A DNA stretch of 64,000 bases from Golubevia sp. BC0850 (taxonomy: Eukaryota > Basidiomycota > Exobasidiomycetes > Golubeviales > Golubeviaceae). Shown in pieces: positions 1-64,000 of this stretch. The notes below the pieces were generated by a model that was not told the origin of the DNA, did not search any database, and saw nothing but the letters and a program-made list of their open reading frames with translations. Numbering within the stretch: position 1 is the first letter of the stretch; each line of letters begins with the position of its first letter. The position numbers and the translations under genes are program-made. The stretch is from positions 1,798,001 through 1,862,000 of the forward strand of contig JAAVVG010000001.1 of assembly GCA_012976225.1 (NCBI GenBank). The letters are read 5' to 3'.

Positions 1-1420
1 AGACAAGCGCTCTGGAAGCGCATACATTCGATCCTTGTTGGTGCTCAAGGTTTCAAACGATTCGGTCCCTCACTCACTCATCTTCCTTCGCTTCTCCTCT
101 TCCTCTGCGCTATCATACTCAGCCGAATAATTGTCTCTATCTCCCCGACCGAATCCAGTATCGTCTCTGTCGTAATCGTCTTCACCGGCTTCTCTCCTTC
201 TATCCATCTCCTTAGCACGCCTGTCTTTCACCACTTCCTTGTATCCCATATAGTCGTTCGGAACACGGTAATCATAGTCCGCGTCATAGTTGACTGTCAT
301 AGCAGTACGATCCGGAGATTGATTACGATTACGCTTTTTCTTTTTATCAAAGAAAGGGAAAGGTTAGAGCGTCAGTCAGGTTCAGGATGCTGCGAGCTCT
401 TCAAGACTCCTTTCTCTTCCACAAGAGCTCCTCTAACTGGACCGTGCTGATCAAAACTTGGTTGGGATCTTGGAACTCACCCGCTTCTTAGATTTCTTTC
501 CCTCTCTAGTATCACCGAATCCATTCACATCTTCCTCCCCCTCCTCATCATCCCATCTCTCTCTATCTCTCTCATCTTCTCCATACCCAGATCCAAAGAC
601 ATTTCCACCTCTCTCAGTGCCTCCCTCTTCTCCCATAGCAGCTTTCTGAGCCTGTACCAAAGCCTTGTCCTTCTCGAATTCACCTTCCGGAAGGGTTAAA
701 GGAGGAGGAGAGAAATTCCTTGGAGGTAACTTGGAATTGAACCTTCCAGTCGATGAAGTCAAAGCTTTGAGAGTTGAATTGTTCGTAACTGTACTAGAAG
801 GTAGCTGAGAGGTGGCTGGAGCTTGAGACTGATTAGGAGAGGGAGCTGATCCCACTCTGTTCCAACCTGAGCTGCCTGGACCACTGCTGCTTGAAGACGC
901 TTGACTATCGACCCTACTCGATCCGGCTGGATTCACCTGGACATCTTGAGCTTCTGGCTCTTTGGAAGCGAAAGAGGCAGAGATCTTTGGGGGTGGTCTT
1001 GAACTGGAAGGTCTGGTTGCAGAAGAGGAGCTCTTGGACCTAGGCGCGAATCGTAGAGCTGCTGACCATGCTGGAGCATCTGGTGAGCAGAAGAGATTGA
1101 AAGTTTACGGGTAAAAGGAGGTGGAGAGGAAAAAATCAAAGAAAGGAAGAGGGAAGCATGATGGGTTAACTTTCAATCAGATTCCATTGGTCTCTCTAGT
1201 CTCTGATCCACTTGAATTGATTCAAGATTAAAAGGTATATACCTGGAGTGTTAGAGGAAGTAGAAGCAGTTGAAGGAGGGTGATTGCTTGCAGTTACACC
1301 TGACTCTTGCTTCTTGTCATCTCCACCTGGACTTGCACTTGCAGTAGCTGCGTCCCTGTTTTTGTTGTTGAAGATTCCAGCATAAAGAGAAGATGAGGAG
1401 GTTCCTTTCCCAGAAGACAT
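1..1420 (-). CDS. SPF45: SPF45 (RBM17)-like splicing factor, 5' part
   Basis: Partial gene: the 3' part runs off the left edge. Exons read 1420-1243, 1079-481 and 339-78, with a GTGAGT donor at 77, giving 346 visible residues. What I see: a low-complexity Ser-rich N-terminus, then DAPAWSAALRFAPR, then LPEGEFEKDKAL, then YDYRVPNDYMGYKEVVKDRR followed by an Arg/Asp/Glu-rich stretch. The W-S-x-x-[IL]-[KR]-[FL] block and the YDP..PNDY-type block are typical of the N-terminal half of SPF45, a U2-associated alternative splicing factor. The diagnostic G-patch and C-terminal RRM/UHM would lie beyond base 1 and are not visible. Head-to-head with the purine gene, about 110 bp apart. Identification is by N-terminal blocks only, so an SPF45-related protein is the safe reading. 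Confidence 0.75.
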
Positions 1421-1529
1421 CGGTGGAAGGGAGAGTAGTCGCAGTCGCTAGTGATCAAGAGATAGAGCAACTTTCACTTCAACTTTTCTTCTTCTTCCCG
1501 AATCTCTCCCTCTCTCCTCTCCAATAATC

Positions 1530-3752
1530 ATGTCAACTCCAACTGCCACCGCGATTCTATCAGTCTATGATAAGACAGGTCTTATCGAATTAGCTAAAGG
1601 TTTAGTCTCAAAGGGTGTCAGACTTCTGGGAAGTGGTGGAACTGCGAAGATGGTCAGACAAGCTGGAATCGAGATTGGGTGAGTAGATCGTTCTCAGCTC
1701 GAGTCAAAGGGGAAACATGAGCCAAATTCATATCCTAGGGAGAGTTTCAGATAATCTTTTGATAGCAAGACTAGACGGAAGCCTGTAGCCCGACAGAAGC
1801 TATCCTTCCTACCTTCTTCCCTTCCCCATCTTCAACCCCATCTCCAACTCACCTGTCTCTCCTCTTCCCCTCTACCCTCTACCCAGTGACGTCTCAGACA
1901 TCACCAAAGCTCAAGAAATGCTAGGAGGTAGAGTCAAAACTCTTCACCCAGCAGTTCATGGTGGAATCCTAGCTCAAACCTCTAAACCTTCAGACGTTCA
2001 AGATTTAAAATCCGCTGGTTTCGATCCAATCGATATTGTGGTTTGTAACCTATATCCATTCGAAGCTACCATTGCTAAAGATCCATCTCCAACTTTAGCT
2101 GAAGCTGTAGAGGAAGTTGACATTGGTGGAGTCACTCTACTTAGAGCAGCTGCTAAGAACCACGAGAGAGTTTGGATCCTAAGTGATCCTAAAGATTATG
2201 ATTCCTTCTTGAAGTCATTCGGTAACTCGGATAGCTCGAGTGAGGATAAGAGAAGTCAATTGGCTTTGAAGGTGAGATGATTTCTAGGAGCAAGAAAGGA
2301 AGGAGAGCTAACCTTTTTCAGTTTGGACTGACCTTCTCTTCAATTCGTGCCTTTGTTCCACTTCGCTATAGGCCTTTACTCATACTGCTAAGTATGACAG
2401 CGCTATCTCTGATTACTTCCGTAAACAGTACGCTTCAACTGCTCCACCCACTGGAACCCCAAGCTCTTTCATTCAGCAATTCCCTCTACGCTACGGAGCC
2501 AACCCACATCAAAAACCTGCCCAGGCCTTCGTCACTGAGGGAGAGATGCCAATCAAGGGTGAGGAGAAGCTCTTACCAAACCTCACTACAAAGATTCAGT
2601 GTGAGAAGATGATGCTGAACTCTACCCTTTCACCCCTCCCCTCTTGCAGCCCTCTCTGGATCTCCAGGTTACATCAACCTTCTAGACAGTCTCAACGCTT
2701 GGGCTCTAGTCAAGGAACTCGCCGAAGCCACTGGACTCCCAGCCGCCACTTCCTTCAAGCACGTCTCACCAGCTGGAGCAGCAGTAGCTGTCCCTCTCAA
2801 CAAGGAGGAAGCCAAAGCTTCTTTCGTCGACGATCTAGGAGAGCTCACTCCTCTAGCCACAGCCTATGCTCGTGCTCGAGGAGCTGATCGCATGTCCTCT
2901 TTCGGTGACATTATCGGTCTATCCCACAGATGTGATCTTCAAACCGCAAAGATCATCGGAAGAGAGGTCTCAGATGGAGTCATCGCTCCAGGCTATGACC
3001 CAGAAGCTCTGGAAGTTCTATCAAAGAAGAAGGGAGGAAAATACTGTGTTCTAGAGATCGATCCAAACTTCCAACCTGACGACATCGAAACTAGACAGGT
3101 TTACGGAATTTCAATGCAACAACGTAGAAATGACGTGAAGATCTCTAAAGAACTTTTCAAGAATGTGGTTTCTGAGAAGAAAGAGATTAAAGAGAACAAC
3201 CTTTTAGATTTAGTAGTTGCAACCTTAGCTTTGAAATACACCCAATCCAATTCGGTTTGTTATGCGCTCAATGGACAAGTCATTGGTTTAGGTGCAGGTC
3301 AACAATCTAGAATTCATTGTACTAGATTAGCTGGAAACAAAGTCGATAATTGGTGGTTAAGACAACATCCAAGAGTTTTATCTCTACCTTTCAAAAAAGG
3401 AACCAAACGTCCAGAGAAATCAAATGTCATCGATCTATTCGTAGAAGGAGTTGTCGAAGGTGAAGAAATGAAAGATACTGTTGAAAGGAAAGAATGGGAA
3501 GCTGCTTTTGAAAGCATTCCAGAACCTTTGACTAAAGAAGAAAGGTTTGAACACGCTAAAGGTTTAAAGAATGTTTGTTGTGCAAGTGACGCCTTCTTCC
3601 CTTTCCCAGATAACGTTCATAGAGCTGCTAGAAGTGGTACTGGTTTCATTGCTGCTCCGGGTGGAAGTGTTATGGATGAAGCTTGCGTTAAAGCAGCCGA
3701 TGGTCATGGAATCGTGGTTGCTAGAACTGAACTTCGTCTTTTCCACCATTAA
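1530..3752 (+). CDS. ADE17: Bifunctional AICAR transformylase / IMP cyclohydrolase (ATIC)
   Basis: Catalyses the last two steps of de novo IMP synthesis: formylation of AICAR by 10-formyl-THF and ring closure of FAICAR; cytosolic. Exons 1530-1678, 1887-2271, 2372-2558 and 2650-3752 join in frame to 607 residues, close to yeast ADE16/17 (about 591). The N-terminal MGS-like IMP cyclohydrolase domain starts [17 protein letters not shown] and includes [20 protein letters not shown] and [18 protein letters not shown]. The transformylase half carries the typical [36 protein letters not shown] and a C-terminal [15 protein letters not shown] block. The end RTELRLFHH matches the family C-terminus. Start is the first ATG before the cyclohydrolase fold. 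No sign of damage. Confidence 0.97.
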
Positions 3753-4542
3753 AATCTCTGAAAAAAGAAAGAATCAAGTGATCCATAGATCTTTCCTACC
3801 CCTTATCTCGACTTAATTCTGTGACCCAAAGGGATCAACTCCCTCTTTCTGTTTTTTCTTGCTTTACATTTTCCCTGCTTCTCCTTTTATTTCAATGTAC
3901 TCAACTACTCTCCAATCGCATCCGTTCCCTTCGCTTCTCTTGCGCGACTTGCAGTACTTTCTTCGTGTCATGAGTGCCTCTATCCGAGTTCTTCCTCTCT
4001 CCAAACCATCCACTTCTTCTTCCTACCACTATCTCGAGAAAGCAAAGGTCTAGCTATCAACAAATAACAATTTTCCATGCTCTAAACCAAGGACTCATCA
4101 CTTCAATGACCTACAGAAGTTCTCCAGGATGGAACCCTAGGGTTGGTCAAGGAGAGAAATGGAGAGGAGAGGTATGCGAGATTGTAAACTGGCTGGAAAC
4201 ACTTCTGTTAAGTCGGCGGTCTACAATGATGATGAGCCTCTTTTACTTTCAAAGCGTTTGAGATATTGACTCCATCTTTGTCTCATTTGACTGTTATCGG
4301 TCGTCCTCATCAGCACTTGTTCGCTTGAGAAGTTCACTCGGTCTCACACTCTGATTTGAAGCTAGCTATATGGTTGCGACATTGGATAGAAAGACAGAGA
4401 TTTAAGAAAACACCCTTAAATTTGAAAGATCACCAGGAAGCTAAAGATCATGAGGAAAGAGTGAAAGAGCAAAACCATCATTTACAAAAAGAAAATTCCC
4501 TCGGATCCATTGACCACAGTTCCCCAACGCTCCTCCAAATAT
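3753..4542. other. Convergent intergenic region
   Basis: Lies between the 3' ends of the purine gene and the FMN oxidase gene. It holds short open frames on the plus strand around 3971-4260, but none joins into a convincing protein and their putative splice sites are weak. I see no RNA gene or repeat that I would defend. Confidence 0.5.
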
Positions 4543-6073
4543 CTACAACTTTGAAATCTCAGAGTTCCTGACAATGGCATCACGATTGATTTCATGAATG
4601 TTTTTCAATCCAGCCAGAGCACAATTCAACTCTAAGTCGGCCATCAAACCTCTAAAGACATCTGTTACCCCTTGTTCTCCGTTGACTGCTAGACCCCAAG
4701 CCCAAGGTCTTCCAATTCCGACAGCGTGAGCTCCAAGAGCTGACAAAAAAAAAGAATAAAAGGAGTTCTTAGTAATAGGAAATCAGTCTCCCCTCTCGCT
4801 CGAATTCTCTTTGACTCACCCAAAGCCTTCATAACATCCGCCCCAGTCCTAACTCCACTATCAAAAATAACAGTCTTTTCACCTCCACTCCAATTTCTAC
4901 AAACCTTAGCGATCTTTTCCAAAGTAAGTAAACTAGCAATAGCACCATCGACTTGTCTTCCACCATGATTTGAAACCCAAACTCCATCCATTCCATGAGT
5001 TAAAGCTTGAGTTGCGTCTTGAACAGTTTGAATCCCTTTCAAAACTATTGGGTTCTTACTTTTGTCATTTGAGTCTGAACTTCCCCATAGGTCTCTTAAT
5101 AAGGCTAAGTCTGACCACTTTCTAGAATTTCCGGGAGTTAGGAGAGAGATTGCTGCAAGAGAGGCTTGGAAGATTTCATCCGAGGTTGAATCTGTGGAGA
5201 GAGGTGATTTTCCATTACAGTACTTTTTGACAAAGATTGGATCTGAGAATAGGTTGGCAACTCCTTCTCCTTTGATGAATGGGTTGTAGGCTTCGTCTAG
5301 GTCGTTGGGTCTCCACCCGAGCGTCCAGGTGCTGAGAAAAGGAGAGACCCAAAAGGAAAGTCAGTCGAACGCCTGAATTGATTATAAGAGTTGAAAAGAG
5401 AAGCTTTTGAAATCCCACTCACTCGAGGGTTACTACCAAAACTTGATAACCTGCTTTCTTGGCTCTGGAAAGTAGCGAAGCTGTTAATTCATCGTCGGAT
5501 GGCCAGTAAAGTTGATAGTAGAGAGGAGTTCCAGTGGAAGCAAAATCGCCTTTGGAAGCAACCTCTTCTAATGGATAAGATGCAGCTGAGGAGTGAGCTG
5601 GAGAAAGAAGAACAAGAGGCGGGAATGAGTGACAAACGCAAACCTGGATCTTCTTCACTGATTGCTGACTCACTGTAAGGAATCCCAATCTGACTAACAG
5701 CAGAAGAAGTAGCTAAATCAGCATCTTTATGAAGTTGAGCTTGAACACCAATTGGACAAACCAAAAGTGGAGCAGAGATGGATTTTCCAAAGAGTTTGAT
5801 CTCAGTTTTGAAATCCTCTAATTGAACTCCATTTAACATTTTGGGTAAAATTGAAAATTCATCAAAAGCTGAAAGGTTGTTTCTCATAGTTTTTCCGGAT
5901 GAAGCACCTCCTTGAACGTAATTGTAAGATGCAAGTCCAAGTTGACTTTTCTCAAGAATTGATTTGGCTTGATCATGGAGAACTGAGTATTGAGTCGTTT
6001 GTGGCTTAATTCCAGTCAATCCTTGAACGTAAATCTCTCGAGAGAAAGAAGATTTTGGGGCAGAATAAGTCAT
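4543..6073 (-). CDS. FMN-dependent alpha-hydroxy-acid oxidase, lactate 2-monooxygenase type
   Basis: Exons 6073-5674, 5585-5423, 5331-4820 and 4739-4543 give 423 residues with all phases closing. Family features: QLYWPSDDELTASLL (flavin/substrate Tyr), TWTLGWRPNDLDEAYNPF, the active-site Lys in PIVLKGIQ, the catalytic His and substrate Arg in WVSNHGGRQVDGAIA, FDSGVRTGADVMKALG, and IGRPWAWGLA. The WRPNDLD insertion and the AWGLAVNGEQGV end point to the lactate 2-monooxygenase/lactate oxidase branch rather than glycolate oxidase. Likely reaction: oxidation of L-lactate or a related 2-hydroxy acid; the exact substrate is inferred. No targeting signal or cytochrome domain is evident. An in-frame upstream start near 6205 would add about 44 residues; I prefer 6073 because it sits just before the conserved region. 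Divergent from NUP85 by 155 bp. Confidence 0.9.
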
Positions 6074-6228
6074 TTTAGATGCGGCTAAATAGGATAGGAT
6101 TAGAGGAAGTTCGGTTTCCTTCTTATACCCGGAAGTGAATAGCGTAGCAAATGCCACGTGGAGATTGTCGAGCGTCGAGAGAAGAAGCCTTGTCCAGAAA
6201 ACCAACAGTCAGTAACAGCCACAAATCC

Positions 6229-9200
6229 ATGATGTCTGCGCCTTCACTTCCTCGAATTGGTCTATTCGTTGGAGAATGGGGTTCACAGAATATGGTAGAC
6301 GTGAGTAATCTCAAGTCAGTGGATCATCTGAATGGCTGATAGTTAACAACTTGCCTTCTCTTCTCAGCTTCTTGCCAGAAGTTGTTCTCTGTTCAACTCT
6401 CTACAATCAATTCAAGATTCGATTCACTCATCTGGAAATAAGGATTCTCTCAATCTGTGAGTCTACAAATACCTTCAAACAGTCAAACCATTCCCCAGCA
6501 TAGCCTAACTGTCCTATTCTTCCTCTCTCACAGTGGACCTTCCACCCAGCAGATCGCCTACTACTCTAGATTCACCAGCTTATATAGGAAAGCTCTTTTA
6601 AACTTCATCAACAACTCAGCAGATGTGAGCTCGAAGCTGAGATTCCAGCTCCAGCTCCTCACCTCCTTTCTGAACCTTCCTGTCTTCTCTCCCTCTCTCT
6701 CTCTCGCTCAGCCAACTCTCTCTCCTTCATCTTCAGCATCTAATGACCTACCACCTAAGATACAAGCTCAAGAACTTCATACAATCTTACATCTAGCCCA
6801 TGCTTTATTCATTCCAGCAGATGGAAGAGGTTTAGGAGTGGTGGGAGAAGAGCTCTTGGATTGGTGGAATGTAGCTGATTGTGGTGAGTTTTCAAAGGAT
6901 GGAGGGTTTTTCTATTATCTAGAGAAAAGTAAATCTTATTAGAAAGAAGGTGGTTGAGCGGAAAGAAGAAAGAAGAGGAGGAATGACTTGAATAAAAATG
7001 ATGAGGCACAACAAACAATAACCTTCGTTCTGCCTAGATCCACTCCTTAGACTTGGGCTGGTGATGCGGATAGTTTAAAATTATTTTCACTGATTTTCAA
7101 TACATGGGAAAGGATTTGGGGAGAGGTGACTTGTTAGAGTGAAGAAAGGATAGAGCCCTTATCTGACAATCTTCTTTTAATACATCTTCTATTCGACCAG
7201 GACCAACGACCGAGAAAGGTTTAGCGATTGCTTCTTTGAAAGTCCCTTATGAGGACCCTGAGTTCTCCAACTACAATCTAAGGTGAGGATTAACGATCTC
7301 CTTACTCCTCGTCTCAAAAGGTCACTGACTGCATGCCATCTCTTCCTCCCTTACAGCTGCGTTCTTCGAGGATTTCATCCAGCAGCAGCTTCAATGTTAC
7401 GAACTCTATCTTCCTCTCCCTATCCAACCTTAACCAAAGTAGGAAACAAAATTTCCTCCCTACTTCTCTCATTCCCTCGATCAACCTCTTTCTCCTTAGA
7501 ATCCGATTTCCTTTCATCTCATCGCAAGTGGTTAGGTCAATTGAGGCCAGTATTGAGTGGTCTAGAAGCCGAAATGGATCAATTAGAATTAGAAATGAAA
7601 GAGATCGGAGGTTTACAGGAAGACGAGGCTGAAGAAGAAAGATGGACTTGGGAAGCTGAATTCACAATTCTTCTTAGAATCATGGCTGGAAGTAAAGATC
7701 AGATTTTGGAATGTAGTGGTAGTTGGAAAGAAGCTTTGGGAGCTTGGGGGATTCTAGTTAGTCCTAGTTTGAAGAGGGATGACGTTCCGTGAGTTTGAGA
7801 AAGAAGGAGCTTTCAATTCCATAGGGTTTCTGACTGACCTTTATCTTTTCTTCTTCTATGAAGTGCCGTTACTGAACTCATCCTACAATCCATGTCAGAA
7901 AAGTTTGGGTCGGATGCTTCGAAAGCTGAGCAAATGATGAGGGAATTAGCTTCGGGAAGACCGAATGAAGCTATCCAACTCTCGAAAGAAGTAGACCCAT
8001 GGCTTTCTTGTCATATGACAGATCTTTTCAGTAGGATAGGTGTACTAGACGATGAAGTAGCGGATCAAAATGTCATGACTGGAATCGAAGAAGATGAAGA
8101 AAGTAGTTTTTCTCCCTTGAATTCTTCTCAAAGACTCGAATCCCTTCACAAATATGCAAGTTATCTTTTAGAAGATCAAGGACTTTGGAGAATCGCTTTG
8201 GATTATCTAGCTCAATCTCAACCTTCAAGAAATGGAATGATAGCCCAAGCTGAACAAGCTAGAAGAGCTATGAGAGGAGTTATCATGAAGGTTCCAGTCT
8301 TAGGAGCTACTAAAGGTAAAGGTAGGAAACTGGATGAACCTATAAAAGAGAAAGATGGAGATGAAAGTAGAACAATTGGAACTCAGGAAGAAGAACAGGA
8401 CGAATTTGAAACTGCTGATGATTTGATGGAGGCTTGTGAAATGTTTGGAATGGAGAAAGAAAGGCGACTTATCTGCAAGGTGAGTTATGAGAGTTTTTAA
8501 CAACGCTAGCCCTTTCGCTTCGGCCTGATGAAACAATTTGCCTTCCCCTTTTCAAATCTTCAGAAACTGGCCCGGGAACTCTCGTCTCAATCTCGATTCT
8601 CTTCTTCTTTGATCTTTGCGATCTTAGCTTCAGACCTTAGTGCAATCCAAAGAATTTCGGATTTCATCATCGATACTTACATTGAAAGGGGTTCAAAAGC
8701 TTTCATCGCTTTGGTAGATTCTTTACCTCAAGGTTTACTTTCACCTTTCCAATCCGTAGATGATGAAGAATTCTCTGAAGATGAGTTGGAGATGCAAGAA
8801 GAAGATGCATTGGATCAAGACTTTGAAAGAAAGCCTGAACGATCAAAGTTGGTAGAAACGAAATCTCAAAGGAGAGAGAAGATAGCTATCAAGTTGGCAA
8901 ATCAAAGAGGGTTGAATACTGGTTTACTCTTTCTCGGTTATTATAGAGATTTCTTGAGGAATTATCAAGAGGGTCATTTAAGGAATTCTGCTAGGTTGAT
9001 CATTGAATTGCTTCAAAGTGAAGTTGCTCCTCAAAGGTTTTGGGCGGTTTTGCTCATTGATAGTGTTCCTCTTTTGAGAAGTGAGTTAGAGAGAGAGAGA
9101 GAGTGGACTGGTATTCTTTGCTCGAGCGTCTAGCACTTCTCTTGTCATTGTCTGATCTTCCCAACACATTTCTATTTCTTTCATCAAACAAGGTCTCGAC

Positions 9201-9533
9201 CCACCTTATTTCACTTCTTCAGAAACCTTCGAGTTAATGCGTTGCGTCGAGACAGTGACTTCAGCTTCAAGGGTTCATCCCAAAGAAGCTTCCTACTGGT
9301 TAAGTTCTTTGGAGAAAATTCTCACTAGAATCTCAAATTCAACTTCGGAAGAGGAAAGGGAGAGGGAGAAGAATGGAGACGAGGACGTTTTCATGGAGGT
9401 GGAAATCGATTTAGGTGGATCGAGGGGAGAGATTCTTAGCAGTAGTTCTGTCTTGGGAAGATTGGACGTGGTTAGATTGGCTGCTTCTAGGCATTTGGCT
9501 AAGGAAAGCGCTGGGAAACCTGGCTATCATTAG
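6229..9533 (+). CDS. NUP85: Nucleoporin Nup85
   Basis: Structural subunit of the Nup84/Nup107-160 Y-complex of the nuclear pore. Eight exons (6229-6300, 6368-6456, 6534-6883, 7201-7282, 7357-7788, 7864-8479, 8564-9080, 9193-9533) give 832 residues in frame. The protein is an almost all-helical repeat with no enzymatic motif. Nup85-like blocks are HMTDLFSRIG, the LLEDQGLWRIALDYLAQ segment, and a C-terminal GLLFLGYYRDFLRNYQEGHL stretch with RLIIELLQSEVAPQRFW. An acidic, presumably disordered loop (about residues 395-440 in the middle exon) makes it longer than yeast (744) or human (656) Nup85. Intron 3 is 317 nt, unusually long here, and may host a snoRNA. Start codon: two adjacent ATGs at 6229 and 6232; either could serve. 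Confidence 0.8.
6988..7103 (+). ncRNA. Possible intronic box C/D snoRNA
   Basis: Inside the 317-nt third intron of NUP85. A perfect C box (ATGATGA, 6998-7004) is followed by a C'-like GTGATGC (7061-7067) and a D box CTGA (7090-7093). The bases just outside the boxes (AAAA before C, TTTT after D, then TTG/CAA) can pair as a short, bulged terminal stem. No clear D' box is seen and I could not identify an rRNA target for the guide segment, so this is a hypothesis only. Confidence 0.3.
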
Positions 9534-9839
9534 GGGAATGAGAATGGGTGTCGAGGTTGAGAGGGGAGAGAAGCTGGATCATCAGTCAATTGTATTCATA
9601 CTTGTAGTAAACTAAATAGCCCACTCTCATTTATTGACTTGAATAATAGTTACGTCTGAAAAGAATGGAGTGAGAATCCTTTTCACTATGGGAAATGTTG
9701 TTGATGGGAAGTCACTCTGTCGCTTGTTGGTTCCAAGACACCGTTTCTTCCTTTCCCCCCACCTCACCTTCTTCATAAGTAGCCTTTGCTCTGCTGCCCT
9801 GCTTCCTTCTTCCTTAAGATCCATCATCTCATCTCCAGA
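9534..9839. other. Intergenic region, NUP85 3' end to CYB2 5' end
   Basis: Tandem-gene spacer of 306 bp holding the NUP85 3' UTR and the CYB2 promoter/5' UTR. The last 80 bp are pyrimidine-rich. I see no TATA box or other clear site. Confidence 0.5.
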
Positions 9840-12572
9840 ATGAGACTCATAGTTCAAGGCAATGCTCGCTCTGCTTTGAAGTTGGCAGGTATTTCAAGCA
9901 GAGCTGCTGGTGGCAGTTACGGTCACTTCAATAACAGATTAGGATTCAACCAAGGAAGAAGTTATGCTTCTGCTCCTCTCAGAACAGAGTCAGCTCAGAA
10001 GCTGAAGAGTAGCTGGAGACTTATTACTGGAGCTGGGATTGTTGGAATTGGAATGGTGAGTACAATACAGCCAAGGAAAGAGAGAGAGAAATTGGGAGAT
10101 ACGGGGTGGGGGGAAGGAAGAAGCGAAGGACAAAGGACCTCTAATCCAGAGATGATCTCGAACCGCTCTGAGAAACTATGGATCGTTTCTAAAGTATTGA
10201 TTCTTTCGTTTCATTCCAGTTGGTAGCCTCCAAGTCGCAGACCATCTCTTTAGAAGACAGCAAATCCAGAGAACCTCCTTCAGTAGTCACTCCAGAAGCT
10301 GCGGCTGATCCCAAACATGAGCTGATAAGCATGAAGGAAGTTGAGAAGCACAATTCGCTAGAAACTGGTCTCTGGGTTGTCATTCAAGGACAGGTCTATG
10401 AGTGAGTAGCACTTCAAGTGCACCGGGCGGAAATCAAGGTCTCTTCGAGCTGTCCCTCACTTTTATCTCCTTCCAACCTCTCCCTCTACCCTTGATAGTC
10501 TCACCGAGTTCATAGAATCTCATCCAGGAGGGAAGGAAGTCATCTTAAAACACGCCGGAAAAGATGTTACGTGAGTCTTCCAATCAGCCACTTCTGATTC
10601 ATCATCCAGTTCTAAAACCCCCTTTACTCTCTCTTCAGCAAAATCTACACTCCAATCCACCCTTCAGATGCAATCACAGAAAATTTGGATCCTTCATCTC
10701 ATCTAGGTTCCATAGATCCTTCCACAATTCAAATCTCTCAAACCGAAGAAACCTCTGCTGAAAAATCTCGAAGAGAGTTATTAGAGAATTTACCTCATGT
10801 AGGAACGATGTTGAACTTAGATGACTTTGAGAAGATGGCAGAGAAATTACTTTCAGAACAAGGGTGGGCTTATTATAGATCTGCGGGAGATGATGAAATC
10901 TCTTATGAGCACAACAGAAACGCTTTCAGTCGAATTTGGTTCAGGCCGAGAGTTTTGAGAAAGGTTGCCAAGGTTGATGCTAAGACTAGAATTTTGGAAG
11001 ACAAAATTGAGAGTAGTTTGCCGATCTACATTAGTCCTGCAGCTTTAGGTAAGTTTTGTTTTCGAGGTCAAGTCTGTCACAACGTCGTCTCATCTCGATT
11101 CTTTTCTTCTTCCTTCTTCTTTTAGCCAAATTAGGTCACCCAGATGGGGAACTGAACTTGACCAGAGCTGCAGGCAGGTGTGGAATCGTGCAGGGTGTGA
11201 GTCTTCGCCTTACCTATCCTTCTTGAAATCTATAGCTGAACTCACTTCTTTTGTGCTCGTCACTCCACAGATCTCTGCCAACGCTTCAGTCTCTCTCGAT
11301 GAGATGTTGGATGCTCGAATCCCTGGACAACGTGAGTGATATCATTGATGACCTTTCTTGACATCCGATCCACCGACAGTCTGTTCTCCGTCTCTATCAG
11401 CCATCATCTATCAGCTCTACGTGAATCGAGATCGTTCAGCGACAGAGAGGATCCTTGAAAAGGTTCAGAAAAGAGGTTGCAACGCAATCTTATTAACGGT
11501 CGACGCCCCAATTATGGGGCATAGAGAAAGAGATATGAGATCAAAAGGAGAAAAGGTGGAAACTGGCGGAGGAGTCGGAGGTGATACGAGTTCAGGAGGT
11601 GGAGTTGCTTCAGCTATCTCTGGATACATCGACGCAGATCTGGTGAGTTAATTGAATTTTCCTTCGACTCTTGACTCAAAAATTCATCTTGGTGAAGAAA
11701 GTTGGTATAGTTCTCCTCAACGTAACATTCAGCTCTCTCTCAATTCCACGTCTGTCACTCTCGCTGACCTGTCGTTCTTTATATCCTCTATCTATAGTGC
11801 TGGGACGACCTAAAATGGTTGAGGAAAGTCTGCTCTCTCCCAATCATTTTAAAAGGGATTGGATCAGTAGCCGACGTTGAGCTTGCGGATCAACATGGCA
11901 TCAAGGGAATCGTTCTTAGCAATCATGGAGGTAGATCTTTGGACTTTTCTCCAGCTCCAATCGACGTTCTCATAGAACTTAGAGAAAAGAGACCGGATTT
12001 GATTGAAAAGATGGATATTTACATTGATGGAGGAGTAAGAAGGGGGACAGGTGAGTTGTTAAGAAGCTGCCTACATTCTCAGATCTTTGGAAGAAATGAT
12101 AGGTCGGATAATAAGCTCAACTTGAATTCCTGCTTCTTCCCCATTTTTTCGGAAACCGTGCCCTCTCTAACAGACGTTCTCAAAGCGTTGGCTCTGGGAG
12201 GTAAGTGATATCAAGCAACCTTTTCTCAGATTAGCGTTCTCTGATCAGCTCCGTTTAATCTCATTCCCTTCTTCTTTCTTCTCCTAGCCAAAGCAGTTGG
12301 ATTGGGTAGACCTTTCTTGGTGAGTCGAGAGAGACGCGAAAGGAATTCCCTCTCTGCATCACAAAAATTGACATCACTCTCCTCTCACTTTGTTCTCCTT
12401 CTTTCAGTACGCTCAAACTGGGTTTGGAGAGGCAGGAGCCGTTCGAGCTATAGAGATCATGGCAGATGAGATCGAACGAGGCATGAGATTCTTGGGCATT
12501 AATTCTTTGTCCGAGCTTTCTCCAGACATGATCGATGTGTTACCTCGAACTTACAATCCTCAAAGAAAGTGA
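9840..12572 (+). CDS. CYB2: Flavocytochrome b2, L-lactate:cytochrome c oxidoreductase
   Basis: Oxidises L-lactate to pyruvate in the mitochondrial intermembrane space and passes electrons to cytochrome c. Eleven exons (9840-10055, 10220-10401, 10499-10570, 10639-11048, 11126-11196, 11271-11331, 11401-11642, 11798-12050, 12174-12200, 12288-12319, 12408-12572) give 576 residues; yeast Cyb2 has 591. Order: basic Arg/Ser-rich presequence, a hydrophobic segment near 60-76, a cytochrome b5 domain with heme ligands in ESHPGG (about 141) and PIHPSDAI (about 164), then the FMN barrel with IYQLYVNRD, LPIILKGI, LSNHGGRSLDFSPAP (catalytic His) and DGGVRRGTDVLKAL. Exons 9 and 10 are only 27 and 32 nt. The extended C-terminal tail of yeast Cyb2 is absent. 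Confidence 0.95.
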
Positions 12573-13114
12573 GACCTTTGTATAAAGATAAAGTAATTTC
12601 TCCAACCCATCGCTTGAAATGCAATTTCGTCTGCAAGAACACATAGAACTCGTTGACGACATGTTTCAAAAATGTCTGAATTGGCGACACCTTCTTTTTT
12701 CGAGGGTAAAAGTGATTTCATTTTGAACAGAACAAGCAAAACTTAACATACAAACAATAAAAGAGAACAGCAAACACAAGCCTAGCTGATAGACCGAGAG
12801 AAAAGAGAACATAGAGAGGGAGAACACTTGTCGACATTTATGAATGTTGTAAAGTAAAAAGAGCAAAGGAGAAGAAACAGAGCGACAAGATTGCGCAAAG
12901 AGAGAATGGATCAGCAAGATTGATGCAGTGGTAGATCAGCAATGGGCTCATATGAGTGAAGAGAAGAAAGATAGAGAGAGTTTGGGGAAACAAGAGAATT
13001 CCGTAGAATGTTTGGTTTTTTGGGTTCTTTGTTTTTTGATGAGATGTTTGATGGTACTGTAATTTGATTTTCAGTGTTTCAGTTTCGTTTTGGATCAGTT
13101 TGGAATAAATGAAT
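12573..13114. other. Convergent intergenic region, CYB2 / CDC6
   Basis: Holds the two facing 3' UTRs. AT-rich with runs of T and A on the CDC6 side; only random short frames. Nothing else supported. Confidence 0.5.
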
Positions 13115-16100
13115 TCAAAAGAGAGCGCCTCTTCCACCTCCCAATTCCTCTCTCCTGACCTTTTCTCTATCTCTATTCTCACTTTCCCAATTCCTACTTC
13201 TCTGAATTCTGTTCTCTTCCTTGATCCACATCCTGTTCATCAAGTTAGGGATAAGAGCTGAAGTAGAAGTTGAAGCCACCTCAGCAGAAGCAGGAGGAGT
13301 AGTAGTAATTCCTTTCAAGACATTTTCAACCGAGATGACCAAAGAAGCGTTCCTGTTACTTGCCAACAATTGTTTCTTGGTTGCTCTTTTCCCACCTGGA
13401 GAGACTCCATTTGAAGTAGAGTTGACGGACGAAGAATTCAAATGACCTGTAGCTGAAGTTGATTGAAGACAATCTGAATCGATAGAAAATAATCCTTGGA
13501 CTTCTAACAAATCAATGACAGCGATTAACTCTGAATGTTCTAAACTTGCGAAACTGCCTTCTTCCTTTAAGATGTAGCCATAAGTGGAGATTAAATCTGC
13601 GATTCTGATCTTTCCATTAGCAGCAGCTGAATTCAATCCAGTGTTGGATTTGATCGAAGAACTTCCAACCAAATTGTTTCCACCTTCACTCCCTAAGACT
13701 GACATGTTCTCTTCAGCCCTTCTTTTACAAACCAAGAAAGAGAGTAAGATCAATTTAGGATGTAAAGGTAAATTTCTGACTTTGGTTAATTGAGGAGATC
13801 CTAAAACTTGACCTAAGACTTTCAAGACATGAGTGGGCATGACTTTTGGAGCAGAAGAAGGAGTCATGTGAGACAAGAGTTTTGAAGAATCTAGATTATC
13901 GTTGGTAGGAACCTTTTGTTGAGTTTCTTGAGATGAATTTTGAGGAATGGAGATGGCGTCACTTGCTTTAGTTCTTTGTTCTAGTTCTACCAATTCAACA
14001 GCTAAACGACAAGCATCCAAGGCTTTCCTTAAATCTCCAGTGACTGCTGCGATCTTCTTAGCTGCTAATTCTAGAGCTGGAGAAGAGAATAGAGGTAATT
14101 GATTTGAAATTGGTTTTGCTGAAGAGGAGATTTGAATGGTGGAATTGCTGTGATCAACTTCTTCATCCGTACCGTCATAGCATTCGAAGAGCCCTTCTAA
14201 TCTGGATTTGACAACCGTGATGATCTCTTGAGCGTCGAACGGTCTGAAGTGTAGGAGCTCAGGCGATGCTCCTTTGCTTTGAAGCAACGGAACGAAACGT
14301 TCGGTTAAATCCAAAGAGTTTGCGATTCCGATTAAACCGCACGAAGAGCTTGGAGATGAAAGAGCGAATAGACGGTACAGTACGTTTTGATGAGCTCTGG
14401 AGTGAAGTAGGTGATCGATCTCATCTAGAACGATTAGTCTGTTGGAGAAAAAGCCATACGTCAGTGAATGGTCAACAAAACAGGTAGATCGATGGCTTAC
14501 ATTCCTTTAAAACTCACAATCCATTGTTGTCCTTTGACTTCTTGACAAGTTCATTGACTCTCTTCTCAGCTTCGATATCAATTTGTCCATCCTTTGCATT
14601 CTTGATAGGTCCTTCTCCCAAAGCATATAGAATCGCAGCCCAGATAAGACGAGGATGAGAAACCGTCATACAATTGACGAAGACACTTCTCGGAATTGGT
14701 AAATCAGATTCACCAGTTGCATCAGTCTTCTTGATTCCAGAAATGATAGATCTAATGAGAGCGGTCTTTCCGGTTCCAGGAAGTCCACAGACGTAAAGAC
14801 ATCCAGCTCCAACACTGTTAGGAGAAGAAACCAGGTCTAGATCATCTTCATCCTCATCTAGATCCATAGAAGATTGAGAAGACTGTTCGATGTGTGGGAA
14901 AATAGAGAATTTCTTGTGAAGGAAGGTCTCGACGTGGAGTCTTTCTGTTTCTCTACCGACTACTGAGACTTCGGTTTCTTCCTCTTCTTCTTCGGATGTA
15001 GTTGAAGTTGAGGTGACACCAGTGGCATAACGTAGGAGACTTCTAGCATGAGCGTAAACGTTAGTAAACCTCTTGAATAGAGAAGGTGATTCGACTTGCT
15101 TTGTTTCTTCTTCCTCTTCTTCTTCCTCTTCGATCGACTCGGACATGACAGTGTCGACAGTTGAATCTTCCACCTTGTTCTGAGACCCCTCTCCTTCGGT
15201 GACGTCAGTTCCAGGAGAAGAAGCTCTAGAAACAGTGGTACCCAAAGCGTAAATTGAGGAGGCATCTTCTTGACTTGCGGAGTCGAACAACGAGCCAGCG
15301 ATAGTTGAAGTCTGAGAAGAGAAGTATCCCTCTACATCGTCCCCGTTGTTACCATTTAGAGTGAGGTTTCCATGACTGGAGTCCAATTGAAGACGAGCTA
15401 GAGGAGAAGAAGGTCCAGCTTGAGAAGGTGAAGGAGTCGAAGTGATCAAACTAGAAGGTGCTCCACGACGAGAACGCTTGCGTTGACTTCCTTCTTGTTG
15501 GAGTGAAGAAGAATCTCCATCATTGTTTGAGGAAGATGGAGATCTAACGGTTCCTGCGCTGCTACTGCTTCTAGATTGAGCGATAGAGGGACGACCGCGA
15601 CCTCTGCGTTGCTCTGGAGCTGGAGAAGGGGAGAGAGGAGTAGATGGGCAAGAAAGAAAGAGCGCGCGCAGATGAGTGAGGTGGTGAACATTTAGAAGAT
15701 GATCAAAGTAAGGACATTTTAAAATATGCACGACAGCTATTGAGAAGTCGATAGACTTGCCCATTGTCTCCCCTTGTCCTGTCCAAACACCACGCGTCTC
15801 TCGAGGTACTCACTGGCATTGAATAGATTGTTACGCCCACTTGAAGATGGAGCATTAGCTCTAACACGTGAAGCGATAGAAGTCGAAGTTGGAGAGCTGA
15901 TGATCCCTTCAGAAGGAGAAGAAACGGAAGAAGAGGATAAACTTCTTCTAATAGGTCTTGGTGTAGAAGGTAAAGTTGTACTTTCCTCTTGACGTTGTTG
16001 AGCTCCTCTAGTCCTTCTAGCTACGACATCTTCTTCTCTTTCTCTTTGTAATTCAGTTGCAGTAATTGAATCTAAGAAAGGAGCTATGTTCTCTTTGTTT

Positions 16101-16564
16101 GAATCATCTCTTTCCTCCAAAGCTTCGGATTGAGAACTACAACCACCAACTCTATTCCTTCTTTCCCTTCCCTCGTCTTCTTCATCTTCGTTGTCTGATG
16201 GAGCTGTTGTTTCTTCTGACTTCAAGAGTAATTTTGAAGAAGTTGAACGACGAGAATTACGTGGTTTGGAGGGAGAGTGAGTGTTGGAAGAGGAGGAATT
16301 GGAACGGGAAGAAGATGGGGTGCTTTGAGCTGCTTTGGTTCTGGCTCTGGTTGAAACGGGTGTTGAAGGTGAGGATTGAGTCCTTTTGAGAGATGGTGAA
16401 GTATATGCAGAAGAAGTTGAAGATTTAGACTTGAGAGAGGAGGAGGAGGAAGAGCTGTTTGAATTGGATGACTTTACTGGTTTGATTGGATGATGAGATT
16501 GAGTTTGTGAAATTGAATCTGAAGGTAAATGAGATCTTGTTGATAATGCTCTAGTGGATGGCAT
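13115..16564 (-). CDS. CDC6: Cdc6/Cdc18 replication licensing AAA+ ATPase
   Basis: Loads the MCM helicase with ORC and Cdt1 at origins; nuclear. Exons 16564-15814, 15619-14518 and 14438-13115 give 1,058 residues. The first 500 or so residues are Ser/Thr-rich and disordered, with an AT-hook-like RGRGRPS near residue 256 and basic SRR clusters that could be CDK targets. The AAA+ core has Walker A GLPGTGKT (about 529), Walker B LIVLDEIDHLL (about 618), sensor 1 GIANSLDLTERF and sensor 2 GDLRKALDACR (about 749), followed by a winged-helix region. GIANSLDLT and the DxRKALD context favour Cdc6 over Orc1, and no BAH domain is present. It is nearly twice the length of human CDC6 (560), mainly through the N-terminus. 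The exon-2 acceptor has an alternative 6 nt downstream, also in frame. Confidence 0.9.
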
Positions 16565-17232
16565 CTTTGAAGGAGAGAATCTTACTTGTTGATTCCCTTT
16601 TGGGAGGATTGGGTGGGTTGCGAGTCTAGGACGATGATCCCGAAAGGGAAGGAGGTTGCAAGAGATGCAGAGAGAGATTGAGTTGTTACTTGTAGATTGA
16701 GATTAGATCTGAAAGGATTGAACGTAATAGGAACAGAGACTAAGAATCGGATGAAGGAAGGAAGGTAAGGTCTTGAAGGGGTTTATAATACGTTGGGAAA
16801 GGAAAGAAGAAGAGCGAAACTGGATCCGACGTCCTTCTGCTTGCCATTGCCCGTTCAATCCCAGCTCAATTTTCACTCTGTTCTGCTTCCATTATCGCTT
16901 AAGAATTCTGTTTTGGATTGATTCATTGAAACAACCGGTGTAAGTTACATTTCATGATTTGAGAAGTCGAGGAAAGCCGCATCTTGTTCTTGAGACCCTT
17001 AAAGTTGGCGTCGCGAAGTTGAGACGCGCCGTGAAGAGCCCCACAACGTGGCAACTCTCGCTGGAAGCCTAAATCTTCCTCTTTCTCATCCCATCGTCTT
17101 TCTCTCCCTTCCAACTCAAAGTTGAGTCCAAAATGGATGCGAGAGCTCCCCCCAATCCTCAAGTGAGTCAGAACGATCCTTCTCGTCGGTAGGAAGGATG
17201 AGTTCTTTCTCAGAGCCACGAGCCACGCCCAG
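16565..17232. other. Intergenic region upstream of the left inverted-repeat arm
   Basis: Starts with the CDC6 promoter/5' UTR and runs to the outer edge of the inverted repeat. Open frames on the minus strand (16,923-17,352) have no recognisable content. No target-site duplication with the outer side of the right arm is visible; the two flanks share only CCCAG at the junction. Confidence 0.5.
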
Positions 17233-17667
17233 AAACTTTGAGAGCCTCTCTCCTTTCGAGTGGCAATCCCCGCTTGTCGATCGCACCGGAGGAACTCCAA
17301 AGAGAAGGGAAGAGATCCTCGGTCCGTCCTCGCGTCCTCTACTTCTACTCATCCTCTTGGGTTTCCTTTTCGCCCCCTCCCCTAAATCTTACCTCATCCT
17401 TCCTGTGTTGAAATCTGAGATTCAAATCCATCCTTCTAGACCGAGATCCTGCAAATCAGGGCCCGGGGATCTCTCGTTCTCACCTCGAAGACAAGCAATT
17501 TTTTGAGTTAGAGGTCGATGCGCAGAAGACTGAATTGAGCGGGGTAAGGACGAAAGTTTCGACTTTCAAGCTTTCCCCTGAAGCCTCAAGTCACGAAACC
17601 TTCTTTTCGAAGGTTCCTACTCTTGATTTGAAAAGAGAAGCTTTTCTTTTGAGCGGGTGGAAAAGGA

Positions 17668-17675
17668 TATATAAG
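17668..17675 (+). promoter_or_regulatory. TATA box of the left secreted-protein gene
   Basis: TATATAAG about 150 bp upstream of the ATG, followed by a long CT-rich leader with a run of ten C. A palindromic GAAGGTTC (17,609-17,616), matching a heat-shock-element half pair, lies about 55 bp further upstream. This architecture suggests a strongly expressed, inducible gene; that is inference. Confidence 0.6.
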
Positions 17676-17821
17676 AGGCGACGTCTCGAATCGAACTTCT
17701 CTTCCCCCCCCCCTCTCTCTTCATCCACTCTCTCTCTTCCCTTCTGTCTCCCATCACACTCTCTCTTCAATCACATCTCACTACCTGCTCAACATCCAAA
17801 CCACACCTCTCAAACTACAAC

Positions 17822-18743
17822 ATGCAGTTCAAATCTCTCATCGTCTCTCTTCTCTTCGCCTCTTTCATCGTCGCTTCTCCTGTCGACGTCGACGCTGATG
17901 CCAATGGATTGGTCGGTCGTCAAATCTTGGTAGAGCCTCGTGGCTACGAGTATGGAAATGATGACAAGTACGGAAAGACTAAGAGTGAGTATCGTTCGTT
18001 GGTTGGTTGGTGGAGGGAAAAAAGAGAGAGAGAGAGGCTTGGCTCGCCACCCGGATCGATTGTGTCGCTGACCTTCTCCTCTCTTCCTCTTTCTTCCCTT
18101 CTCTTCCCTTCTCTTCTCTTCTCTCCTCCCTTTCAGCTGTCACTAAGACCGAGTACAAGTACAAGAGTAAGTGTTTGGTGGTTGAATTTTCCATCCTCGG
18201 GTCTGACCATTCCCCCTGTTTTTTTCTCTATTAGCCAAGTACGTCCCGGGAAAGATCAAAACCATAACTGAAAGTAAGACTGAATACGTTCCAAAATACA
18301 AGACTAAAAGTGAGTATCTCTCTTTCATTCTCAAGTTTCAAATCAAAGTATCACCGTCTAACATCTTTCTTCTCTTTCCTCTCTCTCGCGTAGCCGTCAC
18401 CGATTGGAACGTCTCTACCAAAATCATCAAAAAACCTTATACCGTCACTACTAAAGTTCCGGAAACTACCACCGTCTTTTACCCAAAGCCAACTACCGTT
18501 GTTGAGAAGAAGACCAAATACGTCAAAAAACCTTTCACTGTCACTTCTACTTCAATCGTTGAGAAGAATTTCACCAAAACCATCACCGCAGCTACTACCG
18601 AGTTCGTCAAGAAGCCTCAAAAAACTGTTACTGCAACTGTGACTGTTTCCAAAAAGGGAGGGTATGGAGGACATGGAGGACACGGAGACGACGATGAAGA
18701 TGAAGATCACTCTCGCCCAAAGACTACTACTTACGCCTACTGA
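17822..18743 (+). CDS. Small secreted Thr/Lys/Val-rich protein, copy 1
   Basis: I do not recognise a named family. Exons 17822-17984, 18137-18166, 18235-18309 and 18394-18743 give 205 residues. A clear signal peptide (MQFKSLIVSLLFASFIVAS) is followed by an acidic pro-like segment with a potential Arg cleavage site (VGRQ). The mature part is built from degenerate repeats around TVT-K-TEY-K and KKPxTVT-T (TKYVPGKIKT, KKPYTVTTKV, KKPFTVTSTS, KKPQKTVTAT), a pattern of beta-strand-prone cell-wall or extracellular proteins. It ends with Gly/His then an Asp/Glu cluster and TTTYAY. Exons 2 and 3 are tiny and each begins and ends in the same phase, coding one repeat-like unit, which hints at growth by exon duplication. 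No GPI signal. A second copy with the same translation lies at 26,206-27,127. Confidence 0.85.
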
Positions 18744-19185
18744 ACGATGTCTTTCAAGAATAACCTTTGGAATCCACCCTTTCGTCTAGCTTTTGTACAC
18801 TAGCCAAGAGCCTCTCACTTTCCTTCCTTTACCTCTGATTTCTTTGTTCCAACCTGTCTTTCATCAAATCACTCTCATTTTTCAATTCCCAACGTTCTCA
18901 TTTACCAATCCTCTCTTTTCTTTCCATTGCTCTTGATGTTTAGTATGTCTTGTCACTTTCATTCATGCTCTCTTTTTTAATTCAAAGCTTTCCCAAAGAA
19001 CTTTTGCTCTTGTCGTTTTAGTGTCCTCTTTTCTCTTCACTTGCAAAAAGGGGTTTTATTGATGTGTTCATAGACTCATCGTTCATCGTTTCCCAGCAGC
19101 GACTTTGGCAGGCCCGGCAGGTATGAAATAGAATGAGTTCTTTCAAGTACATGGAATTGTGATTGATAGTCTACGAAAAGAAGGT

Positions 19186-21032
19186 TCAAATTTTATGTAA
19201 AGCGTCGTCGATAGCTCTTCCAAGTTGCTCTACTTCCTCCACCGTATTGTAATGTAGAAGAGAGACTCTAACTACACCATCCGAGTCACTCAAACCTATA
19301 GATGTGATGAGTCTGTAGGCGTACATGTGACCTTGCTGAAAGCCAAGCTGTTGAGAGGCGAAGAATGGAGAGGGAGGAGAGGGAGAAGACAAGGGTGTCA
19401 GTGCTCTTAGAAATAAGTCCAATTCCAGTCGTTCCTGTATCTACCAAGTAGAGAGGAGATGCAAACTCACCTTTCCGCTTTTGACGATCTCTTGATGGAA
19501 CTTCGCACTCCTCTCAGAAGTTTTCCCTTGCTCATCTACGACGACGAATGCGACGGTTGGTACTCTCACAGAATGATCATCACTTTCACTACCAACGATC
19601 TTGATCCTATCATTTCGAGAGTTTAAGAAAGTGATCAGAGTCTTCAATAACTTGGCTTCGTGTTCTGACATTCTCTTGAAGGCTACTTGAACTTGTTTCC
19701 TCACTTTAGACAGTTCTTCTTTGTTGTCTGGTTTGAAAAGGCTAGACCAGTCGATAGATTTGGGCTTGGTGGTCGAATAGTCCGCAGATCCCAGCCAGAA
19801 GAAGTATTCCATAACTGAAGAGATTGAGGCTATCAACTCGTACTGTTGAGAGGAAGGCTGATAAGAATACATTCCAGTATAATGGTCGTCGTTCGTGATG
19901 AAATGATGATTCAACTTTGTTAAAAGTTGGGATTTGGCCTTTGGAGAGACGTAAAGGGATCCAACATGAGGACCATAGACTAGAAGCGTTTGGAGGGCGA
20001 AAAAGTCAGTGGAAGTCTCAAAAAAGTGCGATATGCCCTCGAGACTCACCTTTATACCAGCTCCAGAGAACGAAATCGGCTCCCCACTCTTTTGGAGATA
20101 GCCCTTGATGAGGAGCAAAAGCTACAGCATCGACTGCAACCCAGGCGTTCGACTTCTGCTTAACGATTTCAGAGACCTCCTTGATTGGTACGACCCCTCC
20201 TAGTACATTGGAGCAGGCGGTCAAGGCCACGAGTCTAGTTCTGGAAGTGATTAGAGTTGGAAGAACCTTTAGATCCAGTCCTACAGAGTAGCGGTTCGAG
20301 GTGGAGGACAGAGGCGTAACTGGCCAATCTACAATCTTCAGACCAGTTCTTGCGGCCAGACGAATCCAGGCACCTCGATTTGCTGAGTAGAAAAGGAAGA
20401 TAAGAGTCCGTTAGACGAAATGAGGCGATTAAGAGGGAGAGATTTGGGCCTGAAAGCAGAAACAAACCTTCATGGTCGGCATCACTGAGGATAATCTCAT
20501 CTCCTTCTTTCCAGACAGGCTCAGATCCATCTCCAACTTTCTCTCCAGACCTTTGCTTTAGCACAGAGGCTTCGATCATTCGGGAGAGAGTTTCAGCGAG
20601 CTGGGTTGCTGACCTGGGTTTGCGAACCGAAGAGTAAAGGGTTAGTCTTTCTCTCTCTCTCGTAGCTTCGCTCCTTCACCCTTCGAATCAGCTAATTAGA
20701 TCCCTAGCTCACCCTCCAAACATGACATCATCAGGGCTGTCAGCTCCAGAGAAGATGGCACCAGCAGCTGAACCGTTTGCAACCTTTCCGGCAGCTGTTG
20801 CCGCCAGAGCGTAGTTGGCCATCTGAACGTTAGTTTCGAGCATATAGGAAGTTATTGACTCCGGGACAGACTTGAGAACTTGAGAGCCACCAGCATTCTC
20901 GCAGAAGACTGTGAAGAAGGGAAGAAGAAACGTTAGGGTCACATGAACCAAGATTGAGATAGGAGAAGACTCACTGTACTCTGGGTTGTTGATGAGAGCT
21001 GGGAACTGAGATCTGACAGCCTGGACGTCCAT
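19186..21032 (-). CDS. Class V aminotransferase, cysteine desulfurase-like
   Basis: PLP enzyme of the fold-type I class V family. Exons 21032-20975, 20908-20713, 20613-20468, 20382-20050, 19979-19471 and 19347-19186 give 467 residues. Visible landmarks are FCENAGGSQV near the N-terminus, EIILSDADHEANRGAW (the H-x-AN block), LVALTACSNVLGGVVP, VDAVAFAPHQ (Asp for the pyridine nitrogen), the Schiff-base Lys in SWYKVYGPHVGSLYV, and a C-terminal RVSLLHYNTVEEV. The layout resembles the desulfurase-like subgroup typified by VC1184 rather than NifS/IscS; the conserved active-site Cys loop of true desulfurases is not evident, so the substrate is unknown. Its stop codon is only 13 bp from the inner edge of the left inverted-repeat arm, so its 3' UTR should overlap that of the convergent secreted-protein gene. 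Confidence 0.85.
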
Positions 21033-21044
21033 TTTGGTGAGCGA

Positions 21045-21140
21045 GGGAAGGAAGGAAGGAGGGAAGGAAGGAAGGAGGGAAGGAAGGAAGGAGGGAAGGA
21101 AGGAAGGAAGGAATGAAGGAAGGAAGAAAGGAAGAAAGAG
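21045..21140. repeat. (GGAAG/GGAA)n microsatellite
   Basis: Nearly uninterrupted GGAAG/GGAA units just upstream of the aminotransferase start. On the minus strand the tract is open in the same frame as the aminotransferase and reads as Pro-Ser-Phe-Leu repeats from an upstream ATG at about 21,284, so it could be 5' UTR or a variable N-terminal extension. Confidence 0.9.
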
Positions 21141-21394
21141 AATCTCATTTCGAAAGGAGGTCTGGCGACCGACCGTGATCCACGTGGCGAACGGGGTGGC
21201 CCAGCAAAATCTACGAGGCTTCTCTGACAAACCATCCCATCCTCTTTGGCTCTTTGATAACCTCGACAGCTCTAACAAAATCAATCCTCACTTCAAGTAA
21301 CGCAAGAAGAAGCAGAGAGGAAGCTTAGACGAACTCCTCTTTCTACCTTTCCCCCGCACCCTCTCCGCCCCTCTCCAGTCTCTCCTTACAAAAC

Positions 21395-24300
21395 ATGGCC
21401 ACTCCTCCATCTCCAGTCAAGAAGTCATCTACTTCCTCAAAGCGAAATTCAGACTATGATTCAACCAACAGTGGAACGAATAGCACAGAATCATCGGCAG
21501 GTGTAGCTGGTGAAAAGATTCCCCTCTCATCCAACGTAACTGAAAGTAGGAGGAGAAGCAATATGCCTGCTACCATCCAAGGAAATGAGAATCAAGATTA
21601 TGGTCCTTATTCTCACATCAAGAAAGGTTCAATGGGAGATGTTCATCAAATGTCAGTAGGAGCTCCAAGAGGTAGAGCGGGTTCCAATAGTACGGGATCA
21701 AACAGTAACAACAGTAGGCAGAAGTTGGCAGTCCCCATCTTACCTAGGAACGGTCAGGCTCCAGGGAATAGATCAAGTGCTCTCTCTGCAAATTCTGCTT
21801 ACTCAGATTATCCTTCTAATTCAAGTCATGAGAAGAGTGTGATGAAGAACGTAGGAGGTCAGGCGGGAGGAGCAGGAATGGTTTGGGATTCAAAAGACCC
21901 TGAAATGGATGATTACCTGGTGAGTTCAAAGGGGGCGCAGAGTTGCATGTGCTTTGTGAAGGCCAGGAAGCTTTGCATGGGTGGATTTGGAAGAGAGTCT
22001 GTCTTTGGGTGGGAGGCGGACATTCCCCGGACTGGCTGAGAGTGTTGCTATCAGCACGTCGAAACCAACCAGTTGAGAGGCTGAAACCATTGGCCTTTCG
22101 GTCGGAGTTGGGAAAGCGTTGGCCTGATTTCTCACCAAAATTTATGGTCCTTACGTCAAATCCGAACTCGCAGCACAATCCTGATCCTATCAAAGACAAG
22201 AAGAGAGATTGCGGGTGGAGCACCAGAGGGTTGATCAATGTGGCAGCCCTATCAGTCGTAATCGCTGGCTTGTTGGCTCTGTTTGCTGGTGAGTTTGAAT
22301 GCCTCGGTTTCTTAAGAAAGAAGCGGAAGAAGTGAAGAAGGTAGCGGAGGAGCAAGCAGTCCCTCTGCCCTCGAGACCTTTCAAGCTGACCAAGTCCTCT
22401 CTTCTTCCGTCTCAGGATATCCTCTTATTGCAGCTCTGACTCGCTCGGAGGTTGGAGGAACCGAGAGTGGTTTCAACATTGGAGGTAAGCATGGACTCTC
22501 GGCATCAGCTCGATCCGCCTCTCTCGACTCATCACCCCCTCCCCCTTCTTTGCCCTCGCCTCTTCTTCAGGAGCAAATGGAACTGGTCAAATTCCAGACA
22601 TCCCAAATCTCTCTCAATTGATCGACGTCGACACGCCCTCTTCAGCGCAAACCTTCACGTCACAGATCTCGGGAGACTCGTTTCATATCGTCTTCTCGGA
22701 TGAGTTCGAGGTGGAAGGGAGGACCTTCTGGCCGGGTGACGATCCTTTCTGGGAAGCGGTAGATCTCTGGGTGAGTGTTCTAGATTAATCTCATCAAAAC
22801 TCTCGAGGTTCTAGACAATACCAGCGACAAGTTCTCACTCTCTGCGTCTCACCCTCCCCCCTCTATCCGATTTCTCACCTCTTCCTAACACAGTATTCTG
22901 GAACACAGGTGAGTCACGAGGACCGGCTGGACGAAACTGAAGATGCTGTAGCATCCAGAAACCTTCTCCAAGCCAAAGATCTGACGTCTCTTCTCTTATC
23001 ATCATCCCGTTCTCTTTGCGAACAGGACTACGAGTGGTATTCTCCCGAAGCTGTGAACACCACTGGAGGTGCTTTGGTTCTCGAGATGACTGCACAGCCG
23101 ACCCACAACCTGAACTTCCAGTCTGGGATGTTACAGGTGAGTCAACGATCGCAGAAAGAAAAGTCGTTTTGTTGCAGGTACTCACTCCTCTTAGTCTCCT
23201 TCTTTTCGGTTCTGAAACTTCAGAGTTGGAACAAGTTCTGCTTCACAGGTTAGTGTCGAATCAAATATCGTTTGAATCCTACGAATTCTTGAGCTGACCT
23301 TTTTGCATTCACTTAACCTTGTCATCTCCAAAGGTGGTTACATCGAATTCTCCGCCATTCTGCCTGGAGACGTTGGCGCTCGTGGATATTGGCCAGGGTG
23401 AGTTGTGAAAGCGTTGTGACTTGTTTCCGTTTGATCAGACACATGCCTCTCCTCCGCTCACACCTTCTCTCTCGTCCTCCGTCCTCTAGTCTCTGGCTGA
23501 TGGGAAATCTCGGTCGTCCAGGTTACTTGGGATCTACTGATGGAATGTGGCCATATTCTTACGATTCTTGTGAGTTGACGCTTTCTCGACTGAAGTGAGC
23601 TTGGTCCACTTGTTGACCCCCAGTCTGCTTTCTCTACTCTCTAGGTGACACTGGAACTTTAGCAAATCAGACCTTTGTCAATGGAACTGGTCCGGCCGGC
23701 GCTCTCGAAGCCACAGCCGCTTTCAGTGGCCAATACGACAACAGACTCAGTTTCCTTCCGGGTCAGAGAGCCAGCGCTTGTACTTGCGCCAGTAGCGCTT
23801 CAGAGCACCCAGGAGTGAGTACGAGACCTTCGATCGAGCCTCCCCTGGTGTTGGTGCTTACCACACGGCCCTTTCCGCCCTCTTCTCTCTCTCTAGCCTA
23901 GCGTCAACGTCGGAAGAGCAGCTCCGGAACTCGACATCTTGGAAGCTCAGGTATCTCAAGGCAGAGGTCAAGCCAGTCAGTCCCTCCAGATCGCTCCTTT
24001 TGACCCCAACTACACCTATGGAAACACCTCGGTGACCACAACTTTCTATGACGATGAGACAGTGAGTGAGGCGAGATGGTCACCAACGTAGGAAATGGAT
24101 GTGCTGACTCCAACCTTTCTTTTCCTATCTCGTTTCCTCCAAAGGTATGGAACTCATACACCGGAGGTTAGTAGCAAGAATGGGGTTCTGTCGAGCGACT
24201 TTCACTGACCCATTCTCCCCCTTCCCACCCTCTCTTGCCTCACGCAGGAGCCTTCCAAGAAGCAGTCAGTGCTTTGAGCTTCATCCCAGCTAAGGCTTAT

Positions 24301-25235
24301 GCTGGGTACGTCGCTCCAGAGTACACTACCTTTGGAATGGAGTACAGTCCTGACTACGATGGAGATGGTCAAGGTAAGTTGCGAAATCGACTATGTCGGA
24401 AAGAAAGAGAGGCGAGCCAAGCAGCTATCTGACGTGTTTCACTCTTTCTTTGATTGTCGTCATCTAGGCTCGGTTACTTGGTACATCGGTAAGTTAGGAT
24501 CAGGATGATATATGTGAGATCATTTTCGTCAACTGACATCGAACTACAACTCCTCCTCTTCGCTACCCTCTTCCTTTCTCAGACGGAAAGCCAACTTGGC
24601 ATCTAACTGGAGCATCAGTTGGTCCTCGACCTGAAGTTGACGTGGGGCAGCGCTTGATTCCAGTCGAGCCAATGTCGATCATCATGAACTTGGGTATCTC
24701 TGAAGGTTTCCAAACCATTCACTTCAATGAGCTCACTTTCCCTGCTTCGATGAAGGTCGACTACGTCAGAGTCTATCAAAGAGATGGAGATACTGATAAG
24801 GTGAGAGCGTGAGAGAGAAAGGCGTCAACGCAAGAGGGAAGAAAGGCGAAGAAGTGAACGGGAACAAGCTTCTGACTTCCTTTTTTTTTCTTTTTTTTAC
24901 CTCTTCTCCATTTCTTAGATTACTTGCGATCCATCCGACTATCCAACCAAGTCGTATATTGAGAACCATCTTGATCTCTACTACAACCCAAACCACAGTG
25001 AGTCCCGTCAACAATCGACTTTGAGTCAAAGTGGAACTGACGTTGCACACTTTCTCCTTTTCCTCCTCTCCTTCTTTCTTTCTCGCCTTACAGCCGTCTT
25101 CCCCACAGATCTGTAAGTTAGCCGAAGCTATTTCACATCATCAACATTCAACAAACAGGATCTGACTTTCCTCTTTCCCGCTTTTGCTCCTGCAGCTATC
25201 CCTTGCCAAAGAATCGCCTCCGGGATTCTTGCTAA
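21395..25235 (+). CDS. KRE6: KRE6/SKN1-type beta-1,6-glucan synthesis protein (GH16)
   Basis: Type II membrane glycoside hydrolase/transglycosylase family 16 protein needed for beta-1,6-glucan assembly, in the secretory pathway or plasma membrane. Eighteen exons give 687 residues: 21395-21919, 22174-22288, 22416-22484, 22571-22770, 22894-22908, 23026-23136, 23224-23248, 23334-23397, 23490-23569, 23645-23814, 23897-24061, 24145-24166, 24248-24373, 24468-24488, 24583-24800, 24919-24997, 25094-25112, 25196-25235. A Ser-rich cytosolic tail, DDYLHNPDP, one membrane segment (about 193-215), FSDEFEVEGRTFWPGDDPFW, the catalytic ELDILE (469-474), several N-glycosylation sites, DYVRVYQRDG and the family end YPLPKNRLRDSC are all visible. 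Exon 5 is just 15 nt (YSGTQ), and exons 7, 12, 14 and 17 are 19-25 nt. Confidence 0.95.
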
Positions 25236-25775
25236 GCATGAGCCTACTATCCACTCTTAAAGGACACTCGGTCAACTTTTCGAAATGACTTCATCGATCT
25301 CGTAATGGTCTCCAGGATTTTTTCTCTCCTGTTTGTGTTACCCAAACTCTGTACTTTTCTGCAACTCCCCTCATCCCCCTCATAAAAAAGCTCCATGTTT
25401 CTCATCGTCTAGAAGAGACTGTCTCACTCCTATATTCCCTCTCGGACAATTTCTGTTACTTCTTTTTCTTTACCCCTCTCTGGTCCCTTTGCTGTTCATT
25501 TTCCTTTCCCGTTCTACTCGTTCTCTTTCCTTTAGGATCTGGACCAGAAATGCTTCTTTTAATGTTCTGTGACTTCTGTCTTGTCTTTCTGTCGCTGTCA
25601 TCACTTCTTCATCATTTTGTCTCACTTCTCTTTCGTCGGCACTCTTGAAAATCGAATGTATAAACTCTTATCTGTTCTTTTGATTTGAAGTTACACGATC
25701 GTTTGAAACGGAAAAATGCGATGAAGACACAGAGAGTTCTGTCAAGCTGCCAGTTTGCCAACTGTCAGCCGTCAA
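25236..25775. other. KRE6 3' region up to the right inverted-repeat arm
   Basis: Pyrimidine-rich 3' UTR and spacer of the glucan-synthesis gene. No gene seen. The inner edge of the right repeat arm follows directly. Confidence 0.5.
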
Positions 25776-26205
25776 TAGACTATCAATCACAATTCCATGT
25801 ACTTGAAAGAACTCATTCTATTTCATACCTGCCGGGCCTGCCAAAGTCGCTGCTGGGAAACGATGAACGATGAGTCTATGAACACATCAATAAAACCCCT
25901 TTTTGCAAGTGAAGAGAAAAGAGGACACTAAAACGACAAGAGCAAAAGTTCTTTGGGAAAGCTTTGAATTAAAAAAGAGAGCATGAATGAAAGTGACAAG
26001 ACATACTAAACATCAAGAGCAATGGAAAGAAAAGAGAGGATTGGTAAATGAGAACGTTGGGAATTGAAAAATGAGAGTGATTTGATGAAAGACAGGTTGG
26101 AACAAAGAAATCAGAGGTAAAGGAAGGAAAGTGAGAGGCTCTTGGCTAGTGTACAAAAGCTAGACGAAAGGGTGGATTCCAAAGGTTATTCTTGAAAGAC
26201 ATCGT

Positions 26206-27127
26206 TCAGTAGGCGTAAGTAGTAGTCTTTGGGCGAGAGTGATCTTCATCTTCATCGTCGTCTCCGTGTCCTCCATGTCCTCCATACCCTCCCTTTTTGG
26301 AAACAGTCACAGTTGCAGTAACAGTTTTTTGAGGCTTCTTGACGAACTCGGTAGTAGCTGCGGTGATGGTTTTGGTGAAATTCTTCTCAACGATTGAAGT
26401 AGAAGTGACAGTGAAAGGTTTTTTGACGTATTTGGTCTTCTTCTCAACAACGGTAGTTGGCTTTGGGTAAAAGACGGTGGTAGTTTCCGGAACTTTAGTA
26501 GTGACGGTATAAGGTTTTTTGATGATTTTGGTAGAGACGTTCCAATCGGTGACGGCTACGCGAGAGAGAGGAAAGAGAAGAAAGATGTTAGACGGTGATA
26601 CTTTGATTTGAAACTTGAGAATGAAAGAGAGATACTCACTTTTAGTCTTGTATTTTGGAACGTATTCAGTCTTACTTTCAGTTATGGTTTTGATCTTTCC
26701 CGGGACGTACTTGGCTAATAGAGAAAAAAACAGGGGGAATGGTCAGACCCGAGGATGGAAAATTCAACCACCAAACACTTACTCTTGTACTTGTACTCGG
26801 TCTTAGTGACAGCTGAAAGGGAGGAGAGAAGAGAAGAGAAGGGAAGAGAAGGGAAGAAAGAGGAAGAGAGGAGAAGGTCAGCGACACAATCGATCCGGGT
26901 GGCGAGCCAAGCCTCTCTCTCTCTCTTTTTTCCCTCCACCAACCAACCAACGAACGATACTCACTCTTAGTCTTTCCGTACTTGTCATCATTTCCATACT
27001 CGTAGCCACGAGGCTCTACCAAGATTTGACGACCGACCAATCCATTGGCATCAGCGTCGACGTCGACAGGAGAAGCGACGATGAAAGAGGCGAAGAGAAG
27101 AGAGACGATGAGAGATTTGAACTGCAT
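26206..27127 (-). CDS. Small secreted Thr/Lys/Val-rich protein, copy 2
   Basis: Second copy of the gene at 17,822-18,743, transcribed toward KRE6. Exons 27127-26965, 26812-26783, 26714-26640 and 26555-26206 give the same 205-residue product with signal peptide, TVT/KKP repeats and acidic Gly/His tail. All splice sites are retained and the frame is open, so both copies should be functional. The whole promoter with its TATA box is included in the repeat, so the two copies should respond to the same signals unless distal elements differ. Confidence 0.85.
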
Positions 27128-27273
27128 GTTGTAGTTTGAGAGGTGTGGTTTGGATGTTGAGCAGGTAGTGAGATGTGATTGAAGAGAGAGTGTGATGGGA
27201 GACAGAAGGGAAGAGAGAGAGTGGATGAAGAGAGAGGGGGGGGGGAAGAGAAGTTCGATTCGAGACGTCGCCT

Positions 27274-27281
27274 CTTATATA
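27274..27281 (-). promoter_or_regulatory. TATA box of the right secreted-protein gene
   Basis: TATATAAG on the minus strand, the mirror of the left-arm element and at the same distance from the start codon. Confidence 0.6.
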
Positions 27282-27716
27282 TCCTTTTCCACCCGCTCAA
27301 AAGAAAAGCTTCTCTTTTCAAATCAAGAGTAGGAACCTTCGAAAAGAAGGTTTCGTGACTTGAGGCTTCAGGGGAAAGCTTGAAAGTCGAAACTTTCGTC
27401 CTTACCCCGCTCAATTCAGTCTTCTGCGCATCGACCTCTAACTCAAAAAATTGCTTGTCTTCGAGGTGAGAACGAGAGATCCCCGGGCCCTGATTTGCAG
27501 GATCTCGGTCTAGAAGGATGGATTTGAATCTCAGATTTCAACACAGGAAGGATGAGGTAAGATTTAGGGGAGGGGGCGAAAAGGAAACCCAAGAGGATGA
27601 GTAGAAGTAGAGGACGCGAGGACGGACCGAGGATCTCTTCCCTTCTCTTTGGAGTTCCTCCGGTGCGATCGACAAGCGGGGATTGCCACTCGAAAGGAGA
27701 GAGGCTCTCAAAGTTT

Positions 27717-28053
27717 TCTGGGTCGCCGTTTCGAGAAAACCTGAAAATCACCCCTTTGGATCTGGTATGAAGGGAAGGAAGGTAGGAGAGGACAAGGACG
27801 GTAGGCTGGGAAGCTGAAAAAAAGTTGTCAATTCAAAGAAGTTAGCAATCCAAAAGTCAACGGGTTGAATGAAGGGAAAACAAGTCTCAATTCCAGCGCT
27901 CGTTTCACACAAGCTTTGGTTGAGGTTGAGATGTCACTGAGCAGACCCTCTGATCCAGAACCTTCATTTAACTTCTTATCTGATGAATTGAATTGAATTA
28001 ATGAGAAGCTGAGAATTTCTGAATACAACAAGAGAGAATCGAAAAGTCAAAGA
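27717..28053. other. Intergenic region outside the right repeat arm
   Basis: Spacer between the repeat edge (upstream of secreted copy 2) and the PDCD5 3' end. No gene, terminal repeat or target-site duplication seen. Confidence 0.5.
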
Positions 28054-29120
28054 TCAAAGGTCAAATAAATCATCATCATCCTCTTCAGGTTGAACCACTT
28101 TTTTGCGTGTGTACTTCGGTTGCGAAAACCGGATCATCCCAAAAGAATATAAGGTTGAAAAGAGAAGGGAGAAGTAAAGTTCTGTGTCAATCATAAACTT
28201 TCCCTCCAGGGAGAGAAGGCGGGTGATTCGGTAGAACTCAAACTCACAGTGATTTTCCCTCTATTATCATCCCCACCTCCCTGAGCCTGCTCCACCTGAT
28301 CTAATAAACCAATCAATTGTTGTTCTGAAATCTTTTGTTTGATTTGACCTGATTGAGCCATTCTGAGGAGTAAGTCTTGGATTTGACGAGCTTTGGAAGG
28401 TTTGACCATTGCTATTCTTGATACTGGGATGGGGAAGAAAACAGAAAGAAAGAGAATCATAGAGGGTCAAGAGGTAGAAAGTAGGAAAAGGGTGTAAGAA
28501 AGAGAAAAGAGAGTGGGAAGTAGAATGTATGCTAGAGAGAGACGCTGATAAGTAGAGCTCTTGAGTTGACGACCATCTGCTGAATCATTACGTCACGGTT
28601 CTGATTATTTCTAAAAAGCTATTAAATCGATTTCAAGGTGAAATGCCAGCTTTCTAGAGGAAGTCCAATGATTCTACCTCTCTTCGAGTTGGCTGAATGA
28701 ATTCTCGACTCTTTTATCTACCTGTTCTGCAATCTCGCCAGACTTTCTTCATTATTCAAAAAAACACACAGCCCCTTCTAATACTCACACCTCTCTCTAG
28801 CGTCATTATCCAAAATCCTACTCATCAGCTGCCTTTTCTGCTCTTCTTGTTGAGCCATTTGTTCCTCATCATTCCCACCTTGACCCTGTCCACCTCTTCC
28901 ACCTGCACCTCTCGATGTACTTGCACCCATAGATTCTAGGAATGAAGATGAAGGACCTGTAGTGAGGAAGTGAAGAGTGTCTCAGCATCTTATTCCGCTG
29001 AATGATCTGAGAGACAAATGAATACTGACCAGCTCCTCCTGAAGCACCGTTGTCTCCTCCTCCCTGCCTTAGTTGAGCCATTCTAGCTTGTCTGATTGCT
29101 TGAAGTTCTTCGTCTTCCAT
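28054..29120 (-). CDS. PDCD5: PDCD5/TFAR19 family protein
   Basis: Conserved helical protein of archaea and eukaryotes; in animals it is linked to apoptosis and to the TRiC/CCT chaperonin. Exons 29120-29030, 28956-28789, 28423-28248 and 28113-28054 give 164 residues. The start EDEELQAIRQARMAQLRQ, the core MSRILDNDARERLSRIAMVK, QIKQKISEQQLIGLL and the end TYTRKKVVQPEEDDDDLFDL match the family order. A Gly/Ser-rich insertion of about 40 residues after the first helix makes it longer than the usual 125. The donor of intron 1 is GTCAGT. An in-frame ATG 111 nt upstream would add residues of unlike composition, so I start at the MEDEEL methionine. Confidence 0.95.
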
Positions 29121-29706
29121 TTCGAATTTGTGTTGGAATAGTTGTTGATCTTTTGAAGAAGGGTCGCGTGGGAAGGTCGATTGGAGATGTTCGATTGCAA
29201 CTTCCTCCTCGCAGCATCCCATCCCAAACATTCAAATTAAGCGCACTAATCTTCTTGGAATTGAAGTTAACATCGAGAACAAGATCAAGAATTAGAAAGA
29301 CTACAATTCAAACCTAAGCTTTTTCCCGTGAGTGTAGAATTCTGGATTGGGTGTCGTATCTATGGTATTCCTCCACTCCTACCCCCTTCTACCCTCTCGT
29401 CTACCATCCACCTGTAGACCATGTTCATGGTCATGGTGGATAGATTTACTACACGAATTACAAGTTAGAGTCATGTCCCTGTCACTTACCTTTGTATCTT
29501 TGCCTTCTGCCCCTCTTTCTCTCCTCTCGCACTCTTTGCTCGCTACCCTTGCCTCCCATCCTCAACCATCTCATCTCCACTTCTTATCGTACTTCCATCT
29601 GAACTCAACTATCGCAACTTCAAATTTCAATCATCTCTCTCCTTCAAATTCTCCTGCAACTTCGTGCTCGTCAGACTCTCCTCTCTCTCATCAACTTAAC
29701 AGCAAG
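29121..29706. other. Divergent promoter region, PDCD5 / Osh6-like gene
   Basis: Intergenic stretch of 586 bp. The half near the lipid-transfer gene is CT-rich leader (about 29,500-29,700). No TATA box or recognised operator seen. Confidence 0.5.
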
Positions 29707-31952
29707 ATGGGTCTATTAGACCACGTTGGATCGACCATTTCTAAAGCGGGTGGAGGAAGTGGTTCCTCAATCAAATCGGACAGACCACCTTCAGCAGATG
29801 ATACAAAAGGGGCTGCAGCAGATGACACTGAAGAATTGGACGAAGAAGCAGGTAACATTTTGATGAGTCTGGTTGGACAGCTGAGGATTGGTATGGACCT
29901 TAGCAAGGTCACTCTACCAACTTTCGTTCTCGAACCAAGGAGTATGTTGGAGAGAATCACTGTGAGTTTGAGATACCAGATGAGAAGGAAGAGACAGTTG
30001 GAGAGAGGGGAAAGCTTTTCGTTTTTGATTGCGGGTCAAGCTGTCCGAGTAAAAGGATCCTAGCTTTCCTCAGAGATGGAAAATTGAAGTTGCAAGACTT
30101 TCTTGGTATCACCTTATAGCAATGGTGTTCTGGAATGATTGACTAAACCTTCTTAATCCTTCACTCTGAAACAGGACTTCATGTCTCATCCAGACCTCAT
30201 CTTTGGGTAAGTCTATCTTCCCACTTCTCTCTTCCCACGTCGACATCTTCCTCTCCTCCCTTCAGATCATGATTCCGAAACTGATTTGTTTCCTAACCCA
30301 CACCTTCTCTTTGCTCCCTTCATCAGAGCCGGAAAGATTGAATCCCCAGAGGAACGTTTCCTTCAAGTCACACGCTACTATCTTTCAGGTTGGCATATCA
30401 AACCAAAGGGAGTCAAGAAACCTTACAACCCAATCTTGGGAGAACATTTCAGGTGTGAATACGAGTATCCGGACGGGACGAAGGGGTATTACATTGCTGA
30501 ACAAGGTGAGTCTTGCAGGAGAGAGAGAGAGAAGAGAAGGGGGGGTGAAAGAAAGGGGGAGGGAGAGCTTCGGTGAGCCAGGCAAAGGCTTTGAAGAAGA
30601 GGAGGTGGGGGTTTGAACGATTCAGGAAATCTCAAAAGGGATACCAGACCAAGTACTTTCATCTGTCACTAGCTTGTAGGGAAAGAGATAAGAAGAAACC
30701 CTTTCCAGATCATGCTTACCCTGTCCCCGCATTCCTTTCCCAAACTCTCCCAGTGTCTCATCATCCTCCCATTTCTGCTTACTTCTACGTTTCACCTGAA
30801 AACGATCTCATGATCTATGGAGAGTTGAAACCCAAATCCAAGTTCTTGGGAAATTCGGCTGCGAATCAAATGGGTGGAGAGAATAGAGTGGTGCTTTTGG
30901 ATAGGTTGGAAGATGGAGAATATGCTATTTCTATGCCTAACATGTGAGTATCTGTTCGTATGATGCGTGATCAGTTGGGACAGGATAAATGATTGGGGAG
31001 AAGGGGAAGGGGAAAGGTGAGGAGGAGATTTGGAAGCTGGGTGGAGGAGTAGGACTTGGGAGATAAGGATTTCGGTGGAGAGGGAGTCTTGCTTATCTGC
31101 TCCCATTTCGGACTCAAAAGATATCAAAAGCTGTTTCTTTCCGAGCTCGGATGTGGAGAGGAAGAAATCCTAGCTACGCTGTGCTGTTTACCAGACCTCC
31201 TTCCTTGGCCTTTCAATAGCTCTCGTATCTGACTTCTCTCCTCACGTTCTTCTGCATCCCTCCACCAGGTACGCTCGTGGAATTCTCTTCGGAAAGATGG
31301 TTCAAGAACTTGGAGATACTGCCAAGATTCGCAATGAAAACAATGATTTGACTTGTGATTTGGAATTCAAGACGAAGGGTTACTTCACTGGTACTTACAA
31401 TGCTATTGGTGGAAAGGTTACTAAAGGTGGAAAATCTTGTGGTGATATCAGTGGGAAGTGGAGTGAAGTGATGGAATACAAGAACGCTTCGGTGAGTAGA
31501 AAGAGAAGGAACAAAGACCCCTCGTTTCGAGATCCTAGCATTTTCCATGGAATCAAGCTTCTCACTTATCCATCGACTGCTACTAATCTATCTTTCATTT
31601 ACTTTTGCGAATCGTTTAGACTGGGAAAACCGAAACTCTCTTCAACGCTCATGACGCCAAAACAGTTCAGAAGTCCATCAGGCCAGAATCTGAGCAAGAA
31701 GAAAACGAATCAAGACGACTTTGGTCAAAGGTTACCGAAGGGATCAAGGAGAAAGATTTGGATAAGGCTACTGAATCAAAGACTGCTATTGAAGACGCTC
31801 AGAGAGCTGCTACTAAAGAAAGGGAAGAAAAAGGTGAAACTTGGAGTCCTAAGTACTTTGTTGCCAAGGGAGAGAAATTCTTACCAAAGGTTGAAGCGCT
31901 TCCTGAAGCTTTTAGAGATCAGAAAGTGGTCGATTACTTTCAGAAATTATAA
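29707..31952 (+). CDS. Oxysterol-binding-related lipid transfer protein, Osh6/Osh7-like
   Basis: Exons 29707-29961, 30175-30206, 30327-30505, 30754-30943, 31269-31491 and 31620-31952 give 403 residues, an ORD-only protein with no PH or ankyrin region. Key blocks: QLRIGMDLSKVTLPTFVLE (lid and lipid entrance), GWHIKPKGVKKPYNPILGEH, the family fingerprint EQVSHHPPISAYF with the PI4P-binding HH pair (about 157-158), SKFLGNSAANQMGG, and a C-terminal WSPKYF. LPTFVLE together with KSKFLGNSA resembles Osh6/7 and ORP5/8, which swap phosphatidylserine for PI4P at ER-plasma membrane contacts; that cargo is inferred from similarity. Intron 4 is 325 nt, about four times the local norm. Confidence 0.92.
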
Positions 31953-32810
31953 GGAGTGATGGGATTCGGAGAGGGATGGGAATAGATGGCTTTAGGAGAG
32001 GGAAGTGGGATTGAAGAGAGATTGAAGGATGTGACAAATGAATAGGTATAATTGGGAATAGATGGGAAAATAGGACGAAGTAGTTTAAGATTTCACACAG
32101 GAAATCTTTTGTCAAGGGTTAAAAACTTCGAAAACAAAAGCTCGGCTCAAAGACAGAAGAAGGTTGAACAATCTAATCTCTGTCTAGAATTAAAAATCAA
32201 GATAGATTTCGCAAAAGCCTCACAAAGCAAGTGATCAAGAATGGTAGAGAAAGGAGGGTTTCAACGGCGGACTCGATCAAACGTTTCTGGCTGGCCGGTT
32301 CCTCTATTCTGAAACCTCAACGCAATCCTCCTCTATCTCGCTTCCCATGTCAAAACCCCTGCTCCTTCTTTCTTTTTCCTTCCTCCAATCTTTAGTTCTC
32401 GATCTCCCGGTGCCTGTTCTCCCTTGCCATGTGTTCATCTCATTTCCTCTGCGCACACCAACTACCTACTCTTTCCCTTTCCTCTTGTGAATCTCTTCTT
32501 TTCGCTTCCGACCCTTTCAATCATCTTCTCTTTTGCCTCTCTGGCTCGGTTTCCACAACATCCCATCTCGGTTCCGCCCTTGTCTGTTTTGTGTCCTTGA
32601 TCCTCTCTTCTCGTCTTCTTTCTACTTCTCTTTTTTCTTCTCTATTAGCTTACTTCTTCAAATATAAACGAATAAACGAATGAAATGCAGTCACACTTCT
32701 ATTAGGTCAAAGGTTTGAATGTCTGTCGTGAATTGTTGATAAGGTACAAAATATACAGATTGTGGAAGACATGTCGACAAGAGAAACGTCCTATCTAAGA
32801 TGGGATCGAT
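31953..32810. other. Convergent intergenic region, Osh6-like gene / nitrate reductase
   Basis: Facing 3' ends with a CT-rich middle (32,330-32,650). An 84-codon plus-strand frame at 32,429-32,683 is composed of Ser/Leu/Phe from that CT-rich DNA and looks spurious. Nothing else seen. Confidence 0.5.
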
Positions 32811-35800
32811 TTAAAAGAAGACTACATTGGTCTCTAAATTCCAACCGATCTCTTCTAAAGCTGATGAAACAGCCTTTTCCATTTGAGGGGGACCACAAAT
32901 CAGACAAAGAGTTTCCGAATCTTCCTTCGTCGGTGCCATTGGAAGATGAGTTTCCAAAAGTTGTCTACTGACTCTTCCTTTCCCCATGGCCCAATCAGGT
33001 TGAGTTTCTCCACTCAACGTATGCCAAAGCTTGACTCTGCCGTTGGATTTCTCTACCAGATCGTCGATATGAGCTCTAGCCAAGATGTCGGCTTCAGAAC
33101 GATTGGCGTTGACCATCCAGATTGCCGTCTCACCGGAATGAGGATCCTCGATGAGACCTTTGAGAGTTGACCAGATTGGGGTGATTCCAGAACCTCCACA
33201 GACCATTCCGATTCTTCTGACCTTTCGAACCTTGTGTTTCCATTCGAAGTTGGAAGAACCGAGGTAGCTGAAATGACCGAGAGGGCCTTTCATCTCGATT
33301 GAAGCAGAACCTACTTCTAATGAATCGAGATAGCTGGTCATGACTCCTCCCTGAGGAAAATCAGAACAAGATTTGTAGACCTTGATCTGATGAAGAAGGG
33401 AGAGAAAAGATGGCGACGCGTCAGAGGATGTCAGAGTCCAACCCGAAAAGTACAAGAAGAGAACTCACTAGAATGTCGACGTAGCCTTTGAGCTCATTCC
33501 CAGAGAATGGAGTGTAAGCACGTTGAACGAAATTTCCATCTTGGTTCTTAAATCTCAAATAAACATGGTGACCGATTGGCATTCCAAGATTTTGAACTTC
33601 CGTCTCCAGAGCGAATCTAAAGATCCTAGAATCGGGAGAGATTTCCGTCTTCTTGAACAACTTGGAATGCTTCCACTTCTTTGGTTCTAAGAAGCTCTCA
33701 GAGGGATCTGTAGGTGTTTCCATTTCTTTCACAGGAGGTAGAGCTCCTTCTTCCAATTGTCCAACGTGGAATTCGGCTAGCTGCTTCTTTCCGTCTACAG
33801 AATGAATAGCCAAGAAGTCTTCAGAAGCATCTTCACCAGCTACTAGAGTGATACTCTCCGAGCCTCCAGGATGATCTGCCATGAAGCTGGTTCCGTCGTA
33901 GACTTGCCCATTGACGACGAACCAAGGTGTGGTTTCGTTCGAGTGCTCTTCGAGTTGTTGACGAGTGATGATGTTCTTGAGCTTTTCTGGATTCTGCATC
34001 AAGGCGTTGACGTCTAGCTTCTCCTTCTTGACAGTTAGCTGATGATCTGTTTCAGATTGAGAAGCATCGACTTTGAACTTTGGATAGCGAGGGTTTAGAC
34101 CTTGCCCGTTGAACCTCTCCATCCATCCTCCGGCTGCTGTTCCTGCTAGAGTTGGATGTTCAAAGCGAAGAACTTGAGCGTCTTGATGAATCGCCACTCT
34201 GAACCACCTGACAAGAATTGGAAGTAGATGGGAGGGTTTCAAGGTTAGCAGAAGCAACAGGGGCGATCGAATCCTGGCCCAAGAGAAGTGACTCTTCTCA
34301 CTCACCAATTGTTCATCATCGACATGGCATTCCAGTACATGTCTCTCGGCATGGAAGCTAGTCCTTCATCGGTAGCTCGAACTGCGATGGAAGCAGAGTC
34401 TTTGAGTGTCGAAGGATCGACTTTGAGCTCGAAGAAGCTCCAAGCGAAAGACATTTCTGTCTCTGATAGGTCTAGGGTTCCGAAGAATGGATGATTCGTG
34501 ATAGGATTGATTCTGTACTTGTCTTCCGGACTTTCGATTTCAGCAAGTTCCCAGCTCTCTCCATCATCCAAAGTGATCTCGACTCGGCTGATACGTTTGC
34601 CACCTCCAGTGTAAGCATAGCCTTGAATCTTGAAGGGCTCTGAAGACTCTAGATCCAGGATGGTGTTGTGATCTGGAACTGTGATAGCGGCGTTGCAGTT
34701 CAAGTCGTTGATAACGTATTTTTCGTCGTACCACCAATGCTCTTCTTGCCTAGCTTGATCGGCTGTAACCTGAGTTGGAAGGACTTTGTTGTCTTTGTGA
34801 TGAAGGAAACTAAGAATAGAGGAAGAACGAGAATGAGAAAAGAGGAGCAGAGGGTTAGAGGGCTCTCAAGAATTTAATAAATTGAATCTCGTCGCCAACT
34901 AGTCTATTCATCCGATTCTAAACTTACTGCTGAGACTCTCTATCTGAGACCTCTATCCTATTCATCCATTTCACCATTCTACCTCCAATTTGTCCAGGAA
35001 CTACCAATCTCAAAGGATAGCCATGATCAGGTGAGAGTTCTTCGCCATTCATTCCCCAAGCCACCATCATTCCCTTACTCTTGTCTTGACACCACTTCAG
35101 CCTTTGAGAAGTTCCGTATTTTCCTTTCGGAAGCTCATCTATTCCTTCAAAGATGACATGTTTGGCTTTTCCAGGAGAGTCTCTGTTGAACGGGAAGGCT
35201 CCCTTGGGATTGATTGGACGGCAGAAATCCAACAGATCCGCCAGCCAAACCCCGGTGAAGAGCCCAGTAGAAACTCCTGCGGCTCCCCAGTTGAATCCTA
35301 ATCCTGAATTTGTGGAGGAAAAAGTGGAGAAAAGAAAGGATTAGAGGTTTCGGAGAGGAAGGTTGTTCCTTCGGAGGAAAGAAGAAAACGAATCACGAAC
35401 CCTTCGAAACCATGTTTTGCTCTTTCCTCCGATTTCCAGCGCAGACCAGAGTGATTGGAAGAGTGAAGGTTTCAAACTTGTCTTTGAGGTCTTGGATCGA
35501 GAAGGAGGCCTCTCTTTCGACTAGTCCGTGGATTCTCAATTTCCAGTCAGTAGCCTGTTGACTTGTGACAGTTGGAACAGCTCCATGATTTCGAACGTAG
35601 AAGAGTGAAGAAGGGGTTAGAAATCCAGCTTTCCAAAGATCTGCTAGCTTGGCTTCGCAATTGTATGGATGTTTGCCCGTCAAACGAACCCTGGGAGAGA
35701 AAAGGAGGGGAGAAAAGGAGAAGAGGAGAGCACGAGTTAGATTTTGAACCTCCCCATCTCCGGTTCGACGCTGGATTCGAAAAAAGAGACGCAGAAAGCT

Positions 35801-36064
35801 ATGAAGTAATACTCACATCTTGGCTGATCTGGGAACTGCAAAGTCTGGAGTTCCGGCGTCCAGAGCGAGAGGTTGAATTCCTTCGTCTTTGGGTAAAGGA
35901 GGCAACGGATCTTTTCCATCTTCACTAGAAGAGTCTCCTTCGGAAGAGGTGGGAGGAGTATGAGATCCATTTGAGTGTGGTGGATTGTAAGTAGAGGTAG
36001 AAAGAGGTTTGAGGACAGGCTCGAAGATTTGTTCGATGGGAGTCGTTGGGCTCGTTTCCGTCAT
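32811..36064 (-). CDS. niaD: Assimilatory NAD(P)H nitrate reductase
   Basis: Reduces nitrate to nitrite in the cytosol. Exons 36064-35817, 35690-35401, 35303-34928, 34809-34306, 34207-33469 and 33386-32811 give 910 residues. Order: acidic Ser/Pro-rich tail (1-75), Mo-molybdopterin domain with the Mo-ligand Cys in [13 protein letters not shown] (about 165) and [10 protein letters not shown], dimerisation domain, cytochrome b5 with heme His in ADHPGGSES (about 585) and FLAIHSVDG (about 608), FAD domain with RAYTPFSG (about 703), and NAD(P)H domain with VCGGSGITP and CGPPQME near the C-terminus. All cofactor motifs are intact. The donor of intron 2 is GTTCGT. Divergent from the nitrite reductase gene across a GATA-rich promoter, so nitrogen control is expected. 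Confidence 0.97.
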
Positions 36065-36405
36065 GTTCTCTGTTATTGAATTGTGTTAGTCGGGGTAGAA
36101 AAGAGAAGAGAGAAAGAGGAAAGGAAAGGAAGAAGGGGGTTGGGTGAGATTGGACGAGCCGAGCGGCGAACCACGTGGCTACATGAGATAAGTTATCTTA
36201 TCTTCTTATCTTCAGAGGGCCGACTCGGAGAAAGAAGGGAAGGGACTTTCAAGATCAATCAGTTGATGAAAGTGGATTTGAAATCAACTTCTCTTATCTA
36301 CAAATCTGTGGTGCTCTCCAGATCTTTCTTGTGTTCTCAGTCTTATACCTCTTTCTTCTCAACCCTCTCACTTCATCTTTCCCCCTCTAAACTTCAACCT
36401 CCATC
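36065..36405. promoter_or_regulatory. Bidirectional niaD-niiA promoter with GATA cluster
   Basis: Four GATA cores sit within 24 bp (GATAAG at 36,187; TTATC at 36,193; CTTATC at 36,197 and 36,205), the binding motif of AreA/NIT2-type nitrogen regulators, which act on closely spaced pairs. A palindromic E-box CCACGTGG is at 36,171-36,178, and CTCCGAGT on the minus strand (36,230-36,223) is one mismatch from the NirA motif CTCCGHGG. Function of the last two is inference. Confidence 0.75.
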
Positions 36406-39400
36406 ATGGCTCCAGTAGCAACAGAAGACATTCACATAATCTCAGACAATACAAACTACAGAAAGACTTGTCTGGTGGTAGGCTTAGGAATGGTGGGAAT
36501 TGCTTTCGTCGAGTGAGTACTCAGTCTTCCGGCCAATCTCTTAATATATCTACTAATTCGTCCTTTCTCCTTCCTCGACTTTTCCCAGAAAACTTCTCAA
36601 ATTTGATTTGGAAGGCGGAAGAGATGAGTGGAGAGTCATAGTGATTGGAGAAGAGCCACACATTGCGTGAGTGACAAGAAGATCAACTTGGACTCGAAGT
36701 CAAAATGGTGAACGATGTTGACCTTGTTTCTCTCTCCATCTTTCAGTTATAATCGAGTTGGTTTGACAACCTATTTTGACAAACGGGACGTCGAAGATCT
36801 CTACCTGAATCCTCTCAAGTGGTACCAATCACACGCTCCTGGAAAGCTCACTTATCACACTTCAGATCCAGTCATCTCAATCGATGCTGCAGCTCACTCT
36901 CTCACTACGAGCAAAGGTTTGAGATTCGAATACGACGTCTGTGTCTTAGCAACAGGATCAGATGCTGCCTTACCTCCCTACGTCAGTAGAGAAAGATTCA
37001 GCAAGACTACCGGAAACTTCGTCTACAGAAACATTTCAGATTTAGACTCAATGATAGCTTATGCTGAAGAAAGGCCTATCAAGAAGGCTGCTGTAGTTGG
37101 TGGAGGGCTCTTAGGATTGGAGGCAGCTCACGCTCTGCTTCAGCTAGAGACAGTAGACAAGGTTATCTTGGTGGAAAGAAACAAATGGGTTCTCTCCAGA
37201 CAGCTGGACGGAGAAGGAGGTAGAATGGTTTTGGATAAGGTCAGAGCTCTAGGAGTTGAGGTTCTATTAGAAGCTAAGGTCAGAGACATTCGTGTCGAGG
37301 AGGATTCGGAAGGAAACCAACGTTTCAATGGAGTTATGCTGCAAGGAGAGCCGGATCAACCATACGACTTGGATATGATTGTGAGTCAAGTATAGAAGTT
37401 AAGTCGTTCTGACCTCGTTTAGTATCTAATGTCTTTTCTACCTTCTCGTCTTCCTTTCTTTCTCGCAGGTCTACGCCGTTGGAATTACACCTCGTGATAA
37501 CCTAGCACATGTCTCAGGTCTCAAGACCGCTCCAAAAGGAGGATTCGAGATCGATCAACATCTTCTCACTTCTCAACCTGACGTCTATGCCATCGGTGAA
37601 GCAGCTTCATTCAACAACACGACCTTTGGAATCATAGCTCCTGGAGTCGAGATGGCGGACGTTCTTGCTTTCAATCTTACAGAAGCTCAAACCCATGCAA
37701 AGAGAAGCCTAACATCTTTCGACCTCTCTACCAAGCTCAAGCTGATGGGAGTTGACGTCGCTTCTTTCGGAGACTTTTTCGCCGACTCTGGAAAGTTGAC
37801 TCGTCCACTTCCTGGAAGTAAGAGACCTTCTAGGAAAGGAGCAGCTGCTGAAGAAGGAGCTCCTTTGGTCAAAGCTTTGACATATAGAGATCCTTTCTGT
37901 GAGTTGAACGTTTGGTTTCGACCTACACCTACACCTTCTCTTTCGCACTCTTTCTCCTTCTCTCATTTCGTTGCTGACGCTTCTCTTGTTTTCATCTTTT
38001 CCAACTTCCCTCCTTCTTTTTCCAAGCTGATGTCTACAAGAAGTATCTTTTCACTCCAGACGGAAAGTACTTAGTCGGAGGAATGATGGTAGGAGATTGC
38101 AAAGACTACGTCAAGCTGGTCTCGATGTGCAACAAAGGAAAGGAGTTGGAGAAGGCTCCTTCCGAACTGATCGTTGGCTCAAGTCAAGGAGAAGATGATG
38201 GAGGAGATCTCGACGACGATACAGTTATCTGTTCTTGCCACAACGTGAGCAAAGGAGCTGTCGTCAACGAAGTCAAAGCTCACGGCTGCAGAGCTTTAGG
38301 AGAAATCAAGAGCAAGACCAAGTGCGGGACGGGGTGCGGAGGATGTGTTCCACTGATGACTTCAATTTTCAACAAAGCCATGATAGAAGCAGGAGCCGAA
38401 GTCTCGAACGCTCTTTGTATCCACTTCAAGTACAGTCGACAAGAACTCTATACTCTCATCAAGTTCAGGAAACTTCAAGATTTCACTACGGTCATGAGAG
38501 AGGTCGGAATCAAACCAGATAGTTTAGGATGCGAAGTCTGCAAGCCTGCTATTGGATCTATCTTATCGTCTCTTTGGAATTCCTTCATCATGGCTCCTCA
38601 ACTTCGTCAGACTCAAGACACGAACGATCGCTACCTAGCCAACGTTCAGAGAGATGGAAGTTATTCTGTCGTACCTAGACTACCGGCAGGAGAGATCACT
38701 CCAGCTGGTTTGAAAGCAATCGGAGAAGTAGCTGAGAAGTTCGGTCTTCACTCGAAGATCACTGGAGGACAGAGAATCGATCTCTTCGGAGCTAACAAGC
38801 AGGATCTACCCTCTATCTGGCAGATGCTTGTTGAGGCTGGTTTCGAATCAGGACATGCTTATGGTGAGTGTTGAAGATCTAGAAGAGATGGGGTTCGAGG
38901 TGACGGATCTGTCGCAGCTTCCCTCTTCCAATCGTTCTGACACTATACACACGTCAAAACCGGAGACATTCATCTGGCAGCTTTCAAATTCTGACTCTCT
39001 TGCCTACTCTTTCTCCCATCTCCAGGGAAATCACTTCGTACCGTCAAGAGTTGTGTTGGAAACACTTGGTGTCGTTATGGATTAGCTGACAGTGTTGGCT
39101 TCGCTGTGGAATTGGAAACTCGGTACCGTGGGATCAGATCTCCTCACAAATTCAAGGGTGGAGTTAGTGGTTGGTGAGTATTTCCTCCAATTTGTTTTCC
39201 CTTTAAGTCAAGAATCATCTTCTCATCTTTCTTCGACTCCTTCTGACCTTCCCAGCGTTAGAGAATGTGCTGAAGCTCAAGGGAAAGACTTCGGGTTGAT
39301 TGCGACTACCAAAGGTGAGTTGAGCAAAAAGAGCCGTTGTTGCGCTGCCTCGTCTCTTTGGCCGTTCACCAGAAGGCTCTACGACCGGAACATCTGTTCT

Positions 39401-40834
39401 ATGACTGTCGAAGCTCATCTGAATCGATAGTTGATCATATTTTACTCTCTTTTCTCAGGTTGGAATGTATTCGTAGGAGGAAATGGTGGAGCTACTCCTC
39501 GTCACGCAGAGCTCATAGCCGAAGACGTCACTCGAAGACAAGCTGTCAAGATTCTAGACAGATACCTCATCTTCTACATCAGAACTGCTGACAAGCTTCA
39601 GAGAACTGCCAGGTGGCAAGAGAGCTATCCTGGAGGCTTGAAAGGAATAAAGGAAGTCATAATCGACGACAAGCTTGGAATTTGTGCGGAGCTCGAAAAG
39701 GAAATGGAGGTGCTAGTAGGTGAGTTACCAAAAGTAATGAGTCTCATAGTAGAACTCAGGTCGGAGGGAATTTATGGAAATGAGAAGGGGGGGGGGGCTG
39801 ACTTCGCTCGAAACTGCTTTCGACATCCCTTCCCTTGTTTTCCCTTTTGTCTGACTCCTCACAATTTTCTTCCTTCTTCTTCTTAATTCTATTTCTCTTT
39901 CCTTGATTCTCTCTGCTCTCTCCCTCTTACCTTCACTCTCCAGGAACTTTCCACTGCGAATGGACCAAAGTCGTCAAAGATCCTGAACAAAGATCTAGAT
40001 TCAGACAGTTCGTCAACACGGAAGAGACTCAAGATCAATCCGAGAAAGTTCTGGAACGTGGCCAACTAAGACCTGCCGATTGGTCAGAAAACGCGACTCC
40101 TCTCAAGTTCAGTCCCAAGCAGATCATCGCTTCTGCAACATGGGAATGGAGATCGATCTGTCGACTTTCGGATCTTGACCCTCAAGAGAACGCTCCAACT
40201 TCAGCAGTCGTCAAGTACGGCGATACTCAAATCGCTATTTGGAACATTCCTGGAAGAGGTTTGAGAGCCTCTCAACAAATGTGTCCTCATAGAAGAGCCT
40301 TCGTTCTCAGTGATGGATTGATCGGAGAAGACTCGAAAGGCAGAGATTACATCTCTTGTCCTTTACACAAGAGAAATTATGTTCTCTCTCCAAAGGAAGC
40401 TGACGAGCCTGGTTCATGTAACGATGCCGACTATCAGGTGAGCAAGAGTAGAGGTTCTTGTCGCCATCGAGACTTCCCGCTCACTGATCCTTCTCACTCA
40501 CTCTCCTCTCTTTTCCCCTTTTCTTCTCTCCTCTCAATCTTATGCTTCCCCTCTTACTCTTTAGATCATGACTTTCGAAGCCAAGAGCAACGAGAATGGA
40601 GACGTTCTCCTCAAGCTTCCCCCAAAAAACGCTTTGGATGCTGTGCTCGGAACGAGTAAATGGATGATTAGGAAAGCTCAGGAGGAGATGAACTTCCTAG
40701 CAGGAGGAGAAGAGCAGGGGCATGGAATCGAAATCGCTGGTCCTACTGCTGTTGTTGAAAACGAGGCTGCTGGGAAAGAACCTCCTGTTGGAAAGCAGAA
40801 GGTCGCTTGTGGCGAATCAAAGTTGGATTGGTAA
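36406..40834 (+). CDS. niiA: Assimilatory NAD(P)H nitrite reductase
   Basis: Six-electron reduction of nitrite to ammonium in the cytosol. Ten exons (36406-36512, 36589-36666, 36747-37380, 37469-37898, 38027-38863, 39026-39173, 39256-39314, 39459-39719, 39944-40437, 40565-40834) give 1,105 residues. Order: FAD/NAD(P)H domain with VVGLGMVGIAF and VVGGGLLGLEAAHAL; a BFD-like [2Fe-2S] unit with ICSCHN and CGTGCGGC; siroheme domain with cluster cysteines in SCVGNTWC (about 705 and 711) and GCVRECAEA (745 and 749); and a C-terminal Rieske-like domain with QQMCPHRRAF and SCPLHKRNY. The Rieske C-x-H/C-x2-H pairs are complete. The gene starts 341 bp from nitrate reductase. Confidence 0.97.
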
Positions 40835-41376
40835 AATAAAGTAGAATTATTTCTTCGTCACCGTGTTTTCTTTTCCTTTTGGTCACGTAGGCTTTTTTTT
40901 TCGACTTTTCAATCAAATAGACAAATAACTCAACGCCTCCCTCGCTCGCTACTCAGCTCGAACTCCTCCTATCAGCAGCCCGAAAGAAGAAGACCTTTCT
41001 GTAGACTCCGTTCTCACAAGATATGTGCACTGAGATGTCTACGATGGAATTGAACTTCTGGATCTAGATCCTGAGTGAACGAATCGGACTCAACGGAGAT
41101 CAAATTTCAAATGCGATACCTTATCTATAGGGGCCTCTCTTATCAGCATTCAAGCAACGATCCTGACACTCGCTCTCCAGCTTCGAGGCTGGCCGCCAAA
41201 TTAGATCTCTTAGATTAGAGAGCAGGTCCAACAGGCTCAAAGATAAGATAAAAGAGGAAGAGGGAGAGAACTTCCACGACTTCTTCTTCTTCACCATCCC
41301 TTCTCATTCTCCAATCTCCATCTCTACCTCAACCACCTTTCCGTTCGGCTCAAGACACAACCAAGCCTTTTTTACA
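40835..41376 (+). promoter_or_regulatory. Nitrate transporter upstream region with GATA sites
   Basis: Gap of 542 bp between niiA and the transporter. CTTATC at 41,120 and 41,139 and a tandem GATAAGATAAA at 41,242-41,252 are the same AreA/NIT2-type cores as in the niaD-niiA promoter, with the pair about 125 bp before the start codon. The rest is niiA 3' UTR and CT-rich leader. Confidence 0.65.
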
Positions 41377-43748
41377 ATGTCTCATTCTCAGTCCTCCGAA
41401 AAGGATCACATCTCTGAAGAGGAGCATGCTCCACCAGCTTTCGAGGCAGCCAACACCGGAGTTGTGACAACCGCAGAATATCAGGAGCCAGTCTACGAAC
41501 ACAAATTTCAATGGTCGGATCTTTGGAAACCAGCAATTGTCAATCCAATCAATGGAAAGTCCATGACCTTCAACATCTTGCGATTTTGGGACCCGTATGC
41601 CACTGCGTGTGAGTGCTCTCGTTCTACTGCTCCATCAAAGTCTACTCAAAGCAGCAAAGAGTTCGTTGGAATTCGAAAAGAAGAGCATCGATCATTTGGA
41701 GCAACAAAGTCTGACGTTTGATCCCTCTCTCTCTCTCTCTCTCTCTCTCTGTGCAAAGTCTGGTTCGCCACTCTCGGATTCTTCGTAGCGTTCTTCTCTT
41801 GGTTCGCTTTCGCTCCTCTAGTAACCGAAGCGGTCAAGGTAGACCTCAAGCTTACGACAGATCAGATTGTCAACTCCAACCTTGCTTCTCTAGGTGGAAC
41901 GGCAATCGTGAGAGTTTTCGCTGGCGCCGCTGTCGATCGATTTGGACCTAGGAAAGTCATGGCCACTCTTCTATGTCTGGGTGCCATTCCTTCGTGAGTA
42001 CCGAAGTTTCGTGACTCCGAATACGCCTCATTCTAACCTCATCGCCTCACCTCCTTTCAGTGCTCTGGTTCCAACTGTCACCAACATCGGTGGCCTGGAG
42101 ACTATTCGTTTCTTTATCTCGATTCTAGGTGGTACATTCGTACCAACTCAGTGGGTAATGTTTGAGCTCTATACAAAGTTCCCCCGAATGAATCTCCTCT
42201 CATTCCCTTGAAAGCTGACTGGCCATCTTTCTTCTCTCCATTCTCTTCCAGAGCCTGGACTACCACCTTCTTCGACAAGTCTATCGTTGGAACTGCCAAC
42301 GCTTTCTCAGGAGGTTGGGGAAATCTAGGAGGCGGAGTCACCCCTTCAGTAATGATTGGTCTCTACGAAAGACTCACAGGTTCAGCCGGACTCTCACCTC
42401 ATCTAGCTTGGAGAGTCTGCTTTCTGGTCCTCCCAGTTCCTCTTTTATTCCTCACTGCGTTAGCCATGATGCTCTTCGCAAAAGATCATCCAGCTGGAGC
42501 TTGGAAGAACAGGCATCAACTCCCTGGAACAGCGATCGAAGTTGCTAGAGGAGAAGACGTTCAACTCGATGCCGCTGAGATCAGAGAGCAGAGCAACAAC
42601 GAGAAAGCAACTTCAGTGGCCCCAATGAAAGGTGGAAGAGACTTTTCTGAAGTCAACACCGCAGGGTTGACTGCTATCGATACCGCAGTATCTGAACCTC
42701 TCACCGTCAAGTCCTTGACTGCTATCCTCACTGATCTCCGTGTTTGGATGGTTGCACTTTGTTACTTAGCGACCGTGAGCTTCTAGCCACCTTCTTTCGG
42801 ATCTCTGAAAACGAAACTGACGGTGCTCCCTTCTTCCCTTTCTTTCTCAGTTCGGACTGGAGACAGCTTTGGATGCTGCCTTGCCTCAACTCATCACAGC
42901 TCTCTTCGTTTCTCCAACTTTTACTGCTGTTGACGGAGCCTACGTGGCTTCTCTATATGGATGCTTGAACTTGTTCTTCCGTCCTATGGGAGGAATCATC
43001 GCAGATCTTCTCTACAAGAAGTTTGGACCTGGACTTGGACTCAGAGCCAAAGTCTACTACCTTCTGGTCTGTGCTTTCGCGCAAGGAATCACTCTGATCG
43101 GACTCGGCTTCTATATCAACAACAACCCTACAACAATCACTTTGGGAGGAGTCTGTGGCTTCATTGTTGCTATCGCTTTCTTCGGGTTCCAAGGTATGTT
43201 GACTGAAAAGCCAGGCGTCGCCACTTAAAGACTCTTTCCCGCTGACAGCTCCTTTCTCCCTTCTTCTGATTCTAACAATCTTCTATACCTTCTCCTGCGA
43301 TTGAAGCTAACGCTGGCGCCTATGCAGTCTATGGTCATCTTCGTCCAAGAAACATTGGGACTGTTGCTGGTGAGTCTGGAATTGTGATTGAAATAATCCT
43401 CCGGTCGAGACAAAACGATGACCCCCACCTAACTTTGACTAACCCTCCCACTCTTCTCGTGGCTTCCTCTACTTTTACTCCTCCCTCAGGTCTTGTCGGA
43501 GCTGGAGGAAACATCGGGGGATTGTTTTACACTTTGATGGCCAAGTATCACCCTGGAAGCAAAGTTCAAGGCAATCTTGGAACGAAGTTGTGAGTGTTCA
43601 GAAGAAGGCTCTGAGCAAGCTGGATTGGGTTTTCCTGACTCCTTTCTTCTTATTTCTTCTTTTTGCATTCGACAGCTGGATTATGGGTGTCTTCAATGCC
43701 GCGTTGATTCTTCCTTTCTACTTCATCTCGATGGGCGATGCAGTCTGA
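41377..43748 (+). CDS. nrtA: High-affinity nitrate transporter, NRT2/CrnA family
   Basis: Major-facilitator nitrate/nitrite importer of the plasma membrane. Eight exons (41377-41608, 41759-41993, 42061-42150, 42252-42774, 42851-43193, 43307-43369, 43490-43589, 43676-43748) give 552 residues. About 12 hydrophobic segments are visible. The two nitrate-signature regions read GGWGNLGGGVTPSVM and VGAGGNIGGLFYTLM, and the MFS loop motif is GAAVDRFGPRKVM. A long central cytosolic loop between segments 6 and 7 (from about KDHPAGAWKN to the PLTVKSLTAIL segment) is typical of fungal CrnA proteins. Last of the three clustered nitrate genes, in the same direction as nitrite reductase. Intron 1 contains a (CT)n run. 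Confidence 0.95.
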
Positions 43749-44119
43749 CATTTTCCTCATGGTTCTTCATTCCCCTTCCCCAATATAGATCAGGCTTAAT
43801 AGCCAGAAACAAAGTGTAAATTATTCCAAAGGTCCATCACCGCAGTCCTCGTTTTCGTCCAAGACTGATTCTTTAATAGACACCGACAACGACTCTTCTC
43901 CAGGGCCAACCATAATGTCACCATCCTACATAACGTTCTCAATTTCCCAAGTTTCAAAAACATCTCTTTCCAAATGAACCGGTTGCACAGAGTGGATTTT
44001 CAGATGAATCTCTTGAGCACTGCCTGCGCAGCACCTATTCTCTCTTCTTCCGCAACTTATCTATCCTTAAAGCCAAGGACCAGAGCCAGTAAAGATCGAA
44101 ATGGTACCGAAATCATAGA
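43749..44119. other. Intergenic region, transporter 3' end to ZZ-protein 5' end
   Basis: Contains the nitrate transporter 3' UTR and the promoter of the next gene. Short open frames only; no clear site. Confidence 0.5.
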
Positions 44120-47100
44120 ATGCAGTCCAATCCAACTCAAACCAACTCTCACTTAAGTAGTGCAAGTAATAATGGAAGCCGAGAGAGTGATGCGAATGGA
44201 AGTGCAAGTGCAAGTGCAAGTAGTGGGAGCAATGGAGTCGTCTCTCTCAATCAGAGGTATCAACCTTTACTCTTGAAGTGAGTCATTGAGAGTTGGACTC
44301 TCTGTTCCCCATCAGACAGTCCATCCGGCCATGGACTCACACCACACCATCTCTTTGCTGCTCTAGGTGCCACTGCGAGGATAGATTAAAGAAGATTCGC
44401 TACCCGGACATCAACGTGTCCTTCATCGATTTCCATTCTAGGATAGCTACATCTCTTCAATTTGAGACCACTGATTTCATCATCACTTGGGAGGACGACG
44501 ATGGAGAGTTTGTGAGTATCAGAAGAGCGGCTAGGCAGGACAAGATTCAATAGGCTGGAGAGAGCACAGTAAGGACTGGTCTCGGGTTGAAGAGGGTTAG
44601 ATACGGAAAAAGGCCCATTGAGAGAACATCTATAGAGCTTCTGGAAAGGATCGACAGAGAGGAGCGAGCCAGGCAAGGAAGCAGGATCTCAATTGACCCC
44701 ATCTACCTTCTCCTTCTGCCCTACCTGCCTTGCTTCAGTGTGAGATCTCCTCAGATGAAGATCTATCTGAAGCAATTTCGTTCTTCTCCCCAAACGACAA
44801 CGGATCGTCAGGAAGTGACCACTCTCATCAATCTACCTCCATGAGAGTCTGTGTCAAGGTCGATACCGCCATCAACCTCTCCGACTTCGGATCTGAACTG
44901 AGTGGAGACAACGCAAGTCTAATGAGTGGAAGCGAAGGTAGCTATGTCAGAGGTGATAGCGCTTGGAATGGGAACAGAAGCGCAAATGGTTGGTCTGGAT
45001 CTGGACACCAATCTCGACATGGTTCTCCTTCCGCCTCCAATTCTCGTGGGAATCCATTCAATGCAAGATCAGTCTCGAAATTCAGCTCAAACAGTAGATC
45101 CAAGAACGGAGCTGGTCAACATGGACTAGGCTTGGACGATTTGGATCTGGATTTGGACTCGCGATCCGACATGAGAGGTTTGAGGAAACAATTGGACGAG
45201 ATCGATACTAGAGAGGGGAGGACTAGATCTAGAGAAGAACCAACTTCAAGGAGAAGATCTGGTTCCAATTCCTCGGATTCAGACGATCAGGATCTTTCTC
45301 CAACAGCAACGAAGCCATCTCAGCGAAGAGATACCAGAAGATCAAGTCACTCTTCCTCTTCTGATTTGGATTCTTCAAACACTTCGAGTAATGAAAGCAA
45401 AAGTTCAGGTCGTTCCGTTACGTCTTCTCTACCTCCAATTAATCCATACCTTCCTCCTCCTCTGGCCATCTCCCACACCATCGCTTCCGCTCTATGGAAC
45501 AGAGTCGGACAGGGCGTAGATTCTCAAAATCAAGGTCCTGCTTCGTGGGCTAATGTAGCAAGGCAGCTAGCTCAAGACCTGGCCGAAGCTAGCGCCGCTC
45601 ACGTTAGAACAGAGACGCGGAGAGCTAAAGCAGAAGCTCAGAGAAGCGTCGACGTCAGGGCTACGCGTCTGATAGCAGATGCGGAGGCCTTGGGAATTCA
45701 AGCCTTACGGGGAGCTCAGTCTTGGAAGAGTTGGGCTACCGGATCTTCAAGTCGAAGAAGAGACGAGTCACCTCTCTCGGACGAACCTCAATCTACGAAT
45801 GGCCTTCATCCAAGACTCTCCTCAGAGACTCTCGATCGGGCAGCTAGACTTCTAGAGGAGGCCGAAAGGAGAACGAAGGCTTCAGCTGGAGACACCAATG
45901 GATCAAGAGAAGTCTCTTCTTTCTCTTTTGAAGAAGAACGTTCTCGTCAAGCTTACCTGGATGATGGCGAAGGTCTATCTCTTTTAGGTTTCCGATCGGA
46001 TCTTGGACCTCCACAGACTTCTTACAGCCTCGGAGAGACGGGTTACGCCGGAGATTCTTTCAGTGATCATGGAAGTGATTCTGGAGATTCGATAGCTACA
46101 GTATCTAGAGGCTCGCCGCCTATGGGAGCAGCTGATTCCGCTTCCTCGTCCAGGAGAGGAGTGGAAAGATCTGAATCTAGCACGACTCTACGAGCAGCCG
46201 ATCATCGAGCCCTGCAAGCTTTACAGCAAGAGCCTTGGACCAACGAAATAGAAGGACAGACTTCGCTTCCAGAGAGAGACTGCCAATGCATGTGTTCAAA
46301 ATGTAGATCCAAGTTCGACGCAGATTCTCTGAGATACGTTTGCGATCAATGTGGCCCGAGGCGACTAGATTCAACCTCAGCCTCAACCTCGACCTCCAAT
46401 CCAAGTAGCCCTTCCTCTTCCATCTCTTCTCCCTCTCGTTCAGTAATCTCGGACAGGACTCAGATCACCTCAAGTACCACCTCCTCTTCCAATTCTAGGA
46501 TTCAAAACGACGACACTTCTATCGATTTGGCTGAGGCTTGGTCTGACGCTGTCTCGGAAAGTTCTCAAGGATCCGACGACTCTCTCATATCTATAGGATC
46601 AATCTCTGGAGAATCAGCAGCTACAAGAATCGATACTCGAACGAGATCAGAACGGGGAAACCAGAATGGAATTGGAGAAAGTTCTGCTCATTCCGATCCC
46701 GAGATCATAGGTTTCGAGCTCTGTTTCTCCTGCATGCACGCTCACAGCCGAGAACACGTTGATGAGCACAGCTCAAGTAGCGAAGGAGTACCAAGTGTTG
46801 GTGCTCCGATCACTCCAGTCTCAAGAGGAGCTAGAAGTAGATCTCATGCTTTCTTCGAGCTGATTAGAAAGGATGGGAAGTGGACCACTGTTGAAGATGA
46901 GTGTGCGAAAGCTTGCAAACATTGTGGAACTGGTAAGTTGAGCTGGTTGTTAGCCTCTCAGAAGTTTCTTGTTGTCATTTCTAACCTCCGCTTCTTCTCC
47001 TTCTTCTTGGTTCTTTTAGAAGGCTGGACTGGAGGAAGATTCAAATGCTCCAGTTGCGACGATCTAAGTCTCTGTCACAAGTGCTTCATGAACGTTTCTG

Positions 47101-48634
47101 ATATCCATCCGATTCACGTCTTCCTTAGAATGCCTACTTTCGTTCCTCTAGCTGCTATTTCTCCCGTCAATCAGATGAGAGGTCTACCTCCTTCAGAAGC
47201 AATCCACGAACTCGTTCGATGTACCTGTTGCTCCATTCCATCTATTCGAGGAGTTCGTTATCATTGCGCCTCTTGCGTTGGAGGAGCTGACTTCGTAAGT
47301 CGAATCGAATCAAAGAAGTTAGATCATAGATTCCCTCGCGCGGCTGACCTCTCTCACTTTCATTTCTTTCTTTTACCAGTGCTCATCCTGCGAAGAAAAT
47401 GGAAGAGCCATCGATAGCCGTTCTCCATTAGGTCATAAAGTCGAACACATTCTAATCAAACTCTCAACGCCTTTAACCGTCTCAGCCGTTTCATCCAGGA
47501 TTGGAAACTCTCTCATCAGAGCTCAGCAGAGGTTATACGCGGAAGCTGAACGTGGAGCTGCTTTAAGGACCAGAGGAATGCAACTATCATCAAGTGAGCC
47601 TGTCATGAGAACCAATCAAATCCAAAATCAACCTGAAGAAGCGCCTCCAGCTTGGGACGACGATACTTCTTCAGCTTGGAGACAGGCGCGACCACCTCCA
47701 AATCTCAATCGAACTCTTTCTTCAGAACGTTCAATTCCAAACAATAATTGGTATTCTTTAACTAGAAGTCATTCAGTTCCATGTTCAGCCTGTGGATCAG
47801 AAATCCTTGGTTCAAGGTTTTTATGTGCCAACTGTCCCTTAAAGGAAAGACCTGGAAGTCAAGGCTTCAATTTATGCTCTAACTGTGAAGCTAGCTCTCT
47901 AGAGCTACACGATCCTTCTCATTTCTTCCTCAAGATCAGATCGGATGGAGATAGAGCTCCTGCTTTGGCTTTGAATCCGTACACCGAGAATTTGAAGAAT
48001 CTCTTACCTCCTCTTTATAAGGACGTGATCCCTAGGCCTGGGTTAGCTGATTTAAATCTCCCTGATAGCGGGGACGCAAGAGCTTTAGCAAGTAGATGCT
48101 TTGCGGGTGCGGTAAGAAGGTTCGTGGGTAGATCCAACGAAACGATTGAAATGCAGAGACTAAATGGTGGGATGAATGGTGGGATGAACGATATCGTTCC
48201 AATTGGAGATTTGGTCCATGCCTCTATTCTTTGCGATAGATGTTATGAAGTTATCGAAGGTGAGTCGATAGAAGTCAAAGACTTGATCGCTGTCGGTGCT
48301 CTACCCTCCGAATGATACTCATTTCTCCCTCTCTCTTGATTGATGTCTCATCAGGTGCTTGGCTGAGGTGCTGTAACTGTATCACTAGCTTCGATATTGT
48401 TAGTTTTTTGGGATAAAGAAAGTACCCGACGCGTAAATGTCTGACCTCACCCCCCTGCTTTTTTAACAGTGCTCTCGATGCGAACCAAACGTGGAACACG
48501 ACAAGGATCACGTCTTCGCAGTCTTCAAACAGCCAGTAGACATGGCTCTCTTCAAATCGTTGGTCGATCATGGAGATGGAGGAGATGGCCATCGAGGGGC
48601 TGCTATGCCCATGCTTTCTTACTTGATCGTTTGA
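44120..48634 (+). CDS. PB1 and multi-ZZ zinc-finger protein, Nbr1/p62-like architecture
   Basis: Exons 44120-44277, 44367-44511, 44739-46932, 47020-47294, 47380-48259, 48355-48398 and 48470-48634 give 1,286 residues. A Ser/Asn-rich start is followed by a PB1-like domain (about 53-120) with the basic patch RLKKIRYPD and the acidic ITWEDDDGEF...SSDEDLSEAI patch, spliced across three exons. A long Ser/Arg-rich region follows, then five Cys/His modules of ZZ type starting near 616, 823, 899, 1059 and 1208 (for example CSSCDDLSLCHKC and CDRCYEVIEG). The first finger is split by about 120 Ser-rich residues. PB1 plus ZZ is the layout of selective autophagy receptors such as Nbr1, but I see no FW (Nbr1) domain, so that role is only a suggestion. 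A GCAAGT hexamer repeat codes SASASA near residue 30. Confidence 0.8.
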
Positions 48635-49538
48635 GCCCCTTTGCTCCCCTTTCCCTTTGCTTTCCACTTCTCATTACAGTTGTGCTTCGTCTTAGTTTCC
48701 CAGAATCGTCTTCACCTCTTCAATTTCACCTTCAGTGTTCTATAATCAATTGTTCCAATCCCTGCACCTCAGTCACTTCTTTTGCGATGTGCGAAAGATG
48801 GTGAATTCTCTTTGACGGAAGTGAAACTGACATGCGATACGGGGAAGATCAACTATGTAGAGATTTTACATAGGAAGGAAGCTGGGAACGTCCATAGTCA
48901 CAGCAAACAACACATCCGGACAGGGGAAAGGGGGAAACAGGGGTCCCTCTCCTCGGAAACGGGGCCGTTAATCAAAAACGAGAAGCTCTTCCCAAGACTT
49001 GCCTTGTTTGTTTTAAAAGTGTCAAAGATCAAAGGAATACACTTTAAGAGGAGCTTGTCGATCTAAGAGGAGAGACAAACAAGGCTATCAAGGAGTCGAC
49101 TATAGTCAAGCTATTTTTTCCGCCCTTGAGAGCTTGAAACGTCAAAATCTTATTTCCTTCTTGTTTCCATCAAGACCAACTCATCATCATCCAATATCCT
49201 TATTCACCTTTATTCTGTTCTGAATTAACGTTCGCGCGAGATCTGTCGGTGAGTGACAAAGGTGGAGAGAAAGGAGAGGAGAGATAGAGAGAGAAAGGGA
49301 GAGAAAGGGAGAGAGAAGGGAGAGAGAGCCAAGAGAAGAGAACATCATCAACCACAAGGAGAAAGAGAAGTAGGAGACTGACTGTTTGGAATTCTCTTTC
49401 TTTTTCTTTTACTTGGTGCTTCCTTTCATCTCAGAGCTCGAATAGAGAGGCCGACTCAATCCCACAACTGAAGCTTGGTCTCCTTGGGAGGGGGTATCTA
49501 TCGGTCTACTGGAGATAATCCTTGAATCCATAACGACC
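48635..49538. other. Intergenic region with GA-rich leader
   Basis: Between the ZZ protein and the RA-PH protein, about 900 bp. The last 280 bp include a purine-rich tract (49,263-49,332, GAGAAAGG-type units) that is probably 5' UTR of the downstream gene. A 94-codon frame at 48,782-49,066 has no recognisable content. Confidence 0.5.
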
Positions 49539-52500
49539 ATGTCCAATCCGTTTCATTCAAGCATAGAATTCCAATCTGATATCAATTCAACAATCTCCAA
49601 GAACCTTTCTAACGATGATCAGCCAGATCTGTTATCCTCTCTAGCTTCAAGAGCAAATCAGCAGCAGCAATCTCTATTACCCTCCCTAGTCAATGATCAA
49701 TCAGGATCAAACCAAATGAATGCTTCATTACATCAAGGTGTAGGAATTAAGCATTTCTTGAAGGATGAAGAGAGAAGAAGAGCTTTACTTCAACCGAGAT
49801 TACAGCAGTCACAGCAACTCCCTTCCTCCTCCTCTTCATCAAAACCAAATTTATCCCTCTCTCCTCCTCGAAGGGGCTCATCTTCTAGTAGTGGTGGTAG
49901 CACAAGTGGGAATGGAAGTCATGGTTATGGATCTCAACAACTTTCAACACCGATAGAGGAAACCTTCTCACCTGCAATGTCAGATTCAACTTCCACTGAT
50001 ACTGAAGACAGTGTAGGGGATATAGAACCTCTTCATCCATTAACTCCAATCACAACTAATGGCTTCAATCAATCTGCAACTCCATCTTCAAGCGCTCCTT
50101 CTCCCTCTTCTTGGATACCTAGAGAACTCAACCTAGTCAGAAAGAAGAGTTCCTTTCAGAATCTATCCTCCCCTTTAATCACATCTAGTCCAATCGTTCA
50201 CAACTCATCAAATGCCACTTCATCGAGCTTTAGTTTGCTGAACGAGGAAGAAAGAGAGAAGCAGATTCAGAAGGACAGGTTGGCAGAGATGGAGAGGGAG
50301 AAAGAAAGGGAGAGATCTAGGCTTGGGAGCGAGAGAGTTGCTTTGGCTGTCGGATTGGGAATCTCTAGCTCTAGCAGGACAGAGGAGGGAGGCAAGAGAC
50401 AGGTCAGGAGCGGAGGGAAGAAGGAATTGAGATTGGTAGGAGCCCCAGCTGCTGCCTCTACCTCGAGAGGGGAATCACCAATCCTCGGGGAATCTCAATC
50501 ACCTCTATCAACTAGTCTCAACTCTTCAAACCCGAGGTCTCCATCCCCTTTCTCCAATGCCAGTTCTTTCACCTATGGAAGAAGCTCTCCTCAACAATCA
50601 AAAACTCCTCGAAGTCCGATGCCTATCAATCCCTCCAGACCAACGTTTGCAACTCCTAGAAATCAAGGTCACAAGGGCACGGATTCAAATTCAAACTCTA
50701 ATGGATCAGTCAGTAGTAGTCAAGATTATGGAAAGTCAGCTCGATCCAGTTCAAACCCAAGTCCTAATCCAACTTCAGATAAACGAAGGAGGTCTTCAAG
50801 TTCGCATTCAAGAAAGAGATCTTCAACTTCTTTTCATTCGAAAGCGATGGCAACTGAAGGGCATCATCCAGGAAGACTTCCTTCTCCTTCTCAATCTCCT
50901 CATGATCCAATGCCTTCTCCAAGCGGCAGCGTCGCTTCGCTCTCATCTTCTCAAAGCGGTCATCTTCATCAACTCAATTCATCTTCGAACACCACTCCAA
51001 ACGCAAAAGTACGACGAGGATCTCCAAGGAATGAGCCAACCTCTCTACCATCTCCGGGAGGCTTTTCAGAAGCTAGGAAGAAGAACAAGAAGGCAGTTCC
51101 AAAATTACCTCCTATGCCTCTAGTTTTGGACTCTAAATCAGGTCCTACTTTCACGATCTCCAGCGAACAAAGTCCATCCTCAGCAGGTCATGCAAGTGCG
51201 AGAGCAAGAAGTGAAGATCCAGTCCAACCTCCTTCAACTTCCTGTAGAACCTCAAAGGCTCTTCAAAATAGTTCAAACGCTTCTACACCTTCCACTGCAT
51301 CTTCTAGTACCAATCTCAACCCTCTATCAGCACTTCTCCCAGCTCCTCCGATTCAGGATGATTATCATTCTTTCTTGGCAACTTCTCCAGCTTCGAGTCA
51401 CTTCAAGATCTCTTCAAATTCCAATTCTAGATATTCCGCTTCGATGAAATCGGAAAGACATCTCAGTGCTACTAGTTTTGTTTCGGCTGTTTCGATTCCT
51501 GCTAGCGGTTTCCACACCCCTACTTTCAATCCCAACGGAAATGAGACGATGGATTCATCCCCTTCAACCCTTAATGCTACTTTAGGATCTGAACTTGGAG
51601 AGACCAGGGAGAAGAGTAAAACTTTGGAAGATGAACCTCCTGCTACCGCTTTCTTTGATTTTGAAGAAGCTGAGGCGACAGAAGAAGCGGCGGAAGAGAA
51701 GAAACAGATCAAGGAAGAGGAAGAAAATCGGATACCTCTACTTTTCAGGACTGGAAATTCTAGACCGACTTTGAAGGTCGAGAAGGATGAGAAGGCGGTG
51801 CGGGAAGAGAAGAAAGAATTCGAACAGTTGGAGCCTGAGCGGATGGAAGAAGCTCTGAAAGTGGAAGAAGAGAAGAAAAAATCAGAGAAAATGGAAACCA
51901 GCTCCGACGCTTTGTCTGTGGTTGACACCTTGGAAGAGCCATCGAATCGCAAGTCGTCATCATCCAGATCTTCAAGTTCTCAATCTCATCAAGATCATTC
52001 TGCTTTTGAATTCGAATCCTCTCCACCTCCCCCTCAAATTCAAAATGCATCTCTAGTTTCTCAAGTCAAAATCGAAAAACTAAGTCAATCTCCTCCATCT
52101 CTCTCTTCTTACATGAATCTACCACCTCCTCTGATCAGGACTACTTCTGCCACAAGTGATCCTTCTTCGGAGTACTCGATGGACAGCGCTTCTGACTATG
52201 GTCTCTCGAGAGGAAAGGAGATCGAGAAGGACCAGGACAAGCTTGAAAGGAGAGCAAAAGAAGAAGAAGAAGCTAGCGCCGAAGCAATGGTCGAAGCCAT
52301 GAAAATTGTGGGAGAAAGTCCAAGAGAATCGAAAGAAGCAGTCCCTCTCTTCAGTAGTTCTCCGGAAGAGATGAGACCGACCGTTCTTCCACCAACTTCT
52401 CTACCTCAACCTATTCCCGGAACTCAGAACAAATCTGAAGTACATTTCAGAACCTCGATCTTTGGTGCTCCGGCAGTTTCTGCCTCTCCCACCTCTGATT

Positions 52501-55500
52501 CGATAGACCCTAGAAGCAGGGAAGGTTCTCTAACCACCTCTGCCCTACCTCAAATTTCAATCCGATCCACTTCTCCCAAACCCGTGATATCTCCTCGTCC
52601 TTCTGGTTCTTTTGGAAAGGGGAGCATCGACTCTTCATCTACTTCAAGCAGGAATGGCTCTCTTATAACTTCTACGAGAGCTGGAACTGGAGGATCTATC
52701 ACCTCGGCAGCAACTTCTTCCCTCTCGAATCATGGTTTGAAGATCAATGTGGCTGACTCGGGTTTCATGAGTCAAGGTCCTCTCAGTCCAGGAATGCCTT
52801 CTCCTCATTACCGATCCACTCCTCTCTCCCAGAAAGATTTTAGCAAGGCCACTTCAAACGAGATGGGTCCACCTAGTAGGAACGACAGCTACAGCACTCT
52901 TCAGACTCCGGACGGAAGACCTCGATCTCAATCTCAAGTTTCTGCAGCTCTATCTCCTCCAATCAGAGCAGCTATGATGTCTCCAGGAGGCCAACCGGAT
53001 TCAAGTCTATCGAGTCGTTGGAGTTCTGGCTCCGAGTCAGACGGGGAAACTTCAGCCAGAAGAAGACGTTCTTCCTCAGTTTCAGGAAAGAGACCCTCCA
53101 AGGAAAAACACCTTTCAACTTCTAGTAAGAATCAAAGTGGTGGTTCATCTGCCTATTCCACCAAAGCTTTCTTCTCTGGATTGAACTTGAGGAAGAAGAG
53201 CTTGCCTTTGGGATCTGATTATCCGGTCCCTGGTTCTGCTCAAAGCAGCGCTCCTAGCTCATGGGCGGGGACGCCTTTGACGACTGGAGCTCCAAGTCCC
53301 ATGCTAGGAGGCCCCGGGACTGAAGGTGAGAATGGTGAATGGCCTTTCCCAGTCTCAACTTCTTCTAGTGTCGCTTCCACCCCTGCTTTACCAAGATCAA
53401 GTCATGAACTCTCGACCCCTGCCAGATCTCCCTCTCAGACTCAAACAGCAGCTCAAACTACCAGAGGAAGATCAGGTTCTTTCGCTGACAGGTTTTCACA
53501 AATGGCTCAATCAAAGATCAGAGCTGGCTCTTTGAAATCCAAAGCGTCAGACATCAGTTTGAGTAGCTCGGTGATCTCTCAAGCTCAAGATTCGGTCCCT
53601 TCTCTGCCGGCCACCTCGCCATCTTCCCACGAGAGACAAAGGGGTCTCGTGGGACTGGGAATCTCTGACGTTCCTGTCCATCCAAGTCTGAGCATCAGAT
53701 CTGACTCGAGCTCAAGAACGTCAGTCTCCAGAGAGAGAACGATTTCATCTCCAACCGAAGCTCGCCCTAGACCTGCCAGACCAGATGAGAAGACCATGCC
53801 TTCAGCTCTCCCTCCAAGCGGACTGAGAGCAGCAAGAGCTTTGCATGCAGCCAAGCAACAGCAGCCAGGTGAAGGGAAACAAATCAGGAAATCAGCGACA
53901 GTCAGTGATCTTCAAAGAGCCGTTCGACTCTCTCACGCTTCAAAGGCAAGCCTATCCAATGCAGCTTTCAAGTCGGAATTCTCTCTCGAAGCGCGGAAGG
54001 AAGCCAAGGAACGAGAAGATGCTCAGGCTAGAGCTCGGGAAAGTAGCGAAGTTAACAACGCTCACGCCTCAACTTCTTCAGATCAAACTCCAAGGGTAAG
54101 CTACATCTCGCTGCCAACTTCTCCGACTTCTCCTACCGGTCCTCCCATTCCTTCAAGGTACCTGTCTCCAGAAGATCAAGATGGTCTAGCTGAAGTTGGC
54201 AAGAACATGTTCTCTGGGATTTGGGCGGATTTAGCCAATGGAAGTCAACCCGATACTCCTTCCTCTGAGAAGCATCGATCTGATTTCTCTTTCACGGACG
54301 CAGCTAATGGGCTCTTGACGGACGAGGAGAAGACTATCAAGTTCGTTCCCAGAAGAATCGCTAAAGCCAAGAAAGTAATGAGAATCAAGAAACATCAACT
54401 GAAGGTTCGACATCGAACTTCTCTAACCGATCTTGGGAAGAGTTGGATCGATGCGCATCCAGATGAGGAGATCGAAGCAGCCATCACTACTGCCTCTAGC
54501 TCTGGTCCTTCCGGAGAATACTACTCGAACAATGCTAGTCTCAATGATGATTCTTCCGATGATGGAACTGATGACTACGGATCTAGCGACGGTAGAGGAG
54601 GAGGTAGAAGCAATGATGAGCAAAGTGGAAGTGGAGCCGGAGGCTCTGGCTCTGGTGGATCCGGAGGGAACGATGGATGGGATCCAAGCAATCGAAGCGA
54701 TTCTAGAGCCAATGGAGATGATGACGAGGACACTGACACGGAAGACTCAGAGGACGATACGGATGACATCTACGGCACTCCAGATCCACTCTCCAGCTCT
54801 GGTCAATCTCGAAGGCCTCCAGGTCCCTCAAAGCTTGCCACAACGGCCATCACTGGCAACGAGACGGATTCTTCAGATGACGTTCCTCTAGGCCAAAAGG
54901 TCTCCGATGCAGCTGTACTTCAAAAGAGTCTTAGAGACAGAGAAAGAAAGGAACAAATCAGCAAGACCGCCTCAGCTCTTGAAAGGAATTCCATCAACGG
55001 TTCTTCTAAGAGACCTCAAAATCATCGCCTTAACTCTAGATTCGCTCCGAGAACCAATGCCGATGTCAATGGAGGTTACAACTTGGACGCTGCGGATCTC
55101 ATCGCTCGTCTGCTGAAAGTTCAAGCTAGAATGAATGGCCAAGGAGAAGCCCAATCTGGATCCTCTCGTCAGCATTCCAGTCGAAGTAAAAGGCCTGCAG
55201 TAGCACCTCCAGTTCAAACTGCAGCTGTCTCTCCGACTGCTCAACAAGGAAGTCTCTCAAGAGCTCGTTCTCTCAACACTGGGGGTAGAGGTGGACGTGC
55301 AGGAGCTGCCAACCTTCCTCCTCCCCTTCCAACCGGAGGTCTAGCAATGATCCCAAATCTCAGTGCAGGTCCTCTTTCTCCTCCTTTGCCGCAGATGCCA
55401 GGATTCATCTCTCAAGCTCAAAACCCCTCTGCCTCTCATCAACTTCCGGCTCCTCAGCGTTCTGCTACTCTGCCTTCCCAATCTTCTCAGCCTCCTCCTA

Positions 55501-57473
55501 TGCCTGGAATGCTTTCATCTGGCATGCCTGGTCATCACGCTTCAACTAGGTCCGGATCGCCTCTTCTGCCTAATCACCTGGGTCGAGGACAACCAAGCTC
55601 TGCTCCTTTGGAACCTGCAACCGCTCCGGTACCACCTCTTCGAAACAACGGCATGCCATCTTCACCTGCTATGCAAGACTTGGTCTCGGCAGTCGACAAC
55701 GTCTCTATACAACAACAGCCAAGAGCAAGAAGTCGAAGCATCTCCAGAGCTAGAGTACTTCCTTCCATCAATGCCAATGTAGCTCCTCCAATGCCAGAAC
55801 TTGCTCATCCTCGACTTGTTTCTTCGCCTCCTCTCGGATCGTCAAGTGGATCTTTGGCCTCGCCGCCCCCAGGTGGACTTCCAAGCGTTCAATCTCTAGC
55901 CGGTGCTGCTTCTCAATCAGAGGACGTACCACTCAACTCTGGAGAAGTTTCCGCAGTCAGACGCACTTCGAGCACTCGCAAAGCTGAGCCTCTTTCGAGA
56001 CTCGCAGAAGTTCAAGGCGGATCTCAGTCTCATTCGCCTCTTGGTCCTCCTTCTCAGAGAATCCAACATCGAGTCTACGTTGTTACAAAGCAGAGGTATG
56101 GAACTGCAGAGGTGACTACTGGAGCTAGAGCTAGAGATCTGGTCTTGGATATCATGGACAAAGAGTACGTCCCTCAAGATGGCAAGGGTGGTGGCTGGGT
56201 AGTCTTTGACGTTTGTTCAGAGCTTGGACTTGGTGAGTTCTACTAGAGGATTGAACGAAACTGCGGAATGTCGACTCACTCGCGAACGAGAAGCTCATCT
56301 TGTTCCTCCTCTTTACTTTCCAGAACGTCCTATTCGAGAGTATGAGATAGTTTCAGAGATCGCTGAAGCTCGTGCCACTCCGGAGGACTATTTTATTCTG
56401 AAGCGTACTGAGCTTGCGCCCTATCTCAGCATTCGCTCAGTGCCTTCTATCTCGCCAACTCTGGCTGGTTGGGCTTACATTCAGGAGAGCAAAGGGAAGT
56501 GGGCCAAGAGGTGGTTGGAGCTTCGTGATCATCAACTCTTCCATGCTAAGAATGAGAAGGTAAGTTTGAACTAAGTTTGTTGGGTCGGGTACTTCTCGAG
56601 ATAGACAGCTGACAGTCTTCTCTATTTCCCCCACTATCGCAGGGAAAGAACGAGACTCTCATCTGCCATCTCTCTGGCTTTGACGCCTACCTAGTCGATG
56701 TTCAGAAGATCAAGGCTCCAAAAGCTCACGCCTTTGCACTTCGAAGTCAACACTCAATCACGATGTTCGAGAAGCCAGATCAAGATTACGTTCACTACTT
56801 CTCTCTTTCGGATCCAAACGCTCATCGCTCTTGGGTGAGAGCTCTGTTGAATGCCAGAACCTACATCCTTCGTCAGGAGTACTCGGCTCTTTTCAAACCT
56901 CCTGAGGGACTAACTAGAAGCAGAGCTGATACTGTGAGGGAAGCAGAGGGAGGAGCAAGTAGCGGAGATTCTGGAAGAAATAGCTCCGAGATGGCTAGAA
57001 GTGCTCCTAGACGTCTAGTTTCACCTCCTGCAAGCAGCGATCCTACTTTGGTGGCAGCTATTCATCAACAGCAACAACAGCAACTTCAAGCTCAGCAACA
57101 GCAAGCCCAATCTAGCGCAAGATCTACAGCTTCGCACTCTTTGATCCCAAGAGACGCTTTCGCCGGACCGTTTGAGAAAGGCTCTTTGTTAGCAAGTCAG
57201 GGTGAGTTTTGACGGGAACAAAAAAGACTCTCTGAATCGTCGACTGACTTCTCACTCTCTCTCTCTCTCTCTACTCTAGCGATGAAAGCAGCCCCTCCAA
57301 GTATTGCTCAAGGAAGGCCGTCCAGTCCAACTAATCCAAACGATTTCTCAACTCACCAGAGAACCAGGGACAGGATCATGGAAGAGCAAAGAAGAGCTGA
57401 CTTGAGAGAAAGATCTCAAAGAGCGAGGGAGCAAGGAACTCCCTTAGCCGAACTTGCTGGTCGACGATTCTAG
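49539..57473 (+). CDS. Very large disordered protein with C-terminal RA and PH domains
   Basis: Exons 49539-56232, 56324-56559, 56643-57201 and 57280-57473 give 2,560 residues; exon 1 alone is 6.7 kb, in sharp contrast to the split neighbours. Residues 1-2170 are dominated by Ser, Pro and Gln, with a charged Glu/Lys helix-like stretch (about 705-790) and an acidic TDTEDSEDDTDD segment. The end has a Ras-associating/ubiquitin-like domain (RVYVVTKQRYGTAEVTTG, about 2176-2275), then a PH domain (GWAYIQESKGKWAKRWLELR to HRSWVRALLNAR, about 2290-2405), then a poly-Gln tract and a charged tail. RA directly followed by PH is the arrangement of MRL (RIAM/lamellipodin) and Grb7-type adaptors that link small GTPases to membranes and actin; the cellular role here is inferred only from that. 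Confidence 0.85.
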
Positions 57474-58162
57474 TTTGATTTGATTTCATAAATTCCTCCA
57501 ACATTTCAATTATTTATTCTTCAAGATCCCTCCGTATTCCCATACCTTTTCTCTACTTTTGTATGACCACCCCCTTTTTTTTGCTCCGTCTTTCACATAC
57601 CTTCGCCTTTCTTCCTCTCTCTCACTCCTCATCTATTGAACAATCTCTCCACCTCTTTTTTCCTCTCTTTGTCTGCAAAATCTCATAGCATTCATATACT
57701 CCATCTCTTGAACTGTCTTTACGATTGATTTCCCCAACCCGCTTCTCTCATCTCTTCTCACGTCTTGGTCTCATTCTTTCCCCGTCACATTTACCATAGT
57801 CATACTCTATCATCCATGAACTCTTTTCTCTGTACTTGACTAGAAATGTTTGGCGTTCTGCTACAGGTGTTCCACAAAGCGTGCAAGGAGAACACCAAGA
57901 GCGACTAGGGACGATGATCAAGGTATTCGCTATCCAACTCTGACTTCCCTTGTTTGTGGGAACCATTTTTGAGTCGCCTCGGATGATCGATGATCGAAGC
58001 TTAGACTGCTGAGGTAAGGTCAGAGTGGAGCCTAACGAAGGTCACTTTTGTCGTCTCTTTCTAGAGTAGATAGATGGATTTAAACAAAGTGAAGAATCAG
58101 ATTCAAGAAAATAATACTGTTGTTACAACTGAGTGACATATCAAAGAGAAAAGAGGCAAACT
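57474..58162. other. Convergent intergenic region, RA-PH gene / THOC1
   Basis: T-rich 3' UTR on the RA-PH side. A 72-codon minus-strand frame (57,748-57,966) contains two Cys pairs but has no start context, intron or family likeness that I can defend. Nothing else seen. Confidence 0.5.
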
Positions 58163-61100
58163 CTACGGCTCAGACATCTCCACATCATCTTGCGGTCGGG
58201 GATCAGCATTGCTAACCGCACCAGAAAGCATTCGAGGAGGAGAAGAACCCAAAGAGACCAAATCTTGACTTTGAATTTCTTGATTCCCTAAAGTCGAGTG
58301 CGAAATTGGAGAAGAGAATTCTGTAGTCTTGATAGTAGGAATCTTGATTTCTCGTCTTTTCTCATCCTGTCTTTTCACCTCATTCTCAACTTCCAATTGT
58401 AAAGTCAAAATATCGTCAGTCTGAATCTTTGAGAAAAGATTGAGATGTTGAGATCTTGCGACTCTTAAAGCTCTCCAACTTAAAGATTGTTTCCTTTCTA
58501 TCAAATTCGAAAGATCTTCATCTTCCAATTCCGTTGTTTCCCTAAGAGATCTTGATTCTATAGCTTCCTCAATTTGCTTGGCTTTCTTTGATGGTTTTGA
58601 ATCTTCCGAATTTTGATCTTTTGAATTGGAGTCTTTCCCACTATCAGATGAACTTGGATTCTCATCTTCTACTTTCTCCTTTTTGATCTTTTCTTTCTCC
58701 TTTTCGTCTATTTCAACTTTCTCTTGAATCAAGCTTTCCTCTTTCTTCAGTTCTTGCTTGTCCTTCCAAGTGCCCAAGGTTTTTCTCCTTCCATCGATCC
58801 TTGCATCTGCTTGTTTAACCAATCGAGCATAGCTCCTTAGATCTGGAATAGGTGGCATGATTTCAAGATCTTCCAATCCATCTCTTTTAACTTCTACCAT
58901 GATCCTCTTAGGTTCACCAGTTGCTTGGTCGATCTCTTCTTCCGATTCTCTTGATTCCATAGTGATAGTTGTCTTCACAGGTCTCAATCCACCTTCCCAA
59001 AGCGCAGAGAGAGAAACCGTTCCCAGAGGATGAGGGAAAGCAGAAACCGGTCGAAGTAAAGCTGCTAAAGATTTTGCTGCCATTTGCTCGGATAGGATCG
59101 TCAAAGGAGACTTCTCTATCGAAGGACAATTTGAATCCTTCCAATCAGCCTGAGAAAATGGGAGGTTAAACAAAAGTCAGAATGGAAATTCGGCTCTCGA
59201 TCGATTGTTTGTCACAGACACTCACCCAATTACTGTCTCTCCTCAAAGCAACTCTGACAGCGGCAACGGTCCCTGGACCATCAGGATGAATACCATTTAG
59301 CACTCCGATAGCATCTCTCCATTTCATCCTCACCCAAATCTGATCTCTACTACCCAATCTCTCGTCGCTATCATCCAACAACGTCATGTCTTTAGGATTA
59401 CTGCTGTTCCCCGCACTTCCAAGAGGTAGCTTGAGTTGGTTGTTTAAAGTTCTTCTCAAAGTAATGTTCGTCATTTTGGAATCCCATTCCATTCGGATTT
59501 TAGGTTCTAAACGTAAAAGATAAGTGAAGAGAATTAAATATTGAATAAGGATATGACGTCTAAAAGAAGGATCTCTTAATTCATACGATAAGACCCTTCG
59601 ACCAGTCAAATACTTTGGGAAGAAATCTTCTTGAGATGAACTTGCATCGATTTTCTGAGTAGAATCGAAATCCAAGTCATCGATTTCCATTTGATCCTTT
59701 GAAATTTCATCTCTTTTCCTTTTGTTTCCCAATGATTTCATGGGGTCCAAATCTTTCCCTGCTTCTTGCTGTTCTGAATCAACGACAGTTTTTTCTGGAT
59801 TTGAGAGAGAGTTGTTCTTGAGATTTGCTTCTCTATGTCTTCCATCATCTCCTTCCAATTCAACCTCTCTCTTTCCAACACATTCGAACAACTTCAAAAT
59901 AAGAACTGTATTTTCTTGAAAGCTTATCCAACCAGATCTAACCTGGGTTTCGGTGAAATATTTAATCAAAGTTCTTTCTCTCCTAACCACTTTGTTAATC
60001 TTTCGATGAGTAGGGATTGATTTCTCCTTGTTTTTTGAGGTTGAAGTTTGATGATTCGTTGGAGTTGAAGAACCAGAAGTATGATTTGAAGAGCCTTCTT
60101 TTCCTTTTGAAGTCCTTTCAGACTTCTTCTCATCTACATCCATCTCATCTTTCTTCTCCTCGACTTCCTTTTTCTCCTCCTCATTTCCATCATCTTTCAT
60201 ATCCTCCTTCCGCTCTTCCCTTAATCTCTCTCGTTCTTCTTCTTCAATCTCTTCTTCGACTTCAACTTCCACTTCATCAACCACGATTTCCTCTTTTCTA
60301 ACTCTAACCTTCTCATCACAATCCTCCCATAATTTCCCAGGATCGCTGAAAAACTTCTGTAAATTCCAAAACTTCTCATAAAATAGATTTTCTTGAGCAA
60401 GACTTTGACCTGGATCCTTTAAGTTCTCAGGATTCAAATCAAATGGATCTGAAGGTTCAGTTTCACCATCTTCTTTCTTTTCCAAATAAAAACTGACTTC
60501 TTTCCTTTCGTCTACCTCCTTCTCCATCATTTCCTCCTCTCTAACTTCCACTTTCTCCTCTTCTTCATCTTCCTCCGACTCAGGAGCAGGACTTAAACTC
60601 GAAGCATCAGAATGATTAGTCTCCACTACTACCTTTCTCTTCTTCTCAATCTCATTCTTCTCATTAAAAGCCATTAATTTCCCTAGAGGTTCCAATTTCG
60701 TTTCATTCTCGACATGAAAACTTCCTCCCATGTTTTGTCCACTCTTTTCACCTAAGGGAAAGACTTTGGCTAAGAAACTCAAGATTCTACCTGCTAGAGA
60801 GGCGTGAGATTTTGAAGGCTTCCTTAATCGACGGAGGAGTTCATTCGATGTTCGGAGGATGGCTAGAGATTTACCTCTTCCGGGAACTAGACCCTGAGAT
60901 TGGGGTAAGAATAAGTTAGAGGGTTTAGAGGGTTTGTAGGGGGAGAGAGAGGGTAATTGACCAAAAGGGAAACCGATTGAATTGAGAGCACTCACATGGG
61001 TCAATTCTGAAACTCTAGCTTCGATGTAATCCCAAACTTTGTGACATTGAGATACAGTCAACGTCTCAAGAGCTTCTTCTAAGTAAATGAGTGACTGGGT

Positions 61101-61732
61101 GTTGTCGAGGATATCTGGAAGAGGATAGGACATCAATCGAGGTAACAAAGGGATGGGCGATTAGGGTGGGAGATCGGAAAGTGTATGACCAATTCCGACG
61201 CTGCCAAAGAGAGTTCATGATTTGAATCCTTCTGGATTGGTAAACTTTGAGATGGAATCAGAGCCGAGCCTTGCTTATGAGGTCTGAAGTTCAATTCTAC
61301 CATCTTCCTTCCATCTTGGACTCTGGATTCTCCTCGCAACTCACCAGCAGCTCTTGTAGCGAAAACGACATCTAATCTACAAAACAGGTCCCTCCAAGCT
61401 TGAATTTCCCTTTGGTTCTGAGGATGAGCATCTGCTTCTTCTCGCTGATCCTCATCCTCATCTTCTGATTGTCCATTTGAACTGAGATCTACTTGCCTGA
61501 TCAATTTCTTCAATGAGAAAGAGAGAGCTTCTTGAGAAGATGACTTTGCTGTTGATTGATCTATCAGAGTTGTAAGTTGTTCAAGTTGATTTGATAAAAT
61601 TCTAAGAGGTGAATTCCAACTAAGGAAGAGTGAATCAGTGGAAGTGGAAGTGGAAATGACTGGATAACTTGAAAGTAATTGATTCAATGAATCGTTGAGG
61701 ATCGAATCCATTCCATTGAGTAGAGATTCCAT
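58163..61732 (-). CDS. THOC1: THO complex subunit 1 (THOC1/Hpr1)
   Basis: Core of the THO/TREX complex, which couples transcription to mRNP packaging and export and limits R-loops. Exons 61732-61190, 61094-59226 and 59149-58163 give 1,132 residues. Matches to THOC1 in order: LIYLEEALETLTVSQCHKVW, SNELLRRLRKPSKSHASLAG, RILSFLAKVFPLGEKSGQNM, YEKFWNLQKFFSDP, DPSFRRHILIQYLILFTYLL, DSNWADWKDSNCPSIEK and a SLSWRALRVARSQHLNLF block. Long Glu/Lys-rich insertions (especially about 330-440 and again in the last exon) make it longer than human THOC1 (657). The first intron has an unusual GTCATA donor and I chose the acceptor that keeps phase, so that junction is less certain than the rest. No death domain is obvious at the C-terminus. 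Confidence 0.9.
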
Positions 61733-61859
61733 CCTTGAAACAGGATCAGGGTCAGGATCAGGATCAGGATAGGAGCGATAGTGGGAGAGAAGCGAGAAGG
61801 CATGCTATAGGGAAGGCCAATCTTCTCAATACCCCCCAACATCTTCAACAACTTTCAAG
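61733..61859. promoter_or_regulatory. THOC1-Y14 divergent promoter with hexamer repeat
   Basis: Only 127 bp separate the two start codons, so one core region must serve both genes. A short (ATCAGG)n tract covers 61,741-61,771. No TATA box. Confidence 0.5.
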
Positions 61860-63251
61860 ATGTCAGACTCTGAAATGCAAGTGGATGATGATCACAGACA
61901 AGGTAAGCAATCTCTTGAATCATCCTCAGAGCTATTTCTCCTGCTACAGCTGAAATGAGGTTGCTCACCTCGACCCTCTCATAACTTCTATCTTGCATCC
62001 TATACTTGCCTCCCCAACAGACACCAACGTCAAACGCAAAGGAAGAGGTTTCAATCCACGTGCTAGGGAAGAAGATGATGCTTTGCAGGGAGTCAAAGGC
62101 ACTGCCACCTTTGACAGGTTGAATGAGAAGGAAACTGTAGAGGAGAGAGCTGCTAGATGTAAGTTCAGGGTTTGATTTCCCTTTCCATGGCATCTCTACC
62201 TGTCATAGATCGGCTGTTAGAAATTGGAGAGGAGACTAGTCAAAGATGCAGTGAGGAAAGATAGCAAGCACGGAAGCTGGAGAGAGGCAGAGAGGTCGGA
62301 TGGAATTGTTAAGAGTAACAGACTGCCCTCTCTCTGCTGAGATGGTGTTGGTTGCGTCGAGGTTTAGAAGAGTTTAATTGATTTCTATCATACGAATCTC
62401 GCTGCTTCAAGATCTCAGAGGAAGGCAAGAGTAGAAGACCAGAATGGACCACTTCGATTAGGTTCCTCCATCTTAGTCCTTCCTAAGGCTTCTTCATTGG
62501 CCATCATCAACAAATCTTCCTGCCATCAATTTTGAAAATTCTTCCAGTTTCCTCAATCCGCTCTTGTCCATAAGGCCGGGCCTGAAACCTGACTCCCTCT
62601 CCTTTGACTCCCATCTCACCTCCGGCCTCATCTCCATTTCCCTTTTTCTTTCCCTCTCTCTCTTTTTATCGCCTTCCTACTGCTACTGTCATGACTCAAC
62701 GATCTCTGAATAGCCGTGGAAGGATGGATCCTAATAATCACCGGAGTTCACGAAGAAGCCTCGGAAGATGATCTTCAAGACAAATTCGCTGATTTCGGTC
62801 AAATTAGAAATGTGCACTTGAATTTGGATAGAAGGACTGGTTATGTTAAGGTTAGTAACTCTTACCATTTTCCCCTCCTTCTTCATTACCTGGTTTCTCT
62901 CTTCTCAAAATATCTAGGCTCACCTCTGAACCCTTCTCTGTTCTCTCTTTCCTCTCCTCCAATCTTCTCATCCTCAATCTCGGCCTCAACTTTCAATCAC
63001 AATATTCAACATTTATCTTCTCAATCTATCAGGGATACGCTCTAATAGAGTATGAAACCTATTCAGACGCTCGTTCAGCCATTCAAGCATGTTCTTCAGG
63101 TGAAGTTCAACTGATGGAACAAGATTTAAAGGCTGATTTCGCTTTCGTTAGACCTCCTACGACTGGAACTAAAGAGGGGAATAAGGCTAATGGTGGGAAT
63201 AAGGGAGCTCAGAGAAGGAATAGAAGTAGGAGTCCAGGTAGGAGAGGTTGA
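61860..63251 (+). CDS. RBM8A: Y14 (RBM8A) exon junction complex subunit
   Basis: RNA-recognition-motif protein that with Mago marks spliced exon junctions and acts in nonsense-mediated decay. Exons 61860-61902, 62021-62158, 62714-62850 and 63033-63251 give 178 residues (human 174). Blocks in order: [72 protein letters not shown], and a basic [10 protein letters not shown] tail; all align with Y14 over nearly the full length. Intron 2 is 555 nt, the longest intron in the window. Presence of Y14 fits the heavy intron load seen here. Confidence 0.95.
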
Positions 63252-63461
63252 GAAGTCTCAGCAGAAAGGCATGTGGTCTTGTTGCTGCATTTGAGATATG
63301 TTTTGATTCCCAATAATTCTGCTAGCAAAATGTATAACTTCACTTTCTTGGTTGGGTGGACGTTGTGAGAGATGGGGGATCGAGAATTCGAGTTGGTCTA
63401 AAGAAGAGATTACTTTGCTCATCTACCAATCCCTACAAGATTTGAGATCTTCGAAGCTCCC

Positions 63462-63793
63462 ATGTCAAACTCAAACAAGGGATATCTATCAAGCTTAAGT
63501 CAAAACCTCTCACAGGAAATGATGGTCTTGTTAATTCGGCGAGAATATGAAAACAAGGTCGCATCAAAGCATCGGCTTCTTTTATCTTCTTGTTTCTCTT
63601 CTTCAAGGGATTGGAGTCTCCTGATCTATCTCCACCTGACTTGGAAGTTCCTTCTCCTTTTGAACCTTCATCTTCTGAAGACTTCCTTGGCTCTGGAAAA
63701 AAGCTGTCAGCTCATCGACAGATGGCCGAAAGAGCTGATATCATGCAAAGTGTCACTAGAAGCCAAATCGCCTTTGAGAACCACCTCCTCTAG
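63462..63793 (+). CDS. Doubtful small two-exon frame
   Basis: A frame from 63,462 to 63,557 can be joined across a 50-nt intron (GTCGCA donor, TTCAAG acceptor) to 63,608-63,793, giving 93 residues with a Pro/Ser/Glu-rich middle (SPPDLEVPSPFEPSSSEDF). No family recognised. Its second exon overlaps, on the opposite strand, the lactate monooxygenase-like relic, so it may be chance or a newly arisen frame. Confidence 0.25.
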
Positions 63794-63835
63794 TGGACAA
63801 GAGGAGTCTGACGAGTGAGCTTGGAGGGGAAAGAG
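63682..63835 (-). pseudogene. Relic of an FMN lactate monooxygenase-type gene
   Basis: The minus strand resembles exon 2 and the end of intron 1 of the gene at 4,543-6,073 (counterpart about 5,454-5,607): the acceptor region AGCTCACTCGTCAG, then CPLEEVVLKGDLAS against YPLEEVASKGDFAS, then bases that match GGCCATC.GACGATGA.. and end in CCAGAGCCAAGGAAG. Identity over roughly 150 bp is about 70% by eye. One-base and three-base gaps relative to the intact gene break the frame within the exon, and the active-site His and Lys regions are not found nearby, so this is a fragment. Confidence 0.65.
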
Positions 63836-64000
63836 ACTCGAAGTAGTCAGTAGGATTGAAATTGAAGGGGGGCGAGGGCTTTTACGAGACGACACCAATC
63901 AAGAAAACCAAGAGGAGGGGGGCGGGGGAGAGAACCAATTCCTAGAAAGAGCTCTCCTCGAACTGCAACGACAACACTACAGTGATGTCCGGAATGTGTA

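Follow-up and report, generated by a model that had tools for sequence, protein, structure and literature searches.

A gene-bearing 1.94-kb inverted repeat around an aminotransferase-KRE6 core in Golubevia sp. BC0850: probably a recent duplication within a family of secreted-looking proteins

The window analysed here, namely the whole stretch of 64,000 nucleotides (64 kb), contains two arms in opposite orientation which are exact reverse complements of each other and enclose a small single-copy core. We consider it probable (roughly 0.6) that these arms are the product of a recent segmental duplication, inverted and made at the DNA level. The first-pass annotation had placed two opposite arms of exactly 1,941 bp at 17233..27716, and both coordinates and length proved exact. 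The base-by-base alignment it proposed, with many mismatches named as the adverse outcome, has now been run and gives 0 mismatches in 1941 positions. The structure is laid out as follows:

17228..17232, forward strand: CCCAG abutting the left arm on its outside; its counterpart lies beyond the right arm at 27718-27722, minus strand, before a longer A-run
17233..19173, forward strand: left arm of the inverted repeat, 1941 bp, 100% complementary to 25776-27716
19174..25775, no strand assigned: single-copy core, the 6602 bp that separate the arms
25776..27716, reverse strand: right arm of the inverted repeat, 1941 bp

The identity of the arms spans promoter, exons, three introns, 3' region and homopolymer runs, in agreement with the earlier remark that introns, untranslated regions and homopolymers match. 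A chance origin of this match is excluded, because at E 1e-10 the window yields just one further repeat pair, with 151 columns at 72% identity. That weaker pair is a direct repeat, located at 5454-5603 and 63682-63826, at opposite ends of the window. The arms lie on contig C11 (2.23 Mb) of a 25.77-Mb assembly in 64 contigs, and searching this assembly with the arm found and scored at least two places, both of them the known arms.

At the outer end, the BLAST alignment of the arms reaches 1947 columns with one gap, since CCCAG is followed by AAA on the left and by AAAA on the right, where the A-run is one base longer. The repeat can thus be described either as perfect over 1941 bp or as carrying a single indel some 5 bp from its outer end. 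On the inner side, the match between the arms ends abruptly. Beyond the arm edges, the 600-bp flanks gave Smith-Waterman scores of 22 (outer) and 21 (inner), with shuffle means of about 20; these scores were equalled by 64 of 300 and 114 of 300 shuffles, respectively, so that no homology remains in these flanks except CCCAG. Neither arm, nor the unit taken as a whole, is bordered by an exact target-site duplication.

Each arm carries a complete gene, for which we use the following coordinates:

17233..17821, forward strand: promoter region common to both arms; it includes TATATAA (17668-17674) and a run of ten C (17704-17713)
17822..18743, forward strand: left gene copy, exons 17822-17984, 18137-18166, 18235-18309 and 18394-18743, 205 aa, hand-made model
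26206..27127, reverse strand: right gene copy, identical to the left copy over 922 bp

The four-exon model of 205 aa was built by hand from GT-AG sites, and places the whole coding sequence inside each arm, together with 589 bp 5' of the ATG and 430 bp 3' of the stop codon; the claim that each arm holds an entire intron-bearing gene is thereby borne out. Three of the four exons are detected in both arms by the genome search. The models of the splice finder were rejected, for they disagreed between the arms, the left one having fused an upstream open frame and the right one having retained part of intron 1. The protein has a hydrophobic N-terminus, with a signal peptide called by eye, and Thr, Lys and Val abound in its remaining part; it looks like a small secreted protein and matches no Pfam family at E 1. 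Its codon usage is strongly biased: all 36 Thr codons are ACT or ACC, while the other two Thr codons make up 25% in six reference frames of the window, Ile is encoded by ATC in 8 of 9 cases and Val by GTC or GTT in 21 of 23. From such a bias we infer high expression, the gene being probably a strongly expressed one. A 102-aa open frame at 17198-17506 (forward strand), which crosses the outer edge of the left arm, was considered as a marker of the left copy being the original and set aside for want of homologues: no Pfam family matches it at E 0.01, the longer frame enclosing it has a match below the cut-off (E 0.3), and a protein search with it retained 0 of 9 candidates at E 0.1.

The core and its surroundings contain genes of other kinds:

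13115..16926, reverse strand: ORC1/CDC6-like AAA protein, the neighbour on the left (rough model with doubtful 5' exons)
19186..21161, reverse strand: class-V (cysteine-desulfurase-like) aminotransferase gene, PF00266 at E 5.3e-26 (rough model, 5' end uncertain)
21395..25260, forward strand: KRE6/SKN1-type beta-glucan synthesis gene, PF03935 at E 5.3e-103 (rough exon model)
28248..29222, reverse strand: right neighbour, PDCD5-like dsDNA-binding protein, PF01984 at E 4.3e-16 (rough model, 3' end doubtful)

The Pfam matches confirm both genes that had been named for the core. By sequence, the best solved relatives of the aminotransferase are the aminotransferase-like FGM3 (E 4e-48) and UstD (E 4.1e-33). 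Only 12 bp separate its stop codon (19186-19188) from the left arm, and consequently its 3' untranslated region very probably falls within that arm. For the KRE6 protein, the closest named relatives among 120 of 579 matches listed, obtained with a rough query model, are those of Parajaminaea (43% identity) and Sympodiomycopsis (41%). Relatives of this kind point to the Ustilaginomycotina and, within them, probably to the Exobasidiomycetes. Beyond the PDCD5-like gene on the right there is a gene for an oxysterol-binding protein. ARAGORN, in its bacterial setting, reports no tRNA in the 64-kb window. Elsewhere in the window, an uninterrupted frame at 49446-56246 comprises 2266 codons between stops and far exceeds the remaining open frames in length.

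When 5.8 billion proteins were searched with the arm protein, 2 matches emerged among 215 candidates. One of these (P0002) reproduces a read-through frame in the arm itself, at 149 of 149 residues; the other (P0001) comes from a different source, a contig of 2038 bases, where it forms a frame of 210 aa. With TGA read as tryptophan, P0001 shows 3 differences from the arm in 209 codons, the start codon being left out, and the alignment covers part of intron 2, intron 3 and sequence beyond the stop codon of the arm gene. The count should be read as at least 3/630, and its three differences come from one contig that possibly contains errors; compared with the differences between the arms, it gives p 0.015 in Fisher's test (3/630 vs 0/1941), or p 0.12 if only the same stretch is considered (3/630 vs 0/630). 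The arms thus seem to be more alike than either is to the version of another isolate or close relative.

Within the assembly, contig C25 carries two genes that resemble the arm protein over its residues 4-54, with 49-50% identity (E 3.1e-4 and 3.9e-4). These genes belong to a near-identical pair of segments at 37662-41065 and 161767-164991, which lie in opposite orientation about 121 kb apart and encode single-frame proteins of approximately 349 and 295 aa, rich in Lys, Asp and Gly; the copies differ in the number of internal tandem repeats. Their identity is patchy: a piece of 1388 columns, comprising the upstream region and the 5' part, is 86.0% identical, while another of 2158 columns is 98.8% identical; the first upstream windows of 100 columns have 74-87% identity, and there is one run of 1064 bp without substitutions. 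Among 20000 permutations, a run of this length was reached by 0, 2 and 14 when the alignment stretch started at 100, 453 and 611, respectively, under the assumption of even mutation along the stretch, whereas part of the run is coding. Gene conversion typically leaves abrupt changes of identity, and the mosaic of the C25 pair suggests that the process has acted on it. Further members of the family are found at C25:103905-104399, C2:246842-247714 and C2:99434-99610; they have in-frame stops along the match and are either pseudogenes or genes with unmodelled introns. The sequence compared for such repeats comprises contig C25 with its 170 kb, plus 84 kb from C11 and 10.5 kb from C2. Only two repeat pairs in it reach 1 kb and 95% identity, both of the secreted family and both inverted; the sample is biased, because C25 and C2 were chosen for carrying relatives of the arm gene.

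How did two copies of an intron-bearing gene come to be identical in this locus? The absence of differences in 1941 positions, introns and homopolymers included, counts for recency, as do the 3 of 209 codons at which the foreign version differs; the sharp edges, moreover, argue against a pair that has been decaying for long, since the margins of an old pair should be worn. Against recency counts the position of the only candidate difference, which sits so near the limit of the homology, at 5 bp, that conversion would fail there, even if it could equally reflect microhomology at the junction. On the C11 pair alone, recency and fresh homogenisation are indistinguishable. The arms could be an old inverted pair held identical by gene conversion, as in the flip/flop region of Saccharomyces, with occasional crossovers flipping the core. 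We regard this alternative as possible yet clearly the less probable. It draws on the related C25 pair, in which 74-87% identity upstream gives way to the substitution-free run, on the larger distance of the foreign version than of the arms from each other, on the outermost location of the candidate difference, and on the Saccharomyces repeats, which are homogenised within strains while keeping stable boundaries (PMC9731477). The C11 arms, however, lack the worn margin of the C25 pair, and the permutations for the latter presuppose even mutation over a run that is partly coding. The alternatives offered by the first-pass annotation, copies either very recent or kept alike by conversion, consequently both stand, the C25 pair being what suggests the second.

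Perfect identity over 1.94 kb could also be produced by misassembly or polishing, if a single-copy segment had been duplicated in the assembly or if slightly different copies had been made identical by ambiguous read mapping. We judge such an artefact improbable: all four arm flanks differ, the same assembly separates the near-identical C25 pair while keeping its differences, and for the comparable repeats of Saccharomyces independent long-read assemblies agree for the seven strains that were compared (PMC9731477). The enclosure of cargo genes between two inverted arms further recalls a mobile unit with terminal inverted repeats of 1.94 kb, in the manner of a composite transposon. This reading is very hard to maintain, given that no exact target-site duplication surrounds either arm or the whole unit, that the core gene models, though rough, match only the aminotransferase and KRE6 and hence no transposase, and that the assembly search found no further arm. 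A retrocopy is ruled out, because both copies carry identical introns.

For a recent inverted duplication, which we prefer, a segment of 1.94 kb with the complete gene would have been copied in opposite orientation 6.6 kb away. The copying would have taken place during the repair of a break, by one of two routes. Template switching may have laid down the inverted copy, and the CCCAG common to the outer junctions could then represent the microhomology used. Alternatively, the copy may be the by-product of an inversion with staggered breaks, in which case the aminotransferase-KRE6 core would itself have been turned round. The lack of differences would mean that too little time has elapsed or that conversion has erased them, and the arms would now be open to gene conversion and, at a low rate, to recombination that flips the core. 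Conversion between the C11 arms is likely in view of the C25 pair, and inverted arms could in principle flip the two core genes. The hairpins, the double dosage and the wall role envisaged in the first-pass annotation are conjectural, the protein having no Pfam match at E 1 that would mark it as a wall protein. Taking the gene family into account, the best reading is a recent duplication in a family that probably also undergoes conversion, resembling the flip/flop repeats of Saccharomyces. A bolder proposal, which we hold to be doubtful, is that this family of fast-evolving genes, in a fungus of the smut lineage, habitually forms conversion-homogenised inverted pairs and toggles the DNA between them, so that a flip/flop system would have originated independently in basidiomycetes, switching the orientation of KRE6 and its neighbour.

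The C11 locus is a clean example of a type of structure that is already known; no title that we found in the literature names it, a result at the level of titles which cannot show that the locus is unreported. A perfect inverted repeat bearing a gene and enclosing a small core offers a natural test of how duplicates originate, how fast they are homogenised and how frequently they flip. Together with the mosaic pair of C25, it points to one family of secreted-protein genes with duplication and, probably, conversion. If flipping were true, the phenomenon described in Saccharomyces would extend to a distant fungal lineage.

In the Saccharomyces flip/flop region, on chromosome XIV, near-identical inverted repeats of 4.2 kb flank a core of 24 kb and no flip was seen in approximately 53,800 mitoses and 950 meioses, even if the repeats do flip on evolutionary time scales (PMC9731477); frequent flipping of the C11 core is therefore not to be assumed. 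The likeness lies in near-identical inverted repeats that contain entire genes, members of a lineage-specific and fast-evolving family, with unrelated genes in the core between them, but the C11 arms are perfect and shorter, and their core has two genes in 6.6 kb. In Drosophila mojavensis, staggered breaks at inversions 2q and 2h left inverted duplications, in which one to several kb of formerly single-copy DNA, in one case with most of a gene, came to lie inverted at both ends of a segment, much as in C11 (PMC3355041). In contrast with those duplications, the C11 arms have no differences. A mammalian parallel is provided by X-linked inverted repeats, reportedly those of FLNA/EMD. For these, recurrent inversion and conversion are on record (Caceres et al., as cited in PMC9731477). 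They are highly alike inverted repeats with a small core between them, as in the C11 locus, although recurrent inversion is a reported feature of the mammalian repeats and not of the C11 arms.
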